In this document: positions 1-64,000 of the stretch, piece by piece
How the letters are laid out: every line of letters starts with the position of its first letter
Position numbering within the stretch: position 1 is the stretch's first letter
Assembly (NCBI RefSeq): GCF_002305875.1
Contig: NZ_CP022098.1
Coordinates: forward strand, 2,232,001 to 2,296,000
From: Cystobacter fuscus
GTDB lineage: Bacteria > Myxococcota > Myxococcia > Myxococcales > Myxococcaceae
Length of the DNA: 64,000 nucleotides
Reading direction: 5' to 3'
Notes under the pieces: generated by a model
The model's database searches: none
What the model was told of the DNA's origin: nothing
What the model saw: the letters and a program-made list of their open reading frames with translations, nothing else
Translations under genes and position numbers: made by a program

Positions 1-1
1 G

Positions 2-844
2 ACGGCATCCCAGAAGCTGGAGGACGCCCAGAAGGCCATCAACGAAGCGCGGGTGAATCACTTCCTCACCAAGCCCTTCACCGAGCAGGAACTGAAGAAC
101 ACCGTGGGCCAGGCGGTGCACAACGCCGCGCTGGTGGCCATCCGCGACAAGATGGTGCAGGAGCTCAAGGAGCAGCTCGGGCTGCGTCCGGCCAAGCCGG
201 CGGCGGGGCGTTCGCCCCCCTCGAGCACCCGCATCAAGACGGTGGAGCCGCGCGCGCCGGATGCCAAGGGCGGCGGCAACCAGCCGCTCATCCCGGAGAG
301 CGAGCGGCTCGCCTTCCGCGATGGCCTCACGGGGCTCTACAACCACCGCTACTTCCAGGAGGCGCTGAGCGCGGGCCTGTTGAGCGCGCGGCGCCGCGAG
401 CAGAAGTTGATGCTGGTGCTCGTCGACATCGACGGCTTCCGGCGCTTCAACCTCTCGCGCGGCTACGCCGAGGGCGACAAGCTGCTGCGCCGCGTGGCCC
501 AGTTGGTGACGGAGCTGATGGAGGATCCCGTCACCCACGCGCGCAGCGACAACTCCTCGGAGATCGCCGCCCGCTACGACTGGGACGTGTTCGGCGTGGT
601 GCTGTGCAACGCGGACGTGGAGCGGGCACGCACCTATGCGGAGAAGCTGCGCAAGGCGGTGGAGGAGTTCGACTTCCCGGAGGGCACGGGGAGCGGGCAG
701 GGCGAGGTGACGGTGAGTGCCGCCATCTCCGTCTTCCCGGATCCGGCCCGCTCCGAGCAGGATCTCATCTCCTTCGCGGAGAAGGCCCTGCGCGCCTCCA
801 AGCTGGTGGGCCCCAACCGGGTGGTCATCGCCAACCAGGGCTGA
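2..844 (+). CDS. Receiver-GGDEF protein with degenerate GGDEF motif (5' truncated by window edge)
   Basis: The reading frame is open from base 2, so the gene starts before the window; the GTG at 53 is internal. The first ~40 visible residues (VNHFLTKPFTEQEL) match the last strand and helix of a response-regulator receiver domain with its conserved Lys-Pro. A linker leads to a GGDEF-family domain (DGLTGLYNHRYF, then LVDIDGFRRFN). The signature GG(D/E)EF loop reads DWDVF within ARYDWDVFGVV, so both glycines and the glutamate needed for diguanylate cyclase activity are missing. No RxxD inhibitory site lies at the usual spacing before it. In this family such degenerate domains usually act as c-di-GMP or protein-binding modules. 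The role here is inferred; family assignment is secure. Confidence 0.85.
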   Translation, partial: TASQKLEDAQKAINEARVNHFLTKPFTEQELKNTVGQAVHNAALVAIRDKMVQELKEQLGLRPAKPAAGRSPPSSTRIKTVEPRAPDAKGGGNQPLIPESERLAFRDGLTGLYNHRYFQEALSAGLLSARRREQKLMLVLVDIDGFRRFNLSRGYAEGDKLLRRVAQLVTELMEDPVTHARSDNSSEIAARYDWDVFGVVLCNADVERARTYAEKLRKAVEEFDFPEGTGSGQGEVTVSAAISVFPDPARSEQDLISFAEKALRASKLVGPNRVVIANQG

Positions 845-923
845 GGGCCGCTCCGCCCGGTCGTCGACACGGCCGGGGGGAGCGCGGTGGTCGCCCGGGG
901 AGGGCGGGCCCGGTCGGCTCCGC

Positions 924-1532
924 TCAGGCGTCGGTGTTGTTCACGACGATGACCTGGGTGTCCGCGATGTGGTCGTGAAGGCAGCGGCGCTGCTCGGTGA
1001 AGATGCAGAGCGTGTCGATGAGGTTGAAGAGGTTCCAGGTGAACATGCCGATGATCACTGGCACCACGTTGCGCAGGAAGATGAGCCGGGCGAGGTCCAC
1101 GGGGGTGCCGTCGGTGCGCACCACCTTGATGCCCATCGTGCGCTTGCCCAGGCTCTGTCCCACGCTGGCGAGCAGATAGAACTGGTAGCCCACGACGCCC
1201 AGGGAGCCCAGCGCGCCCAACCCGAGCGAGATCATGCCGGTGCCGGAGCCGTTCGACAGCAGGATGCCGAGGAGCATGCACACGAAGATCGGCGCGATCA
1301 GGGCAATCTGGTCCACGACGACCGCGGCGAAGCGGGCACGGCGTCCGGCGAGGGGAGGCTGGATGCGCGGCAGGCACTCCGTGCAGTAGTCCTGTCGGTC
1401 ATACGCGACCCGGAAGCACTGCTCACAGGCGTAGTTGCCGCACCGGTTGCACAAGGTGGCGGCGCGCTGATCGGCATGTTGGGCACAGAAGGCGCCGGAG
1501 CGTTGGGGTGCGGAGATCTCGGGCTCGGACAT
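924..1532 (-). CDS. RDD-family membrane protein with N-terminal zinc-binding domain
   Basis: The protein is ~202 residues. Its N-terminus has a B-box-like cysteine/histidine cluster (CAQH, CNRCGNYACEQC, YCTECLP), a probable zinc site. The RDD domain follows, with its Arg at AGRRARF and Asp at VVVDQI, three or four hydrophobic segments and the typical GQSLGKRTMGIKVV loop. The start at 1532 is chosen because the ATG opens MSEPEI; an in-frame upstream start at 1568 would add 12 residues. It lies 44 bp downstream of the LytTR regulator on the same strand, so the two probably form an operon. RDD proteins are membrane proteins, some linked to transport; the substrate cannot be told. Confidence 0.85.
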   Translation of the reverse strand: MSEPEISAPQRSGAFCAQHADQRAATLCNRCGNYACEQCFRVAYDRQDYCTECLPRIQPPLAGRRARFAAVVVDQIALIAPIFVCMLLGILLSNGSGTGMISLGLGALGSLGVVGYQFYLLASVGQSLGKRTMGIKVVRTDGTPVDLARLIFLRNVVPVIIGMFTWNLFNLIDTLCIFTEQRRCLHDHIADTQVIVVNNTDA

Positions 1533-1576
1533 GGGCCCCATCATGTTCGCAGCGCGGCGGTCCTCCACTCAAGGGC

Positions 1577-2323
1577 TCACGCCCCGGGCTCCTCCTCGCC
1601 GCCGCGCCGCAAGCCGAGCCGCCGGCGCAGCTCGCGGGCGGACTGGCGGCTCACCTCCACCGTATGACCGCGGGCCGTGCGCGCCAGGTAGCCCCCCGTC
1701 TCCAGGGGCTCCAGGCGCGTGACCTGGGCGAGGTTGAGCAGGGCGCGGCGGTGCACCCGGTAGAAGCCCTCGGTGGGCAGCCGGTCCACCAGCTCCTGCA
1801 GGCTGAAGTCGGTGAGGTATTCGCCCTGGGCGGTGAAGACGGTGACGAGCTCGTCCTCGAGCGTGGCGTGGGAGATGGTCTCCGGCGCCACCAGGACGAT
1901 GCCCTGGCGGGTGGGGATGGGCAGCCGGTCCAGACGGACGGGCTCCTGGGGGGGCGGTGAGAAGCGGGCGCGCGCCCGGTCCAGGGCCTTCTGCAGCCGC
2001 GAGGCCTCCACGGGCTTGAGCACGTAGTCCACGGCGCCGTGCTCGAAGGCCTCCACGGCGTGGTCGGGGTGGGCGGTGATGAGGATGACCTGGGGGCCGC
2101 CCTCGGGAAGCAGGGCGAGCGCGTCCAGGCCACTGAGTCCGGGCATGTGGATGTCGAGCAGCACCACGTCCACGCCCCCGGCGCGCACCGTGTCGAGCAC
2201 GGCCTGCGCGTCGGAGACCTCGCCGCACACGGTGGTGCCGGGCAGGGCCGCCAGCAGGCGCGCGAGGCGCTTGCGCGCGACCAGCTCGTCATCCGCGATG
2301 AGGATACGCAGGGGAGGGCTCAC
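1577..2323 (-). CDS. LytTR-family response regulator
   Basis: The 248-residue protein has a receiver domain (1-~115) followed by a LytTR DNA-binding domain (~135-235). Acidic residues D11/D12, phospho-acceptor D57 (LLDIHMPG), T83 and K103 (VLKPV) are all present, so it should be phosphorylated. The LytTR part includes FYRVHRRALLNLAQV, typical of AlgR/LytR proteins that bind direct repeats upstream of target promoters. No LytS-type kinase sits beside it; the only one in the window is the fragment at 59850-60428. The RDD membrane protein follows on the same strand. Confidence 0.92.
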   Translation of the reverse strand: MSPPLRILIADDELVARKRLARLLAALPGTTVCGEVSDAQAVLDTVRAGGVDVVLLDIHMPGLSGLDALALLPEGGPQVILITAHPDHAVEAFEHGAVDYVLKPVEASRLQKALDRARARFSPPPQEPVRLDRLPIPTRQGIVLVAPETISHATLEDELVTVFTAQGEYLTDFSLQELVDRLPTEGFYRVHRRALLNLAQVTRLEPLETGGYLARTARGHTVEVSRQSARELRRRLGLRRGGEEEPGA

Positions 2324-2345
2324 GGACGCGCAGTGTAGGCCACGC

Positions 2346-3278
2346 TCAGGGCTCGCGGGGAAGCTGGCGTACCTGGAAGCCCGCGCGCTCGAGCAGGGCG
2401 AGCAGCCCCTCCGGCCCCACCAGGTGCCCGGCGCCCACCACCACGAAGTGCGTCTCCGGCGCGTCGAGCATCCCGGCCAGCTTGTCGGCCATCCTCCGGT
2501 TGCGGACGTAGAAGAGGGCCTCGTAGAAGGGCTGGTAGGCGGGATCCTTCGCCTGCGTGAAGAGCAGGTCCGCGAGGGCGTCGGGATTGCCCCCCTGCCA
2601 GGCGGTGGTCATCCGCGCCATGTTGACCGACGTCAGGGGCGACTGCTCGAGCAGCTCGCGCAGCATGAGTTCCTGCACCGGGTCCGGGAGGCTCGCGAGC
2701 GTGCTCATCTGCCCTTCCATCGTCTCCAGCTCCACGATGCGCTTGGTGTCACGGGCCTTGGTCAGCAGCAGCCGATCGATTCCCCCCGCTTCCGAGTAGC
2801 CCGCCCGTTGCAGCTCCAGCACGGAGAGGGTGAGGTAGAGCAACCAGGGCCGCATGCGCTGGACGGCCGCGGGAGGGAGCCCCACCTGCTCGAGGCGCTC
2901 GGGCAGGCGCTTGCGGGTCTCCTCGCTCAGGTGCGCATCGAGTCCATCCGGAGGGGCATAGAGGCCCAGGCGCAGCACCAGCTTCTGGGTCTCCTGCGCG
3001 TTGGCGGCGGCCTTGTCGGGGTCCAACTCCACCACCAGCGCCTGGGAGCGCGCGAGCGCGGCCTCCAGGGAGGGCGGGAAGGTGAACTGGCCCGGAAGGC
3101 CCAGGTGGATGGAGCCGGTGAGGTAGAGGGGTTTGTCCGGAGCGCCCGGCCGCGTCACCTCCCAGAGGAAGGCGGGGGGCTGGGCCACGGCGGCGGTGGC
3201 GGGGGCTTGCGCGGAGGGGGTGGCGCAAGCGGTGGCGAGCAGGGCGACGAGGAACAGCGGGAGTCGGAGGAGACGCAT
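2346..3278 (-). CDS. TraB/GumN-family lipoprotein
   Basis: From the ATG at 3278 the protein has 310 residues and begins MRLLRLPLFLVALLATACA, a lipoprotein signal with Cys in ATAC. A longer in-frame ORF reaches 3350 but would bury this signal. The mature part carries family hallmarks: FLWEV, a GSIHLG motif near the N-terminus, VVELDPDK, and the C-terminal VVVGAGHLVG. These glycine/histidine motifs define the TraB/GumN (TIKI-like) fold, proposed to contain metal-dependent proteases. It is predicted to be membrane-anchored in the cell envelope. Convergence or operon partners are not evident. Confidence 0.88.
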   Translation of the reverse strand: MRLLRLPLFLVALLATACATPSAQAPATAAVAQPPAFLWEVTRPGAPDKPLYLTGSIHLGLPGQFTFPPSLEAALARSQALVVELDPDKAAANAQETQKLVLRLGLYAPPDGLDAHLSEETRKRLPERLEQVGLPPAAVQRMRPWLLYLTLSVLELQRAGYSEAGGIDRLLLTKARDTKRIVELETMEGQMSTLASLPDPVQELMLRELLEQSPLTSVNMARMTTAWQGGNPDALADLLFTQAKDPAYQPFYEALFYVRNRRMADKLAGMLDAPETHFVVVGAGHLVGPEGLLALLERAGFQVRQLPREP

Positions 3279-3426
3279 GAGTGGGCGCGAGACTGCCATG
3301 CCCCGCCGGGAGGGGTGGAGTGTGCTCCCGTCGGGCGGGGGACGCTTCACGTCGTTATCGGGCTTGCCTCCACGGAAATTCGTGTTTTGCTAGGTGCACG
3401 GACATTCTCCAACCAGGGAGGCCCCG

Positions 3427-3759
3427 ATGAAGTACCTCGCGGTGCGGTGGGTTCATTCGGATCCGGAGTATCCGGTCCTGCGTCTTGGCGAGTACGACGG
3501 TGGGGGGTGGGAGCAGCGGAAGATCGATGTCTACCGGGATGGCCGGGTGGGCTTCGCGGACGCGCACGAGGAGCGGGACGCGGAGCTGGCCCTGGTGCCG
3601 ATGCCGGGCCTGGAGGAGATCGCCGCCGAGACGGAGTCGGCGCCCGTGGAAATCACCCGGGCGGAGTTCGAGCGGCTCTGGGAGCAGCGCCGGGCGGGAG
3701 GCGCCTATTGGAAGGCCGCGCTGCTCACGACGACGCGCGGAGACTCGCTTCGGGGGTGA
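3427..3759 (+). CDS. DUF6881-family small protein with altered C-terminus
   Basis: The ATG at 3427 has a good GGGAGG ribosome site eight bases before it; an upstream GTG at 3394 is less likely. The 110-residue product (MKYLAVRWVHSDPEYPV, then EYDGGGWEQRKIDVYRDG and EITRAEFERLWEQR) matches the small DUF6881 family of unknown function, which often occurs near toxin-immunity loci. The last ~18 codons, from base 3707 on, lie inside the left end of the 5.5 kb kinase repeat, and the last 35 bases overlap the 3' end of the convergent kinase gene. The native end may therefore have been replaced when the repeat became joined here. Confidence 0.72.
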   Translation: MKYLAVRWVHSDPEYPVLRLGEYDGGGWEQRKIDVYRDGRVGFADAHEERDAELALVPMPGLEEIAAETESAPVEITRAEFERLWEQRRAGGAYWKAALLTTTRGDSLRG

Positions 3760-6700
3760 GCGGAAGCTCCAGCGTGGCCACGGCGCCCCGGCCGAGGCCC
3801 GCGCTCTCCAGGGTGAGGCGGCCCTTGAGCAGCTGCGCCGCCAGGGCGCTCGAGTGCAACCCGAAGCCATGGCCGTCCTTGCGCGTGGTGAAGCCGTGGG
3901 TGAACAGGCTGCCCGTCAGCTCCGGCGCGATGCCCACCCCATCATCCGCCACCTGGATGAGCGCCACGTTCTCCCGCGTCTTCAGCTTCACCCAGAGGTT
4001 GCGCCGGCCCTCGGGCACTCCGTCCAGCGCCTGCTTCGCGTTGCTCAGCAGGTTGATGAGGATCTGCAGCACCTTGTGCTTGTCCACGTTCACCGGGGGC
4101 ACCCGCGACAGCTCCCGATGGACGGTGACGCCGTGACGCCGCAGGGACTCCAGCTGGATGCGCAGCGCGTCGTCGATGAGCTGGGACAGCTCGCACTCCT
4201 CCGTCATCAGCGAGTGGCGCGCATACGCCTGCTGCACCTGGACGATGGCGCGGATGTGCTCGATGTGCCGGTTCATCGTCGCCATGTCCTCCATCAGGCG
4301 CGTCTGCTCGCGCATCATCTCGTCGCCGAGCGCCACCAGGTAGTCCGGCAACTGGCCGCCCCGTGGATCCTTCGTCAGGAAGTCCGCCAGGGCCTCCCGG
4401 TGCTCCAGCAGCAGGGCTCCGGTCTGCTTCACCCGGCTCACGCGCAGGGTGCCCGCGGTCTTGCTCATCATCTCCAGGTTGACGACGGCACTGGTGAGCA
4501 CGTTGCCCACGTTGTGCAGCACGTTGGCGGCCACCTCCGCCATGCCCACCTCGCGCGCGGTGTCCACCAGACGCGCCTGGGCTCGCGTGAGTTCGTGGGT
4601 GCGCTCCTCCACCCGCCGTTCCAGCTCGTCGTTGGCCTGGCGCAGCTCCGTCCGGGCGCGCTGCACGTCCGCGTACAGGCGCGCGTTCTCGATGGAGATG
4701 GCCGCCTGCGAGGCGAGGTGTCCCAGCAGCGCCAGGCGTGCCGGGCTGAAGGCGTTGGTGGCCAGATCGTTCTCCAGGTACAGGGCTCCGGAGAAGCGCT
4801 CCTGCCTCATCAGGGGCAGGCACAACACCGAGCGGGCTCCGCCGCGCGCCAGGTACGCATCGGCGGAGAACGCATGGGGCTGGGCGGCATCCGCGATGAG
4901 TACGTGTTCACGCGTGCGCTGGACATAGTTCAGGAGCGTCCACGGCAGCTCGTGGTGCTGTCCCTCGCCCAGGGCCACCAGGGCGCCCTCCGGCGCGGTC
5001 TGGAAGAGGGCCGCCACCGCGAGCGTGTTCTCCCCAGGCAGCAGCAGGGCTCCCTTCTGGGCGCCGGCGTTCTCCATCGCCGCCCGCATCAGCGCCGTCA
5101 CCAGGCGCTCCTGCTCGATCTCACCGGAGATGGCCTGCTGCGCCTTGACCACCGTGAGCGCGTCGATGCGGGTGGAGTCCGTGCTGCTGGTGGTGGACGT
5201 GTCCTGGGAGGATGGGGTGGACGCGAGGTCTGGCCATTGGGACTCCAGGTGCTGGACCTTCGCCTCCGCTCCCCACCGCTGGTAGGCCGCCCGGGCTTCT
5301 CGCGCGAAGGCCAGGGCGACGATGGGCGCCTCGCGCGTGCGCCAGAACTTCGCCGCGAGCTCACTGGCCTGCCCCACGTACTGGGTGGCCCCGTTCTCCC
5401 GCGCCACGCGGATGGCCTGCTCGTAGGCCCGCGTCGCCTCCTCCGTGCGTCCCAGGAGCCGGGCCCGCTCCGCGAAGACGAGTTGCTCGAGCGCGCGGAA
5501 GTTCTCGGGGCAATTCTCCGCCCATTCCGCGAGCTGCTGGTGGTGCTGCTCGATGGCCTCGAGCCACTCCCGCCGCTGCTCGGGCGAGGCCTGCTCGAAG
5601 CACGCGGCGAGGGTCAGGGCGCGGTAGAAGTGGCCCTCGCGGGCATTGAGGTTGCCAGGGGTGGCCCACAACAACCCGGCCACCTTGTCCGCCGCATCAC
5701 GGGCCTCCTCGTAGGCGCCGCACATGAAGCGCGACTGCATCTTGAGGACCCAGTAGTTGTACTGCGTGCCCGTTCGCGAGGGCTTGAGGAGCCGCGCTTC
5801 GTGGGCCCGTTCATCGAAGCCCTCTCCGCTCATCGTGCAGAACGACAGGGAGTGGCCGCGCAGTTGCTGCACGTACCGCTGCGTCACGAGGAGCAACTCC
5901 TGGGGATCCACGAAGCCCGTCTGGCGCAGGTACTCGCCGCGCACGAGCGACTCCTGGTAGACCTCGTCCAGGGAGTGCCCCATGGCCAGGCGGTTGGCGA
6001 CGAGATAGAGGCTGCAATAGCAGGCGGGCGCGATGCCTCCCACTTGGAGCGCATGCCGCAGGCCGTTGAGGAGGATTTCCTGCGCTCGGGGGAGGGGTTG
6101 GACCCAGCAGCTGCTGAACTGCATGCTGAGCAGCACGTCACCCCGGTAGGTGGACAGGTTGTACCGCTCGACGAAGCCGAGGGCGAGCCGTGCGAAGGCA
6201 AAGCCTTCCCGGTAGCGCTTGAAGAACGAGCCGGTGATGACGCCAAACCAGGCATACCCGGACACGGCGTTGTCCACGAAGCCGTGGCGCAGGGTGAGGG
6301 AGACAATCCGGCTCAGGATGATGATGAGCAGGTGGGGGTCGGTGGAGTAGGCGCCGGGGAAGAGCTTGAAGAGGGCGGTGACGGCCATCTTCATGTCCGG
6401 GTCGGTCATGAGGGGCAGCTCGGAGAGGCTGTCGATGGGACGCTGCCCCAACAGGGTCCACACCTCCGCATGGGCGGCCACCGCCTCTTCCCGGGTGGGG
6501 TGCGGCGACACCGGCATGCCCAGCAGCCCCAGGCACTCCAGCATGCAATTCATTCCCTCCAGGAAACGACCCGTGGCGAAGTGGATGTCCTGTTTCAGGA
6601 CGTAGACGGCCACGGTGGCCGCGCGGGTGCGTGCCTGGGGGCGGAGTTGCTCGGCGAGATGTTGTGCCGCGGAGGGGGAGCCGGTCATGAGCTCCGTGCG

Positions 6701-9170
6701 CGCCTGGGACAGTCTCACCTGGAAGGTGAGGGCGTGGTCCGTCTCCCAGGGGTCCCCGGGAATGAGCGCGAAGGCCGTCGAGAAGCAGGTGAGGGCGGGG
6801 CGCAGCGCGAGCGCGGCCTGGGCCTTCCCGCCCGCCTCGGCGTTGAGGCGCGCGAGCTGGTGGCGCTCGGTGGGGTCCTCCATGAGCGCCATCCCGGCGT
6901 TGAGCTGGCTCACCACCTCGAAGAGTGACTCGCGCACCTGTTCCGGGGACAGGTTCTGGAGCATCAACCGGCCGATGCGCAGGTGCGTCTCCTGGAGCTC
7001 CGCCTCGGAGCTGAGCGAATGGGCCGCCTGCTGGATGCGGTCGTGCAGGAAGCGGTACGTCTCCGTACCGACGCGCCCCAACAGACCTTCGCGCAGCGCG
7101 GGCTCGAGGCCCTGCTCCACCTCCTCCACCGAGGACAGCCCCGAGAGGGTGCCCAGCAGCTGGAGCGAGAAGACGGTGCCCGCGCACGCGGCCAGCCGCA
7201 GCAGGTGCTGGGTGTCCGGAGGGAACTGGCGCAGCTTGCCCACCATGAAGTCGACGACATTGTCCGAGTAGTCCCGGGCGCGGACGCCCTCGGCATCCCA
7301 CTGCCAGCCGCCCTCGGGCAGGCGCACGAGCAGGCCCTCTTGATGGAGCGTCACCAGCAATCGCAGCAGGAAGAAGGGATTGCCTCCCGTCTTCTCGTGC
7401 ACCAGCCCCGCCAGGGGGGCGATCACCTCCTGGCGCGCTCCCGGCAGCGTGTCGCCCACCAACTCCTTCACCTGCTCCACGCTCAGCGGCTCCAGCCGGA
7501 TGTTCGTGACGCGCGTGCCCGCCTCGCGCGCCTTCTCCAGCATCGTCATCAGTGGGTGGGTGGGGCTCACCTCGTTGTCCCGATAGGCGCCGAGCCACAA
7601 CACCGGGGGTCTCTCCGGATGGGTCTGCATCTGCTCGAGTAGCTGCAGACTGGAGGGATCCGCCCACTGCAGGTCATCCAGGAACACCACCGCCGGGTGC
7701 TCCTTCGTGGAGAACACCGACACGAACTGGCGGACCACCCGGAAGAAGCGCTGCTGCGCCTCGCTGGAGGACAACTCCTGGAGCGCGGGTTGCCGGCCCA
7801 CGAGGACTTCCAGTTGGGGCACCAGGTCCACGAGTACCTGGCCCTGGCCGTCCCAGGCTCGATTCACCTGCTCGCGCCACCGGGCGAGTTCCTCCTCGCT
7901 CCCGGCAAGCAGTTGTTGCACCAGCTCGCGCAGGGTCTGGGCCAGGGTGATGTGGGGAATGTCCCGCTGGAACTGGTCGAACTTGCCGCTCAGGAACAAC
8001 CCGCGCCGCCGCACCACCGGCTTGTACAACTCGTGCACCAGCGAGGACTTGCCGATGCCCGAGTAGCCACTGAGCAGCAGCAACTCCGGCTGGCCCGTGC
8101 GCGTCACGCGCTCGAAGCCCTCGAGCAGGGAGGCCACCTGCTCCTCTCGCCCATAGAGCCGTTGCGGCAGTTGGAAGCGCTGGGGCGTGTCCTGGGTTCC
8201 CAGCGGGAACACCTCGTGCTCGCCCTGGCCGAGTGCCTCGCGGCAGCGCTCCAGGTCGACATTCAAGCCCTCGGCGCTCTGGTAGCGCTCCTCGGCCACC
8301 TTGGCCAGCAGCTTCAGCACGAGCGCGGACAAGGCGGGCGGTATCTGGGGATTCAGCTCGTGGGGCGGCTTGGGTTTCTGTGCCAGGTGGGCGTGAAACC
8401 ATTCGAGCGCGTCCCGGGCCTGGAAGGGCCTGCGCCCCGTGAGCAGCTCGTAGAAGGTGACGCCCAGCGAGTAGAAGTCCGTGCGGTAGTCCAGCGCGCG
8501 GTTCATCCGCCCGGTCTGCTCGGGAGACATGTACGCCAGCGTGCCCTCGATGAGATGCGCCGGCGCCGCGTCCAGGTGCTCCACCCGTTGGAGCGTCGCC
8601 AGGCCGAAGTCGAGGAGCCGAGCTTCTCCGGACGGCTCCAGGAGGATGTTGGAGGGCTTGATGTCCTTGTGGATGATGTCGCGGCGGTGGACCTCGGCGA
8701 GGGTGGAGACCAGCGAGAGGGCCAGGCTCAAGAACCGGGAGACCTCCATGGGCTGGCCCGAGGACTCGGACAGGGGCTCGCCCCGCCCCCGCTCCAGGAG
8801 CAGGACGGGCCGCTCGTGGATGCGCTCACAGGAATAGGCACTGGCCACTCCGCGCACGTCCTGGAGTCGCCGCAGGATGGCGAACTCCCGTCGGTAGCGC
8901 TCGTTCTCGCTGGCGCCGGGCGAGGGGGACATCGGCGTCTTGAGGATGACGGAGACGCCATCGGCCTCGCGCACCGCGTGGAACAGCACGTTCGAGCCCG
9001 TGGCCCGGAGGGTGCCAAGGACTCTGTAACCCGGGATGTCCAACATGAAGAAGTGTCCTCGTGGGCCAGCACTCCTGAGCGTATGCCGTTCCCCGCGGGA
9101 CGCGGCGAGGAGAAGTGCTCCCACCGTCGGTGCTTCCCGGGTGCATGCCCGTCGTGGTACCGGGCACGGC
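3707..9170. repeat. Large tandem direct repeat, copy A (~5.46 kb)
   Basis: Copy A runs from attggaaggc (3707) to accgggcacggc (9170) and holds one full kinase gene, its promoter region and a few bases beyond its stop. It aligns with copy B at a constant offset of 5534 bases through the whole coding region. The copies differ by scattered substitutions and, in the leader, by one extra ~28 bp stretch in copy B. The divergence indicates an old duplication or one under continuing selection. Confidence 0.9.
3725..9046 (-). CDS. Trifunctional Ser/Thr kinase / STAND-like ATPase / GAF-histidine kinase (tandem copy A)
   Basis: The 1773-residue protein starts at the ATG at 9046 (MLDIPGYRVLG, the kinase beginning). 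A longer frame to 9262 crosses the repeat boundary and is rejected. Domains in order: protein kinase (~1-270; Lys in VILKTP, HKDIKPSN catalytic loop, DFG at ~146), AAA/STAND-type ATPase (Walker A GYSGIGKSS at ~326, Walker B VVFLDDLQWAD at ~453), a long helical TPR-like region (~650-1250), GAF (~1300-1460), a coiled segment, then a histidine kinase (VLHNVGNVL phospho-box at ~1508, NLLSNAKQAL N-box, DDGVGI, GFGLH). This architecture occurs in myxobacteria and cyanobacteria. It probably integrates an intracellular signal; ligand and partner are unknown. It has the same length as copy B. Confidence 0.93.
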   Translation of the reverse strand: MLDIPGYRVLGTLRATGSNVLFHAVREADGVSVILKTPMSPSPGASENERYRREFAILRRLQDVRGVASAYSCERIHERPVLLLERGRGEPLSESSGQPMEVSRFLSLALSLVSTLAEVHRRDIIHKDIKPSNILLEPSGEARLLDFGLATLQRVEHLDAAPAHLIEGTLAYMSPEQTGRMNRALDYRTDFYSLGVTFYELLTGRRPFQARDALEWFHAHLAQKPKPPHELNPQIPPALSALVLKLLAKVAEERYQSAEGLNVDLERCREALGQGEHEVFPLGTQDTPQRFQLPQRLYGREEQVASLLEGFERVTRTGQPELLLLSGYSGIGKSSLVHELYKPVVRRRGLFLSGKFDQFQRDIPHITLAQTLRELVQQLLAGSEEELARWREQVNRAWDGQGQVLVDLVPQLEVLVGRQPALQELSSSEAQQRFFRVVRQFVSVFSTKEHPAVVFLDDLQWADPSSLQLLEQMQTHPERPPVLWLGAYRDNEVSPTHPLMTMLEKAREAGTRVTNIRLEPLSVEQVKELVGDTLPGARQEVIAPLAGLVHEKTGGNPFFLLRLLVTLHQEGLLVRLPEGGWQWDAEGVRARDYSDNVVDFMVGKLRQFPPDTQHLLRLAACAGTVFSLQLLGTLSGLSSVEEVEQGLEPALREGLLGRVGTETYRFLHDRIQQAAHSLSSEAELQETHLRIGRLMLQNLSPEQVRESLFEVVSQLNAGMALMEDPTERHQLARLNAEAGGKAQAALALRPALTCFSTAFALIPGDPWETDHALTFQVRLSQARTELMTGSPSAAQHLAEQLRPQARTRAATVAVYVLKQDIHFATGRFLEGMNCMLECLGLLGMPVSPHPTREEAVAAHAEVWTLLGQRPIDSLSELPLMTDPDMKMAVTALFKLFPGAYSTDPHLLIIILSRIVSLTLRHGFVDNAVSGYAWFGVITGSFFKRYREGFAFARLALGFVERYNLSTYRGDVLLSMQFSSCWVQPLPRAQEILLNGLRHALQVGGIAPACYCSLYLVANRLAMGHSLDEVYQESLVRGEYLRQTGFVDPQELLLVTQRYVQQLRGHSLSFCTMSGEGFDERAHEARLLKPSRTGTQYNYWVLKMQSRFMCGAYEEARDAADKVAGLLWATPGNLNAREGHFYRALTLAACFEQASPEQRREWLEAIEQHHQQLAEWAENCPENFRALEQLVFAERARLLGRTEEATRAYEQAIRVARENGATQYVGQASELAAKFWRTREAPIVALAFAREARAAYQRWGAEAKVQHLESQWPDLASTPSSQDTSTTSSTDSTRIDALTVVKAQQAISGEIEQERLVTALMRAAMENAGAQKGALLLPGENTLAVAALFQTAPEGALVALGEGQHHELPWTLLNYVQRTREHVLIADAAQPHAFSADAYLARGGARSVLCLPLMRQERFSGALYLENDLATNAFSPARLALLGHLASQAAISIENARLYADVQRARTELRQANDELERRVEERTHELTRAQARLVDTAREVGMAEVAANVLHNVGNVLTSAVVNLEMMSKTAGTLRVSRVKQTGALLLEHREALADFLTKDPRGGQLPDYLVALGDEMMREQTRLMEDMATMNRHIEHIRAIVQVQQAYARHSLMTEECELSQLIDDALRIQLESLRRHGVTVHRELSRVPPVNVDKHKVLQILINLLSNAKQALDGVPEGRRNLWVKLKTRENVALIQVADDGVGIAPELTGSLFTHGFTTRKDGHGFGLHSSALAAQLLKGRLTLESAGLGRGAVATLELPLTPEASLRASS

Positions 9171-9240
9171 TTGGAATGACGGGACCGCATGCGCGTATGC
9201 CGCGCGGGTGGACTGGCGGGACTGCTGGGCGGGCCCTTGG

Positions 9241-12200
9241 ATTGGAAGGCCACGCTGCTCACGACGACGCGCGGGGACTCCCTTCGGAGGTGAGCGGAAG
9301 CTCCAGCGTGGCCACGGCGCCCTGGCCGAGGCCCGCGCTCTCCAGGGTGAGGCGGCCCTTGAGCAGCTGTGCCGCCAGGGCGCTCGAGTGCAGCCCGAAG
9401 CCATGGCCGTCCTTGCGCGTGGTGAAGCCGTGGGCGAACAGGCTGTCCATCAGCTCCGGCGCGATGCCCACCCCATCATCCGCCACCTGGATGCGCGCCA
9501 CGTTGCCCTCGGCCGCCAACCTCACCCAGAGGTTGCGCTGGCCCTCGGGCACTCCGTCCAGCGCGTGTTTCGCGTTGCTCAGCAGGTTGATGAGGATTTG
9601 CAGCACCTTGTGCTTGTCCACCTTCACCCGGGGCACCCGCGACAGCTCCCGATGGACGGTGACGCCGTGACGCCGCAGGGACTCCAGCTGGATGCGCAGC
9701 GCGTCGTCGACGAGCTGGGACAGCTCGCACTCCTCCGTCATCAGCGAGTGGCGCGCATACGTCTGCTGCACCTGGACGATGGCGCGGATGTGCTCGACGT
9801 GCCGGTTCATCGTCGCCATGTCCTCCATCAGGCGCGTCTGCTCGCGCATCATCTCGTCGCCGAGCGCCACCAGGTAGTCCGGCAACTGGCCGCCCCGCGG
9901 ATCCTTCGTCAGGAAGTCGGCCAATGCCTCCCGGTGCTCCAGCAGGAGGGTTCCGGTCTGCCTCACCCGGCCCACGCGCAGGGCGCCCGCGGTCCTGCTC
10001 ATCATCTCCAGGTTGACGACGGCACTGGTGAGCACGTTGCCCACGTTGTGCAGCACGTTGGAGGCCACCTCCGCCATGCCCACCTCGCGCGCGGTGTCCA
10101 CCAGGCGCGCCTGGGTCTGCTTGAGCTCGCGCGTGCGCTCCTCCACCCGCCGCTCCAGCTCGTCATTGGCCTGGCGCAGCTCCGTCCGGGCGCGCTGCAC
10201 GTCCGCGTACAGGCGCGCGTTCTCGATGGAGATGGCCGCCTGCGAGGCGAGGTGTCCCAGCAGCGCCAGGCGTGCCGGGCTGAAGGCGTTGGTGGCCAGG
10301 TCGTTCTCCAGGTACAGGGCTCCGGAGAATTGCTCCCGCCTCATCAGGGGCAGGCACAACACCGAGCGCGCCTCGCCGCGCGCCAGGTACGCATCGGAGG
10401 AGAACGCATGGGGCTGGGCGGCATCCGCGATGAGCACGTGTTCGCTCGTGCGCCGGACATAGGCGAGGAGTGTCCACGGCAGCTCGTGGTGGCCTGCCTC
10501 GTCCGAGGCCACCAGGGTGCCCTCCGGTGAGAGCTGGAAGAGGGCCGCCACCGAGAGCGCGTCCCCGTCGGGCAGCAGCAGGGCGCCTCGCTGCGCGCCC
10601 GCGTTCTCCATCGCCGCCCGCATCAGTGCCGTCACCAGGCGCTCCTGCTCCATCTCACCGGAGATGGCCTGCTGCGCCTTGACCACCGTGAGCGCGTCGA
10701 TGTGGGTGGAGTCCGTGCTGCTGGTGCTCAGCGAGTCCTGGGGGGACGGGGTGGACGTGAGCTCCGGCCACTGGGACTCCAGGTGGTGGACCTTGGCCCG
10801 GGCTCCCCACCGCTGGTAGGCCGCCCGGGCCTCGCGCGCGAAGGCGTGGGCGACGATGGGCGCCTCGCGCGTGCGCCAGAACTTCGCCGCGAGCTCACTG
10901 GCCAGCCCCACGTACTGGATGGCGCCGTTCTCCCGGGCCGAGCGGATGGCCTGCTCGTAGGCCCGTGTCGCGTCCTCCGAGCGCCCCAGGAGGCGGGCCC
11001 GCTCGGCGAAGACGAGCCGCTCGAGCGCGCGGAAGTTCTCGGGGCAATTCTCCGCCCATTCGGCGAGCTGCTGGTGGTGCTGACCGATGGCCTCGAGCCA
11101 CTCCCGCTGCCGCTCGGGCGTGGCGCCCTCGAAGCACGCGGCGAGGGTCAGGGCGCGGTAGAAGTGGCCTTCGCGGGCATTGAGGGTGCCGAAGCAGGAC
11201 CACAACAACCCGGCCGTCTTGTCCGCCGCTTCTCGGGCTTCCTCATAGGCGCCGCACATGAAGCGCGACTGCATCTTGTGGAGCCAGTAATGGCAGCGCG
11301 TGCCGCCGAGTCGCTCGGGCGTCATCCGCGCCTCGTAGGCCCGTTCGTCGAAGCCCTCCCCGCTCAGGGTGGAGAACGACAGGGAGTGGCCACGCAGCTG
11401 TTGCACGTAGCGCTGACTCACGAGGAGCGCCTCCTGGGGATCCACGAAGCCCGTCTGGCGCAGGAACTCGTCGCGCACGAGCGACTCCTGGTGGACCTCG
11501 TCCAGGGAGTGCCCCATGGCCAGGCGGTTGTTGACGAGATAGACGCTGCAATAGGTGGCGGGCGCGATGTCGCCCACTTGAAGCGCATGCCGCAGGCTGT
11601 TGAGGAGCAGTTCCTGCGCTCGGGCGAGGGGCTGGACCCAGTAGCTGCTGAACTGCATGCCGAGCAGCACATCTCCCCGGCGGGCGGACAGGTGGTAGCG
11701 CTCGACGAAGCCGAGGGCGAGCCGTGCGAAGGCAAAGCCTTCCCGGTAGCGCTTGAAGAACGAGCCGGTGATGACGCCGAACCAGGTGTACCCGGGCACG
11801 GCGGCGTCCACGACGCCGTGGCGCAGGGTGAGGGAGACAATCCGGCTCAGGATGATGATGAGCAGGTGGGGGTCGGAGGAGTAGGCGCCGGGGAAGAGCT
11901 TGAAGAGGGAGACGACGGCCATCTTCATGTCCGGGTCGGTCATGAGGGGCAACTCGAGGAGGCTGTCGATGGGCCGCTGCCCCAACAGGGCCCACGCCTC
12001 CTCATGGGCGGCCACCGCTTCCTCCCAGGTGGGGTGCCGCGGGACGGGCATGCCCAGCAGCTCCAGGCACTCCCGGAGGCAGCTCATGCCCTCCAGGAAC
12101 GCACCCGTGGCGAAGTGGATGTCCTGGGTCAGCAGGTAGAGGGCCACGGTGTCCGCGCGGGTGCGTGTCCGGGGGCGCAGCTCCTCGAGTTGGCGCTGGG

Positions 12201-14734
12201 CTCCGGAGGGGGAGCCGCTCATGAGCTCCGTGCGTGCCTGGGCCAGCCGCACCTGGAAGGCCAGGGCGTGGTCCGTCTCCCAGGGGTCTCCGGGAATGAG
12301 CGCGAAGGCCGTCGAGAAGCAGGTGAGGGCGGGGCGCAGCGCGAGCGCGGCCTGGGCCTTCCCGCCCGCCTCGGCGTTGAGGCGCGCGAGCTGGTGGCGC
12401 TCGGTGGGGTCCTCCATGAGCGCCATCCCGGCGTTGAGCTGGCTCACCACCTCGAAGAGTGACTCGCGCACCTGTTCCGGGGACAGGTTCTGGAGCATCA
12501 ACCGGCCGATGCGCAGGTGCGTCTCCTGGCGCTCCGCCTCGGAGCTGAGCGAATGGGCCGCCTGCTGGATGCGGTCGTGCAGGAAGCGGTACGTCTCTGT
12601 ACCGACGCGCCCCAACAGACCTTCGCGCAGCGCGGGCTCGAGGCCCTGCTCCACCACCTCCACCGCGGACAGCCCCGAGAGGGTGCCCAGCAGCTGGAGC
12701 GAGAAGACGGTGCCCGAGCACGCCGCCAGCCGCAGCAGGTGCTGGGTGCCTGGGGGGAGCTGGCGCAGCTTGCCCACCATGAAGTCGACGACATTGTCCG
12801 AGTAGCCCCGAGCGCGCACCCCTTGGGCATCCCACCGCCAGCCTTCTTTCGGCAGACGCACGAGCAGACCCTCCTGATGGAGTGTCACCAGCAGTTGCCG
12901 CAGGAAGAAGGGGTTGCCTCCCGTCTTCTCGTGCACCAGCCCCGCCAGGGGGGCGATCACCTCCTGGCGCGCTCCCGGCAGCGTCTCGTCCACCAACTGC
13001 TCCACGTGCTCCACGTGCAGCGGCTCCAGCCGGATGTCCGTGAGGCGCGCCCCCGCCTCGCGCACCTTCTCCACTACCGCCATCAGCGGGTGCGTGGGGC
13101 TCACCTCGTTGTCCCGGTAGGCGCCGAGCCACAACACCGGGGGACCCTCCGGATGGGACAACATCTGCTCGAGCAGCCGCAGACTGGCGGGGTCCGCCCA
13201 CTGCAGGTCATCCAGGAACACCACCGACGGGTGCTCCTTCGTGGAGAACACCGACACGAACTGGCGGACCACCCGGAAGAAGCGCTGCTGCGCTTCGCTG
13301 GAGGACAACTCCTGGAGCGCGGGTTGCCGGCCCACGAGCACTTCCAACTGGGGCACCAGGTCCACGAGCACCTGGCCCTGGCCGTCCCAGGCTCGATTCA
13401 CCTGCTCGCGCCACCGGGCGAGTTCCTCCTCGCTCCCGGCGAGCAGTTGCCGCAGCAACTCGCGCAGGGTCTGGGCCAGGGTGACGTAGGGAATATCGCG
13501 CTGGAATTGGTCGAACTTGCCGTGCAGGAACAACGCGCGCCGCCGCACCACCGGTTTGTACAACTCGTGCACCAGCGAGGACTTGCCGATGCCCGAGTAG
13601 CCACGGAGCAGCAGCAACTCCGGCCGGCCCGTGCGCGTCACGCGCTCGAAGCCCTCGAGCAGGGAGGCCACCTGCTCCTCTCGCCCATAGAGCCGTTGCG
13701 GCAGTTGGAAGCGCTGGGGCGTGTCCTGGGTTCCCAGCGGGAACACCTCGTGCTCGCCCTGGCCGAGTGCCTCGCGGCAGCGCTCCAGGTCGACATTCAA
13801 GCCCTCGGCGCTCTGGTAGCGCTCCTCGGCCACCTTGGCCAGCAGCTTCATGACGAGCGCGGACAGGGGCGGCGGCACCTGGGGATTCAGCTCGTGGGGT
13901 GGCTTGGGTTTCTGGGCCAGGTGGGCGTGAAACCATTCGAGCGCGTCCCGGGCCTGGAAGGGCCTGCGCCCCGTGAGCAACTCGTAGAAGGTGACGCCCA
14001 GCGAGTAGAAGTCCGTGCGGTGGTCCACCGCGCGGTTCATTCGCCCGGTCTGCTCGGGGGACATGTAGGCCAGCGTGCCCTCGATGAGATGCGCCGGCGC
14101 CGCGTCCAGGTGCTCCACCCGTTGGAGCGTCGCCAGGCCGAAGTCGAGGAGCCGAGCTTCTCCGGACGGCTCCAGGAGGATGTTGGAGGGCTTGATGTCC
14201 TTGTGGATGATGTCGTGGCCATGGACCTCGGCCAGGGTGGAGACCAGCGAGAGGGCCAGACTCAAGAACCGGGAGACCTCCATCGGCTGACCCGTGGTCT
14301 CGGACAGGGTCTCGCCCTGTACTCGCTCCAGGAGCAGGACGGGCCGCTCGTGGATGCGCTCATGGGCGTAGGGCCTGGGCACCCCGCGCACGTCCCGCAG
14401 TCGCTGCAGGATGGCGAACTCCCGCCGGTAGCGCTCGTTCTCGCTGGCGCCGGGGGAGGGGGCCATCGGCGTCTTGAGGATGACGCGGACTCCATCGGCC
14501 TCGCGCACCGCGTGGAACAGCACGTTCGAGCCCGTGGCCCGGAGGGTGCCAAGGACTCTGTAACCCGGGATGTCCAACATGGAGAAGTGTCCTCGTGGGC
14601 CAGCTCCGCTCCTCGGGGGAGGATGGCACCAGCACTCCTGAGCGTATGCCGCTCCAGGATGGGCTCGGCGAGTGGAAGTGCTCTCACTCGTGGGTGCTTC
14701 CCGGGTGCATGCTCGCCGTGGTACCGGGCACGGC
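9241..14734. repeat. Large tandem direct repeat, copy B (~5.49 kb)
   Basis: Copy B begins attggaaggc at 9241 and ends gtaccgggcacggc at 14734. Only 70 bases (9171-9240) separate it from copy A. Its left end repeats the antisense segment that forms the end of the DUF6881 reading frame at 3707-3759, but no DUF6881 body lies beside it. The repeat unit is therefore the kinase gene plus short flanks, not the neighbouring gene. Confidence 0.9.
9259..14580 (-). CDS. Trifunctional Ser/Thr kinase / STAND-like ATPase / GAF-histidine kinase (tandem copy B)
   Basis: The protein has 1773 residues, the same as copy A, from an ATG at 14580. K36, the HKDIKPSN loop (D128, N133), DFG at 146-148, Walker A GYSGIGKSS (~326), Walker B VVFLDDLQWAD (~453), GAF and the histidine-kinase boxes (VLHNVGNVL, NLLSNAKHAL, DDGVGI) are all kept, so both copies look functional. 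By eye the proteins are roughly 90% identical. Differences are scattered, and clustered in stretches such as residues 66-97 of the kinase domain and in the helical sensor region. This fits paralogues tuned to different inputs. It lies 201 bp downstream of the caspase gene, same strand. Confidence 0.93.
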   Translation of the reverse strand: MLDIPGYRVLGTLRATGSNVLFHAVREADGVRVILKTPMAPSPGASENERYRREFAILQRLRDVRGVPRPYAHERIHERPVLLLERVQGETLSETTGQPMEVSRFLSLALSLVSTLAEVHGHDIIHKDIKPSNILLEPSGEARLLDFGLATLQRVEHLDAAPAHLIEGTLAYMSPEQTGRMNRAVDHRTDFYSLGVTFYELLTGRRPFQARDALEWFHAHLAQKPKPPHELNPQVPPPLSALVMKLLAKVAEERYQSAEGLNVDLERCREALGQGEHEVFPLGTQDTPQRFQLPQRLYGREEQVASLLEGFERVTRTGRPELLLLRGYSGIGKSSLVHELYKPVVRRRALFLHGKFDQFQRDIPYVTLAQTLRELLRQLLAGSEEELARWREQVNRAWDGQGQVLVDLVPQLEVLVGRQPALQELSSSEAQQRFFRVVRQFVSVFSTKEHPSVVFLDDLQWADPASLRLLEQMLSHPEGPPVLWLGAYRDNEVSPTHPLMAVVEKVREAGARLTDIRLEPLHVEHVEQLVDETLPGARQEVIAPLAGLVHEKTGGNPFFLRQLLVTLHQEGLLVRLPKEGWRWDAQGVRARGYSDNVVDFMVGKLRQLPPGTQHLLRLAACSGTVFSLQLLGTLSGLSAVEVVEQGLEPALREGLLGRVGTETYRFLHDRIQQAAHSLSSEAERQETHLRIGRLMLQNLSPEQVRESLFEVVSQLNAGMALMEDPTERHQLARLNAEAGGKAQAALALRPALTCFSTAFALIPGDPWETDHALAFQVRLAQARTELMSGSPSGAQRQLEELRPRTRTRADTVALYLLTQDIHFATGAFLEGMSCLRECLELLGMPVPRHPTWEEAVAAHEEAWALLGQRPIDSLLELPLMTDPDMKMAVVSLFKLFPGAYSSDPHLLIIILSRIVSLTLRHGVVDAAVPGYTWFGVITGSFFKRYREGFAFARLALGFVERYHLSARRGDVLLGMQFSSYWVQPLARAQELLLNSLRHALQVGDIAPATYCSVYLVNNRLAMGHSLDEVHQESLVRDEFLRQTGFVDPQEALLVSQRYVQQLRGHSLSFSTLSGEGFDERAYEARMTPERLGGTRCHYWLHKMQSRFMCGAYEEAREAADKTAGLLWSCFGTLNAREGHFYRALTLAACFEGATPERQREWLEAIGQHHQQLAEWAENCPENFRALERLVFAERARLLGRSEDATRAYEQAIRSARENGAIQYVGLASELAAKFWRTREAPIVAHAFAREARAAYQRWGARAKVHHLESQWPELTSTPSPQDSLSTSSTDSTHIDALTVVKAQQAISGEMEQERLVTALMRAAMENAGAQRGALLLPDGDALSVAALFQLSPEGTLVASDEAGHHELPWTLLAYVRRTSEHVLIADAAQPHAFSSDAYLARGEARSVLCLPLMRREQFSGALYLENDLATNAFSPARLALLGHLASQAAISIENARLYADVQRARTELRQANDELERRVEERTRELKQTQARLVDTAREVGMAEVASNVLHNVGNVLTSAVVNLEMMSRTAGALRVGRVRQTGTLLLEHREALADFLTKDPRGGQLPDYLVALGDEMMREQTRLMEDMATMNRHVEHIRAIVQVQQTYARHSLMTEECELSQLVDDALRIQLESLRRHGVTVHRELSRVPRVKVDKHKVLQILINLLSNAKHALDGVPEGQRNLWVRLAAEGNVARIQVADDGVGIAPELMDSLFAHGFTTRKDGHGFGLHSSALAAQLLKGRLTLESAGLGQGAVATLELPLTSEGSPRASS

Positions 14735-14781
14735 GCCTCCCGGGAAGGGACGGGACGCCTGGAGATTCGTGAGGACGGGAC

Positions 14782-17700
14782 TCAGGGCGCTCGGCCGTGC
14801 TCCCGCTCGCAGCGCTCATAAGCGGCGCGTGCCGTGGTGGCATCCTCGAGCAGGTATTCCTCCCGCTCCAGGGCGGTGAGGCAGGCCGTGGTGGCCGTCT
14901 TGAAGTACTCGCGCAGGGGCTCGGGCCGCAGGGGCCAGATGCGAACCAGTCCATCTCCGCACGCCGTGATGACACGCGTCCCATCCTGTGTGGTCAGTGC
15001 GTGGAGGCTGGTGGATATATCCAGACGCTCTTCATGCCGCAGGACGAGGGGCGCTCTCTGTCCATTCAGAGGCCAGAGGCGGGCAGTGGCATCGTCGGAG
15101 ACGGTGAGGACATGCGTGCCATCGGGAGTGAAGTCTGCGGAGATCAATGGGCCCGTGTGTCCTTCGAGGATGATTGGCTCGCCGGTGCCGTCCGTCTTCC
15201 ATAGCCGGGCCCTTCCATCGGTGGAGGCGGTGAGGATGAGGGATCCATCCGGGCTGAAGGTGGCGGAGGCCAATCCACTGGTGGATCCACTGAAGTCGCG
15301 CGGTTGTTTTGTCGTGTCGTTGGTGAGCCAGAGGCGGGCCTTTCCATCGGTGGAGGCAACGAGGATGTAGGCCCCATCGGGGCTGAAGGTGGCGGAAGTC
15401 GCGGTCCCCTCATGCCCATTGAGGAGTTGAGGTGGCTCTTCCCCGTTGACGCGCCAGATGCGCACCGTGTGATCGTTCGCACCGGTGACGATGAGGGTAC
15501 CGTTGGGGTTGAAGGTGGCGGCTGTCACCACGCCCTTGTGGCCCTTGAGAGGGAAGGGATCATCCTTCGCGCTGTAGGTGTGCCAGAGGCGAACGACTGG
15601 GCCGTCTGATGTGGTGAGGATGCGAGAGCCGTCGGGACTGAAGATGGCGGAGGTCACCTCATTATTCTTGTTGACCTGGATGACGCGAGATGGCTGCCAC
15701 ATTTCCCGCGCGTTCCACAGGCGTATGAAGCCGTCGTCCGATGCGGTGAGGATGAGGGAGCCGTTGGGGCTGAACGTGGCCGAATTCACGGTGTCCTTGT
15801 GACCTTGGAGGATACCCAGCCGCTGACCCGTGCCGTCGGTGCTGAAGAGGTGAACGGTGCCATCCAAGGCGGAGGTGAGGATGCGGTTTCCGTCGGGGCT
15901 GAGGGCCGCGGGCATGTTCGAGTCCGTCTGGGTGAAGAAGAACGGTGTGCCTTGGCCCTGGATGCGCCAGAGGCGAGCGGTTCTGTCCTCCGAGTTGGTG
16001 AGGATGAGGGAGCCATCGGGGCTGAACGTGGCCGAGTTCACCCACTCCGTGTGGCCCGAGAGTGTGATGGGTTTTTCCATGCCATCGGTGCGCCATAGGC
16101 GGGCGGTGCCGTCCGCGGAGGCGGTGAGGATGAGAGCGCCATCGGGGCTGAACGTGGCCGAACTCACCCAATCCGCATGGCCCGAGAGGATGCGTGGCTC
16201 TTGCTGACCGTTGACATCCCAGAGGCGAGCGGTGCCGTCCGCGGAGGCGGTGAGGATGAGAGCGCCATCGGGGCTGAACGTGGCCGTATTTACATATGCT
16301 GAATGGCCACTGAAGACGCGCGCCATCGTCCCGTCAATGCGCCAGAGCCGGGCGGTGTGGTCGGCTGAAGACGTGAGAATGTAGGCACCGTCGGGACTGA
16401 AACTGGCGGAGGTCACCTCGTTCTCATGGCCCTCGAACTTGACGAGCTCCTTTCCTTTCATGTTCCAGAGGCGAGCGGTTTTGTCATTCGAGATGGTGAG
16501 GATGCGGTTCCCGTCGGGACTGAAACTGGCGGAGGTCACAGCGTCCTCATGGCCCTTGAGCTTGGCGAGCTCATTTCCTTTCACATCCCAGAGGTGAGCG
16601 GTTCCGTCATCTGAAGTGGTGAGGATGCGGTTTCCGTCGGGGCTGAAGATGGCGGAATACATTGACGACTTCCCATGACCCTTGAAGGTGTGGATGCTCT
16701 GGGTTGTGTCCGTGACGCTCCAGAGGCGAGCGGTCTTATCGTCCGAGACAGTGAGGACGAGGGAGCCGTCGGGGCTGAAGACGGCGGAGTTCACCGATTC
16801 ACGATGTCCTTTGAGGATGCGTGGCTCACCTGTTCCGTCGGTACGCCAGAGACGAGCCGTGCCATCCGACGAGGCAGTGATGACGTGAGAGCCATCGGGA
16901 CTGAGCTGGGCCGTTCCGACATCGTCCGTGTGTCCGATGAATACGGACTGACTGATGATGTGGTGGCTGACCTGCAAGGCGGATTGCAACCATTCGTTGT
17001 TCGACGCCTCGTCCTGGCTATACACCTCGCGCAGAACCAACAGCGCCTGGGTCGGGTTCTTGTCGATGAGGGCCCTTACACGTGACAGCCGGGCGTTGAC
17101 CTGTACCAACTCCTGCTGCTTGCGTGCTTCAAGGGCATTCTTCTCGGCGATTTCCTGCTGAGCGCGTGCTCTCAAGGCATTGGCCTCGGAGAGATCCTTC
17201 TGGATCAGGACCTCACGGGCATTGGCCTCGGCGGTCCGCTGCTGTTCGAGTGCTTTCTGGGCATTGGTCTCAGCGAGTTGCTGCTGTTCGAGTGCTTTCT
17301 GGGCATTGACTTCGGCGGTCCGCTGCTGCCGCTGGGCCTCTCGCGCATTCGCTTCGGCGTTCTCCTGCTGCCGCTGAGCCTCCCGCGCATTGGCCTCGGC
17401 CGCCTCCTGTTGTCTGCGCGCTTCCCGGGCATTGGACTCGGAGGAGTTCCTCTGGGAGAGGGCTTCCCGGGCGTTGAGTTCGGCGAGGTACTGCTGCTCG
17501 CGCGCTCTCTGTGCATTTTCCTCGGCGAGTTCCCGCTGCCGCTGGGCCTCGCGGGCATTGGCTTCGGCGAGGCGCTTCTGGGCCAGGGCCTCGTGGGCAT
17601 TGGCTTCGGCGAGGCGCTTCTGGGTCAGGGCCTCGCGGGCATTGGCCTCGGCGCGGTATTGCTGCTCGAGTGCCTCGCGGGCATGGCGCTCGGAGGACTC

Positions 17701-20292
17701 CCGTTGTCGTTGCGCCTCCGCGAAGTTGCTCACGGCGGCGGCCTCCTGCCGCCGCGCCTCCTCGGCGAGGCGCTCGGCGTTCTCCTTCTGCTCGTGCGCC
17801 TCCCTCGCGCTGGACTCGGCGTCTTCCTTGCGTCGCTGGGCCTCCCGGGCACTGGCCTCGGCTTCTTCGGCCTTGAGCTGGGCCCTGTTGGCCTGGATGA
17901 GCGCCACCACGGTGAGCAGCACGAGGGCGATGCTCACCGTGAGCGCGACCGAAGAGCGGCGGGCGCGCAGAACGCGTCGGCGCGCCGCGCTGGCCCGGAG
18001 GAAGCCACTCTCGGTGGCGTTGAAGACCAGCGGCTCGGTGGGCTGGCTCCCGGGTGACACGTTGCCCAGGGCCAGCGGCAGGGCCGCGCGGCGCAGGGCC
18101 ATGGGCGCGAGGCCCAGTTGCTCCAGCCGTCCATCCGCCCAGAGGAAGTCGCTGTCCTGTCCGTGCCGGTGCCACTCGGACGCGGCATGGGAGACGCGAC
18201 GCAGCGACAACAACTCGCGCCTCGCCTGGAGCGCCCAGTCATGGAGCCGGGGCCAGGCGGTGAGCAGCGCATCGTGCGCGGGCTCGACGCAGGGGCCGCC
18301 GTCATCACTGGCCACCACGAGGCGGCAAGCCTCTAGCGTGCGCAGGGCCCGCTGGACGCGGGCATTCTCCTCCGGGTGGGTGTATTCCAGCTCGGCGCGG
18401 GGCACCCTGCGGCGCGCCAATCCCCCTTCCTCGGGAGACACCATGCGCAGCAGCACGTTGCGCAGCGTGTGCTGGAAGGCGGGCAGTTCCCCCGGGCGTG
18501 GGAGTGGTGGGAGGGTTTGTCCATCGGACGCGGGTGGCGGCGTGCCGGCGAAGACGAGTTCGGCCCGGCGCTGGAGCGCGCCCGCGATGCCACCGCCAAT
18601 GCTCCGGTAGTCCTCGAAGGAGAGCGTGCGATCCTCCCGGCCACTGGCGAGGCAGGCGTCGAACAACTCGCTGAGGGCCACCGAGAGCAGGGGCAGGGCC
18701 CCGGGCATTTGATCGACGTCATCCAGCAGGCGCTCGACGAGCCCCGGCTCGAAGAAGAGGACACAGCTCTCCGCGGGCTTCTCGATGCACTGCCGCAGCT
18801 CGTCCCGGTTCATGGGGGGCAGTGGAATGCGGCCTTCGTGCCAGCGCGCGGAAGTCACTCCAGAGGGCGAGAGCAGGGAGTGAAAGTGGGGCTCGAAGTC
18901 CGAGCGCAGCAACCACAACATCCGCAGCCGAGGGTGGGAGAGCTGGAGCAGCGCACCCAGTGCCTGGAGGAAGGCCCGGCGCGTGGCGTCGTCGGGGCAG
19001 GTGGTGACGAGCTCCTCGAGGGGATCGACGACGAGCAGGATCGACAGATCCTCATGGCGGTTGAGAAAGGAGAGGACGCACGCGGCGGCGGCGTGGGGAT
19101 TGGCGGCGAGGCGCGTGGCCGAGGGCACGGAGGGGCCGGGCTCCAGCGATGTGAGCCAGGTGGACAACGCGTGGAGCGGCTGGGCGGAAGGTCGCAGGGA
19201 GCGGGGAACACGCCAGGTGGGGTCGTCGCACAGCCGGGGCAGGAGACCCGCGTGGACGGCGCTGGACTTGCCCACGCCGGAAGGGCCGCACAGCAGCAAC
19301 AGGGGTTGGACGCGCAGGTGCCCGAGCAGTGAATCCACGAGGCGCTCGCGGCCGAAGAACAGGTGGCGGTGGGCCGAGGCGAAGGGTCTCAATCCCAGGT
19401 AGGGATTGGAGTGCCGGGAGAGTGGTGCCGCCAGGGGCAGCGTGGGGAAGGTGTCCGAGAGGAGGAAGAGGAACTCGCCACTGTCATGCCAATCCAGGGG
19501 CCAGAGGGCGGGGGTCTGTTGGTAGTGGGCGGGCAGCAGGTCGATCAGCCTGTCACGCAGGAAGGTGTAGAGCTCGGAGGCGGTGATCAGACCGTCCTGG
19601 TTGGCGTCCGCGGGGGAGGGGTACTGGAGGGCCTGGAGCAGTGCCAGGGCGAAGGGTGAGTGGTGCCCATCTCCGAGCGATTCCTGGGAGGGTTTGGCCA
19701 GGAGCCTGTCGGATGCGAGTTCGTCGTGGGCAGTGGAGGCGAGGAGCTGGAAGGAGCGGCGGGAAGAGAAGTGCCGGAAGCGCTCGAGGAAGAGGGGCGC
19801 GGGCAAGGAGGGCGCGCGAAGGTCTCGCGAGGAGGAGTGGGGGAAGGCCCCGGCGAAGCAGCAGTCGAGGATGAGCAGCAGATGGCGGCAGGGCAGGTCG
19901 CGCAGTGCCTCGCGGAGCGCGTCCATGGGCCAGTAGGAAGAGGGGTCGTCCCGGCGGGCATCGGCCGGCAGCAGGAAACCCGAGAGGCGGTGGTGCTCGT
20001 CGGTGTGCGCCAGCCCATGTCCGGCGAAGTAGATCAGGAGCCTGTCCGGGGGCGGTTGGAGGGAGGAGAGATGCTGGGTAAGGAGGGTGGTGAGGGCAGA
20101 GAGGGACGCTTGGTCGTCGAGGAGGCGGACGACCTCGAAGCCCTGGCGCTCCAGCGTGTCCGCGACGGAGCTGGCGTCTCGGACGGCATTGGAGAGGGGT
20201 GGGACGCCGTGAGTGTAGGTATTGATGCCAATGACAATCGCCAGACCGTTCTCGAGGTCTGGCCGGGAGATGTCGAAGGTGGAGGGTCTCAT
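14782..20292 (-). CDS. Caspase-like protease / nSTAND ATPase / coiled coil / WD40 repeat protein
   Basis: The start is the ATG at 20292 (MRPSTFDISRPDL), giving 1836 residues; a TTG five codons upstream is less likely. The N-terminal caspase (C14) domain has both catalytic residues, H92 in YFAGHG and C145 in ILDCCFAG, and an EF-hand-like loop (DANQDGLITASEL, ~229-241). A STAND-type NTPase follows (GLRPF start, FFGRERLV, Walker A GPSGVGKSS ~335, Walker B LLVVDPLEEL ~418). Then come one transmembrane segment (~781-803), a ~270-residue repetitive coiled coil and 16 WD40 repeats to the end. Bacterial proteins of this build are predicted sensors that switch on a death protease after the WD40 part detects a trigger. 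Target and trigger are unknown. Confidence 0.92.
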   Translation of the reverse strand: MRPSTFDISRPDLENGLAIVIGINTYTHGVPPLSNAVRDASSVADTLERQGFEVVRLLDDQASLSALTTLLTQHLSSLQPPPDRLLIYFAGHGLAHTDEHHRLSGFLLPADARRDDPSSYWPMDALREALRDLPCRHLLLILDCCFAGAFPHSSSRDLRAPSLPAPLFLERFRHFSSRRSFQLLASTAHDELASDRLLAKPSQESLGDGHHSPFALALLQALQYPSPADANQDGLITASELYTFLRDRLIDLLPAHYQQTPALWPLDWHDSGEFLFLLSDTFPTLPLAAPLSRHSNPYLGLRPFASAHRHLFFGRERLVDSLLGHLRVQPLLLLCGPSGVGKSSAVHAGLLPRLCDDPTWRVPRSLRPSAQPLHALSTWLTSLEPGPSVPSATRLAANPHAAAACVLSFLNRHEDLSILLVVDPLEELVTTCPDDATRRAFLQALGALLQLSHPRLRMLWLLRSDFEPHFHSLLSPSGVTSARWHEGRIPLPPMNRDELRQCIEKPAESCVLFFEPGLVERLLDDVDQMPGALPLLSVALSELFDACLASGREDRTLSFEDYRSIGGGIAGALQRRAELVFAGTPPPASDGQTLPPLPRPGELPAFQHTLRNVLLRMVSPEEGGLARRRVPRAELEYTHPEENARVQRALRTLEACRLVVASDDGGPCVEPAHDALLTAWPRLHDWALQARRELLSLRRVSHAASEWHRHGQDSDFLWADGRLEQLGLAPMALRRAALPLALGNVSPGSQPTEPLVFNATESGFLRASAARRRVLRARRSSVALTVSIALVLLTVVALIQANRAQLKAEEAEASAREAQRRKEDAESSAREAHEQKENAERLAEEARRQEAAAVSNFAEAQRQRESSERHAREALEQQYRAEANAREALTQKRLAEANAHEALAQKRLAEANAREAQRQRELAEENAQRAREQQYLAELNAREALSQRNSSESNAREARRQQEAAEANAREAQRQQENAEANAREAQRQQRTAEVNAQKALEQQQLAETNAQKALEQQRTAEANAREVLIQKDLSEANALRARAQQEIAEKNALEARKQQELVQVNARLSRVRALIDKNPTQALLVLREVYSQDEASNNEWLQSALQVSHHIISQSVFIGHTDDVGTAQLSPDGSHVITASSDGTARLWRTDGTGEPRILKGHRESVNSAVFSPDGSLVLTVSDDKTARLWSVTDTTQSIHTFKGHGKSSMYSAIFSPDGNRILTTSDDGTAHLWDVKGNELAKLKGHEDAVTSASFSPDGNRILTISNDKTARLWNMKGKELVKFEGHENEVTSASFSPDGAYILTSSADHTARLWRIDGTMARVFSGHSAYVNTATFSPDGALILTASADGTARLWDVNGQQEPRILSGHADWVSSATFSPDGALILTASADGTARLWRTDGMEKPITLSGHTEWVNSATFSPDGSLILTNSEDRTARLWRIQGQGTPFFFTQTDSNMPAALSPDGNRILTSALDGTVHLFSTDGTGQRLGILQGHKDTVNSATFSPNGSLILTASDDGFIRLWNAREMWQPSRVIQVNKNNEVTSAIFSPDGSRILTTSDGPVVRLWHTYSAKDDPFPLKGHKGVVTAATFNPNGTLIVTGANDHTVRIWRVNGEEPPQLLNGHEGTATSATFSPDGAYILVASTDGKARLWLTNDTTKQPRDFSGSTSGLASATFSPDGSLILTASTDGRARLWKTDGTGEPIILEGHTGPLISADFTPDGTHVLTVSDDATARLWPLNGQRAPLVLRHEERLDISTSLHALTTQDGTRVITACGDGLVRIWPLRPEPLREYFKTATTACLTALEREEYLLEDATTARAAYERCEREHGRAP
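14920..16950 (-). repeat. Array of 16 WD40 repeats in the caspase-STAND gene
   Basis: Sixteen tandem units of about 120-130 bp each encode the pattern ATFSPDG-ILTASxDGTARLW followed by a variable loop. The strand cores are very alike between neighbouring units, while the loops between them differ, which is the pattern expected of a sensor built by repeat duplication. Sixteen blades would suit two beta-propellers. The region looks slightly less GC-rich than the caspase part. Confidence 0.85.
17085..17885 (-). repeat. 14-residue (42 bp) coiled-coil repeat tract
   Basis: About nineteen tandem 14-residue units of the form AEANAREAxxQQ-xx make a long, highly charged alpha-helical rod between the transmembrane segment and the WD40 array. 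At the DNA level this is an imperfect 42 bp tandem repeat. Such a tract can expand or contract by slippage without breaking the frame, so rod length may vary between strains. Confidence 0.85.
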
Positions 20293-20506
20293 TGGCCGAC
20301 ACAACAACCCACGGTCTCACTGGGAGTCCATGGGCGCTTCCGTCCATGGAATTCGCGGACTTGCTCCCTCGTAGGACCACGAGACCCGTGCCACGGCTCC
20401 AGGCATGGACTGACGGGCCGCCTGCCCGATAAGCGCGGTCAGGAGACGGGGAGCGTGGATGTTGGTTGGGGGACTGGCGGCACTCGCGCCTTGGAGCGGG
20501 ACAGGT

Positions 20507-21067
20507 TTATTTGTCCAGGCCGAAGGACGTGAGCGAGTGGTCGTGGCCGTAGTCGAGCCGCACGTAGAAGTCTCCTACGTGGTAGCTGTACACCCCGCTC
20601 ATGTAGTCGCGGTCGAAGGAGACTCCCTTCTTGTCCCGGTTGATCTCATTGAGCGTGGACCTAGTGGTGATGGCGGCACCATCCACGAGGAGTCGGCCCG
20701 AGAAGGTCTTGCGTGGCCAGAATTCGGGCTCTCCCTGGGTGAGGGTGGAGTGCCGCGCGCGGCCCAGCAGGACCATGAATGACTCGGGCCCGGGAATCTG
20801 GGCATCCTGGTCGTAGAGGAAGACTCCCAGTTCGTCCCAGGTGAGGATGCCTTGCTGTTCCCGGCTGGGTGGACCGAGCACCTGCCTCCAGTGTTGGGTT
20901 TGCTCCCAAGAGAGGATCTGGCCGTTGTAGCGCACGGTGCTTCCCTCCACCGTGAGGAGCGGTTGTGTGGAGGTTCCAGGCGGGGGGGAAGGGGCAGATG
21001 CGGGCTCTCGACAACCTCCCAGCAGCAGGAACAGGACGCCCGCTCGGGTCCACGAGAAGGTTCTCAT
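20507..21067 (-). CDS. Small lipoprotein, candidate immunity partner of the LysM/HET-C-like protein
   Basis: The ATG at 21067 overlaps the stop of the upstream gene (ATGA), so the two are probably translationally coupled. The 186-residue product begins MRTFSWTRAGVLFLLLGGC, a clear lipoprotein signal with Cys at the end of LLGGC. The mature part (LLTVEGSTVRYNGQILSW, then TWDELGVFLYDQDAQ) resembles a family of small uncharacterised bacterial lipoproteins. A longer frame to 21226 lies inside the neighbour and is not used. Coupling and periplasmic placement suggest it could protect against the upstream protein. That role is inferred. Confidence 0.72.
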   Translation of the reverse strand: MRTFSWTRAGVLFLLLGGCREPASAPSPPPGTSTQPLLTVEGSTVRYNGQILSWEQTQHWRQVLGPPSREQQGILTWDELGVFLYDQDAQIPGPESFMVLLGRARHSTLTQGEPEFWPRKTFSGRLLVDGAAITTRSTLNEINRDKKGVSFDRDYMSGVYSYHVGDFYVRLDYGHDHSLTSFGLDK

Positions 21068-23736
21068 GGGCGACCCCTTCCCATGAGGATTCGGGCCCGA
21101 TCCATCATCGTCCGCAGGTGCTGGGAGGACTCCTTCGTCCACTCCGCCGCCCAGCTTTTCGAGCCCATGCTCGCGATGGCTGCCCGATGGCCGGGAATCC
21201 ATACCTGCACGTGGCCGCGCATCCATCCGGCGTTGCCATGGGGATCGATGAGGGCGGGGTGCAGGAAATAGCGGGAGGCGGTGAGGACCACGTCGTCCGC
21301 GGTGGCCTCACCGTTCCAAGCCTTCTGGATGACCTTACCCACGTCCAGCACGGCTCCCGCCGCCAGGTTGGCCGCGAGGGCGTGCAGCGGATGGTCATCA
21401 TGGTCCTTGGCCAGTTGCGTGTGCGTCGGGTTGGTGCTCGATGGATCGCTCAGGAAGGCCGTTTGCGCATCGTCGATGAGGCTGGCCACGAAGTGGATGC
21501 TGCCTCCCATGGTGGCCTTGGCGGAGCGCAGCACCATGCCTATCGTCTCGCAACTCAGGGTAGCGATGGTGGGGTGGGCCTTTTCCAGCTTGTGTAGTCG
21601 CTCCAGCAGGCCGCCCATCATGTCTCGGACCTCAGTATAGCCCTGATCCTCCAGGAGGATCAGGGCGATCTTCGTTCCCGAGGTCATCTCGCCCGCGATG
21701 CACTCGCTCACCTTCTGCATCGACTCGGCGATGCCCAGGGTGAGGCTCGCCAGGGTGTCCAGTCCGCCGAATTGTCCGCTGGTCAGGGGAAGGGAGGAGG
21801 CATCACCCGCCTTGGCGCCCTGAGCGGGCACCCAGGGTTCCACCCACGCTCCGAGATGGATGAGCATCAGCTCCACGAAGTTCGTGTGGCTGAAGAAGTC
21901 TTCCAGGGTGTGTAACGCGTGGCCGAAGTGCCGGTAGCCCGCGTTCGATCGGCCCAGCTTCACGGCCGTGCGCAGCTGGGTGCTCATGTAGTGGAAGGCG
22001 CTATAGGGCGCTTCCTGAACTTGGCCTGCCTTGACGCCGGGAATCTGGATGAGGCCGGGCGAGTCTTGACTGGTGAAGATGTAGCTGCGGCCATCGTGGG
22101 TCTTCTTCCGGCAGCCCACCTTCGTGTACAGCTGCCGGGATACCTCGTCCTTGACGTCGGTGCCGAAGTTGAAGCGCGCCAGTTCCTGCCACGTGAGTCC
22201 ATGGGAGCGGGCGATGCTGTCCAGCGTATCCCCGTCCTTCACGCGGTGGGTGCGCGACGCTCGGCCTCCGGAGATGCTCCCGGTGCGGATGAAGTTCTTC
22301 ATCCGTAGGGAGTTGATGGCCAGTTCCTCGGCGCGGCATGCGCCACGGAAGGCGGGATCAATGGCGCGGGCGTCCGTGATGCCATTCGGATTGTCGATGT
22401 GCTCCTCATTGCGGTAGACGCCCAGCCGTTGGGTGTCCACCCGGAACACGGGCTCATTCAAGTACTTCTCGTTGCCGAACTTCTCTCGAGCAATGACGTC
22501 CACGATGCGCGTGATGGTTTCTCGGGAGAGTCCCGTGGTGACCGGGGCTCCTTTTTTGCGGACCAACTTGGGATCGACGAGCTGCGAGTGATCGCGCAGC
22601 CAGTTGCCAAAGTAGACGGCCCTGCGCTCCTTGAGGCGGAACCCCGCGTCTTCCAACGCATCCTCGATGGACTCGTGTCCGTAGGAGCCTGCACGTCCGG
22701 AACCGCGTCCCGCGCCGAAGTACTCCAGGTTGTCCGAGCGGGAGTCCTCCCACTGCTCCGGAGCACTCACGAAGCGCTGGACTGCCTCCGTCATCTCCGC
22801 GAACTCCACGCCCAGGTTCGCCGTTCCCTCGGCCATGGTGTATTGGGCGAATTCGCGGCGCCGCTGTCCCCGGTTGTAGCCGAAGTCGATGAGGGCATAG
22901 GCCATCCGGGCTCCTTCGTCCAGGAGCGCATCCCCTCCAACGGAGGAGTAGTGCGTGCGCAGCAATTGATCCAGGTGGTGGCCGAATTCCTCGATGAGAC
23001 ACACGAGCAGCTTCCAGGCCTCGTTGTTGTCGCTCCGTGCTCGGAGCACCAATTCACGCGAGACGAGAATGGATCGGCTTTGGCCATGGTAGGCGGCCGG
23101 GTGTCCGTCGAGTTCGTCGCGAACGATGATGAGCTGCGGCTGGGGCAGGGATCCGTCGAGCACGGCGGCGCGCAATCGCTGGATGGCGGTCCGAGGAATG
23201 TCCTCGCCGAAGATCAACCGCAACCATGACAGCAACTCGTCCGATGTCGTGGATGTGATCAGCGAGTGCATTTCCTCCAGAGCGATGGTGCTCTGGAGTG
23301 TTTCCCCTTTCACCGCGACCCAGGTCGATACGAGGGAGGAGACTCGTGAGGGCTTCGCTCGGGGACGAGGCCTCTCCTGATTTCGCCTGAAGAGCGGGAT
23401 GGAGTTCGGTGCCGAGGGATCGCGTGGAGGGGGAGAGATCGCCGGATATGACGGGAGCGCGGTTTGGGGGCGGGTGGGAGGAGCCTCCTGCGGAATGGCC
23501 AACACCTGTCCAATCCATAGCAGACGGGCGTCTTGGATGCGGTTGGCGGCGACGAGCGACTCCACCGTGGTGTGGTAGTCGAGTGCCAGCCTGGAAAGAG
23601 TATCCCCCGCGCGGACCCGGTGTGTCCGAGGCGTCAGCCCCGGTGACGGTGGGCGATTGGACACGCCGCGCGGAAACTCGTCCGGCACCGCGGGAGTTCC
23701 GTACATCGCGGAATGCTTTCGTGGATCCGCGACCAT
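21064..23736 (-). CDS. LysM / metalloprotease-like / HET-C-like protein, candidate toxin
   Basis: From the ATG at 23736 (MVADPRKHSAM) the protein has 890 residues. It begins with a LysM peptidoglycan-binding repeat (~38-82, HRVRAGDTLSRLA). A region follows with EEFGHHLD at ~245, resembling a zinc-metalloprotease EExxHH helix. A segment with YFGNWLRDHSQL (~374), a second LysM (HRVKDGDTLDSIARSHG, ~495-540) and a block with HFGHALHTLEDFFSHTNFVEL (~603) complete it. The last two His/Asp-rich motifs match the HET-C family, whose fungal members act in heterokaryon incompatibility. No signal peptide is seen. It may be a delivered effector acting on the cell wall or membrane; this is inference. Confidence 0.75.
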   Translation of the reverse strand: MVADPRKHSAMYGTPAVPDEFPRGVSNRPPSPGLTPRTHRVRAGDTLSRLALDYHTTVESLVAANRIQDARLLWIGQVLAIPQEAPPTRPQTALPSYPAISPPPRDPSAPNSIPLFRRNQERPRPRAKPSRVSSLVSTWVAVKGETLQSTIALEEMHSLITSTTSDELLSWLRLIFGEDIPRTAIQRLRAAVLDGSLPQPQLIIVRDELDGHPAAYHGQSRSILVSRELVLRARSDNNEAWKLLVCLIEEFGHHLDQLLRTHYSSVGGDALLDEGARMAYALIDFGYNRGQRRREFAQYTMAEGTANLGVEFAEMTEAVQRFVSAPEQWEDSRSDNLEYFGAGRGSGRAGSYGHESIEDALEDAGFRLKERRAVYFGNWLRDHSQLVDPKLVRKKGAPVTTGLSRETITRIVDVIAREKFGNEKYLNEPVFRVDTQRLGVYRNEEHIDNPNGITDARAIDPAFRGACRAEELAINSLRMKNFIRTGSISGGRASRTHRVKDGDTLDSIARSHGLTWQELARFNFGTDVKDEVSRQLYTKVGCRKKTHDGRSYIFTSQDSPGLIQIPGVKAGQVQEAPYSAFHYMSTQLRTAVKLGRSNAGYRHFGHALHTLEDFFSHTNFVELMLIHLGAWVEPWVPAQGAKAGDASSLPLTSGQFGGLDTLASLTLGIAESMQKVSECIAGEMTSGTKIALILLEDQGYTEVRDMMGGLLERLHKLEKAHPTIATLSCETIGMVLRSAKATMGGSIHFVASLIDDAQTAFLSDPSSTNPTHTQLAKDHDDHPLHALAANLAAGAVLDVGKVIQKAWNGEATADDVVLTASRYFLHPALIDPHGNAGWMRGHVQVWIPGHRAAIASMGSKSWAAEWTKESSQHLRTMMDRARILMGRGRP

Positions 23737-23838
23737 GGATGAACCCCCCTCGTGTGCATACCTGGGCGCAACGACCTGCCCCGCCACTCTGCAAGGCGGC
23801 ATGCTGAAGGGCAAGCGCTGACGGGCCGCGAGAGCGGG

Positions 23839-24522
23839 TCAGCTCCACGACCGGCGCGCGGAGTGTGCGGGAGGTAACTCCACCACGGCGTCCTCCGCGA
23901 TGACGAAGAGCCGCTCTCCCGCCCCGGCTCGCATGTCCAGGCCACCCGTGAAGGCGCTGAAGGCGGGCAGCACCCCGACCTGGGGACCCAGGTGGAAGCA
24001 CGGCAGGCGCAGCCGGTCCGCCCCCGTGCTCAGCCGCACCGTGGGGTGCAGGTGGCCCGCGCAGACATAGCGCCCCGGCACGGGCTCTGGATGGTGGGCG
24101 AAGCGGAAGGGCCCCTCGTCCAGGTGCGACTCCACCAGCCGCATGCGCCACGAGGGTGGCAGCGCCTCCAGGTGCCGGTCATGGTTGCCGCGTACCAACA
24201 CCAACTCCACGTCGTGGCCCTCGCGCCAGGCCGCCACGCGCTCCACCACGTCCGCCGTGAGTCCCCGGCGCGAGTGGATGAGATCCCCCACGAGCAGCAC
24301 CCGCCGCGCCCCCGTGGTATGCAGCGCGGCGGACAGCCTCGCCAGGTCGTCCTCCAGCACTCCCGTGGGCAGGGGAATGCCGTGCTGGTGGAAGCTCTCC
24401 GGCTTGCCCCAGTGCAGATCCGCCACCGCGAGCACGCCCGCCTCGGGCCAGTACAGGGCGCGCTCGGGGCGCAGCTCCACCTCGGTGCCGCCTAGGCGGA
24501 CAGGGAGTCCTCTCGCAGCCAT
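23839..24522 (-). CDS. pdeM: Ligase-associated DNA damage response endonuclease PdeM
   Basis: The ATG at 24522 (MAARGLPVRLGG) gives 227 residues and overlaps the end of the helicase gene by 31 bases. The protein has the full calcineurin-type metallophosphoesterase set: VADLHWGK, VGDLIHSRRG, RGNHDRH, FAHHP and GHLHP. PdeM is the fourth member of the ligase-associated repair cluster and is thought to be a metal-dependent DNA nuclease or phosphoesterase. Longer upstream starts lie inside the helicase gene and add no conserved sequence. Confidence 0.92.
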   Translation of the reverse strand: MAARGLPVRLGGTEVELRPERALYWPEAGVLAVADLHWGKPESFHQHGIPLPTGVLEDDLARLSAALHTTGARRVLLVGDLIHSRRGLTADVVERVAAWREGHDVELVLVRGNHDRHLEALPPSWRMRLVESHLDEGPFRFAHHPEPVPGRYVCAGHLHPTVRLSTGADRLRLPCFHLGPQVGVLPAFSAFTGGLDMRAGAGERLFVIAEDAVVELPPAHSARRSWS

Positions 24523-27017
24523 TTTTCCTTCATGCGCTGTACCCGGTCCAACAGCGTCTCGTTGGACAGCGTGGCGCCCATGCGCTCGACGACGAGCGGA
24601 AAGGCCAACGGCGTGGGCCGTGGCACGTGGACACATTCCAGCGGCGTGCGCTCCAGCCGCTCCAGGGTGCTCACCAGCCGCACCTGCTCGAAGTGCTGCT
24701 CCAACACCTCCCGCCTCGCCTGGGCGAGCAGCATGTGGTCCGGCTCGTAGCGCGCGAAGACGTCATAGAGCAGGCCCGTGCTCGCCTGTATCTGCCGGGT
24801 GGACTTGCGCGCCCCGGGCAGGCCCGGCATCACCAGCCCCGCCACCCGCGCCACGTCGCGGAACTGCCGCCGTGCCAGCTCGCCCAGGTTGACGCTCTCC
24901 AGGATGTCCTCCACCAGCCGCTCGCGCGTGAAGAGCGCGGGACGCAGCGCCTCCTCGAAGGGAAAGGGCGAGGGGCTCAGCAGCTCCAATCCATAGTCAT
25001 TCACCGCGAGGCTGAAGGTGGCCTTCTGGAGCCGCGTGAGGCGCAGGGCGAGCAGCGCCGCGAGCCCCTCGTGCACCAGCCGCCCCTCGAAGGGATAGAG
25101 GAACAGGTGGTGGCCCTCGCGCGTGCGGCACAGCTCCACGAGGCAGGCGTCCTGCGCGGGCACCCGAGACAGCCGGGCCTGGGCGTCCAACACGGGCCGA
25201 GCCGCTCGCAGCTCCGCGGCGTCCAGGTGGCCCTCGCGCACGGCGTGGAAGGTGCGGCGCACGGCGGCGGCGAGCGAGCCCGACAAGGGCAGGCGGCCCC
25301 CGCTCCATCGGGGCGTGGCCGAGGCGCGCTGCTTCGCGGCCTTCACGTAGGCGGTGAGATCCTTCATCCGGCTGAACTCCAGCCGCTTGCCCGCGAAGAG
25401 GAAGGTGTCTCCCGGTCGCAGCCGGCTCACGAAGGACTCCTCCACCGTGCCGATCCGCCCGCCCGTCCAGTAGCGCAGCTCCACCGTGGCGTCCGAGGCG
25501 ATGGTGCCCACGTTGAGCCGGTGCAGCCTCGCCACGCGCGCGTCCGCCACCACGTAGCGATCCTCCACGCGCCGCACCCGGTGGAACTGCGGATAGGCGC
25601 GAAGCGTGGGGCCTCCCTCCGTCACGAGCAGCAGGGCGCGGTCGAAGTCCTCCTCGCTCAAATCGCAGTAGGCGAGCGTGTCGCGCACCTCGGAGAGCAG
25701 GGCCTCGCGGACGAAGCCACCGCCGAGCGCGCAGGTGACGAGGTGCTGGGCGAGCACGTCGAGCGGCTGGCGCAGGGGCGCGCGGGGTTCCACCTCCCGG
25801 TGCGCCAGCGCGTCGCGGGCGGCCGCCATCTCCACCAACTCCAGCGCGTGCGTGGGGATGAAGAGCAGGTGCGCGGTGGCTCCAGGGCGGTGGGCGCTGC
25901 GGCCCGCGCGTTGGAGCGTGCGGGAGATGCCCTTGGGGCTGCCAATCTGCACCACGCGCTCCACCGGGCCGAAGTCCACCCCCAGGTCGAGCGACGACGT
26001 GCAGACCACGAGCCGTACGCTCCCGTCCTTGAGCCCCCGCTCCACGGCCTCGCGCGAGTCCCGGTCGATGGAGCCGTGGTGCAGGGCGAGCACTCCCTCC
26101 CACTCGGGGCGGAGGAAGCGCAGCCCCTCGTACCAGCGCTCCGCCTGGGAGCGCGTGTTGGTGAAGAGCAGCGTGGGGTGTGCCGGGTCCAGCCAGTCCG
26201 ACACCTTGCGCAGCATGGTCATGCCGAGGTGGCCCGCCCACGGAAAGGCATCCACGCTGTCCGGCAGGAGCGTCTCCATGTGCACGGGCCGCTCGAGCCC
26301 CGCGCTCACGAAGCTCGGCGTGGCGTTCGGGCCTACGGCGGCGCGCGCGGCCTCGTCGAGGTTGGCCAGCGTGGCCGACAGCGCCCAGGTACGCATCCCC
26401 GGCGCGAAGCGGCGCAGTCGCGCGAGCGCGAGCTCCACCTGCGTGCCCCGCTTGGTGCCCAGCAACTCGTGCCACTCGTCCACGATGACGCAGCGCAGGG
26501 GCGCGAAGAGTTCGTGCGCGCGCTCGTGGCACAGCAGGAGCGAGAGGGACTCGGGCGTGGTGATGAGCACCTCGGGCAGCCGGTCCTTCTGCTTGCGACG
26601 GATGCCGCTGGAGGTATCTCCCGTACGGCTCTCCACCGTGATGTCGGCGTCGAAGGCGGACAGGGGCGCCAGGAGCGCGAGCTCGATGTCCCGCGACACC
26701 GCGCGCAGTGGCGTGATGTAGAGGATCTGCAAGCCCTTCTCACGGCGTTCGGCCACCTCGGTGAGCGGGCCGATATAGGCGGCATAGGTCTTCCCCGCGC
26801 CCGTGGGCACGTGGATGAGGCCGCTCTCTCCTCGCGCATACGCCGCCCAGGCCTCGCGCTGGAAGGGGAAGGGCGTCCACCCGCGCGACTCGAACCAGGC
26901 GTCCACTCCCAGCGCGTGCGCCTCGGGAGAGGGAGGTGGCGCAACCTTGCGCACCGCGCGCTTCCGGGGCGTGGCCGTGCGCGGAGAGCTGGTGCGCGCG
27001 CGCCTAGGTGGGGGCAT
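24492..27017 (-). CDS. Ligase-associated DEXH-box helicase (Lhr-like)
   Basis: The 841-residue superfamily 2 helicase has Walker A PTGAGKT, motif II VDEWHE, motif III SATLAN and motif VI QRAGRSAHRPG. An Lhr-type winged-helix and C-terminal extension follows. It starts 14 bases inside the end of the ligase gene, so translation is probably coupled. The first ~35 residues are a basic, proline-rich tail that may contact DNA. In this conserved cluster the helicase is expected to process substrates jointly with the ATP-dependent ligase. Confidence 0.93.
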   Translation of the reverse strand: MPPPRRARTSSPRTATPRKRAVRKVAPPPSPEAHALGVDAWFESRGWTPFPFQREAWAAYARGESGLIHVPTGAGKTYAAYIGPLTEVAERREKGLQILYITPLRAVSRDIELALLAPLSAFDADITVESRTGDTSSGIRRKQKDRLPEVLITTPESLSLLLCHERAHELFAPLRCVIVDEWHELLGTKRGTQVELALARLRRFAPGMRTWALSATLANLDEAARAAVGPNATPSFVSAGLERPVHMETLLPDSVDAFPWAGHLGMTMLRKVSDWLDPAHPTLLFTNTRSQAERWYEGLRFLRPEWEGVLALHHGSIDRDSREAVERGLKDGSVRLVVCTSSLDLGVDFGPVERVVQIGSPKGISRTLQRAGRSAHRPGATAHLLFIPTHALELVEMAAARDALAHREVEPRAPLRQPLDVLAQHLVTCALGGGFVREALLSEVRDTLAYCDLSEEDFDRALLLVTEGGPTLRAYPQFHRVRRVEDRYVVADARVARLHRLNVGTIASDATVELRYWTGGRIGTVEESFVSRLRPGDTFLFAGKRLEFSRMKDLTAYVKAAKQRASATPRWSGGRLPLSGSLAAAVRRTFHAVREGHLDAAELRAARPVLDAQARLSRVPAQDACLVELCRTREGHHLFLYPFEGRLVHEGLAALLALRLTRLQKATFSLAVNDYGLELLSPSPFPFEEALRPALFTRERLVEDILESVNLGELARRQFRDVARVAGLVMPGLPGARKSTRQIQASTGLLYDVFARYEPDHMLLAQARREVLEQHFEQVRLVSTLERLERTPLECVHVPRPTPLAFPLVVERMGATLSNETLLDRVQRMKEKWLREDSLSA

Positions 27018-28599
27018 GGATCAGCTCCTTGAGCTGGTCGAGCGAGTCCGCGTCCTTGGGGGCCTTGTCCGAGCGCCACCGGGCGATGCGTGGAAAGCGC
27101 AGGGCCACGCCGGACTTGTGCCGGGGCGAGGCGGCGATGCCCTCGAAGTGCAGCTCGAACACCTGGGCGGGTTCCACCGAGCGCACCGGGCCGAACTTCT
27201 CCTTCGTATGGGCGCGGATCCACCGGTCGAGCCGGGAGATCTCCTCGTCCGTCAGGCCCGAGTACGCCTTGGCCACGGGCAGCAGCTCCTCGCCCTTCCA
27301 CACCGCGAACGTGTAGTCGGTGTACAGGGCGGCGCGCTTGCCATGGCCGGGGTGCGCGTAGAGCAGCACCGCGTCCACGGTGAACGGATCGATCTTCCAC
27401 TTCCACCAGTCTCCGCGCTTGCGCCCATGCTGGTAGGGAGACTCCAGCCGCTTGATCATGAAGCCCTCCACGTTGCGCTCGCGCGACTCGCGGCGGGCCT
27501 GGGCCAACTCCTCCCACGTGTCCGCGGGGACGCGTGGGGAGATGGGGAACCGGGGCTTGTCGCGCAGCAGCGCCTCGAGCCGTGCCCGGCGCTCGCGCAG
27601 GGGCAGCGGGCGCAGGTCCTCTCCCTTCTCCTCGAGCAGGTCGTACGCCATGAAGACCGCGGGTGCCTCGGCGAGCACCTTGGCGGTGAGCTTCTGCCGG
27701 CCGATGCGCCGCTGCAGGCGGGCGAAGGGCAGGGGTTTGCCATCCTCGTAGGCGAGGATCTCCCCGTCGAGCACCGTGCCCGGAGGCAGGCTCGCCGCCG
27801 CCTTGGCGATCTCCGGATAGCGCTCGGTGACCAGCTCCTCGCCGCGGCTCCACAGGTAGATGCCGCCCTGGCGGTGGATGAGCTGGCCCCGGATGCCATC
27901 CCACTTCCACTCGACCATCCACTCCGAGCGGTCTCCGAGGCCCTCCACCGGCTGCTCCAGGGGGCTGGCCAGATAGAAGGGGTAGGGGCGCGAGCGGTCC
28001 CCGTCGGACACGTCCGGGGCGATGAGCTGCTCGAAGAAGGCGCGGCTCGGGGCCCAGGTGCCCATGAGCCGGTGGGACACGGCGGCCGGGGGCAGCCCGG
28101 CGTACTGCGCCAGCGCGCGCACCACGAGCGTGTCCGAGACACCCACGCGCAGCTCGCCGGTGAGCATCTTGTTGAAGACGAACAGCTCGCGGCGCGGCAG
28201 CGTGTGCCACCAGCCGGTGATGCGCTCGCGCTGCTCCGGCAGGGCCAGTCCGCCGAGTGGCAGGATGCGCTCCTCCATCCAGCGCGACAGGGGCAGCTCC
28301 TCGGTCACCTGGGGCTGTTCGGCCGAGTCGAGCAGGAGCGCGATGATCTCCGCGAGATCTCCCACCGAGGCGTAGGCCTCGTCGAAGAGCCACTCGGGGG
28401 TGTCGCTCAGCTCGCGTGCCCACTGCTTGAGGGCCTTGGAGGGCACGAGCCGCTTGATGCGGCGGCCGGTGAGGAAGAACAGCCCCCAGGCGGCGTCCTC
28501 GGGGGGCGTCCGCCGGAAGTAGTCCACGAGCGCGTCGACCTTGGCGTTGGTGGAGGTGGTGGAGTCGAGTGCCTCGTAGAGATCCACGAGCCGGCGCAT
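27004..28599 (-). CDS. ATP-dependent DNA ligase (LigB-type) of the ligase-associated repair cluster
   Basis: The ATG at 28599 is preceded by GGAGGA at nine bases and gives 531 residues. The TTG at 28608 is too close to that site to be the start. An N-terminal DNA-binding domain leads to the nucleotidyltransferase core with the AMP-accepting lysine K232 in EWKWDGIRG, then DGEILAY, FMAYDLLE, EGFMIKRL and the motif V lysine in WWKWK. An OB-fold ends the protein. It seals nicks using ATP, and lies five bases after the exonuclease stop and overlaps the helicase gene. Confidence 0.95.
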   Translation of the reverse strand: MRRLVDLYEALDSTTSTNAKVDALVDYFRRTPPEDAAWGLFFLTGRRIKRLVPSKALKQWARELSDTPEWLFDEAYASVGDLAEIIALLLDSAEQPQVTEELPLSRWMEERILPLGGLALPEQRERITGWWHTLPRRELFVFNKMLTGELRVGVSDTLVVRALAQYAGLPPAAVSHRLMGTWAPSRAFFEQLIAPDVSDGDRSRPYPFYLASPLEQPVEGLGDRSEWMVEWKWDGIRGQLIHRQGGIYLWSRGEELVTERYPEIAKAAASLPPGTVLDGEILAYEDGKPLPFARLQRRIGRQKLTAKVLAEAPAVFMAYDLLEEKGEDLRPLPLRERRARLEALLRDKPRFPISPRVPADTWEELAQARRESRERNVEGFMIKRLESPYQHGRKRGDWWKWKIDPFTVDAVLLYAHPGHGKRAALYTDYTFAVWKGEELLPVAKAYSGLTDEEISRLDRWIRAHTKEKFGPVRSVEPAQVFELHFEGIAASPRHKSGVALRFPRIARWRSDKAPKDADSLDQLKELIHAPT

Positions 28600-28604
28600 G
28601 GGAT

Positions 28605-29630
28605 TCAATCCTCCGCTTCGCCCTCGAAGGGCGTGGCCAGGGGGGCGGCGTCGATGCCGAGGTTCTCGCGCAGGTAGCGCGAGAGGGTGTCGCTGGAGCC
28701 GTGGGTGGCGAGCACGCGCGAGGCGCCCGTCTCCTTCGCCGTGCGCAGCAGCCCCGGCCAGTCCGCGTGGTCGGAGAGGACGAAGCCCCGGTCATAGCCG
28801 CGGCGGCGCCGGTTGCCGCGCACCCGCATCCACCCCGAGGCGAAGCCCGTCTCGTGCTCGCCGAAGCGGCGCATCCACGTGGAGCCCGCGGAGCTGGGCG
28901 GTGCCAGCACGAGCGCTCCCGCGTAGGACGTGCCCTTCTCCGCCTCGGACACGGGGCGCGTGGGCAGCATGGGGACACTGGCCTCGCGGTAGAGTTCCAC
29001 GAGCGCGTGCGTGGCCCCGTGCACGAACACCTCGCGATCCGTGACGCGGGCCAGCTCCGCGAGCAGCCGCTGCGCCTTGCCCAGCGCGTAGCAGAAGAGG
29101 ACCGAGGCCCGGCCCGCCTCGCGGTTGGCGTCCCACCAGTGCAGCACCTCCTCGGCCACGCGCCGCGTGTCGTCCCAGCGGTAGATGGGCAGCCCGAAGG
29201 TGGCCTCGGTGATGAAGGTGTCGCAGGGCACCACCTCGAAGGGCTGGCACGTGGGGTCCGCGTCGCGCTTGTAGTCGCCGGAGACGACCCAGACCTCGTC
29301 CTTGTATTCCAGACGGATCTGCGCGCTGCCCAGCACGTGTCCCGCCGGGTGGAAGCTCACCGTCACGCCGCCGAGGGTGAGGCACTCCCCGTAGTCGAGC
29401 GTGGTGATGTCCGCGTCCGCGCCCAGGCGCTTGCGGAGCAGGCCCCGCGAGGGGCGGGTGCCCAGGTACTGCTGACTGCCCCAGCGGGCGTGGTCGCCGT
29501 GCGCGTGGGTGATGAGGGTGCGGCTCACGGGCCGCCAGGCATCGATATGGAAATCCCCCTGGGGGCAGTAGAGCCCCTCGGGGGTCACCGTGACGAGCGG
29601 CTGTCGGGTCGCGGAACGGGCCATGAGCAT
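28605..29630 (-). CDS. Ligase-associated MBL-fold exonuclease
   Basis: The 341-residue protein is the first gene of the four-gene repair operon. It has the metallo-beta-lactamase metal site THAHGDH, then GHVLGSAQIRLE, SGDYKRDADPT and ITEATFG, as in SNM1/beta-CASP-like nucleases (DUF-type exonuclease of the ligase-associated cluster). An AGGAG sequence stands six bases before the ATG at 29630; a second ATG two codons later is possible. Together with ligase, helicase and PdeM it probably repairs damaged or broken DNA ends. Confidence 0.92.
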   Translation of the reverse strand: MLMARSATRQPLVTVTPEGLYCPQGDFHIDAWRPVSRTLITHAHGDHARWGSQQYLGTRPSRGLLRKRLGADADITTLDYGECLTLGGVTVSFHPAGHVLGSAQIRLEYKDEVWVVSGDYKRDADPTCQPFEVVPCDTFITEATFGLPIYRWDDTRRVAEEVLHWWDANREAGRASVLFCYALGKAQRLLAELARVTDREVFVHGATHALVELYREASVPMLPTRPVSEAEKGTSYAGALVLAPPSSAGSTWMRRFGEHETGFASGWMRVRGNRRRRGYDRGFVLSDHADWPGLLRTAKETGASRVLATHGSSDTLSRYLRENLGIDAAPLATPFEGEAED

Positions 29631-29723
29631 CCAGCTCCTGGAGATAACGGCCGCGCACGGACGCGGCGTTGGAAGGGACGTCTTCGCGATGGCCTTGCCC
29701 CCCGCCTGCCTGGAGGGCTCCCG

Positions 29724-29975
29724 TTACCTCTTCTTCTTCGGCTTGCCGCGTCCGCCGTGCTTGTCGAACTCATCCGACAAGCCGCGCTCCAGACTGGTGT
29801 CGTGCCACGGCGGGCCCACCTCGGAACGCTGGCCGCCATTCTGTTCCGTGATGTCGTTGAGATGCTCGGCCCGGCCCTCGGCGGGAACACGGTCGCCGTG
29901 CTCCTCGGGATCCTTCTGTTTGGCCGGGTCCAAGGGGATGCCCATCCTGCGGTTGAGGTATTCCTTCTCGTCCAT
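29724..29975 (-). CDS. Small hydrophilic protein of unknown function
   Basis: The 83-residue product (MDEKEYLNRRMGIPLDP to the basic end GRGKPKKKR) has an ATG at 29975 with AAGGGAG eight bases before it. It is almost wholly charged or polar, with no membrane segment, and looks disordered, with a lysine-rich tail. A longer frame upstream is antisense-like and has no plausible signal. No family was recognised. It lies alone between the repair operon and the ROK kinase gene. Confidence 0.65.
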   Translation of the reverse strand: MDEKEYLNRRMGIPLDPAKQKDPEEHGDRVPAEGRAEHLNDITEQNGGQRSEVGPPWHDTSLERGLSDEFDKHGGRGKPKKKR

Positions 29976-30121
29976 GACGTCGCTCCCTTGGTGAGAACCC
30001 GCTCGCGCTCCCGGGAGGGGAGGCGCGTGTTCTCCCAAGGTGTGCATCGGATGGAGAGGGTGCCGCACCGCGCCTTCCCGCATGGGCCGCTGGGAGGGCG
30101 GGCGAGGTGCCGAGCGGATGC

Positions 30122-30889
30122 TCAGCGCTGCCGGGGCTCGTCCTTCCAGAGCGCGAAGCCCCCCAGCAGTCCGGCGATGTTCTCGGTGATCTTCACGTTG
30201 GGGGGCAGCTTGATGTCGAGCAGGCGCGCATTGCCTCCGCCGACGTAGATCTGCCGTGGGTTCCAGATGGGTTGGATCTGCTGGAGCACCCGCTCCACGT
30301 GCTTGTTCCACTTCTTCTTGCCCACGCGCTCCAGCGCGGCCTGGCCCACGTAGTCCTCGTACGTCTTGCCTCCGTGGAAGGGGTGGTGGGCCAGCTCCAG
30401 GTTGGGCACGTACTTGCCGTCGATGTACAGGGCACAGCCCATGCCCGTGCCCAGGGTGAGGACCATCTCCAGGCCCTTGCCCTCGATGACCCCGAAGCCT
30501 TGCACCCCGGCGTCGTTGAGCACGCGCACGGGGCGCTTCGTGAGTTGGTGCAGGGCCTCGGCGAGGTTGAAGCCCGTCCAATCGGGATGGAGGTTGTGCG
30601 CGCTCTTCGTCACGCCTTCCTCCACCACGCCCGGAAAGCCCACGGACACGCGCTCGAAGGCTCCCAGGGGTTTGATGAGCTTCTCGAGCGCGCGCAGCAC
30701 CGCCTTGGGGGTGGCGGGCTTGGGCGTCTTGACCCGCCGCCGCTCGTCGAGCGCCGTTCCCTCGGGTCCGAGGACGAGCGCCTTGAGTCCCGAGCCGCCA
30801 ATGTCGATGGCCAGGGTGCGCGGCCCGGTGGCATGGGTCTCACGGACGGTCTTCTTGCGCGGGCTGGGCTGGGGAGCTTTCTGGGACAT
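30122..30889 (-). CDS. ROK-family sugar kinase, polyphosphate glucokinase-like
   Basis: From the ATG at 30889 the protein has 255 residues. It shows the ASKHA phosphate-1 loop LAIDIGGSGLKAL, VGFPGVV, the catalytic Asp in VLNDAGVQG, and the adenosine motif LTLGTGMGCALY. The cysteine-rich zinc motif of many ROK kinases is absent, and the short length and NLELAHHPF region fit the polyphosphate-dependent glucokinase branch. Polyphosphate use is inferred from similarity in layout. Residues before 30889 in the longer frame have no conserved character. Confidence 0.85.
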   Translation of the reverse strand: MSQKAPQPSPRKKTVRETHATGPRTLAIDIGGSGLKALVLGPEGTALDERRRVKTPKPATPKAVLRALEKLIKPLGAFERVSVGFPGVVEEGVTKSAHNLHPDWTGFNLAEALHQLTKRPVRVLNDAGVQGFGVIEGKGLEMVLTLGTGMGCALYIDGKYVPNLELAHHPFHGGKTYEDYVGQAALERVGKKKWNKHVERVLQQIQPIWNPRQIYVGGGNARLLDIKLPPNVKITENIAGLLGGFALWKDEPRQR

Positions 30890-31138
30890 CCATCCTCCGG
30901 AGGGTGGAGCGTCAGTGTACAAGCGGATGCCGGTGCCGCGTGGATTCCGGTGATGCTGGTCGTGGGCTTCGTGCTGGGCCGTGTCACGGCGGGGTGCCCG
31001 AGGGGAGCGGCCCTTGTCGAGGTCCTCCAACCCCCGCCATGACCGTGACCGCCATGGCACGCAACCTACCATCGCGGCCGGTCACGCCCGGTGCGTTGAG
31101 ATGGTGGGATCTTCATGGTAAGGCCAACGGTTTGCGCC

Positions 31139-31636
31139 ATGGCACGCACGACGACGATTGAGCTGCACAAAGAAGACATGAAGTTCGCCGCGGGGCACTT
31201 CACCATCTTCTCCGCGACGCACCGCGAGAACATGCACGGCCACAACTTCGCCGTCTTCGTCTCGCTGACGGGCGAGGTGCTCGACAATGGGATGCTCGCC
31301 GACTACGACATCTTCAAGCGGATGGCGCTCGAGCAGTGCCGCGCCTGGAACGAGACCTTCATGCTGCCGGCCCACTCGCGCCACCTCCAGGTGGAGCGGG
31401 ATGCGCGCGGAGACGTGATCGCGCGCTTCAATGGCGAGGAGCTGCGCTTCCTCTCGCGGGACGTGACGATCCTGCCCGTGGAGAACGTGTCGCTCGAGGA
31501 GCTGTCGCGTCTCTTCGGCGAGAAGCTGGTGGGCGATGGCGAGCTGATGCGGACCAGCCGCATCTCGCGCGTGGTGGTGAAGTGCTCCTCCGAGCCCGGC
31601 CAGAACTGCTCCTGGGAGTGGAACAGCCATGGCTGA
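31139..31636 (+). CDS. 6-pyruvoyl-tetrahydropterin synthase family protein
   Basis: The 165-residue protein has the zinc-binding histidines of the PTPS/QueD fold: FAAGHF near residue 20 and MHGHNF near 33-35. An ATG at 31115 would add eight residues and cannot be excluded. The stop overlaps the start of the following SDR gene by eight bases, indicating coupling. PTPS enzymes convert dihydroneopterin triphosphate to 6-pyruvoyl-tetrahydropterin. With the adjacent sepiapterin-reductase-like SDR this suggests a biopterin-type cofactor pathway, though no GTP cyclohydrolase is in the window. Confidence 0.85.
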   Translation: MARTTTIELHKEDMKFAAGHFTIFSATHRENMHGHNFAVFVSLTGEVLDNGMLADYDIFKRMALEQCRAWNETFMLPAHSRHLQVERDARGDVIARFNGEELRFLSRDVTILPVENVSLEELSRLFGEKLVGDGELMRTSRISRVVVKCSSEPGQNCSWEWNSHG

Positions 31637-32336
31637 TTGGGCGATCATCACCGGCGCCAGCCGGGGCATTGGCCGCGCGGCCGCCGTGCGCTTCCTCCAG
31701 GCGGGCTGGCGGGTGATGAATGTCTCGCGCCGACCCTGTCCGGAGCCGGGCGTGGTGAACGTGCTCGCGGATCTCTCCACGCCGGGGTGGGAGGCCACCT
31801 TTACCCCGGCCCTGTCCACGGCACTGGGCTCCTCCCCGGGCCGGGTCTGCCTGGTGCACAACGCGGCCCTCTATGGCCATGACGATGCCCTGTCGCTCGA
31901 CGCGGAGCACCTGCGGCGGGTGCTGGAGGTCAACGTCGTCGCTCCCGCGACGCTCAACCGCCTCGTGCGCGGTTACCTCACCGACGGCTCTTCCATCCTC
32001 TATGTGGGGTCCACGCTGTCGGAGAAGGCGGTGCGAGGCGCGGCCTCGTATGTGACGTCCAAGCACGCGCTCGCGGGCCTCATGCGCTCCACCTGCCAGG
32101 ATCTCGTGGGCACCCGCGTGCACACCGTCTGCGTCTGCCCGGGTTTCACGGACACCGAGATGATGCGCGAGAACGTGGGCGACAGCGAGGCGGCCCGCGC
32201 CAACACGGCGGCGAGGATGACCTACGGCCGGCTCATTGCTCCGGAGGAGATCGCCGACGTGCTCCTGCGGTGCGCCGAGATGCCCGTCTTCAACGGCGCG
32301 GTGCTCCACGCCAACCTCGGGCAGATCGAGACCTGA
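31629..32336 (+). CDS. Short-chain dehydrogenase/reductase, sepiapterin reductase-like
   Basis: The 235-residue SDR begins MADWAIITGASRGIG with the classical TGxxxGxG nucleotide motif. It has VHNAALYG (NAG-type motif), the catalytic serine in ILYVGSTLS and the YxxxK pair in SYVTSKHA. The CPGFTDTEM segment after it is typical of NADPH-dependent SDRs. It overlaps the preceding PTPS gene by eight bases. That pairing, rather than sequence alone, supports a role in reducing pyruvoyl-pterin side chains. Confidence 0.88.
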   Translation: MADWAIITGASRGIGRAAAVRFLQAGWRVMNVSRRPCPEPGVVNVLADLSTPGWEATFTPALSTALGSSPGRVCLVHNAALYGHDDALSLDAEHLRRVLEVNVVAPATLNRLVRGYLTDGSSILYVGSTLSEKAVRGAASYVTSKHALAGLMRSTCQDLVGTRVHTVCVCPGFTDTEMMRENVGDSEAARANTAARMTYGRLIAPEEIADVLLRCAEMPVFNGAVLHANLGQIET

Positions 32337-32342
32337 GGGACG

Positions 32343-32741
32343 TCAGCCCTCGGCGGCGAACACGGTGCACGAGGACGTGCAGGTCTCGGCGACGCGCACC
32401 TTCGTCACGCGCGTGCCGGGGATGTTCATGCGCTCGAAGACCCAGGCCGCGAGCAGCTCGCTCGTGGGGTTCTCCAGCCCGGGCACCTCGTTGAGCAGGC
32501 GGTGGTCGAGCTGGGCTTGCAAAGGCTGCCAGGCCGCGGTCAGCTCGGCGAAGTCCACCACCCAGCCGTACGTGGGGTGCACGGGACCGCGCAGGGTGAT
32601 CTCGATGCGGTAGCTGTGGCCATGCACCCGCGCGCACTTGTGGCCGGGGGGGACGTGGGGGAGGCGGTGCGCGGCCTCGAAGGTGAACTCCTTCGAGATT
32701 TCCGTGATGAGGGGGGGCTTGCTCAAGGTCGCGGACTCCAT
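32343..32741 (-). CDS. queD: 6-carboxy-tetrahydropterin synthase (QueD-like)
   Basis: From the ATG at 32741 (MESATLSKPPLITEISKEF) the protein has 132 residues, the normal QueD length. Zinc histidines appear in FEAAHRL and VHGHSYRIEI. The catalytic cysteine is present in HKCARVHGH, and the LDHRLLNEV and NPTSELLAAW blocks are conserved. QueD makes 6-carboxytetrahydropterin for queuosine. It is convergent with the SDR gene (seven bases apart). The much longer upstream frame to 33005 is unconserved. Confidence 0.9.
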   Translation of the reverse strand: MESATLSKPPLITEISKEFTFEAAHRLPHVPPGHKCARVHGHSYRIEITLRGPVHPTYGWVVDFAELTAAWQPLQAQLDHRLLNEVPGLENPTSELLAAWVFERMNIPGTRVTKVRVAETCTSSCTVFAAEG

Positions 32742-32996
32742 ATTCGGGCGGCCTTGTACCCTCATTCCGTCGCATGCGTCGAGCAAGCGTTCCCCCTCGG
32801 CTCCAGCCCGGCTCGCCCGGGTTGCAGCCGTCGGGAAGGGGCTCTGGCCACCCGGGGCGGTGCGCGCCCGTCGACATTCACGGAAGCGGGGGGGCCCCTC
32901 CCTGTACGCCCGCGGGGGAGGTCTGTACACTCGGGTTGACGCACGGCGTCGTGCGTTCCCGGGCGCTGTCGTCCGGGCAGCGGAGCCCCCCTCTCG

Positions 32997-34472
32997 ATGA
33001 GACAACCACCGCCCGAACCGGGACTCTTCGCCGGCTACACCCCCACTCCGGGAAGTATCGATGAACTGATGGGCGCCGATGGAATCGCCCGCCCGGACTT
33101 CCAGAAGCTGCTGAATGTGTTGGGAGCTCGCTCACCCGAGGACTTCTCCCACATGCAGACGCTGGCCGAGCGGGCCCTGCTCAACCAGGGAGTGACGTTC
33201 TCGGTGTACTCGGACCGGCGCGGCACCGAGCGCATCTTCCCCTTCTGTCTCATTCCCCGGATCATCTCGGCGCCGGATTGGACGCACCTGGAGCGCGGGC
33301 TGGAGCAGCGCATCCGCGCGCTGGGCCTGTTCCTCGACGATGTCTATGACGGGCAGCGCCTGTTCTCCGAGCGGCCCGAGCTGCGGGACATCATCCTCAA
33401 CACCCCCCTCTACCTGCCCAGGCTCCGGGGCGTGCGGCCCGCGGGGGGCGTGCGCATCCACATCGCGGGAATCGATCTGATTCGCGACGGCCAGGGCACG
33501 TTCCGGGTGCTGGAGGACAACCTGCGCACGCCCTCGGGCGTGTCCTACGTCATGGAGAACCGCATCCTCTCCAAGCGCGTGGTGCCCGAGGTGCTGGAGC
33601 TGGCGCGGGCGCGCCGCGTGGACCACTACCCGGCCCGGCTGGCGGAGACGCTGCGCGCCGTCTCTCCCGAGTCCCCCGACAGCTCCACCGTCGTGGTGCT
33701 CACCCCCGGTCCCTACAACTCCGCCTACTTCGAGCACAGCTTCCTCGCGCGCACCATGGGCGTGCCGCTGGTGCACGGTGAGGACCTGTTCGTGGAGGAT
33801 GACCGGGTCTTCCTGCGTACCACGCGGGGCCCGCGCCGGGTGCACGTCATCTACCGGCGCATCGACGATGCCTTCCTGGATCCGGAGGCGTTCCGGCCGG
33901 ACAGCATGCTGGGGGTGCGAGGGCTCCTGCGCGCCTGGGCCGCGGGCAACGTCACCCTGGCCAACGCGCCGGGCAACGGCGTGGCGGACGACAAGGCGAC
34001 GTATGCCTTCGTGCCGGACTTCATCCGCTACTACCTGGGCGAGGAGCCCATCCTCGAGCAGGTGCCCACCTACGTGTGCGCCCGCGAGAAGGATTGCCAG
34101 TACGTGCTCGAGCACCTGGGCGAGCTGGTGGTGAAGACGGTGGACGAGGCGGGTGGCTACGGCATGTTGATGGGGCCGCAGTCGACCCAGGCCGAGCGCG
34201 ACGAGTTCCGCCAGCGCATCCTCGCCCAGCCCCGGCGCTACATCGCCCAACCCCGGGTGGAGCTGTCCACGTGCCCCACCTGGGACACGGCCTCGCGCCA
34301 GGTGGTGCCGCGCCGGGTGGACTTGCGGCCCTACATCCTCACCGGTCCCCAGGGGCCGTGGGTGCTGCCGGGAGGCTTGAGCCGCGTGGCCCTGCGTGCC
34401 GGCTCCTACGTCGTCAACTCCAGTCAGGGGGGTGGTTCCAAGGACACCTGGGTGCAGAAGGAGGCCGTATGA
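32997..34472 (+). CDS. Circularly permuted ATP-grasp protein
   Basis: The 491-residue protein matches the permuted ATP-grasp family (DUF404/DUF407). Blocks include [57 protein letters not shown] and [23 protein letters not shown] lysine-containing [14 protein letters not shown] nucleotide segment and PYILTG follow. These proteins are predicted ATP-dependent amide or peptide ligases. The stop overlaps the next start (ATGA), and a transglutaminase-type gene follows, so it is the first gene of the known three-gene amidoligase cluster. The substrate is unknown. Confidence 0.9.
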
Positions 34473-35467
34473 TCGCCCGCATCGCCGAGCACTGTTTCTG
34501 GTTGGGCCGCTACCTGGAGCGCGCGGAGAGCACCGCCCGGGTGTTGCAGATGACCGAGCAGCTCTCGCTGGACGCGGAGCTGGCCTCGGAGCACTGCTGG
34601 ACGCCGGTGCTGGCCGTCTTCGGCGAGCGCCAGGCCTTCGCCGCCCGCCATGGCGTCGAGGCGGAGGCGGATGGCGAGGCCGTGCAGGGCTTCATGACCT
34701 GGGAGGAGAGCAACCTCTCGAGCCTCGTGAGCATCCTGTCCCAGGCGCGCGAGGGCGCGCGCACCATCCGCGAGGTGGTGAGCCGCGAGTGCTGGGAGGT
34801 GACGAACGAGCTGTACCTGTGGCTGGTGGGCGGGGCGGGACAGGAGGAGTACGCCGTGTCGCGCTTCGGCTTCTACCAGCACATCCGCCGCATGGTGCAG
34901 CTGTGCCTGGGGCTGTTTCGCAGCACCATGCTGCACGACACCCCCCTGGACTTCATCTGGCTGGGGGTGATGCTCGAGCGCGTGGGGCAGACGGCGCGGC
35001 TGCTGGACGTGCACCATCACGTCTTCTCGGGGATGAAGCCCAGCCACCTCGTGGTGGAGACGGCGCTGTGGCTGTCCCTGCTCCGGGCCTCCTCCGGCTT
35101 CGAGCCCTTCATGAAGACGCACTCCGGCCGGGTGACGGGGGACGCCGTGGCGGCCTTCCTCCTGTTCGACTCGCGCTTTCCACGCTCGGTCCACTACTGC
35201 CTGGACTCCGCGTACCGCTACCTCGTGCGCCTGTGTCCCCCCGACGTCGAGGGACAGCCCGGCAGGGAATCGCTCGCCTTCATGCTCCCCCTGCTCGCCG
35301 AGCTGCGGCCCCAGGCCCTGGCCCGGCCCGACGCCACCGTGCACGCGCTGCTCACCCGCATGGTGGAGGGGACGGCGGAGCTCTGCTCGCTCATCTCCCA
35401 GGAGTACTTCGGCCGCAAGCCGGTCATCCCCGACCAAACGCTGGGCGCGCAGGTGATGACTGGTTAG
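34469..35467 (+). CDS. Alpha-E domain protein (DUF403)
   Basis: The 332-residue, all-helical protein starts at ATG 34469 with GGAGG before it, coupled to the ATP-grasp stop. [22 protein letters not shown] is the family signature. [16 protein letters not shown] and [21 protein letters not shown] follow. Alpha-E proteins nearly always accompany a permuted ATP-grasp and a transglutaminase-like protein and are thought to form a complex with them. No catalytic function is established. Confidence 0.9.
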
Positions 35468-35478
35468 ATTCGCGCGCC

Positions 35479-37245
35479 ATGCTCAACCTGCTCGCGCTGT
35501 CCTTCGAAGGAGAGCTCGCCCCCAGCCTCGACCTGCGCTGCCTGGCTCCAGGCCGCAAGCCGCCGGATGGCTGGGGCGTGGGTTACTACCCGGGGGGCGA
35601 GCTCGCGGCCACCCTCCTGAAGGAGGCCGCTCCGCACGCGGGCAGCATCCGCAGTGAGATGGTGCGGACGTGGGATCCGCTGGAGTCCTCCATCTTCCTG
35701 CTGCACCTGCGCACGGCGACGTGGGGGCCCATCACCGAGGCCAACACCCAGCCCTTCTGCCGCAGTGCCTGGGGCCGCGATTGGATCCTGGCTCACAGCG
35801 GCAGCCTCGAGCAGCGGCTGCCCATTCCCCCGGAGGCGCGCTTCCAGCCGGTGGGCTCCACGGACTCGGAGGCGCTCTTCTGCCGCCTGCTGGAGTGGAT
35901 GCAGGAGCGGGGCTGGCGCTCGCTGGGTGAGGTGGACGCGGCCCAGCTTCGCGGCTGGTTGGAGGAGATGAATGGCCTGGGTCCCCTGACGCTGGTGCTC
36001 TCGGATGGGCTGGACCTGTGTGTCTACGCGGACCGCACCTCGGCCACCCGGTGTTGGGTGTGGCAGGTGTCTCCGCCCTACGAGCGGCTCATCCTGGGCG
36101 ACGAGGAGCTGGAGTTGGATCTCACGCGGCGCGGGGCCAAGAGCCGCAAGGGCTTCATCGTCAGCACGGATCCCCTGGACTCGCGCACCGACACGCCCGC
36201 GAACTGGACGCAACTGCCCCCGGGCGCGTTGATGGTGTTCCGCCAGGGCGCCGTGCGCGCCGAGGTGCTGCCGCCCTGGGCGCAGGAGGCGGGCGCAGTC
36301 CCCTCCGCCGCCGCCGCCGAGTTCGAGGCCCGCCGCCGTCTGCGCCGCCCGCCCGAGGCCTCGGTGCGGGTGATGGACGTGCACCACCGCACCGTCTACC
36401 GCTACGCGCAGCCCGTGGAGCGCAGCGCGCACAAGCTGCGGCTCACCCCCTACCATGACCGGCTCCAGTCCCTGCTCTCGCACGAGGTGACGCTCTCCTC
36501 GGGGGTGACGCGCTCCGAGTACGAGGACGTCTTCGGCAACCGGGTGCGCAAGGTGCTCGTGGAGACGCCCTACACGGAGCTCGTCATCGAGGGGCGCTCG
36601 CGCGTGGAGCTGCGCGACACGGATCCGCTGGGCTACCGCCCGCTGCGCGAGCGCTCGACGCTGCCGCTCGTGTGGATGCCCTGGCAGCGCAACATGCTCC
36701 AACCCTACCTGCTGCCGCCGGAGCTGCCGGAGACGCAGTTGGAGGAGCTCGTCGAGTACGCGATGAGCTTCGCGCGCCGCAACGACTTCGATCTGCTGGA
36801 CACGCTGCTGGACATCAACTTCAGCATCTTCAAGGAGTACCGCTACGTCCAGGGCTCCACCACGCTGAGCACCACGCCCTTTGACGTGTACTCGGCGCGC
36901 CAGGGCGTGTGTCAGGACTTCGCCAACGTCTTCATCTGCCTGGCGCGGTTGCTCGGCGTACCCGCGCGCTACACGTGCGGCTACATCTACACCGGGCCCA
37001 AGCACGCCAACCACGCCCAGTCCGAGGCCACGCACGCCTGGGTGCAGGTGTATCTGCCCGAGGTGGGCTGGAAGGGCTTCGATCCCACCAACGGCATCCT
37101 CACCCAGACGGACCACGTGCGCGTCGCGGTGGGCCGGCAGTACTCGGACTGCACGCCCACCGCGGGCACCATCTTCCTGGGCGGAGGCGGCGAGAAGCTC
37201 GAGGTGTCCGTGCGCTGCGAGCCCGTGGAGCCCGGGGCGAAGTGA
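35479..37245 (+). CDS. Class II glutamine amidotransferase-like / transglutaminase fusion
   Basis: The gene begins at ATG 35479, 11 bases after the alpha-E stop, and encodes 588 residues. Residues 1-~275 resemble a class II amidotransferase (GWGVGYYPGG, HLRTATWGPITEANTQPF, LAHSGSL), but the catalytic Cys normally at position 2 is absent (MLNLLALSFEG). Residues ~300-588 are a transglutaminase-like peptidase with the triad C478 (GVCQDFAN), H519 (THAWVQVY) and D535 (GFDPTNG), preceded by the YRYAQPVERSAHKLRLTP beta-domain. The fused third gene completes the ATP-grasp/alpha-E cluster. The amidotransferase half may only bind ligand. Confidence 0.88.
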   Translation: MLNLLALSFEGELAPSLDLRCLAPGRKPPDGWGVGYYPGGELAATLLKEAAPHAGSIRSEMVRTWDPLESSIFLLHLRTATWGPITEANTQPFCRSAWGRDWILAHSGSLEQRLPIPPEARFQPVGSTDSEALFCRLLEWMQERGWRSLGEVDAAQLRGWLEEMNGLGPLTLVLSDGLDLCVYADRTSATRCWVWQVSPPYERLILGDEELELDLTRRGAKSRKGFIVSTDPLDSRTDTPANWTQLPPGALMVFRQGAVRAEVLPPWAQEAGAVPSAAAAEFEARRRLRRPPEASVRVMDVHHRTVYRYAQPVERSAHKLRLTPYHDRLQSLLSHEVTLSSGVTRSEYEDVFGNRVRKVLVETPYTELVIEGRSRVELRDTDPLGYRPLRERSTLPLVWMPWQRNMLQPYLLPPELPETQLEELVEYAMSFARRNDFDLLDTLLDINFSIFKEYRYVQGSTTLSTTPFDVYSARQGVCQDFANVFICLARLLGVPARYTCGYIYTGPKHANHAQSEATHAWVQVYLPEVGWKGFDPTNGILTQTDHVRVAVGRQYSDCTPTAGTIFLGGGGEKLEVSVRCEPVEPGAK

Positions 37246-37851
37246 TCACTTGCTCGACGGAGGGCTCTTCTTCGCCGGTCGCCGGTTCCCGGTCTTCACC
37301 TGTTTGACTTCATCACCGCGGCAGACGCGCACGCGCAGGAACTGCTGGAGCTGCCGCAGCGCCAGGTCATGGTCGGTGTCGCTCTCGGCGCAGCAGCAGT
37401 CGCTGAGCACGGTGAGCTTGTACTCATACATGTGCGCGTCGTGGGCGCTGAAGAAGACGCACAGATTGGTGGCGATGCCCGAGAGGATGAGCTTCTTGGT
37501 GCCCAGGTGCTGCAGGAGCGGCACGAGCGACGTGGCGAAGAAGGCCGAGTGTTTGGGTTTGAGGATGAAGTAGTCGTCCGGGTCCGGCTTGAGGGCCCGC
37601 GCCACCTTGCGGCCGCGAGCGCCCGGGCGCGTGCAGTACTTGTAGACATCGCTGAAGCTGCTGCGCCAGTGGTCGAAGTTGTCATTGACGTAGATGACGG
37701 GCACGCCCTCCTCGCGCATGCGCTGCGCGAAGGGGGCGAGCCGCTCGACCATCCGCTCCGCCCAGGGGAGCACCCGCTCCCCGCCCGGGAATTCCAGATC
37801 GTTGATGACATCGATGATCAACAACGCGGTGTCGGAGCGCTGGTCGGGCAC
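37246..37851 (-). CDS. Isochorismatase-family cysteine hydrolase
   Basis: The 201-residue protein has the triad of this fold: D14 in LLIIDVIND, K98 in LKPKHSAFF and C131 in GIATNLCVFF, with a cis-peptide-type GIATN. The family contains nicotinamidases, isochorismatases and ureidoacrylate hydrolases; the substrate cannot be set by eye. The C-terminal ~20 residues form a basic tail (RRPAKKSPP). Its stop abuts the stop of the converging transglutaminase gene with no gap (TGATCA). Confidence 0.88.
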   Translation of the reverse strand: MPDQRSDTALLIIDVINDLEFPGGERVLPWAERMVERLAPFAQRMREEGVPVIYVNDNFDHWRSSFSDVYKYCTRPGARGRKVARALKPDPDDYFILKPKHSAFFATSLVPLLQHLGTKKLILSGIATNLCVFFSAHDAHMYEYKLTVLSDCCCAESDTDHDLALRQLQQFLRVRVCRGDEVKQVKTGNRRPAKKSPPSSK

Positions 37852-37881
37852 GGGGACTCCTCCGGGCGGTGCGCGGAAGGC

Positions 37882-38934
37882 TCAGGGCGTGAAGCGGTAG
37901 ATCTCGTACGGGCCGCGCTCCGCGGGGGGCAGGTGGATCTGCGAGGTGGTGACGTAGATCTTCCCATCGGGGCCCTGGGCGAAGCTGTCGGGCCAGCGCA
38001 GGCGGTTGTCCTGGATGAACTGCGTGTAGGCACCGCCGGGAACGTAGCGACGGATGGAGCTGTCCTCCAGGCCGCCGAGCCAGAGTGTCCCGTTGCGGTC
38101 AAACATGATGCCGTCCGGGGCGACGATGGTGTGCACGCGCTCGATGCGCTGGGCGAGCGCCTCGTCGTTCTGCTGGGCGTCGAGCAGGGCCGCGGTGGGG
38201 ATGCGCCACAGCACGTGGCCGGTGAGCGCCGCCCAGTAGAGCGTCTCGCGGTCCGGGGAGAGCGCGATGCCGTCGGACTGGATGAGCTTCTTCATCGTCC
38301 GGCCCATCACCGTGAGGGGCTTGTCCTCGGCATGGGTGGAGGGGTGCTTCGCGAGCACCCGGCGGGCGTTGCCGCTCTCGAGGTTGAGCACCACGAGGCC
38401 TCCGGCCGCCGAGTCGGTGAGGTAGGCGACGTTGCGCTTCGTGTCGAAGGTCACGTCATTGAGATAGCTGTCGCCGGAGGAGACCTCGGGCGCGAAGGTG
38501 TAGCTGCGCACCAGCTCGTCGCGGGTGAGGTCGAACTGGTGGAGCCGGGGCGGGGTGATGACGCCCTTGAACTGGGGGTTGCCGGTGTCGAGCACCCAGA
38601 GCCGATCCTGGTCGTCGATGACCACGCTCTGCACCGCAGTGAAGCGCTGGGGATCCTGCGTCTCGGGCGTCCAGGTGTTCCAGGTGGCGTTGGGATAGGG
38701 GACGATCTCGCCGTTCTTCAGCTCGCCGACGGAGACGGGGACGTCCTCGGACCAGCGGGGGAAGTTGACGAAGATGCGACCCTTCTTGGACACGGCGATC
38801 CCCGTCCACTGACGGGGCGAGCTGGCCACCAGCTCCAGGGCGGGGGAGGACGTGGATCCCTGGGAGGAGCCAGGGGCCTGGTGGGCGCAGGAAGCCATCG
38901 CGAGCGCGGTGATGGCCAGGAGGAACGAACGCAT
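37882..38934 (-). CDS. Yellow/major royal jelly-like beta-propeller lipoprotein
   Basis: From the ATG at 38934 the product has 350 residues and starts MRSFLLAITALAMASC, a lipoprotein signal. The mature part matches the yellow/MRJP family: WTGIAVSKKGRIFVNFPRW, AVQSVVIDDQDRLWVLDTG, YLNDVTFD, YLTDS, GIALSPDRETLYW and APDGIMFDRNGTLWLGG. These are six-bladed propellers related to SMP-30 and lactonases, often with poorly defined substrates. It follows the isochorismatase gene in orientation (30 bp gap before the downstream start). Confidence 0.88.
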   Translation of the reverse strand: MRSFLLAITALAMASCAHQAPGSSQGSTSSPALELVASSPRQWTGIAVSKKGRIFVNFPRWSEDVPVSVGELKNGEIVPYPNATWNTWTPETQDPQRFTAVQSVVIDDQDRLWVLDTGNPQFKGVITPPRLHQFDLTRDELVRSYTFAPEVSSGDSYLNDVTFDTKRNVAYLTDSAAGGLVVLNLESGNARRVLAKHPSTHAEDKPLTVMGRTMKKLIQSDGIALSPDRETLYWAALTGHVLWRIPTAALLDAQQNDEALAQRIERVHTIVAPDGIMFDRNGTLWLGGLEDSSIRRYVPGGAYTQFIQDNRLRWPDSFAQGPDGKIYVTTSQIHLPPAERGPYEIYRFTP

Positions 38935-39095
38935 GGGGTCTCCATGGAATGAGGGGACCCGAAGATGGGGATTTCCTCCGCAGCCCGCCACTGTTTCGGT
39001 GCGTCAACCCCATGCTGAACCACATGATGTGCGGGAGAGCCACGTAACCGGATCAATCCCACTCGGGACGACAGGCGGCCAGCGCGTGCGAGGCA

Positions 39096-40298
39096 TCAAC
39101 CGCGCATGACACGCTCGGTCCAGGGCAGCTGCCCGTCGTGGTCCCAGGCGTAGCGCAGGTCCGCTACTTGGTCCGAGAACCATTGGTGCAAGGGCTCATC
39201 TGGGCCATAGACAATCTCATCACGCCCCAGGCCACGCACACGGCCCTGGGCATCCACGGCCCAGAGAACCTGCCCTCCAGCCGCCTCGCCGAACACCACC
39301 CAACCCAGCTCACGGCGATACCAGGGAAATTGCACCAATTCCTCATTGCGGCTCACCAGGGAGCCCTGTGCGCCCACACCATGAAGCACGAGCGCGCCCT
39401 GGAAGAGCCGGGCCCCGTTATGGCGGGCGAGCAATCGGCGCAAGGGCTCAGGGGGAGTCAACCCCAACCGGTTGAAGGCGTGTGCGAGTTCCGCATCGCT
39501 GGCTTCAGCGGAGAGCGTGTGCTGGTAACGCTCCGCCTCGCCTTCCACTCGCGCGAGCACCTCATCCAGGCCGGGCGCCTCAGGCGGTGGCTCTTGCGGC
39601 CCCAGCCGGTGGCCGGGCTGCACTGGTCGGGCGTGCGATTCCCCCTCCCAGGTCACCCGGTCGATGCGCAGAACCGGAGCTTCGAGATGCTGCTGGAGGG
39701 CCAGGAAGACATCTCCCCGGATGAGGAGGGCCCGCCACCAGCTACGCGGTCCATTGAACCATGGAGACCAGCAAACGGAATGCCCGGACCACCCTCGTGC
39801 ATCGAAGCGAACGGGGGTAAGGGGAACACCATTGAGCCGCTCGTCCGTGCCCTGGGGGTGGAAGGTCTGCGGGTTGAGCCGATTGAGGCGGAGTTGTGTG
39901 TCCAGCAGAGGCCCCGTATGGCCCTCGGTGTCCAGCCGGTAGAGTCGGTGGCCCGCCACACGGTGGGGGGTCACGTGAGGCACGAGCGTGGCCGTCCACC
40001 CCGTGGCTCCCGCGGCCTCCAACGCCCGCACGAACCGCTCCGAGCACACCAGGTCCGGACCACCGCCGGGCTCCATCAGGTCATGCAATGGCGCCAACTT
40101 GCGATCGATGAGGCGCTCGCGTGGGCGCAGGGGGATTCCATCCGTGTCCAGGGGGACGGGTTGTGCGGGCCCGAGTTCGGCCAGTTCCGGTCCCACCACC
40201 GGAACCAGCCGCACCCAGTCCTCCGCTCTCACGTCCCCGCGCTGCTCCAGGGGACTCCACTCGCTGACCACCCGCTTCCAAGGCATCTCATTCGCCAT
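39096..40298 (-). CDS. SUKH-domain protein, candidate immunity protein
   Basis: The 400-residue protein has an N-terminal half with an Imm11/DUF1629-like pattern (LVCSERFVRALEAAG followed by a beta-rich stretch). The C-terminal half resembles SMI1/KNR4 (SUKH) domains (LGLTPPEPLRRLLARHNGARLF, LGWVVFGEAAGGQVLW, QWFSDQVADLRYAW). SUKH proteins are common immunity proteins for nuclease toxins. It follows the smaller immunity candidate with a two-base gap and is the last gene of the RHS operon. The assignment of the toxin it neutralises is inference. Confidence 0.7.
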   Translation of the reverse strand: MANEMPWKRVVSEWSPLEQRGDVRAEDWVRLVPVVGPELAELGPAQPVPLDTDGIPLRPRERLIDRKLAPLHDLMEPGGGPDLVCSERFVRALEAAGATGWTATLVPHVTPHRVAGHRLYRLDTEGHTGPLLDTQLRLNRLNPQTFHPQGTDERLNGVPLTPVRFDARGWSGHSVCWSPWFNGPRSWWRALLIRGDVFLALQQHLEAPVLRIDRVTWEGESHARPVQPGHRLGPQEPPPEAPGLDEVLARVEGEAERYQHTLSAEASDAELAHAFNRLGLTPPEPLRRLLARHNGARLFQGALVLHGVGAQGSLVSRNEELVQFPWYRRELGWVVFGEAAGGQVLWAVDAQGRVRGLGRDEIVYGPDEPLHQWFSDQVADLRYAWDHDGQLPWTERVMRG

Positions 40299-40300
40299 GA

Positions 40301-40831
40301 TCAGTCGAGCCTAAGCACCTTCATGTCCTTGCCGGTATCGGCGGAGACCTTCGGAAGCTTCCGCTTGGGCTCCAGCACGAATTCATAACCAGCGTGGACG
40401 ATCTGTCTCTTGCGCCCTTTCGTTGCCATGACCCTGAAACCGCGCACCGTCACGGCGTAGATGCCAGGGTGTATTCCCGTATCCTTCCAGGATTCAAACT
40501 TATTGCTCCACTCCTTAAGCACGAGCAAGTCCGCGACGACCAACTGCTCCACCACTCGGAGGGCGTACTTGCCATTCTCCACCAGCACCTCTCCCGGCGG
40601 TGCATAGGGCTCCGAAGACAGATGGACAGCGACGTCGTAGCCGGCGTCGTCGATCGCCAACACAGGGACGATGAGACCCTTGGAGAGCACCTCATCCCCC
40701 TCCTCAGTGGATACATAGCGTGTGAAGAGGTCCGTCCCCTCGCGAATCCTGCCCCCATAGTGCTGGCGCAGCGCGGAGGGATCGAACAACACGAGCCCGT
40801 TGAAATCGGTGTCGACTCTTCCTAGGTGCAT
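40301..40831 (-). CDS. Unknown protein directly downstream of the RHS toxin, probable immunity
   Basis: The 176-residue product (MHLGRVDTDFNGLVLFDPSAL to KDMKVLRLD) starts ten bases inside the end of the RHS gene, the position usual for the cognate immunity gene. It is a soluble alpha/beta protein with no signal or membrane segment, consistent with a cytoplasmic nuclease toxin. No family was recognised. The GC content here is lower than in the rest of the window, as in the adjoining toxin end. Confidence 0.65.
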   Translation of the reverse strand: MHLGRVDTDFNGLVLFDPSALRQHYGGRIREGTDLFTRYVSTEEGDEVLSKGLIVPVLAIDDAGYDVAVHLSSEPYAPPGEVLVENGKYALRVVEQLVVADLLVLKEWSNKFESWKDTGIHPGIYAVTVRGFRVMATKGRKRQIVHAGYEFVLEPKRKLPKVSADTGKDMKVLRLD

Positions 40832-43800
40832 TTTGGAGCCTTCTTCCCCACCTGCTCACGATTCCACTTCATGAGTCGGTTGAACGCCTGCAAAGGTGTT
40901 ACGTTGCGGGCGAGAACCTCCCCCGTGGCAGGGATGCGCAGATCACCGCGCATGGTCATCCCCTTGAGCCCCTTACGGAGCGCGGAAAAAAGTTGCTTGT
41001 CAGTGCCCTTCCAGGGTCCCTGGATCTTGCCCAACTGGGGCTTCACTGCGCGGTGAAGTTCCTCGTGCATACCAGAATGATAAGGCGTTGGGAAGAATGT
41101 TGGGGTGTTGAACTTGGTACCTAGATGCTGGAGGCCCAGGCTGTTGGCCTTGCCACGAGGAACGAGGTGGTGACCCATGCCATTGGGATTCCAACTCCAT
41201 GGCATCTCGCCCAGGGGGTCCAGGAAAGCGAGCGGATCGATTGTATAAGCGTAGGCGTTCAACCCTCCAACCAGTCCCAGAGGATCCGGAGTCGTGTAGC
41301 GGCCCAGTTCGGGGTCATAGTAGCGGAAGCGATTGTAATAAAGCCCCGTCTCCGAATCGGCGTATTGCCCAGGCCACCTCCATGGACAGTCCGTCCGTGA
41401 GGTATCGGGCATACCCACTCCAAAAACATCGAGTTGCATGGACCAAGCGAGTTGGCCTGCGACATCATAGAGTCCGATGGGTGTACCGAGGTGATCAGAG
41501 CTCACGCAATAATGTTGCCCGCCTTGTACCTTGACAAGCGGAGCAAAGCTCTCCGTGTCAAACACCCATGTCACTGGCTCTTGCTCGTCTTCCAGTTCGT
41601 GAAGCACGACCTGGCCATCCCACAACCATCGAGTTTCCCTGGCTCCGACACGCTTGCGGACACGGCGCCCCAGAGCATCGTATGTGAACGAGACGAGTTC
41701 ACCTGTGGGAGTCACCACCTCTTTGAGCAGACCCGAGCCATTGTACCGGTAGCTCCAGCGTGAGCCATCAGGACGCACCTTGGCCACCAGGTTGCCATCC
41801 ACGTCATGAAGATAACGGGTGCCATCCGCCTCCTCGAGGATGTTGCCCGGGCCGTAGCGCCGGTCCGAGCGGTCCATTTGGCGGAACAGATTGCCACTGA
41901 CGTCCACATGTCTGAACTGCCACGTACCGTCAGGCAGGTGCGCTGCGGTCAGTTGACCGAGAGGGTCATGCTGAAAGCGGGTCGTGCCACGCAAATCGTC
42001 CGTCAAGGACAGTAGGCGATCCCTGCTCCGCCAATGGAAAAGTGTTGCATGAATTCGTCCCGGTCCATTGTGCACCTGGCGCATCTCGGGGCGGCCAGCA
42101 GAATCATAACGCCAGGAGATGGCCACACCTCCAGGCAGACGGCGCTCCAGTTCACGCCCCAAGGGATTGCGCAAGAAGTCGAGCCTGCTCGTGTTGGCCT
42201 CCGCCTCGACGCCCAACGAACGGAGATCACCCATGGCATCTCTGACAAACGTAGCCTGCAGCCCCAAGGAGGATGCCAGCCGGCTCCGCTCGCCCGATGC
42301 GTCGTATTGCACGGCTACCCAGTGGTCGCCCTGACTCTCGCGCAGGAGCCGGCCAGCAGCATCATACTCGAACCGGACAGTCCCTCCCTCGCCCACTGCC
42401 TCTACGAGTGAGCCATCCAGTTGGTAGGCCAGACGCTCCTCTCCACCACCCGAATAGAGTCTGTGGACAAGGCGGCCCGCCTCATCATAAGTGCACTCCG
42501 TGGTGGAACCGCTGGGCCGTTGGATGCGAACCAACTGGCCTGCGCCATCGTACCCATAGCAGAATGGGTGCTCATTGGCGACATACTCTTCTACAGGAAA
42601 CCCTCGAGGATCGAGTACGAAGCGGGTCGCATGACCGGCCTGATCCCTTACCTCGAGCAGGTGACCCTCGGTATCATATTTCAGGCGTATCGTGCTCCCG
42701 GCATCCTGCCGCCATGCCAGCCGATGGAAGCCCTGATAGCCAAAGCGAGCCTCCGAGTCATTATCTTGTAGCGCAACCAGGTTCCCCTCGGCATCGTACT
42801 GGAACCGACTCACGTTACCGTCTGGTTCTCTTGACTCGACCACTCGACCCTCTGCGTCGTAGCGCAGGTGATGGGCACCACCTTCTGGCTCCGCGACCTT
42901 GATGACTCTCCCCAATCGATCATGGGTGTAGTGTGCCTCGGCGCCATTAGCGAGTTGAAGACGCGAGATACTGTAGGAATTGTCGTAGTCCAACGCCAGT
43001 CGGGCACTATTTGGGTAGACAATCTGCCGGAGCAGACCCCTTTCGTAGACAAAGCGCGTCCGCTCCCCCAGTGGATCTTCGGACCACAGCATCTGGCCAT
43101 AGGAGTCATGATTCCAACGCCAGGTATTGCCGCGGGGATCCACAATCACACTGGGATTCCCTTGCTCATCATACTGGATGGATACCTTGGCGCCATCAGC
43201 GCCCTCGAAGCCAACGCAGTTACCCCGAGCATCATACGTATAGCGTTGGACGCGCCCAAGCGGGTCCACTTCCTTTACCAGGCGCAGGGCGTCATCATAT
43301 TCGCGTTGCCAGACATTGCTCAGCGGGTCCACCTCCTTCACCACCACGCCGCGCCCATCGGAGTAGTAGGTGGTGGTGTGGCCCAGGGAGTTGGTGACCT
43401 CGGTGACGCCCCTCTCCTTGTCATAGAAGAGCCGGTGATCATGGATGCCGCCGTCGCCCCAGGTGTGTACGCACCAGGCCTCGGCTCCCTGGCCGTCGTA
43501 CTCGAAGTGGAAGCTCAGGCCCGTGCGGTCGGTCTCGCGCACCAGCAGGTGGCCGCTATATTGGTAGCGGGCCGCATGCGCGAGCGCGTCATGTGCCTCC
43601 ACCAGATCTCCTGCCTCCGAGTACACATAGCGGTTGTAGGGCACGAGGCCCGGCTGCGTGGGGTGAGGCAGCCATGTCCTCACCAGCCGCCCCTTGGCGT
43701 CGTGTTCGAACCGTAGCCGCCTCCTGGCGCTGTCCACCACCCACTCCAGCCGCCCACGGCTGTCATACTCGTAATGAATGGCATGCCCGGCCCGGTTGCG

Positions 43801-44871
43801 CGTGCGAGTCACCCGGCACAGTCCAGGGTCCTCGCCCCCGACAAAGCGCAGCTCGTGCACCAGCCCATTCGCCAGTTCCACGCTCCACTGCAGTTCCCCC
43901 ATGCGCCGCAGGGTCAGCCGGTCCATCGGCTCGTACACCGCCTGGCCCAAGGGCGCCCGTTGCCTGGGGAACTGGCTCATATCGAACGCGATCTCCCTCC
44001 CATCCTCCGCTCGGTACACCACCTTCCCCTGTTCCTCCCACACCGCCAGGTCCAGCGAGTGGCTCCAGCCGTGGCCCACCGCCGAATCGCGCTCGCAGAG
44101 GCTCGAGGAGTAGTTGCGCTCGAACTTGAGCGGAATGGGGCCCGGCAATTCCCAATCCACCGCTTTGGTCACCGCCCGCCCCGTCACCACGTCCACGGGG
44201 TGTCCCGTCAGCGTGCAGATGGCCTTGTGAATCCGATCGCGCGCCCGCTCGCCCAGTCCCACCTTGTCCATGACCTTGTTCGCCGCCTTGTGGATGCGGT
44301 CGGACACGTCACTCATCTTCCGGCTGGCCTTCTGCAGATTGCGCAGCTTCTTCAATCCCTTGAGCAGTGCGCCCAGGGCCAGCTTCATCATCAGCCCTGA
44401 CAGGGAAATCGTCGGAGGCCCGCCCACTATCACCGGGGGACCCGCCGGAATGGACAGGGCAATCGAGGTGGGAAGCAGCAGCGTCTTGGCGCCCGGCCCC
44501 TTCTTGCGCGGCGGCGAGGGCATGCCGATGTCCTGGCAACTCAGCACCGGCAGCGTCATGTAGGTGAAGGGCTCGTCGTCCACCATGACGGTGGAACTGC
44601 CCATGAAGGTCTCGTTCTCGTTGCCAGGCGGCTTGGCGAAGACGCCTCCAATGGGGAAGTGGGGAGGCAGTGTCACTCCGCCCGTACCCGCTTGCGCTCG
44701 CGGCAAGCCGTTGACCAACACCGTGGAACCGATGATGGGGATGTAGTCGAACGGGTCGAAGACAATGCCGATATGCGGGTGGGGAATGGGCACCACCGCC
44801 CCGGGAGGGGTAATGATGAAATGGATGTCGATTCCCAACACCGGGTCCAGGTGCTTGACCGCAGGCATCAT
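40822..44871 (-). CDS. PAAR-like RHS polymorphic toxin with predicted HNH/Endo VII-type nuclease tip
   Basis: Two ATGs at 44871/44868 overlap the previous stop; the product is ~1349 residues. A PAAR-like/DUF4150-type N-terminal domain ([28 protein letters not shown]) and a DUF6531 domain ([12 protein letters not shown]) lead into many YD repeats. The RHS-associated core ([41 protein letters not shown]) follows. The variable C-terminus (~120 residues) contains [14 protein letters not shown] and [12 protein letters not shown], the spaced histidines of a GHH/HNH-type nuclease. It is presumably delivered by a type VI secretion system. GC content falls toward the 3' two-thirds. Confidence 0.9.
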   Translation of the reverse strand: [1349 protein letters not shown]

Positions 44872-45773
44872 GCCGCTTGACCTCCCGCGGCCTGGGTATC
44901 GGGCCGCCAATCGTTACCCAGGAGCGACTCGGCCTCGACTTCCAGACGCCGCGCGGCGGCCTCCCCCTGGCGAGCTTGGCCCAGCCGCACCCGGGCCTCC
45001 GCCACATAGGGCAGTGTCGAGGTGGAGCGTGCCTCTGGCTCGAGCGCCAGCCCTACGCTCCAGGCCTGCTCAGTGGCTTCCCAGGCCTTGTCCAGTTCAT
45101 GGACGGACTCCCGGCAGAAACTCGCCATGCGCCAGCACTCCAGCTCCAGGCGCGCATCCACCAATTTTCGCGCCATGGGCGCCGTCTCCTCGTAGAGCAC
45201 GGCTGCCTGTGCCCACTCCTGCATCGTCACCAGCACCGCCCCCATCGCCATGCGAGACTTCAGCCTCAACTCGGCCCCCTGGACCTCGCCCCTGGCCTCG
45301 GCATCCACCGCGGCCCCCTCCGCCTTGCGGTAGTGCTCCAGCGCCTCCGTGGGCTTGCTGGCCACCAGGAGCGCCGCACCCATGGCCCAGCGCGCCGCCA
45401 CCACCAGCGCCGGCCAGCCCTCTCCGGCCGCCAATGACGCCGCTTCCTCCCCCAGCCGCGTCACCAGATTGAGTTCGCCGCGGCCCGCCGCATTGCCCAA
45501 TCGCACCAGCAACTCCCGGTAGCGCCCTCCCGCCGGATCCAGGCCCGCTGCCCCACGAGCCACCTCCTCCATCGCCCCTGGCATGTCCAGGTCCGCCACG
45601 CTCGTCCTGACCCGCTTCGGCTCCGCCCGCGCCAGCGGCTCCAACACCCTCACCCGCACATCATCCAGCACCACCACCCGCACATTCGGCGAGCGCAGGT
45701 ACGCCAATGCCTCGTGCAGCCACTGCCACCACGCTTTCGCATCCGCCACCTCGCCCGGCACCAGCACCACCGC
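44868..45773 (-). pseudogene. 3' part of an RHS-associated helical/TPR-like gene split by the IS element
   Basis: The fragment carries the last ~301 codons of the interrupted gene (LAVVLVPGEVADAKAWW onward) and ends ATGA-overlapping the RHS start. It is rich in alanine/leucine helices resembling tetratricopeptide repeats (ALVVAARWAMGAALL, LECWRMASFCRES). In frame it continues the N-terminal piece at 47524-47895 once the IS and one CTAG copy are removed, giving ~425 residues. Position before a PAAR-RHS gene suggests an adaptor or chaperone for toxin loading, which is inference. A GTG at 45770 could start a shortened product. Confidence 0.8.
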
Positions 45774-45776
45774 TAG
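45773..45776. repeat. Left CTAG direct repeat (target duplication)
   Basis: CTAG stands immediately outside the left inverted repeat, and the same four bases lie outside the right one (47523-47526). Because CTAG is palindromic, element ends rather than target could contribute, but removing the element plus one copy restores the gene frame. Confidence 0.75.
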
Positions 45777-47522
45777 AACACCGACCGATTTGATTTTTTA
45801 GTAAAATCAGGGATTTACGTGAGGGGGTGGACAACAGTGGCTGAATTTGATCAGGTCGGCACATGACCTTAGCCGTCAGTCCGCCGAAGGTGACCGGAGA
45901 GATAGCTCGATGGACTCCTCCGCGGGAGTTGAACGAGCAAGAGCAACAGATTGTCGAACGGATGAGCCGTAACGGCAAGCTGTTCGCTTTTCTGCGTCTG
46001 AATCGGCACAAGCTGATGGATGAGGCTTTTCAGGCGGAACTGGCCTCCATGTACCGCCAGACAGGAGCAGGGAAAGTGGCTATAGCACCCGGGCTGATGG
46101 CAATGGCAATACTCTTACAGGGATACATGGGAGTGTCGGATGCCACCCTGGTGGAACTGACGGTCTTCGACTTGAGAGTGCAGATGGTGTTGGGCTGGTT
46201 GGGTCACAGCGAGCCGGCGTTCTCCCAGGGGTCGTTGTATGAGTTTCGTCAGCGGCTGATGAGAAACCAAATGGACCGGCGCCTCCTGGAGAAGACAGTC
46301 GAGGTGGCGCGGGAACAGAAAGAGTTCGGTGAGCGAAAGCTCAAGACGCTGTTGCGAGTGGCGATTGACTCAAAGCCACTGGAGGGAGCTGGCCGGGTAG
46401 AGGACACCATCAACCTGGTAGGACACGCAGCGCGCAAGGTGATGATGTGCGTGGCGAAGCTGCTGGGATGTTCCAAGCAGCAGGCCTGCCGAGAGGCGGG
46501 TATTCCCTTGTTGTTGGAAAAAAGTATCAAGAAGGGATTGGATGTGGACTGGAGCGAAGCGGGGCAGAAAAAGAAAGCGCTGCAAGCCCTGCTCGAGCAA
46601 GTGGAAAGCATGATGTCCTGGCTAAGAAAGAATCTGGCAGAGGAGATGGAAGAGGAGCCTTTGAGGGAACACGTTCAGACTCTCGAGCAGATTCGCAAGC
46701 AGGACCTGGAGCCGGACCCAGAAGGAGGAGGTGTCCGCGTTCGCCAGCAAGTGGCGGAAGAGAGACGAGTGTCGGTAGAAGATGGGGAGATGCGTCATGG
46801 ACGCAAGAGCAAAAGCAAGCGCTTCAACGGATTCAAGCAGCATGTGGCCACGGCGCTGGACGAAGAACTCATCCTGGCATGTGCTGTGACGCCCGCCAAC
46901 CGACCTGAAGCGGAGGCAACACCGGCGCTTGAGAAGGACATGGAGAAGCAAGGAGTGAAGATTGACGAGTTACACATAGACCGGGGGTATATCAACAGCA
47001 GTATCGTGGACAGCGTGCTCGAGGAGGGAGGGGAAGTGCTGAGCAAGCCGTGGAAGGCACGCAATGGGGAGTTGTTCGCGAAGTCAGACTTCAAAATAGA
47101 TATGCGAAGCCGGACCATCACGTGTCCGGAGGGGAAGACAATGCGCTTCGAACTGGGAAAGACAGTCGAATTCGCGACAAAGGACTGTGAGACTTGTCCA
47201 TTGCGCGAGAAATGTACACAAGCCCAGATAGGACAAGGACGGACTGTGGCAATCAGTGAAGATGAAGCGCTCCAGCACAAGTTGCGCAAATTAATGAAGA
47301 CACCTGCTGGGCGAGAGCGACTCAGGAAGCGAGTAGGGGTGGAACATCGACAAGCCCATATAGCGCGACGACAGGGGCGTCGTGCGCGCTATCGGGGCGT
47401 GCGTAAGAACGTCTTTGATCTACGACGTGCGGCCAGCATCCAGAATTTGGAGACATGGCAACGCCATCTAGAGTTGTCCCAGCAGCAGGTGGGATGATGT
47501 GGTTTTTAAATCGGTCGGTGTT
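45777..47522. mobile_element. IS1182-family insertion sequence (1746 bp)
   Basis: The element is bounded by perfect 15-bp inverted repeats AACACCGACCGATTT (45777-45791 and 47508-47522 inverted) and CTAG direct repeats. It carries one intact transposase gene and is lower in GC than its surroundings. A small dyad TGATTTT-TTAGT-AAAATC just inside the left end (45792-45809) might limit impinging transcription. Intact ends and gene imply a recent insertion. The element interrupts the gene upstream of the RHS toxin. Confidence 0.9.
45863..47497 (+). CDS. IS1182-family transposase
   Basis: The 544-residue DDE transposase has the family N-terminal region (LRLNRHKLMDEAFQAELASMY, AILLQGYMGVSDATLVELT, DLRVQMVLG). 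Candidate acidic residues lie in RVAIDSKPLEG, HIDRGY and RVGVEHRQAHIARRQG. A zinc-ribbon-like cysteine set follows (CPEGKTM, CETCPLREKC). Length and order fit an intact IS1182 transposase. It sits 86 bases inside the left repeat and stops 25 bases before the right end. Confidence 0.93.
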   Translation: MTLAVSPPKVTGEIARWTPPRELNEQEQQIVERMSRNGKLFAFLRLNRHKLMDEAFQAELASMYRQTGAGKVAIAPGLMAMAILLQGYMGVSDATLVELTVFDLRVQMVLGWLGHSEPAFSQGSLYEFRQRLMRNQMDRRLLEKTVEVAREQKEFGERKLKTLLRVAIDSKPLEGAGRVEDTINLVGHAARKVMMCVAKLLGCSKQQACREAGIPLLLEKSIKKGLDVDWSEAGQKKKALQALLEQVESMMSWLRKNLAEEMEEEPLREHVQTLEQIRKQDLEPDPEGGGVRVRQQVAEERRVSVEDGEMRHGRKSKSKRFNGFKQHVATALDEELILACAVTPANRPEAEATPALEKDMEKQGVKIDELHIDRGYINSSIVDSVLEEGGEVLSKPWKARNGELFAKSDFKIDMRSRTITCPEGKTMRFELGKTVEFATKDCETCPLREKCTQAQIGQGRTVAISEDEALQHKLRKLMKTPAGRERLRKRVGVEHRQAHIARRQGRRARYRGVRKNVFDLRRAASIQNLETWQRHLELSQQQVG

Positions 47523-47526
47523 CTAG
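47523..47526. repeat. Right CTAG direct repeat (target duplication)
   Basis: This is the right-hand copy of the CTAG flanking the IS element; it forms the end of codon Val-Leu in the split gene on the minus strand. Confidence 0.75.
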
Positions 47527-47895
47527 CACCTCGCACACGGACTCGTAATGGCGGTGCAGCGCCTCGCAGGCACCGAAGAATGCCTCCACCCCTGACTGTC
47601 CGGGAGTCATCCGCCCGAGGCTTACCCCCTCCTGGCTCTCTTCCACCATCGCCACCAGGGCCGCGCGCAATTCGAGCCCATACGTCTCCGGCTGCAAGAA
47701 TGGGGTGTCGAGGCGCAGGAAGAGGTCCGGACATTCCCCGGTGCGCTCATCGCCCTCCTTCTTCAGCCAGGCCTCCACCATGCGTGCCTCGCTCGGCTCC
47801 ACCAACCAGCGCAGCAGCCGCGCATCAGGCGCCTGAGCGAACTCCACCCACTGGTTGTGCAGCCATCCCAGCCGCTTTTCCACCGCGTTCTTCAT
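47524..47895 (-). pseudogene. 5' part of the RHS-associated helical/TPR-like gene split by the IS element
   Basis: The ATG at 47895 has AAAGAGG eight bases before it and opens 124 genuine codons (MKNAVEKRLGWLHNQWVEFAQ to SVCEVL). The frame then runs into the IS and stops at 47506 after five foreign codons (EHRPI). The piece is the natural N-terminus of the fragment at 44868-45773. A truncated product could still be made, but the gene as a whole is broken by the insertion. Confidence 0.8.
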
Positions 47896-48282
47896 GTGGC
47901 CTCTTTCCGTTCCCACTGGCCCGCCATCATCGGCCCGACTGGATTCCCGAGGCGCTCATTATTGGCAATTGGCAACCCGTTCGGGCAAACGAACCGTTGC
48001 CTGCACGAGCAGAGGAGCGGAAATACGTCCAGCCTGGATGCAAGGGGGGAGCCCGCGCACACGTCAGCGCGAAGCCCACCAGGCCAGGTGGAGGCGCTCC
48101 CGTCTGGAAAATTGCTTCGTCAGCGGAAAACCCAATCCCCCTGGCGGAGGGCGCTTCAGGAGGACATGCGGCCGACGAGGGAGAGGATGGCCTCCCCGTA
48201 CCGTGGATGCGCTGCAGAGCCAACGGGGCCGCGCGGTGGCGATGGCGCCGAGCAGGTGGTCCGTCCGAGATGACCCACAGGT
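47896..48282. other. ~390 bp with no assignable gene
   Basis: This stretch lies between the start of the IS-split gene and the toxin remnant. Open frames exist on both strands, as expected for GC-rich DNA, but none has a ribosome site, family motif or biased codon use. It may hold decayed upstream parts of the toxin gene whose tail is at 48283-48546. Nothing further can be supported. Confidence 0.5.
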
Positions 48283-48546
48283 GCCTACAAGTATCAGCGC
48301 AACGAGGAGGGGCCGGAGGAAGTTCAGGTTTCCAGAGGTGGAGAGGAAGTCTGGGTGGACGGTGCCCGCATGGAAAGGCGAGGCTGCTTGAGGTCAATCA
48401 CGTGGGTAACGCTGAGAGAAGTCCGTTCATTTCTGGCTCGAGCTGTGGCGAGACTGCCTGAGCCATGGTTCTGGACATGCTCATTCCTTTTCGAGGCACT
48501 CCTGAAGAAATTTGGCATTCCAGGTGGGGTTGTTGTCCGTCCCTGA
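48283..48546 (+). pseudogene. Decayed restriction-endonuclease-fold toxin C-terminus (Tox-REase-5-like)
   Basis: Frame 1 encodes AYKYQRNEEGPEEVQV then GGEEVWVDGAR. The match then jumps to frame 3 (ARLLEVNHVGNAERSPF, stop at 48461) and returns to frame 1 for FEALLKKFGIPGGVVVRP and a natural stop at 48546. These three blocks appear in the right order in Tox-REase-5-type polymorphic toxin domains. About 50-60 residues of the middle are missing. Frameshifts and the deletion make it a pseudogene. The probable immunity gene follows after 14 bases. Confidence 0.7.
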
Positions 48547-48560
48547 GACAGGAGAATCAA

Positions 48561-48932
48561 ATGAAGTTCTTCATCATCGCGGAAGACGGCGGCCTGCCAT
48601 CCGCATCTGACCTGGCGTTCCATGTGTGCGCGAGCTGGCCCGGCGCCACGGTGATGCCAATCTCCAATCCCGAGAGAAGCTATACCTTGGAGTTCCATGT
48701 CCCCATGGCTGATTCGCGACTGGAGGGTTTGCTTCACAAGACGAGGAGCTCCATGACATTCGAAGGTGTCTCTCTTCGGGAGATTTCAGAGTTCGTCCGG
48801 TGGTGTCGCTCCCTCGTGCCTTCTCATGTGTCCCTCCTCTTCTGCGACGAGAGCATGAATGGCGAGGTGAAGGTGACTCCGACGATGTCCGCAGCACAAA
48901 TCCTCGAAGCATTCCATGCGAGTGGAGGGTAG
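48561..48932 (+). CDS. Orphan immunity-like protein
   Basis: The ATG at 48561 has AGGAG six bases upstream. The 123-residue soluble protein (MKFFIIAEDGGLPSASDL to QILEAFHASGG) is intact, although the toxin fragment just before it is not. Its position directly after a Tox-REase-5-type end is where the cognate immunity gene normally lies, and the same small protein type accompanies such domains in myxobacteria as far as I recall. A longer frame beginning at 48465 overlaps the toxin remnant. Confidence 0.65.
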   Translation: MKFFIIAEDGGLPSASDLAFHVCASWPGATVMPISNPERSYTLEFHVPMADSRLEGLLHKTRSSMTFEGVSLREISEFVRWCRSLVPSHVSLLFCDESMNGEVKVTPTMSAAQILEAFHASGG

Positions 48933-48996
48933 GCCACTGGAACTGCCCCGAGAGATACTCCCAGGGCAGCTCATGGCGTTTTGCCGTGCCTTCATC

Positions 48997-50910
48997 TCAG
49001 TCCAGCCCCGGGTTCGCGGGATTGGAGGCGGACTTGTCCATGATGCCGGTGGGTCCGTCGTTGAGCACGCATTCACCACTCACCTGCTCGACGATACCGC
49101 AGCCCGACTTCGGATTGCCCCAACGGCTGGTGAGGTTGAGCCACGACAGGCTCCCGTCATACGTGCCCGGTGACCGCCAGGAGAAGGGCACGGTGCTGTT
49201 CCAGGTGTACCAGGGGATGCCACGGCCCGTGTCATCGGCGAGGAAGTCCCCGTTGGGGAGGTTCTTGTAGATGTGCCGGGCGGCGTCCGGGTAGATGCCG
49301 TGCGAGCCCAGGGCCGCGTACACCTCCGGGTGGAAGCCCGCCACGGCCACGTTCTTGTCCCCGAAGTCGAACGTCTGCCCTCCCGCGTGCTGGCTCAGGA
49401 ACATCCGCGACGGCCGGCCATCCACGAAGCGCACCGTGAAGTGCTCCCAATCCCCCACGTGGTTGCCGAACGTGGAGTAGCCGCCCAGACAGCCAAGGCG
49501 CGAATCGTACAAGCCGATGCACACGCGCTTGCCGTTGTTGTACGGGTAGAAGGTCCAGTAGACGATGTCCGTGGTGTTGGTCGGCTGGCCGTTCTGGGTG
49601 CGGTTGATGATCTCCGCGTAGATGGGCACCTGGCCCGGCCGCTGACCATCGAGGAACTGGGGATCCGTGCAGGAGTCACACCCCAGCGACTGGTTGGTGA
49701 CCATGTGCCCACCGGACTCGTGCACGTTGGGGAGGAAGAACTCGACCGAGGACGGGAAGTAGTGCTCCTCCGGATGCAGCCACACGAGCGGCGCGTACTG
49801 GGAGGCCGTCACGGCATCCACGGGCACGCCCTTCATCTCCGGGTTGGCGAGGGCGCTCTTGTTGAGGACCCAGTAGCGGTTGCCGCCGGTGTCCGAGTGG
49901 CTGGGCCGGGCGATGAAGGTGGAGAGCGCCAGGCCTCGATGGTCCCGGGGCTGCACCTGCCAGATACCCACGTCGTGGTCCGCGCCCGAACCCTCGTCAT
50001 TCCAGAGCCAGGAGGGGTTCGCCGGGAGCACGTACTCGCCGCGTACGCAGCGGATGAGATCGGTCGAGGGCTTGTCGTAACCGAGTACCGTGACGGTGCC
50101 CAGGCAGGTGTAGCCCGCGGCGGGCAGCGGCTCCCAGATGGAGACGTCATGGGTGCCGCCCGAGCCCCAGTCGCTCCACACCCAGGCGTAGTCGACGGGC
50201 CGCGCCAGCACATCCCCCTCGCCGTAGGCCACGAAGCTCGTCCGGGGCGCCGAGCCATGGAAGGGCTGGGCCACGTCGCCCAGCGAGTAGTAACCGGGGG
50301 TCTGGCCGAGGTTGGCGCGCCAGATGGCCACGTCGTTGTCGGCCCCCGTCCCGTGGTCGTCGTAGACCCAGTTGAACGCGGTCGCTCCCTGGACGTAGAG
50401 CCGCTGGGGGTAGCGCATGACCACCTTGTCCGAGCGCAGCGTGAACTCCCCGCTCTGCCCACCGGAAGCGGTCGCCGCGACGAGCTTGTAGGTGCCCGGT
50501 GACAGGGAATAGGACAAGCGCGAGGTGAGGCTTCCCCCGCTGTCATTGTCCTGGGCGAGGACGTTGCCATTCGCATCCAGCAGATAGAGGTAGGTGTCGA
50601 GTGACGCGGTGAGATGGAACGTCACCGTGCTGGCGGGTCCGGTGTAGTCCACGATGAACTGCCGGTTGGCCGGGCTGGAAGGGTTCATCCCGCCCGAGCC
50701 GTTCCAATAGCCATACAGGACGTTGCCCTGCTGCGTGGAGGGAGACTCCACCACCATGCTCGAGGCCACATCGTCGAGGGCGAATGGCGCCTCCATGCCG
50801 CATCCCACGCTCGTGGTGAGCGCGGCGCTCATGAGGAATGCGCGCCAGTGACGGCTGCTCGAGTTCAGGGGAACGGAAGTGGCGGGTCCTCGGAGACGGC
50901 TGTTCTTCAT
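48997..50910 (-). CDS. Vps62-related secreted protein with PPC domain
   Basis: The ATG at 50910 has AGGACCC before it, giving 637 residues; an upstream frame to 51138 runs through the promoter. The N-terminus has a signal peptide ending in a candidate lipoprotein Cys (TTSVGCG). A bacterial pre-peptidase C-terminal-like domain follows (YLYLLDANGNVLAQDNDSGG, LSYSLSPGTYKLV), then Vps62-type repeats (WVYDDHGTGADNDVAIWR, WVWSDWGSGGTHDVSIW). A C-terminal Vps62 core with LVWLHPEEHYFPSSVEFF and FGNHVGDWEHFTV completes it. The biochemical role of the family is unknown. A -24/-12 promoter lies 50 bp upstream. Confidence 0.85.
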   Translation of the reverse strand: MKNSRLRGPATSVPLNSSSRHWRAFLMSAALTTSVGCGMEAPFALDDVASSMVVESPSTQQGNVLYGYWNGSGGMNPSSPANRQFIVDYTGPASTVTFHLTASLDTYLYLLDANGNVLAQDNDSGGSLTSRLSYSLSPGTYKLVAATASGGQSGEFTLRSDKVVMRYPQRLYVQGATAFNWVYDDHGTGADNDVAIWRANLGQTPGYYSLGDVAQPFHGSAPRTSFVAYGEGDVLARPVDYAWVWSDWGSGGTHDVSIWEPLPAAGYTCLGTVTVLGYDKPSTDLIRCVRGEYVLPANPSWLWNDEGSGADHDVGIWQVQPRDHRGLALSTFIARPSHSDTGGNRYWVLNKSALANPEMKGVPVDAVTASQYAPLVWLHPEEHYFPSSVEFFLPNVHESGGHMVTNQSLGCDSCTDPQFLDGQRPGQVPIYAEIINRTQNGQPTNTTDIVYWTFYPYNNGKRVCIGLYDSRLGCLGGYSTFGNHVGDWEHFTVRFVDGRPSRMFLSQHAGGQTFDFGDKNVAVAGFHPEVYAALGSHGIYPDAARHIYKNLPNGDFLADDTGRGIPWYTWNSTVPFSWRSPGTYDGSLSWLNLTSRWGNPKSGCGIVEQVSGECVLNDGPTGIMDKSASNPANPGLD

Positions 50911-50959
50911 GGTGGGTCCTTCTGCGGTTGGGAAGAGACTCGGGGTTCGGGTGCCCTCG

Positions 50960-50975
50960 AGCACGCGTCGTGCCA
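50960..50975 (-). promoter_or_regulatory. Sigma-54 (-24/-12) promoter of the Vps62-like gene
   Basis: TGGCACGACGCGTGCT on the minus strand has GG and GC ten bases apart, as sigma-54 promoters require; the -12 element is GTGC rather than TTGC. It ends 50 bases before the ATG. The following bases (CTCGAGGGCACCC) are also shared with the GON gene promoter at 54635. The gene for an FHA-sigma-54 activator starts just beyond, in the opposite direction. Confidence 0.72.
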
Positions 50976-51047
50976 GCATGCCCCTTGAGGGCACGTCCGG
51001 CGATCCGTGGAACGGGCCGCGGGAAGGAAGTGCTACAGTCGTGGGCG

Positions 51048-52658
51048 ATGTCCCGCTCCGAGCCCCGCGATTCCCAGTCCCCCCCGCTGGTCGCCGAGGT
51101 CTCCACGGCCATTGGCCACGAGCGGCGCGCCGCGGCATCCGCCGACCAGGTGGTGCCGGTGCTGACCCTCTTCTCCCATCCCACGGCCACTCGGGCTGGA
51201 GAGCGGCTCCTGCTGGAGGGGATCGCCTCCGGCCGGGAGGTGGCTCTGTCCCGCAACGGCCCGAACTTCACCCGGCCTGGAGAGACCTTCGGGCAGCCCC
51301 TGTCCGACCCTTTCGTGAGCCGCAACCCCCTCGTGTTCTCACCGGGTGAAGGGGGGCGGCTCCGGCTGCGCGTGGGCGAGGGCGGAACCCGGGTGGTGGT
51401 GGACGAGCAGCTCGTGACGAGCCGTGAATTCACGCCGGAGGAGCTGGCGGCGGGCGTGCTGTTGGAGCTCTCGGGCCGGGTGGTGTTGTTGCTGCACCAG
51501 GACTCGGGCAGGGCGCGAGCACCCGGTGACACGCTGGGCATGGTGGGCGAGAGCCCTGGCATCCGGCGCGTACGCGAGCACGTCCAGCGCATCGCCGACC
51601 TCCATGTCCCGGTGTTGATCCGGGGGGAGACCGGGACGGGCAAGGAACTGGTGGCCCAGGCCATCCACCAGCACGGCCCGCGCAAGGGGCACCCCTTCCT
51701 CAGCGTGAACCTGGGCGCCATCCCCAAGGAGCTGGCGGCCGCCGAGCTGTTCGGCGCGCACCGGGGTGCCTTCACCGGAGCGACCCGGGAGCGCGAGGGC
51801 TTCTTCCGGGCGGCCCAGGGGGGCACCCTGTTCCTCGACGAGGTGGGCGAGGCGCCTCCGGAGGTGCAGGTGATGCTGCTCCGGGTGCTGGAGACCGGCG
51901 AGCTGTACCCGGTGGGTGGGCATACGCCCATCAAGACGGATGTCCGGCTGATCTCCGCGACCGATGCCAACCTGGAGGAGCACATCCGGGAGGGGCGCTT
52001 CAAGGCGCCGTTGCTGCATCGTCTGGCCGGTTATGAGATCCGGCTGCCACCCCTTCGCGAGCGCCGCGAGGACATCGGGATGCTGTTCCTGCACTTCGCC
52101 CGGGAGGAGTTGCAGGCCATTGGCGAGGCCCACCGCCTGACGCCCCGGGATCCCTATGCCGAGCCATGGTTGCCGGCGTCGCTCGCGGTGCGCCTGCTGC
52201 GCTACTCGTGGCCCGGCAACATCCGGCAGTTGCGCAACCTCACCCGGCAGTTGGTGATTGGCAGCCGGGGGCAGCCCGTGCTGCAACTGGACTCGCGGCT
52301 CGCCGGAGAGCTGGACGCCGCCGCGGGGCCCATCCCGAAGCCAGCGGCACCCGCCGCTCCTCCCTCGGCGGTGGCTCGCCGCAAGTCCACCGAGGTCACC
52401 GGAGACGAACTCCTCTCGGCGCTCCGGCGGCACGCCTGGGATCTCAAGTCGGCGGCGGATGCGCTCGGAATTCCGCGCTCCTCCATCTACGATCTCATCG
52501 ACAAGCACCCGAACATCCGCAGGGCGGGAACCCTGAGCGCGGAGGAGATCTCCGCCTGCCATCAGGAGTGCGGAGGCGACCTGGACGCCATGGTCCAGCG
52601 CCTGGAGGTGTCCAAGAAGGCGCTCAACCGGCGCCTCAAGGAACTGGGACTGGCCTGA
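51048..52658 (+). CDS. FHA-domain sigma-54-dependent transcriptional activator
   Basis: From the ATG at 51048 the protein has 536 residues. An N-terminal FHA-like domain (~30-150; EVALSRNGPNF, SDPFVSRNPLVF, GRVVLLLH) replaces the usual receiver. The AAA+ core has Walker A GETGTGKE (~193), the sigma-54-contacting GAFTGA loop (~239), Walker B GGTLFLDEVGE and WPGNIRQLRN. A Fis-type helix-turn-helix (KSAADALGIPRSSIYDLI) is followed by a second helix-turn-helix-like tail. FHA domains bind phosphothreonine, so activity is probably set by a Ser/Thr kinase. It diverges from the Vps62-like gene; a near-identical but broken paralogue is at 62300. Confidence 0.93.
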   Translation: MSRSEPRDSQSPPLVAEVSTAIGHERRAAASADQVVPVLTLFSHPTATRAGERLLLEGIASGREVALSRNGPNFTRPGETFGQPLSDPFVSRNPLVFSPGEGGRLRLRVGEGGTRVVVDEQLVTSREFTPEELAAGVLLELSGRVVLLLHQDSGRARAPGDTLGMVGESPGIRRVREHVQRIADLHVPVLIRGETGTGKELVAQAIHQHGPRKGHPFLSVNLGAIPKELAAAELFGAHRGAFTGATREREGFFRAAQGGTLFLDEVGEAPPEVQVMLLRVLETGELYPVGGHTPIKTDVRLISATDANLEEHIREGRFKAPLLHRLAGYEIRLPPLRERREDIGMLFLHFAREELQAIGEAHRLTPRDPYAEPWLPASLAVRLLRYSWPGNIRQLRNLTRQLVIGSRGQPVLQLDSRLAGELDAAAGPIPKPAAPAAPPSAVARRKSTEVTGDELLSALRRHAWDLKSAADALGIPRSSIYDLIDKHPNIRRAGTLSAEEISACHQECGGDLDAMVQRLEVSKKALNRRLKELGLA

Positions 52659-52728
52659 GCGCCAGGAACTCCTGAATCGCGGTAGGTCGGCGGCGAAGCG
52701 TTGGCGCAGGTTCGAAAGGAATAGCACC

Positions 52729-53175
52729 GTGGCGAAGCATCAACTGATCATCCCCGAGAACATCTACGCGTCCTTCCCGGTTCGTTCCGAAGCAGGGCGG
52801 CTCGAGGAACTCCTCACGCTGGTGATCAACTGGAAGGGAACCTGGGAGCCAGGCGATCAGCCCGAACAGTATCTGGTGGTGGCTCCAGGGGATGAGCTCG
52901 AGATCGTGCTCTCTGCCGAGCGGCACCAGGGGGGCAGCTTGTGGCTCTTCAAGCGGGAGCTCCCCTTGCTCCTGCCTGAGAATGCAGTCCTGAGTGATCG
53001 CACCTGGGCACGCGTGGACCTCGAGCGCGGGAGCAGGGTCTTCCAGGTGAACCACGCGCTCTCCCGTGACTCGGGAGAGTCGCGCTATGACCTGCGCGTC
53101 AGTGAGCTGAGACAGTATCCAGAGCCCATCGTCGGGCAGGGACAGCCCGGCACCCTGACGGCTTCCAAGCCCTGA
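52729..53175 (+). CDS. Unknown 148-residue protein downstream of the FHA activator
   Basis: A GTG at 52729 preceded by AAGGA nine bases before gives MAKHQLIIPENIYASFPV to GTLTASKP. It is a soluble protein without signal peptide, with a beta-rich pattern (EQYLVVAPGDELEIVL, GGSLWLFKRELPLLL). It lies 70 bp after the activator on the same strand and could share its transcript. No family was recognised. Confidence 0.65.
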   Translation: MAKHQLIIPENIYASFPVRSEAGRLEELLTLVINWKGTWEPGDQPEQYLVVAPGDELEIVLSAERHQGGSLWLFKRELPLLLPENAVLSDRTWARVDLERGSRVFQVNHALSRDSGESRYDLRVSELRQYPEPIVGQGQPGTLTASKP

Positions 53176-53234
53176 GGGCGGTTCAGGGCAACCTGGCCGT
53201 CGAAGATTTTCCCCTGTTGGGAGCCGGTGGTGGG

Positions 53235-54584
53235 CTACGCGGGAGGCGGCGCGTACTGGAGCTGCAACTGAGCGCCGCGACCGTTGAAGGGATGGTCGGC
53301 ACCCTGCACCGACATCCAGCCGCACTCCCCCCGGTTCCACAGGTCCACCACCTGGTTGTCCGAGCTGTAGGTGGCCCCACCGGAGCCGTAGTAGCCGACC
53401 GCCACGAACTCGCCGGGCGCCGCCGCGAAGGGCGTGCCGCGCAGGTCGACGTTGCCCAGGCCGGGGTTGCCGAAGTCGCAGTTCATCGCCGCGGCATAGG
53501 CCATGGAGGTGACGGCATCCCCGTGCCACAGCAGCCCGGAGGAGGTGGAGAAGGTCTGGTCACCGGTGCTCACGCGCAGGGTGGTGGGGTCGATGCGAAC
53601 CTTGGAGAAGAGGGTCCGCACGTTGGTGGCCCCCCAGCCGTTGTTGTAGCCCGCGGTGTACTGGGAGAAGTTGAGTGAGGGGCCCGTCGACGGCAGCGAC
53701 AGGTACTCGGCGGGAGTGCCCGCCATGTCGCGGCACCAGGCCGTCCAGGGCTTGGAGGCATCACCGTTGACGTACAGCACGTACTCACCATCCGCCGCGG
53801 AGGGATGGGCGGTCTTGATGTCCTGGCAGCTCGCCGGCGTGCTCCGCCTGTACTGGAGTTGCAACTGAGCGCCGCGGCCGTTGAAGGGATGGTCGGCACC
53901 CTGCACCGACATCCAGCCGCACTCCCCCCGGTTCCACAGGTCCACCACCTGGTTGTCCGAGCTGTAGGTGGCCCCACCGGAGCCGTAGTAGCCGACCGCC
54001 ACGAACTCGCCGGGTGTCGCCGCGAAGGGCGTGCCGCGCAGGTCGACGTTGCCCAGGCCGGGGTTGCCGAAGTCACAGTTCATCGCCGCGGCATAGGCCA
54101 TGGAGGTGACGGCATCCCCGTGCCACAGCAGCCCGGAGGAGGTGGAGAAGGTCTGGTCACCGGTGCTCACGCGCAGGGTGGCGGGGTCGATGCGAACCTT
54201 GGAGAAGAGGGTCCGCACGTTGGTGGCCCCCCAGCCGTTGTTGTAGCCCGCGGTGTACTGGGAGAAGTTGAGCGAGGGGCCCGTCGACGGCAGCGACAGG
54301 TACTCGGCGGGAGTGCCCGCCATGTCGCGGCACCAGGCCGTCCAGGGCCTGGCCCTGTCGCCGCCGAGGAACAGCACGTAGGGGCCATCCGCCGCGGAGG
54401 GGTTGGCGTTCTTGATGTCCTGGCAGCTCGCCGGGCCGGTCGTGAGCGCGGCCCGCGTCTGGCCTGGCTCCGTGGGGGCCTGTGGCTGGGCCTCGGGGCT
54501 GTTTGGCTCCTCCATCCCGCAGGCGGGGAGGACGGCGAGGCTGGCGGCGAACATCAGCTTCTTCCAACGGGGGGCGTACATCAT
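53235..54584 (-). CDS. Two-domain GON lipoprotein
   Basis: Two adjacent ATGs (54584, 54581) open a 449-residue protein with a lipoprotein signal ending LAVLPAC. Two GON domains (~52-245 and ~252-449) follow; each begins ASCQDIK and includes [19 protein letters not shown], a [16 protein letters not shown] block and [21 protein letters not shown] domains are best known from the C-termini of ADAMTS9/20 proteases; in bacteria they are found on secreted proteins of unknown role. The two copies are nearly identical over most of their length. A sigma-54-type promoter ends 51 bases before the start. Confidence 0.88.
53254..53837 (-). repeat. GON-domain DNA repeat, unit 2 (C-terminal)
   Basis: This unit aligns with 53851-54434 at a constant offset of 597 bases (199 codons). 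Long stretches are identical, with a divergent patch around 53746-53795 matching 54343-54392. Near-identity including third codon positions implies recent duplication or gene conversion. Confidence 0.88.
53851..54434 (-). repeat. GON-domain DNA repeat, unit 1 (N-terminal)
   Basis: This unit is the partner of 53254-53837 and encodes the first GON domain. Its few silent and replacement differences lie mainly near the domain start (RARPW versus SKPW region). Confidence 0.88.
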
Positions 54585-54634
54585 GGCGGGAACTCCGGGT
54601 TCAGTGAGTCTTGAATGAACTCGGGGTGTCCTTG

Positions 54635-54650
54635 AGCACGCCGCGTGCCA
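54635..54650 (-). promoter_or_regulatory. Sigma-54 (-24/-12) promoter of the two-domain GON gene
   Basis: TGGCACGCGGCGTGCT on the minus strand has the GG-N10-GC spacing and ends 51 bases before the ATG. The 5' context (GCTGGCACG) and 3' context (CTCAAGGACACC) closely match the promoter at 50960-50975, so both genes probably answer to the same FHA-type activator. Confidence 0.72.
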
Positions 54651-54776
54651 GCATTTCCCTGGAACTCTTCTGGGGGCTCTTCAGAGGAGAACCCTCGCGG
54701 GGAAGGGTCTGGGAGGAGGGGCGCGGCTGTCGGCGACATGTCGCCGACAATCGCGAAACGTCGCGGCCCCAGGGGC

Positions 54777-57700
54777 TCAGGGCCCGCTGGACTGGAGGCG
54801 CTGGAGGGTGTCGCCCCACTCCCGCTGGAAGCCCGGGTTGGCGGAGAGCGCGCTGGAGAGATCCTCCCGGGCCTGTCTTCGCCACTCCTGCTTCTGTCCG
54901 GGGGGAGCGGAGGGGAGCGACGCCTGGATCGCGAGAAGACTGCCTCGCAAGAGCCGGGCGTCTGGCCATCCGGGACGAACCGCGAGGAGCTGCTGGGCCA
55001 GCTCCAGCCCTCGTTGAAGCGAGGGGCCCGGGTCCTGCTTGCCCTGCATCAGTCGGGTGGACCAGCGACGGAGGAAATGCCCGAAGCCGATGCGGAACTC
55101 CTGCCGCTCCGGAGCCAGCTCGAGACCCTTCTGGAAGGCCTGGAGCGCCTCCTCGGAGTCCTGGGGGCGTCCTCCTGGAGAGAGCGCCTTGGCCCCCAAC
55201 GCCTCACCCAGGGAGTACCAGGCCTCGGCGTGGGTCGGATTGTGAGCGAGGGCCCGCCGCAACGCCGCCTCGGCCCGCGTGCTGCTGGGGCGGGGATCGC
55301 GCCCGTGCTCCAGCTCGAAAGTGGCCAGGATGGCATGGACCATGCCGCGGTTGGCCAGGGCTCCCGCGTTCTCCGGAAGCCACTGGAGTGCCAGCCGCAG
55401 GGCCTCGTCGGCCGCGCGCACGCTCGGGCCGGGATCCTCTCCCCGGGCACGCAGGTACAGGGCTCGATGGGCGAGCACCTCACTGAGGTTGATGTGCCCG
55501 TAGCCGCTTTCGGGTGCGAGGGTCACGGACTGCTCGCAGGCCGTCCGGGCCTGCTCCAGCGCGGGGAATGGATCCCCGCCGCGGTCCCAGGCCGCCTGGG
55601 CCTGCTGGACCCGTGTCAGACACAAGCCATTGTGGAGCTGGGGAATGCCGGGGCTGAGCTCGAGCCCCTTCCGGTACATCTCCGCGGAGCGCTCCAGCGA
55701 GGGACCGGGCTCACCTCCCGACACGCGCAGCCGCTGGGCCACGAGCGCATGCGCCAGTCCCGCGTAGAAGTAGGGCACCACGTGCCCGGGGTTGAGGGCC
55801 CGGGCCTTGTCCAGCGCCGCCAGTGCCTGGGTGAGATCTCCGTCCGGAGCCGGGGCCCGCGGGTGGGTGGCCCGGGTGTAGTACGCGATGCCCAGGTTGA
55901 TCCATCCCTCCGGCACCTGGCCGTCCAGTTGGAGGGCGGAGAGATAGGACTCGATCGACTTGCCGTAACCGGGCAGCGGATCCGCGCCCACCTGCTCGTC
56001 GTAGTCGGCCCACGTCTTGTGGACCATGCCCAGGTTGAGGTGGAAGTCGTAATCCCTTTCCTCCGGGGCGATGCTCTCGAAGCTCTCGACCGCCTTGCGC
56101 AGTTGCTCGCGCGGATCCAGGGAGTGGCTCTGGCGGGTATAGCCCCAGATCCAATAACCCTGCCCCAACTCCAGCCGGGCCTTCGAACGCGAGGGCTCGA
56201 GCTCCAGCGCGCTCCGCGCGGCGCTCACCGCCTTCTCCGGCAAGGTCTCCGAATAATCGCCCAGATTGCGTCGATGCTCGGCGAGCCGCCGGTAGAGGCG
56301 GGACTCCAGCACCCGGGCGTCGTAATGCTCCGGCATGGCCACGAGCGCGCGGGAGACGGCCTCGAGGGCCCGGGTGTAGTGGGGAGCGACATCGCCCTTC
56401 CCGTAGAGCTCCAGGATCAGCGCGCCGTACTCCAGCCCTCCCTGGGCCGTGTAGATCGAGGCCACGCTCTCGCCGCTCGCCGCCGCCTGGGCATAGGCCT
56501 TCCGGCCCGCCTCGAAATCCGCCAGCGCGCGCTCGTGCTCGCCCAGGTTCCAGTTCCGCATGGCGCGGGCCTGGAGGATGTCTCCGCGCAGCGTGGGAGC
56601 CTCATGGAACCAGGACAGCTCGGTGCCGAGCGTGTCCAACAGGGAGAGGGCTTCGTCCCACCGGTTCTCGTAGAAGGCGAGCAGCGCCGCCACGTACGCG
56701 GTGGAGGGAACCTCGGCACCTTCACTCTGACGGAGCCAGGCCAGCGCCGGCTCCCGGTAGCGACGCTCGACCTCGCGCTTGCGAGCCTCTCGCCGCTCGG
56801 CGTCGCGGAGGCGCTCGGCTTCCAGCAACTGCTCCTGGTATTGGTGCCCCGTCACCAGGGCCAGTGCGTAAGCCACCCGGGGCTCGCGGAAGCCGTGCTT
56901 CCAGGCGGACTCGAGGGACTCGCGAGCCCTGACCTCGTCTCCGAGTGCGAGGTAGCCGCGCCCCAGCGCGTAGTGACCGGGCCCCACGGCCTGCTCGCCC
57001 GCGGCCTGGATCTCCGCCTCGAGCGCCGCCATCCTCGCGCGGATGGCGCGCTGATCCGCGCGCGTGTCGTGCAGGTGGGAGAGGTCCGAGTAGCGCGCCA
57101 GTGCTTCGATGCGTTCCACGGACTCGGCGAAGCGCCGGGCCAGGCGCTCGCGCACGGCGGTTTCGCGGCGGGCCAGCACCGTCTGGCCCAGCGCCAGGAG
57201 CACGAGCACTGCCGCCACCGAGGCCACGGATGCCACGAGCCGGTGCTTGCGGAGCTTCTTGCGCAGGCGGTACCAGACTCCGTTGGAGCGGGCCCGTACC
57301 GGCTCGCCCGACAGGAAGTGGCCGAGTTCCTCGGCCAGGGCGCGCGCGGAGTCATACCGGGCCGAGCGCTCCTTCTCGAGGCACTTGAGCGCGATGGCCT
57401 CGAGGTCCGCGGGGATGTTCGGATCCACCGCGCGCGGTGGGCGTGGCTCCACCTTGAAGATGTTGTTGAGCACCTCCAGGCCGTTGCCGCCGGGAATGGG
57501 CGGCTGGCCCGTCAACACACTGTAGAGGGTGGCGCCCAGACTGTAGACGTCCGAGCGGCGATCCAGGTGGGAGACCTCGCCGCGAGCCTGCTCGGGCGAC
57601 ATGTATTGGGGCGTGCCCATGACCGCGCCGGTGACGGTGGCCCCATCGTTCCAGTCTCGCGCCAGCCCGAAGTCCATCACGTAGGGGCGCAGCGTCCCAT

Positions 57701-58352
57701 CCTCCGCGCGCTCCACCATGATGTTGGAGGGCTTGAGATCCCGGTGGATGAGACCCACGCGGTGCGCCTCGTGCACGCCCTCGGCGGCCTCTCGGAGCAC
57801 CAGCGCCTTCTGTTCGACGGAGAGCTCGCGGGCGAGCGCGCTCAGCGTCCGCCCCTCGATGAACTGCATCGCGATGTAGACGCGCCCTTGAACCTCGCCC
57901 ACCTCGTAGACCTTGCACACCCGCTCGTGGTTCACCCGTGCCTGGGCCTTGGCTTCGGAGAGGAAGCGCCGGGTGAGCTCGGGATCGTCACCCCGGACGA
58001 ACTTCAAGGCCACGTTCCGGTTCAGCCGTGGATCATGCGCGAGGAAGACCCGCCCCATTCCCCCCTCGCCGAGGAAGCGCATGCACTGGTAGCGCTCCCA
58101 ACCGCTGACGGGGAAGGCCGGGGTCTCGGGAGCCTTCTCGTCTCGAGCGTCGGCCACCCGGGGCGTGGCACCCCGGACCTGGGCCATCATCGAGAGGAGC
58201 GTCCCCTCGGACAAACGGCCTCGCTCACGGAGCAGCGCCAGGGGACTGCGCTCCAGGCGCCGAGCCTCCTCGCGCAGACTGTCCGCTTCCTGCTCGGAGA
58301 CAAGGCCCTCGGCCAGGGCTACCCGCAGCTCGACCTCGAAATCCGGATGCAT
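54777..58352 (-). CDS. Transmembrane Ser/Thr protein kinase with TPR repeats
   Basis: The ATG at 58352 has GAGGAG ten bases before it, giving 1191 residues; an ATG 13 codons upstream is less favoured. A short N-terminal helical segment is followed by a PknB-type kinase (~75-345) with FLGEGGMGRV, NVALKFV, HRDLKPSN (~202), DFGLARD and MGTPQYMSPEQ. A transmembrane helix (ASVASVAAVLVLLALGQTVLA) lies at ~380. The remaining ~800 residues are TPR-like repeats (GWINLGIAYYTRA, AWYSLGEALGAKA), probably outside the membrane or as a protein scaffold. It is the nearest kinase that could create phosphothreonine for the FHA activator at 51048. Confidence 0.92.
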   Translation of the reverse strand: MHPDFEVELRVALAEGLVSEQEADSLREEARRLERSPLALLRERGRLSEGTLLSMMAQVRGATPRVADARDEKAPETPAFPVSGWERYQCMRFLGEGGMGRVFLAHDPRLNRNVALKFVRGDDPELTRRFLSEAKAQARVNHERVCKVYEVGEVQGRVYIAMQFIEGRTLSALARELSVEQKALVLREAAEGVHEAHRVGLIHRDLKPSNIMVERAEDGTLRPYVMDFGLARDWNDGATVTGAVMGTPQYMSPEQARGEVSHLDRRSDVYSLGATLYSVLTGQPPIPGGNGLEVLNNIFKVEPRPPRAVDPNIPADLEAIALKCLEKERSARYDSARALAEELGHFLSGEPVRARSNGVWYRLRKKLRKHRLVASVASVAAVLVLLALGQTVLARRETAVRERLARRFAESVERIEALARYSDLSHLHDTRADQRAIRARMAALEAEIQAAGEQAVGPGHYALGRGYLALGDEVRARESLESAWKHGFREPRVAYALALVTGHQYQEQLLEAERLRDAERREARKREVERRYREPALAWLRQSEGAEVPSTAYVAALLAFYENRWDEALSLLDTLGTELSWFHEAPTLRGDILQARAMRNWNLGEHERALADFEAGRKAYAQAAASGESVASIYTAQGGLEYGALILELYGKGDVAPHYTRALEAVSRALVAMPEHYDARVLESRLYRRLAEHRRNLGDYSETLPEKAVSAARSALELEPSRSKARLELGQGYWIWGYTRQSHSLDPREQLRKAVESFESIAPEERDYDFHLNLGMVHKTWADYDEQVGADPLPGYGKSIESYLSALQLDGQVPEGWINLGIAYYTRATHPRAPAPDGDLTQALAALDKARALNPGHVVPYFYAGLAHALVAQRLRVSGGEPGPSLERSAEMYRKGLELSPGIPQLHNGLCLTRVQQAQAAWDRGGDPFPALEQARTACEQSVTLAPESGYGHINLSEVLAHRALYLRARGEDPGPSVRAADEALRLALQWLPENAGALANRGMVHAILATFELEHGRDPRPSSTRAEAALRRALAHNPTHAEAWYSLGEALGAKALSPGGRPQDSEEALQAFQKGLELAPERQEFRIGFGHFLRRWSTRLMQGKQDPGPSLQRGLELAQQLLAVRPGWPDARLLRGSLLAIQASLPSAPPGQKQEWRRQAREDLSSALSANPGFQREWGDTLQRLQSSGP

Positions 58353-58599
58353 GGGGGGAAACGCTCCTCGGAGCGCCGATCGTACTTCCAAATGTCGATC
58401 TCAGCGTCATGGCGATCTCCCACGGGATGACCGTGCATGCCAGCGGCGGGGCGACGCGCGAGGAGCTACGACGCGCCGCCGAGCTGCCGATGCGGGCCTG
58501 TCCTTCCCTCTCTCCTCGGCGTTCAGGGGCCTGGGTCGGCGGGAAGCACCGTGAGCGTGGCGCCTCCGGCCCGGAACGACTTCGCGACCCTCGCGAGGC

Positions 58600-59739
58600 T
58601 CAGTCCGACGCCACGCAGTGGTAGCGAACGGTGTCCCCCGCGTTGACGAACACCGAGTCCGTGGCAGTGGTTGAGGTGTAGGGCAGGTACTGGGTGTTCC
58701 CGTTGACGGTACGATCAAAGCCGTCAATGACGCGGTAGATGGACGGCGTGATGTTGCATGTGGCCGTGACCATGCTGTTGGGACAATCCAGGGAGATGAT
58801 GATGCCATTGGACGTCGTCAACCCGCTGACCACTTCGCCCGTGCTGTTGCACACGAGTTGGATGGTTCCGTCCGCGCCCGCCCCCGTCCAGTTCATGCTC
58901 ACCAGGCGGGGCGCCAGGGAGCCGGTGTAGCTGGTGATCCAGCCCACGTAGGAGGACACGCGGGTGAAGACGCTGTACGAATCGCACGTCCCGCCCCGGC
59001 CCCAGCTCACGATGCCAAGCAGTCTCAGTTCGGGGTTCTCCCGGTAAAGCGGGCCGCCGCTATCACCATGGCATGCCCCGGTGTAGGAGCCCGCGCACAG
59101 CTCCGTCGAATAGAGATCGCGAGCCAGGGGGGCCGCGTTGCAGGTGGCGTTGGGCTGTACGGGGATGTTGGCCTGACGGAGCACGTCGGACTGGCTCCCG
59201 TATGCGGACGTCCAGCCCCAGCCAGAGACGATGGGCTGCGGGTAGTAGGAGTAGTCCGCGTAGTCTGGATTACCGTCATTCAAATAGATGATCTGCGTGC
59301 CCCGGTTGATGCTCACGGGCGACGACAGCTCGATGAGCGCCACGTCATCCACGGGGGCGTTGCTCACATAGCGGAAGCTGGGATGCTTGATGTAGCGGGT
59401 AACGGTCCGGACCTGCTCGGTGGAATCCGTCACGGAGATCCGGTGGTCTCCCGTGATGACGCGAAGGGCCGATACGGAAACCCCATCCACGCAGTGCGCC
59501 GCGGTGAGCACCCATTGGCGGTGGATGAGGGAACCACCGCATTGATGGCTGCCATTGACCGTGATGCGTGCCTGGAAGGGCACGTCGTTCACGAAGGACT
59601 CGTTGCCATTGATGATTTGCTGCTCGTCCTGGCTGAGCGTTTGCTCGGAAACCGGGGCCGCCTCTGGCTCCGCGAACTGTGCCCCACATCCCAGGACAAC
59701 GGCTGAGCCCAGCACCGATACACAGAGGTACGATTTCAA
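58600..59739 (-). CDS. Secreted chymotrypsin-fold serine protease (S1), lipoprotein
   Basis: The 379-residue protein starts MKSYLCVSVLGSAVVLGC, a lipoprotein signal. An activation-like site (QQIINGNE, as in IVGG) opens an S1 domain with H82 (TAAHC), D132 (DDVAL) and S227 (GDSGGP). The residue six before the serine is Gly (GACHGDSGG), not Asp as in trypsin, so cleavage after Arg/Lys is unlikely. A ~100-residue beta-rich C-terminal domain follows (LVSMNWTGAGADGTIQLVC). No sigma-54 element with correct spacing was found upstream. Confidence 0.9.
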   Translation of the reverse strand: MKSYLCVSVLGSAVVLGCGAQFAEPEAAPVSEQTLSQDEQQIINGNESFVNDVPFQARITVNGSHQCGGSLIHRQWVLTAAHCVDGVSVSALRVITGDHRISVTDSTEQVRTVTRYIKHPSFRYVSNAPVDDVALIELSSPVSINRGTQIIYLNDGNPDYADYSYYPQPIVSGWGWTSAYGSQSDVLRQANIPVQPNATCNAAPLARDLYSTELCAGSYTGACHGDSGGPLYRENPELRLLGIVSWGRGGTCDSYSVFTRVSSYVGWITSYTGSLAPRLVSMNWTGAGADGTIQLVCNSTGEVVSGLTTSNGIIISLDCPNSMVTATCNITPSIYRVIDGFDRTVNGNTQYLPYTSTTATDSVFVNAGDTVRYHCVASD

Positions 59740-59849
59740 ACGGCCTCCCTACCGTCTCTGGAAGGGCATGCCCGGAAAGCAGGCTGCGAAGGACGGTGGC
59801 CAGATTGTGCGTGGCGGGGAAGAAAGCTCTGTCAAATCCGAGCAAAATC

Positions 59850-60428
59850 TCAGGTCGTGAGCCCCGTGGGGGGACTCGCGCGGGGCAGGGTGACGGTGAC
59901 GCGGGTGCGTGCGTTCTCGCTGCTCAGGGTGAGGTGGGCGCCGCCCGCGTAGGCCAGGGCGAGCCGGCGCTCCACCGTGGGCAGGCCACTGCTGCCCTCG
60001 CGGGGGCCACGCGAGGCGCCGGGGTTCTCCAGGGTGAAGACGAGCGTGTCCCCGTGTGCGCGCACGGTGAGGTGGATGGGGCCGCGGTGTCCGGCGGCGG
60101 GCCCGTGCTTCACCGCGTTCTCCGCGAGCGGCAGCAGGACGAGCGGCGGCACGGGAAAGGACTCCAGGCCGGGCTCCACCTCCTGGGTGAGCTGGAAGAG
60201 GTCCGGGTCGCGCAACAGGTGCAGCTCGAAGAGCGTGCGCACCAGCTCCAGCTCCTGCGCCAGGGGCCAGGTGGCGGCGCGCACCCCGGCGAGCACGCTG
60301 CGCAGCATGGCGGACAGCCGCAGCACGGCGGCCTCGGCCACGGCGCCATCCGTCCGGCACCACTCGGCGATGGCGTTGAGGGTGTTGAAGAGGAAGTGGG
60401 GATCCAGGTGGCTGCGCCCGAGAAGGTG
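59850..60428 (-). pseudogene. C-terminal fragment of a LytS-type sensor histidine kinase
   Basis: The frame reads SHLDPHFLFNTLNAIAEW, the histidine box of LytS kinases, then PLVLLPLAENAVKHG (N-box) and GLPTVERRLALAYAG (ATP lid). The whole sensor and membrane region is missing. The frame opens right after a TGA that also ends the DUF5953 fragment, and no ATG, GTG or TTG lies before the histidine. A GTG at 60341 would lack the phospho-histidine. It is therefore probably not functional. Confidence 0.75.
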
Positions 60429-60941
60429 TCAAACACCTCGTACTGCTCGGCCGCCCGGAGTCACGCGCCCGCCAATCTCCGAGAAGCGCTCGTACGCGCG
60501 TTCGAGCGCCTCAAGGTGCGCGGGGATGTCGAGATCGAGCGGCGTCTCTGTGAGCCGAACGACCCACCCGCCCATCGCAGTGCGCCGCGCTCGAGAGAGC
60601 AAGTCTGCATCTCGAGCAGGGTCCGGGAACCCGATGGCTTCTGCGGCGGCTGCTGACCAGTCGTTCAGCCATCCCAGGCGATGCGGAATCGCAGGCGAGC
60701 GGAGCTTGTCTGGGAACTTGAGCGCTGGTAGCCCCCGTGGGGGAATCCCCGGCTTACGCGCCGGAGCTCTCGTCTGCCCCGCGATCTCTACTGCCACGCT
60801 GTGCGGCGTCGCATGCCCCCAGAAAGAGCGTGCGCCCTCCGCCACTCCTTCCAGCACATTCGCCGCCTCCGCGATGCTGGCCGCATCCAGCGGCAGCTCT
60901 GCGTGGGCTTCAAATTGGGGCTGGTCGCCTTCTCGACCCGG
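60429..60941 (-). pseudogene. C-terminal fragment of a DUF5953-family gene
   Basis: The frame begins directly after the stop of the GON gene at 60942 (GREGDQPQFEAHAELPLD) and continues ANVLEGVAEGARSFWGHAT, GLPALKFPDKLRSPAIP, GWLNDWSAAAAEAIGFPDP and GGWVVRLTETPLDLD to ERFSEIGGR. These blocks match the C-terminal half of the myxobacterial DUF5953 family; the N-terminal half is absent. A GTG at 60857 exists but no ribosome site was seen. Function of the family is unknown. Confidence 0.7.
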
Positions 60942-62096
60942 CTACTGCAAGGTGAGTTGCAGGCGGTTGTCGGGGTCGGAGGTGAAGCCGCAGTATCCAC
61001 CTCCCGTGAGGTTGACGATCTGGCTGCCACTGTAGGTGATCGAGCCCGCCGGGTGATACCCACTGACCAGGAACTGGCCGGGCACGATGCCGAAGGGCGT
61101 GCCCGTCAGATCGATGTTGCTCCGGCCCGTCTGGGAACGGTCGGCCACGCAGTCGCCCGCGCTTCCCAGCGGGTTGGTGTAGAGGAAGGTGCTGCCGAAG
61201 CGCATCCAGCCCTGGCTCCAGGAGAAGGTGGTGTCGTCGAGCGCGAGCGTGAGCGCCACAGGGTCGAGGCGCACCTTGAAGTACCACGTCGCCTGCCCGC
61301 CGGCGGACGTGTTCTGCCCCTGGCCGTAGTACGAGTAATTGGTGGTGGCCGCCGTCTTCACCGTGAGGTACTCACGGGGCGTGCCGGCCATGTCGTGACA
61401 GTATACATCCACCTGCTTGCCACCGAGCGTGAGCGGGTAGGTGCCGTCCGGGGCCGCGGGGTTCTGCGCGCGAACCTCGGCGCAGTCGTGCACCTCGTTG
61501 GGGGTCACGTAGGTCCGGAAGTACAGATCATACGCGGGGTGGGAGTTGTACCCGACCTGGAACAGCATCCCGCCAGGATAGGAGTCGACGGAGGAGTTGG
61601 CCTCGTACCTCCAGTCATAACCCCCCGAGACGTACGGCTGGGCGTTCTGGATCACGATGGCGTACTGCTCGCCCGGAAAGACGCCGAGCGACTGCGAGAA
61701 CCCGGCGTCGATCCAGTTGTAGCTGCCGGTAGGAATCAAGGTATGGCTCACCGTGCTGCTGGCGAGCACCTGGCCCGAGGTCGAGCGGAGTTGCACCAGC
61801 ATGTCCGGGCAGTCCGGCAGACACTGCTTCTGCACATACACCGAGACCCGCGAGAGCTTCCCGGCGGTGCCCACCGTGAAGGTCTGTCCGCCGGGCACCG
61901 CTCCCGTGTAGAGCTGGACGGAGTAGAGCGAGTAGGGCTCGTTCGCCTGGTCCACCACGGGCGACGTGGCATGGCTGGCCGTCGTGGTCATCAAGGCCGT
62001 CAGCATCCCCAGCTTGGAGAGGGGAGACAGCCAGCGGCGGAATGCAATCGCGAAGGATGGGTTCATGACTGTGGGGTTGAGGCGGTTGGAGTTCAT
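60942..62096 (-). CDS. Secreted protein with one GON domain and a beta-sandwich N-terminal part
   Basis: The chosen ATG at 62096 (MNSNRLNPTVM) gives 384 residues; an ATG at 62066 is an alternative. A signal-like hydrophobic segment (LGMLTALMTTTASHA) precedes a beta-rich domain (~45-205; YSVQLYTGAVPGGQTFTVG, KLSRVSVYVQKQCLPDCP). A GON domain follows (~210-384; HDCAEVRAQNPAAPDGTYPL, VYCHDMAGTPREYLTV, IDLTGTPFGI, CGFTSDPDNRLQL). No lipoprotein Cys is seen, so it may be released. A canonical sigma-54 promoter lies upstream, and the broken FHA activator gene points away from it. Confidence 0.85.
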   Translation of the reverse strand: MNSNRLNPTVMNPSFAIAFRRWLSPLSKLGMLTALMTTTASHATSPVVDQANEPYSLYSVQLYTGAVPGGQTFTVGTAGKLSRVSVYVQKQCLPDCPDMLVQLRSTSGQVLASSTVSHTLIPTGSYNWIDAGFSQSLGVFPGEQYAIVIQNAQPYVSGGYDWRYEANSSVDSYPGGMLFQVGYNSHPAYDLYFRTYVTPNEVHDCAEVRAQNPAAPDGTYPLTLGGKQVDVYCHDMAGTPREYLTVKTAATTNYSYYGQGQNTSAGGQATWYFKVRLDPVALTLALDDTTFSWSQGWMRFGSTFLYTNPLGSAGDCVADRSQTGRSNIDLTGTPFGIVPGQFLVSGYHPAGSITYSGSQIVNLTGGGYCGFTSDPDNRLQLTLQ

Positions 62097-62132
62097 GTCG
62101 AGACCGCTCGAAGGTCTCGGGTTCCGGGCCTC

Positions 62133-62148
62133 AGCAAGCGACGTACCA
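62133..62148 (-). promoter_or_regulatory. Sigma-54 (-24/-12) promoter of the single-GON gene
   Basis: TGGTACGTCGCTTGCT on the minus strand has the canonical TTGC -12 element and exact GG-N10-GC spacing. It ends 37 bases before the ATG at 62096 and 67 before the ATG at 62066, so it does not decide between them. Confidence 0.7.
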
Positions 62149-62299
62149 GCACACCGGAGCACCCGGTTTCAGAGAGGGAGGTCGTCCACACGGCTCGTTC
62201 TCGAGAGGCAACGGCGGCGTGGTGGGCCGTTTCCACGCGTGGAACCCGGGGGCTCGACGCGTGGAAGTGCCGCTCTGGAAGTTTGCTTTGCTCCGGGAC

Positions 62300-63519
62300 G
62301 TGAGCTCAGTGCCCCAGCCTCCAGCGCGCAACCCACGAGAAGTCAGGTCCAGGCAGGAGGCCGCGGATATCTCCACGGCCGATGTCTCGAGAGACCATCG
62401 CACTCCGCCGGGCTCCCGCCTCGTCCCCGCGCTGACCATTGCTTCGCACCCCCAGGCGCATCGCGTCGGGGAGCGGCTGCTGCTGGAGGCGCTGGCCGAG
62501 GGCCGCCAGGTCCTCCTGTCCCGCAATGAGCCGGACTTCACACGGCCTGGGAGCTCACCAGGCATGCACCTGGCGGACGCCTTCCTGAGCCGCAAGCCGC
62601 TCGTCTTCGCGCCGGGCGTGGAGGGGCGCATCCGGCTGGAGCCGGGCGAGGGAAGCCGGGTGGCTGTCGGTGGAGAAGTGCTGCGCGAGCCGTGGGTGTT
62701 CTCGGCCGAGGAGGTGGCCGCGGGCGTGCCGCTGGAGCTGGCCGGACGCGTGCTGCTGTTGTTGCACCTGGCGGATGCCTCGGCCAGGGAGGCCGTGGAT
62801 GCACTGGGCATGGTGGGCATCAGCGTGGGGCTCCAGCGCGTGCGCCAACACGTCACGCAGGTGGCGGATCTGGACGTGCCGGTGCTCATTCGCGGGGAGA
62901 CGGGCTCGGGCAAGGAGCTGATCGCCCAGGCCATCCATCGGCACAGCACGCGCGGGGACAAGCCGTTCGTCAGCGTGAACCTGGGCGCCATTCCCCGGGA
63001 GCTGGCGGCCACGGAGCTGTTCGGCGCGCGCAAGGGGGCCTTCACCGGCGCGGTGAGAGATCAGTCGGGCTTCTTCCAGGCCGCCCATGGGGGGACGCTG
63101 TTCCTGGATGAGGTGGGTGAGGCACCGCCCGAGGTGCAGGTGATGCTGCTGCGGGTGCTGGAGACAGGGCAGCTCTACCCCGTGGGCGAGCGCTCTCCCG
63201 TCGCCGTCGATGTGCGGCTCGTCGCCGCGACGGATGCGCACCTGGAGCAGCAGATCCACGAGGGGCGCTTCAAGGCGCCGCTGCTGCATCGGCTGGCTGG
63301 CTACGCCATCCGCGTGCCTCCGCTGAGGTCCGCATCCACCGGTCCTCCATCTACGATCTGATCGACAAGAGCCCGAACCTGCGGACCGCCGGGGACCTGA
63401 GCGCCGAGGAGATCACCCGCTGCCATCACGAGTGCCAGGGGGATCTGGATGCGATGACCCGGCGCCTCCAGGTGTCGAAGCGGGCGCTGGGACGTCGCGT
63501 CAAGGAGCTCGGCCTCGGC
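62300..63519 (+). pseudogene. FHA-domain sigma-54 activator broken by an internal deletion
   Basis: A probable GTG start at 62300 opens a paralogue of the activator at 51048: FHA-like domain (VLLSRNEPDF, LSRKPLVFAPG), Walker A GETGSGKE, GAFTGA and Walker B GTLFLDEVGE. After YAIRVPPLR (~63328) about 400 bp present in the paralogue are missing. The frame shifts and stops at 63361. Frame 1 from 63331 resumes with RSSIYDLIDKSPNLR and RRLQVSKRALGRRVKELGL, the helix-turn-helix region. The end of the AAA+ core, including WPGN-RQLRN, is gone. A truncated FHA-AAA+ product without DNA binding could still be made. Confidence 0.85.
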
Positions 63520-63573
63520 CCGGGGGCCACTGAGGCACGGGGCTGCTCGCGCGAACGCGGAGTGCCGGACTCC

Positions 63574-63589
63574 TGGCATATCCGTTGCT
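63574..63589 (+). promoter_or_regulatory. Sigma-54 (-24/-12) promoter of the right-edge lipoprotein gene
   Basis: TGGCATATCCGTTGCT has the GG-N10-GC spacing and TTGC at -12. It ends 51 bases before the ATG at 63640, the same distance as at the two-domain GON gene and one more than at the Vps62-like gene. Confidence 0.75.
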
Positions 63590-63639
63590 TTGTCCCCGAT
63601 GACGATGGGGGGTCCAACGCGATGAACAGGAGGAATGTG

Positions 63640-64000
63640 ATGCGGAGTCGTTTGTCCGAAGTGTCGCAGCGCCGTGTGAGACAGCCCCTGGTCCGTCTCC
63701 TGTTGCCGGGATTATTGCTGGGGCTTCCGTTCTCCGGACTCGTCTCCTGCAAGACGGGTGAGGGCGCGAAGACGCCAGTGCCGGATGTCACGGCGCCCCC
63801 TAAGTGCAGGTGTTATCACAAAGAGTTGAAGGTCGACGTCACCCCGGGAGGGATTGCCTTCAGTCCTTGCAGTAAGCCTGCGGACGCCACCTCGCAAGAG
63901 ATGGTCTCCACGCATCCGCTGGCTTGTCTCGAGACGGGTGGCAAGGTCACGTTCGTCATCAGTTGCTCGATTGCGAGAGCCCGCGTCGCCATCGATATCA
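63640..64000 (+). CDS. Lipoprotein, 3' end beyond the window
   Basis: The ATG at 63640 has AGGAGG six bases upstream. The first 37 residues form a lipoprotein signal ending LPFSGLVSC. The visible mature part contains several cysteines (CRCYHKEL, FSPCSKP, LACLETGG, ISCSIARARV) in a beta-rich pattern, with no family recognised. The reading frame is open upstream into the helix-turn-helix remnant of the broken activator, but the ribosome site and signal peptide fix the start here. The gene is cut by the window edge. Confidence 0.75.
   Translation, partial: MRSRLSEVSQRRVRQPLVRLLLPGLLLGLPFSGLVSCKTGEGAKTPVPDVTAPPKCRCYHKELKVDVTPGGIAFSPCSKPADATSQEMVSTHPLACLETGGKVTFVISCSIARARVAIDI

Follow-up and report, generated by a model that had tools for sequence, protein, structure and literature searches.

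A former toxin-immunity module in Cystobacter fuscus: a wrecked Tox-REase-2 toxin and a probable orphan immunity gene kept beside it

Positions 48283 to 48932 of the window, by which we mean the whole 64 kb stretch of Cystobacter fuscus DNA that was analysed, raise the question of whether a toxin gene once stood there, how it was destroyed and what the small open gene behind it may now do. A reading made from the sequence alone had proposed a toxin remnant followed by an intact orphan immunity gene. The features of the locus are:

48283-48378, plus strand: toxin remnant block 1, frame +1, from the start of the putative Tox-REase-2 domain through the DG motif (tblastn E 2e-14 to the relative L030)
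48372-48485, plus strand: toxin remnant block 2, frame +3, around the ExK motif, whose Lys codon is now Asn, with an in-frame TGA at 48459-48461 (tblastn E 6e-10, DNA alignment and translation)
48487-48543, plus strand: toxin remnant block 3, frame +1, the final 19 toxin codons, 3' of a net 92-base deletion and followed by TGA at 48544-48546
48550-48554, plus strand: AGGAG, a likely ribosome-binding site by its sequence, 6 nt 5' of the P0001 ATG
48561-48932, plus strand: P0001, putative orphan immunity gene of 123 aa, an open frame whose homologues have an open toxin gene directly 5' of them at 12 of 31 places

The whole window was searched by tblastn with the toxin ORFs of 12 relatives, some of them incomplete, and 48283-48543 was the single clear toxin site, the best E value in the rest of the 64 kb being 0.003. 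The remnant scored 66.6 bits, which none of 500 dinucleotide shuffles of 48200-48560 reached (best shuffle 30.4), and a chance origin of the blocks is ruled out by the whole-window search together with the shuffles. Alignment with the intact pair of L030 gave DNA identities of 79.7% over 48284-48484 and 79.1% over 48486-48930, with one base missing ahead of block 2 and a net 92 bases gone between blocks 2 and 3. The frames run 1-3-1 because the missing base and the net deletion combine, and the two frame changes cancel, so that block 3 is back in frame 1. The three ordered blocks that the sequence-only reading had described in these frames, ending in FGIPGGVVVRP at 48543, are present, the internal deletion it had noted is the net 92 bases of the alignment to the L030 pair, and the significant block matches that it had proposed to look for were found among the relatives' toxins at the two E values listed above. 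The N-terminal two thirds of the toxin, around 250 residues, are absent from the window; in what is left the DG motif is retained and ExK is altered to ExN.

The same reading had called the domain Tox-REase-5-like, and this call has to be replaced. Five intact relatives were scanned, and the C-terminus of each scores 34.5 to 45.1 bits with PF15646 (Tox-REase-2), whose cut-off is 27.6; at E 1 or better PF15646 alone was found in these five proteins, and Tox-REase-5 was absent from the reported matches. When two pieces of the remnant were searched directly, neither Pfam nor NCBIfam gave a model for them at E 1, and the assignment of the remnant to Tox-REase-2, made by sequence comparison, rests on the intact relatives. 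D55-G56 and E66-x-K68 are invariant in all 10 relatives, and Zhang 2012 (PMC3482391), in its entry for Tox-REase-2, gives the motifs as E, DG, [DE]xK, T and W. An NCBIfam scan of the five intact relatives returned one weak unrelated match only, and the AlphaFold2 model of the toxin domain was poor (pLDDT 61.8) and was left out of the structure searches. The toxin N-terminus resembles an ordinary signal peptide by eye, and no lipobox was seen by eye in four toxin N-termini; these readings and the NCBIfam scan lend no support to a place among the SitA outer-membrane-exchange toxins, which stays conceivable. The N-domain also precedes other C-termini: two of six further N-domain proteins scanned have a Colicin-DNase/WHH tip, both from the genome G006 (L132 and L134, that is G006:C293 and C91), and in the remaining four Pfam gave nothing above cut-off; the nuclease tips behind the same N-domain suggest that it may be a modular carrier.

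P0001 starts 14 nt past the last stop of the toxin remnant and has no stop within its 123 codons; with AGGAG 6 nt before the ATG, this agrees with the earlier description of the next gene as intact and with a good ribosome site. A comparison with known immunity families had also been proposed, and it gave no match: P0001 hit no family at E 1 in either Pfam or NCBIfam, and 19 homologues searched against Pfam gave five families with one member each, at E 0.038 or worse and none of them an immunity family. PADLOC returned nothing for P0001 or for the Rhs protein of the window. Six columns, W26, F45, M49, G56, W81 and E97, are invariant in the 19 homologues and all are kept in P0001. AlphaFold2 predicts a confident alpha/beta fold (mean pLDDT 93.2). 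Foldseek with this model gave a best E of 0.0084 and none of 878 matches at E 0.001 or lower; by VIA-align the best match was SirA (4tps; Z 8.0, with 92 residues superposed at rmsd 2.3), and TBP and Roco COR domains scored at the same level. We read these matches of a predicted model as a common arrangement only, with no confident relative. Against PDB sequences the immunity profile reached a best E of 0.11 and the toxin profile one of 0.21. A scan of 47900-49100 for sigma-70-like promoters came back empty, which says little because shuffles yield just 0.3 on average. The nearest immunity proteins having an intact toxin are 72-74% identical to P0001.

A search with the 123-aa protein found homologues in 6 of 59 genomes, and the alignment of 19 homologues had matches in 10 of 145 genomes of the order, the same 10 among 195 of the phylum; toxin matches are confined to these same 10 of the 145 genomes of the order. 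Named loci with homologues include two in Archangium sp. SZUA-606, one in Archangium violaceum Cb vi76 and one in a Myxococcaceae MAG. At 12 of 31 places an open toxin gene of the whole query length lies directly 5' of the homologue, among them G006:C621, whose toxin is without a signal-like start. In intact relatives the toxin stop falls between 4 nt within the immunity gene and about 20 nt ahead of its start, the distance being exactly 16 nt in four of them (L029-L032). A separate toxin search gave 13 intact toxins, one of them cut by a contig end, and all 13 have an adjacent immunity gene; one toxin-like match, in G087, has no complete immunity gene and is a relic in which toxin and immunity are fused.

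At 11 of the 31 places the toxin is broken or absent and the immunity frame is uninterrupted over at least 103 residues. These are, with G000 as the window's own genome (a single contig of 12.35 Mb) and G001, G002 and G003 from the same genus, the window, G003, G001:C20, G000 at 1606, 2561 and 12029 kb, G030:C9, G010 at 11163 kb, and G086:C90, C75 and C127. They come to about eight loci once same-locus cases are grouped by synteny (the window with G003 and G001, and G030:C9 with G010 at 11163 kb). G030:C9 was scored as broken on one frameshift in a draft assembly that could be a sequencing error, and the tail-only remnants at G000 2561 kb and G086:C90 come from reading translations and were not reported by tblastn. 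The rest of the census consists of one toxin open to the contig end (G006:C998, scored intact as far as visible), one in-frame toxin deletion (G001:C23, scored as neither), three truncated immunity genes (G006:C66, G030:C1 and G087 at 5339 kb) and three places that are incomplete or near contig ends (G086:C201, G006:C894 and G006:C97). As judged from these sequences, toxin loss with immunity kept is a repeated outcome among the relatives.

At four loci the first immunity domain is immediately followed by another (G000:C1 4526243-4526953, G001:C23, G086:C75 and G006:C998), and these tandem domains were not counted as separate places; both domains lie in one open frame of 297 aa in G000 and in G001, and in one of 273 aa in G006:C998. 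The own genome holds one Tox-REase-2 gene, one intact pair and four orphans, and its sole match to PF15646 at E 1 is the intact gene at 4526 kb. Its orphan at 12029 kb has an immunity gene 87% identical to the cognate of a syntenic intact pair in G001, and other DNA occupies the toxin position of that pair, so that an in-place toxin deletion is, by synteny, visible at a second locus of the same genome. Distances between immunity proteins correlate with those between toxin domains (14 pairs, r 0.81, p 0.0001), a correlation that does not prove specificity because over 12 pairs the N-domain correlates nearly as well (r 0.83) as the C-domain (r 0.85), with partial values of 0.44 vs 0.54. Specificity between immunity protein and toxin is thus suggested by these distances.

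The history of the locus can be followed within the genus. Window positions 50987-54893 are common to G003 in two blastn pieces (95.6% and 94.1%), and G003 and G001 have about 8 kb of upstream DNA in common (95.9%); these shared flanks therefore indicate that the gene probably stands at the same locus in all three. Window positions 40000-48290 and 48940-50986 had no blastn match in the stretch of G003 that was searched, and the fourth same-genus genome, G002, had no match at all. The lesions differ: the window retains the ExK region lost in G003, G003 retains a piece lost in the window, and G001 keeps a piece of the N-domain and the tail. P0001 is 92% identical to the G003 immunity protein and 81% to that of G001. 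The immunity gene in G001:C20 (L006, 1498-2994) is cut at residue 103 and continues in a 498-codon frame with a Pro-rich stretch and a terminal Peptidase_M91 domain (E 3.6e-20), which may be either an immunity-effector fusion or a by-product of deletion. Comparison across these genomes shows, at the level of sequence, the module architecture, the decay of the toxin, the open immunity frame and the repeated decay in relatives.

We interpret the locus as a former toxin-immunity module in which the toxin was destroyed and the orphan most likely still guards against the Tox-REase-2 toxins of kin, and we give this interpretation a probability of roughly 0.85. The initial proposal of a toxin remnant with an intact orphan immunity gene is well supported by the intact two-gene homologues and by the other lesions in same-genus relatives. 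At the ancestral locus two genes would have formed a module, first a toxin of about 370 aa and then the immunity gene; the toxin would have had a signal-like N-terminus, a modular N-domain and a C-terminal Tox-REase-2 nuclease. The toxin would have been wrecked as its N-terminal two thirds were lost, its frame shifted, an inner segment was deleted, a stop arose within it and the ExK motif changed, and the immunity gene, remaining open, would have become an orphan. P0001 most likely still binds and blocks Tox-REase-2 toxins delivered by related myxobacteria that have intact copies, and the cell would be disarmed but shielded. We infer that the toxin was exported and delivered and acted as a nuclease, and that P0001 binds such toxins and gives protection today.

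The same history could also have left P0001 as a decaying leftover, still open for lack of time and no longer protective, which we consider rather unlikely. Between the window and G003 the immunity genes differ by 16 synonymous and 11 nonsynonymous changes (dN/dS 0.19, Fisher p 3e-5), and dN/dS is 0.37 for window-G001 and 0.30 for G003-G001; in the G030-G010 comparison the paired immunity genes have 0.12 and the toxins 0.19. When polarised, nonsynonymous to synonymous changes are 7:4 on the window branch and 0:6 on the G003 branch, with 5 and 5 ambiguous, and residues 18-25 hold 7 of the 25 changed codons, part of which a small compensated frameshift could explain (by eye). The 7:4 ratio and this grouping mean that P0001 may be losing constraint, and the truncated immunity genes at G006:C66 and G030:C1 and the G001 gene cut at residue 103 and joined to other sequence point the same way. 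Against such decay stand the 123 codons without a stop, the six invariant residues retained, the confident fold and the G003 orphan without any polarised nonsynonymous change. From these substitution patterns, the G003 orphan appears clearly constrained, whereas constraint on the window copy is doubtful; retargeting and early decay would both fit its changes. PMC12247911 reports nonsynonymous change at the predicted interface of working orphan immunity genes, and PMC12077181 reports cross-protection in Myxococcus at 46% identity. A wider proposal, which we hold only tentatively and with considerable doubt, is that the 123-aa family is an undescribed Tox-REase-2 immunity family, that in this group of myxobacteria its toxins were repeatedly lost by independent events, and that the clustered changes in the window copy would retarget an orphan shield to the toxins of neighbours and would not be decay; repeated toxin loss with immunity kept would then let genomes drift to a disarmed-but-shielded state.

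Orphan CdiA-CT/CdiI cassettes arrive without the N-terminal delivery part, and the remnant could likewise be a displaced cassette of toxin tip and immunity gene that did not decay in place. In favour of such an arrival, the homology starts at 48283, all but coinciding with the beginning of the nuclease domain, the remnants in G003 and at G000 1606 kb start near the same point, and the upstream window DNA (40000-48290) has no blastn match to the G003 locus. G001, however, which shares the upstream 8 kb with G003, retains a piece of the N-domain, and therefore a full-length gene probably once stood there; in addition, tblastn finds no second toxin of the Tox-REase-2 type in the window. We regard a displaced cassette as improbable. 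That the 123-aa gene has some other role in the toxin operon, as an unrelated or a regulatory partner, and is no immunity gene is very improbable: it matched no immunity family in Pfam, NCBIfam or PADLOC and its predicted fold resembles common alpha/beta arrangements weakly (best Z 8.0), but in the intact pairs that were found it is a small gene right behind the toxin, it is repeatedly kept without the toxin, no intact toxin was found without it, and a second copy directly follows the first at four loci.

The suggestion that a second toxin was once present at this locus is fair in its wording because an Rhs gene sits at 40822-44910; the remnant and Rhs were unrelated in the scans. Beside the Rhs gene, two minus-strand frames (44868-45770 and 47506-47916) look like halves of one gene, and an IS1182-type transposase gene (45863-47497, plus strand) lies between them. 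The window also has a 5.4 kb direct duplication (3707-9070 and 9241-14604, 92.6% identity) and a 585-base tandem duplication (53253-54434, 95.7% identity) inside a minus-strand frame at 53235-54584.

Returning to the former module with its toxin destroyed, orphan immunity genes are a kind already known, but which toxin went missing is often a matter of guesswork. In this case the wreck is still attached, other same-genus genomes carry other lesions and near relatives have intact pairs, and it is therefore possible to test in what order things happened and what became of the shield. Within the open-licence literature we found neither the pairing of this immunity family with Tox-REase-2 nor a report of a toxin pseudogene with a retained immunity gene, and for myxobacteria the term 'orphan immunity' was absent among the matches listed.

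Toxin loss with immunity kept had been described as a known outcome of toxin turnover, and it is known from Vibrio cholerae: Kirchberger 2017 (PMC5361080), on T6SS orphan immunity arrays, describes effectors that were replaced or lost while the old immunity genes stayed behind, plausibly as a defence against kin in which the effector persists. In those T6SS clusters old effector pairs are displaced by new ones, whereas at about eight loci here the toxin has decayed or been deleted in place and the window has no intact toxin of the same type. In gut Bacteroidales, PMC12247911, on rAID orphan immunity genes, reports divergent orphan immunity proteins that bind and protect; those lie in recombinase-associated arrays with SUKH domains, whereas P0001 is single, has the toxin relic still attached and belongs to an unlisted family. 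Closer in host are the AHH-Imm11 (PMC12077181) and SitA/SitI (PMC5562445) systems of Myxococcus, which are myxobacterial polymorphic nuclease toxins with the immunity gene downstream, as here, but of other toxin and immunity families. Immunity outnumbers toxin in AHH-Imm11 also, DK1622 having 20 imm11 to 14 ahh loci according to PMC12077181. SitA proteins are described in PMC5562445 as lipoproteins, whereas the toxin N-terminus here looks by eye like an ordinary signal peptide. The intact relatives share with Tox-REase-2 of PMC3482391 the DG and [DE]xK motifs and pass the Pfam cut-off; the table row for this family in that paper, the one paper found to name Tox-REase-2, has only Actinobacteria for its range and no immunity partner, whereas our comparison places the family in myxobacteria (Myxococcota) and offers, in an unlisted immunity family, a candidate partner for it.
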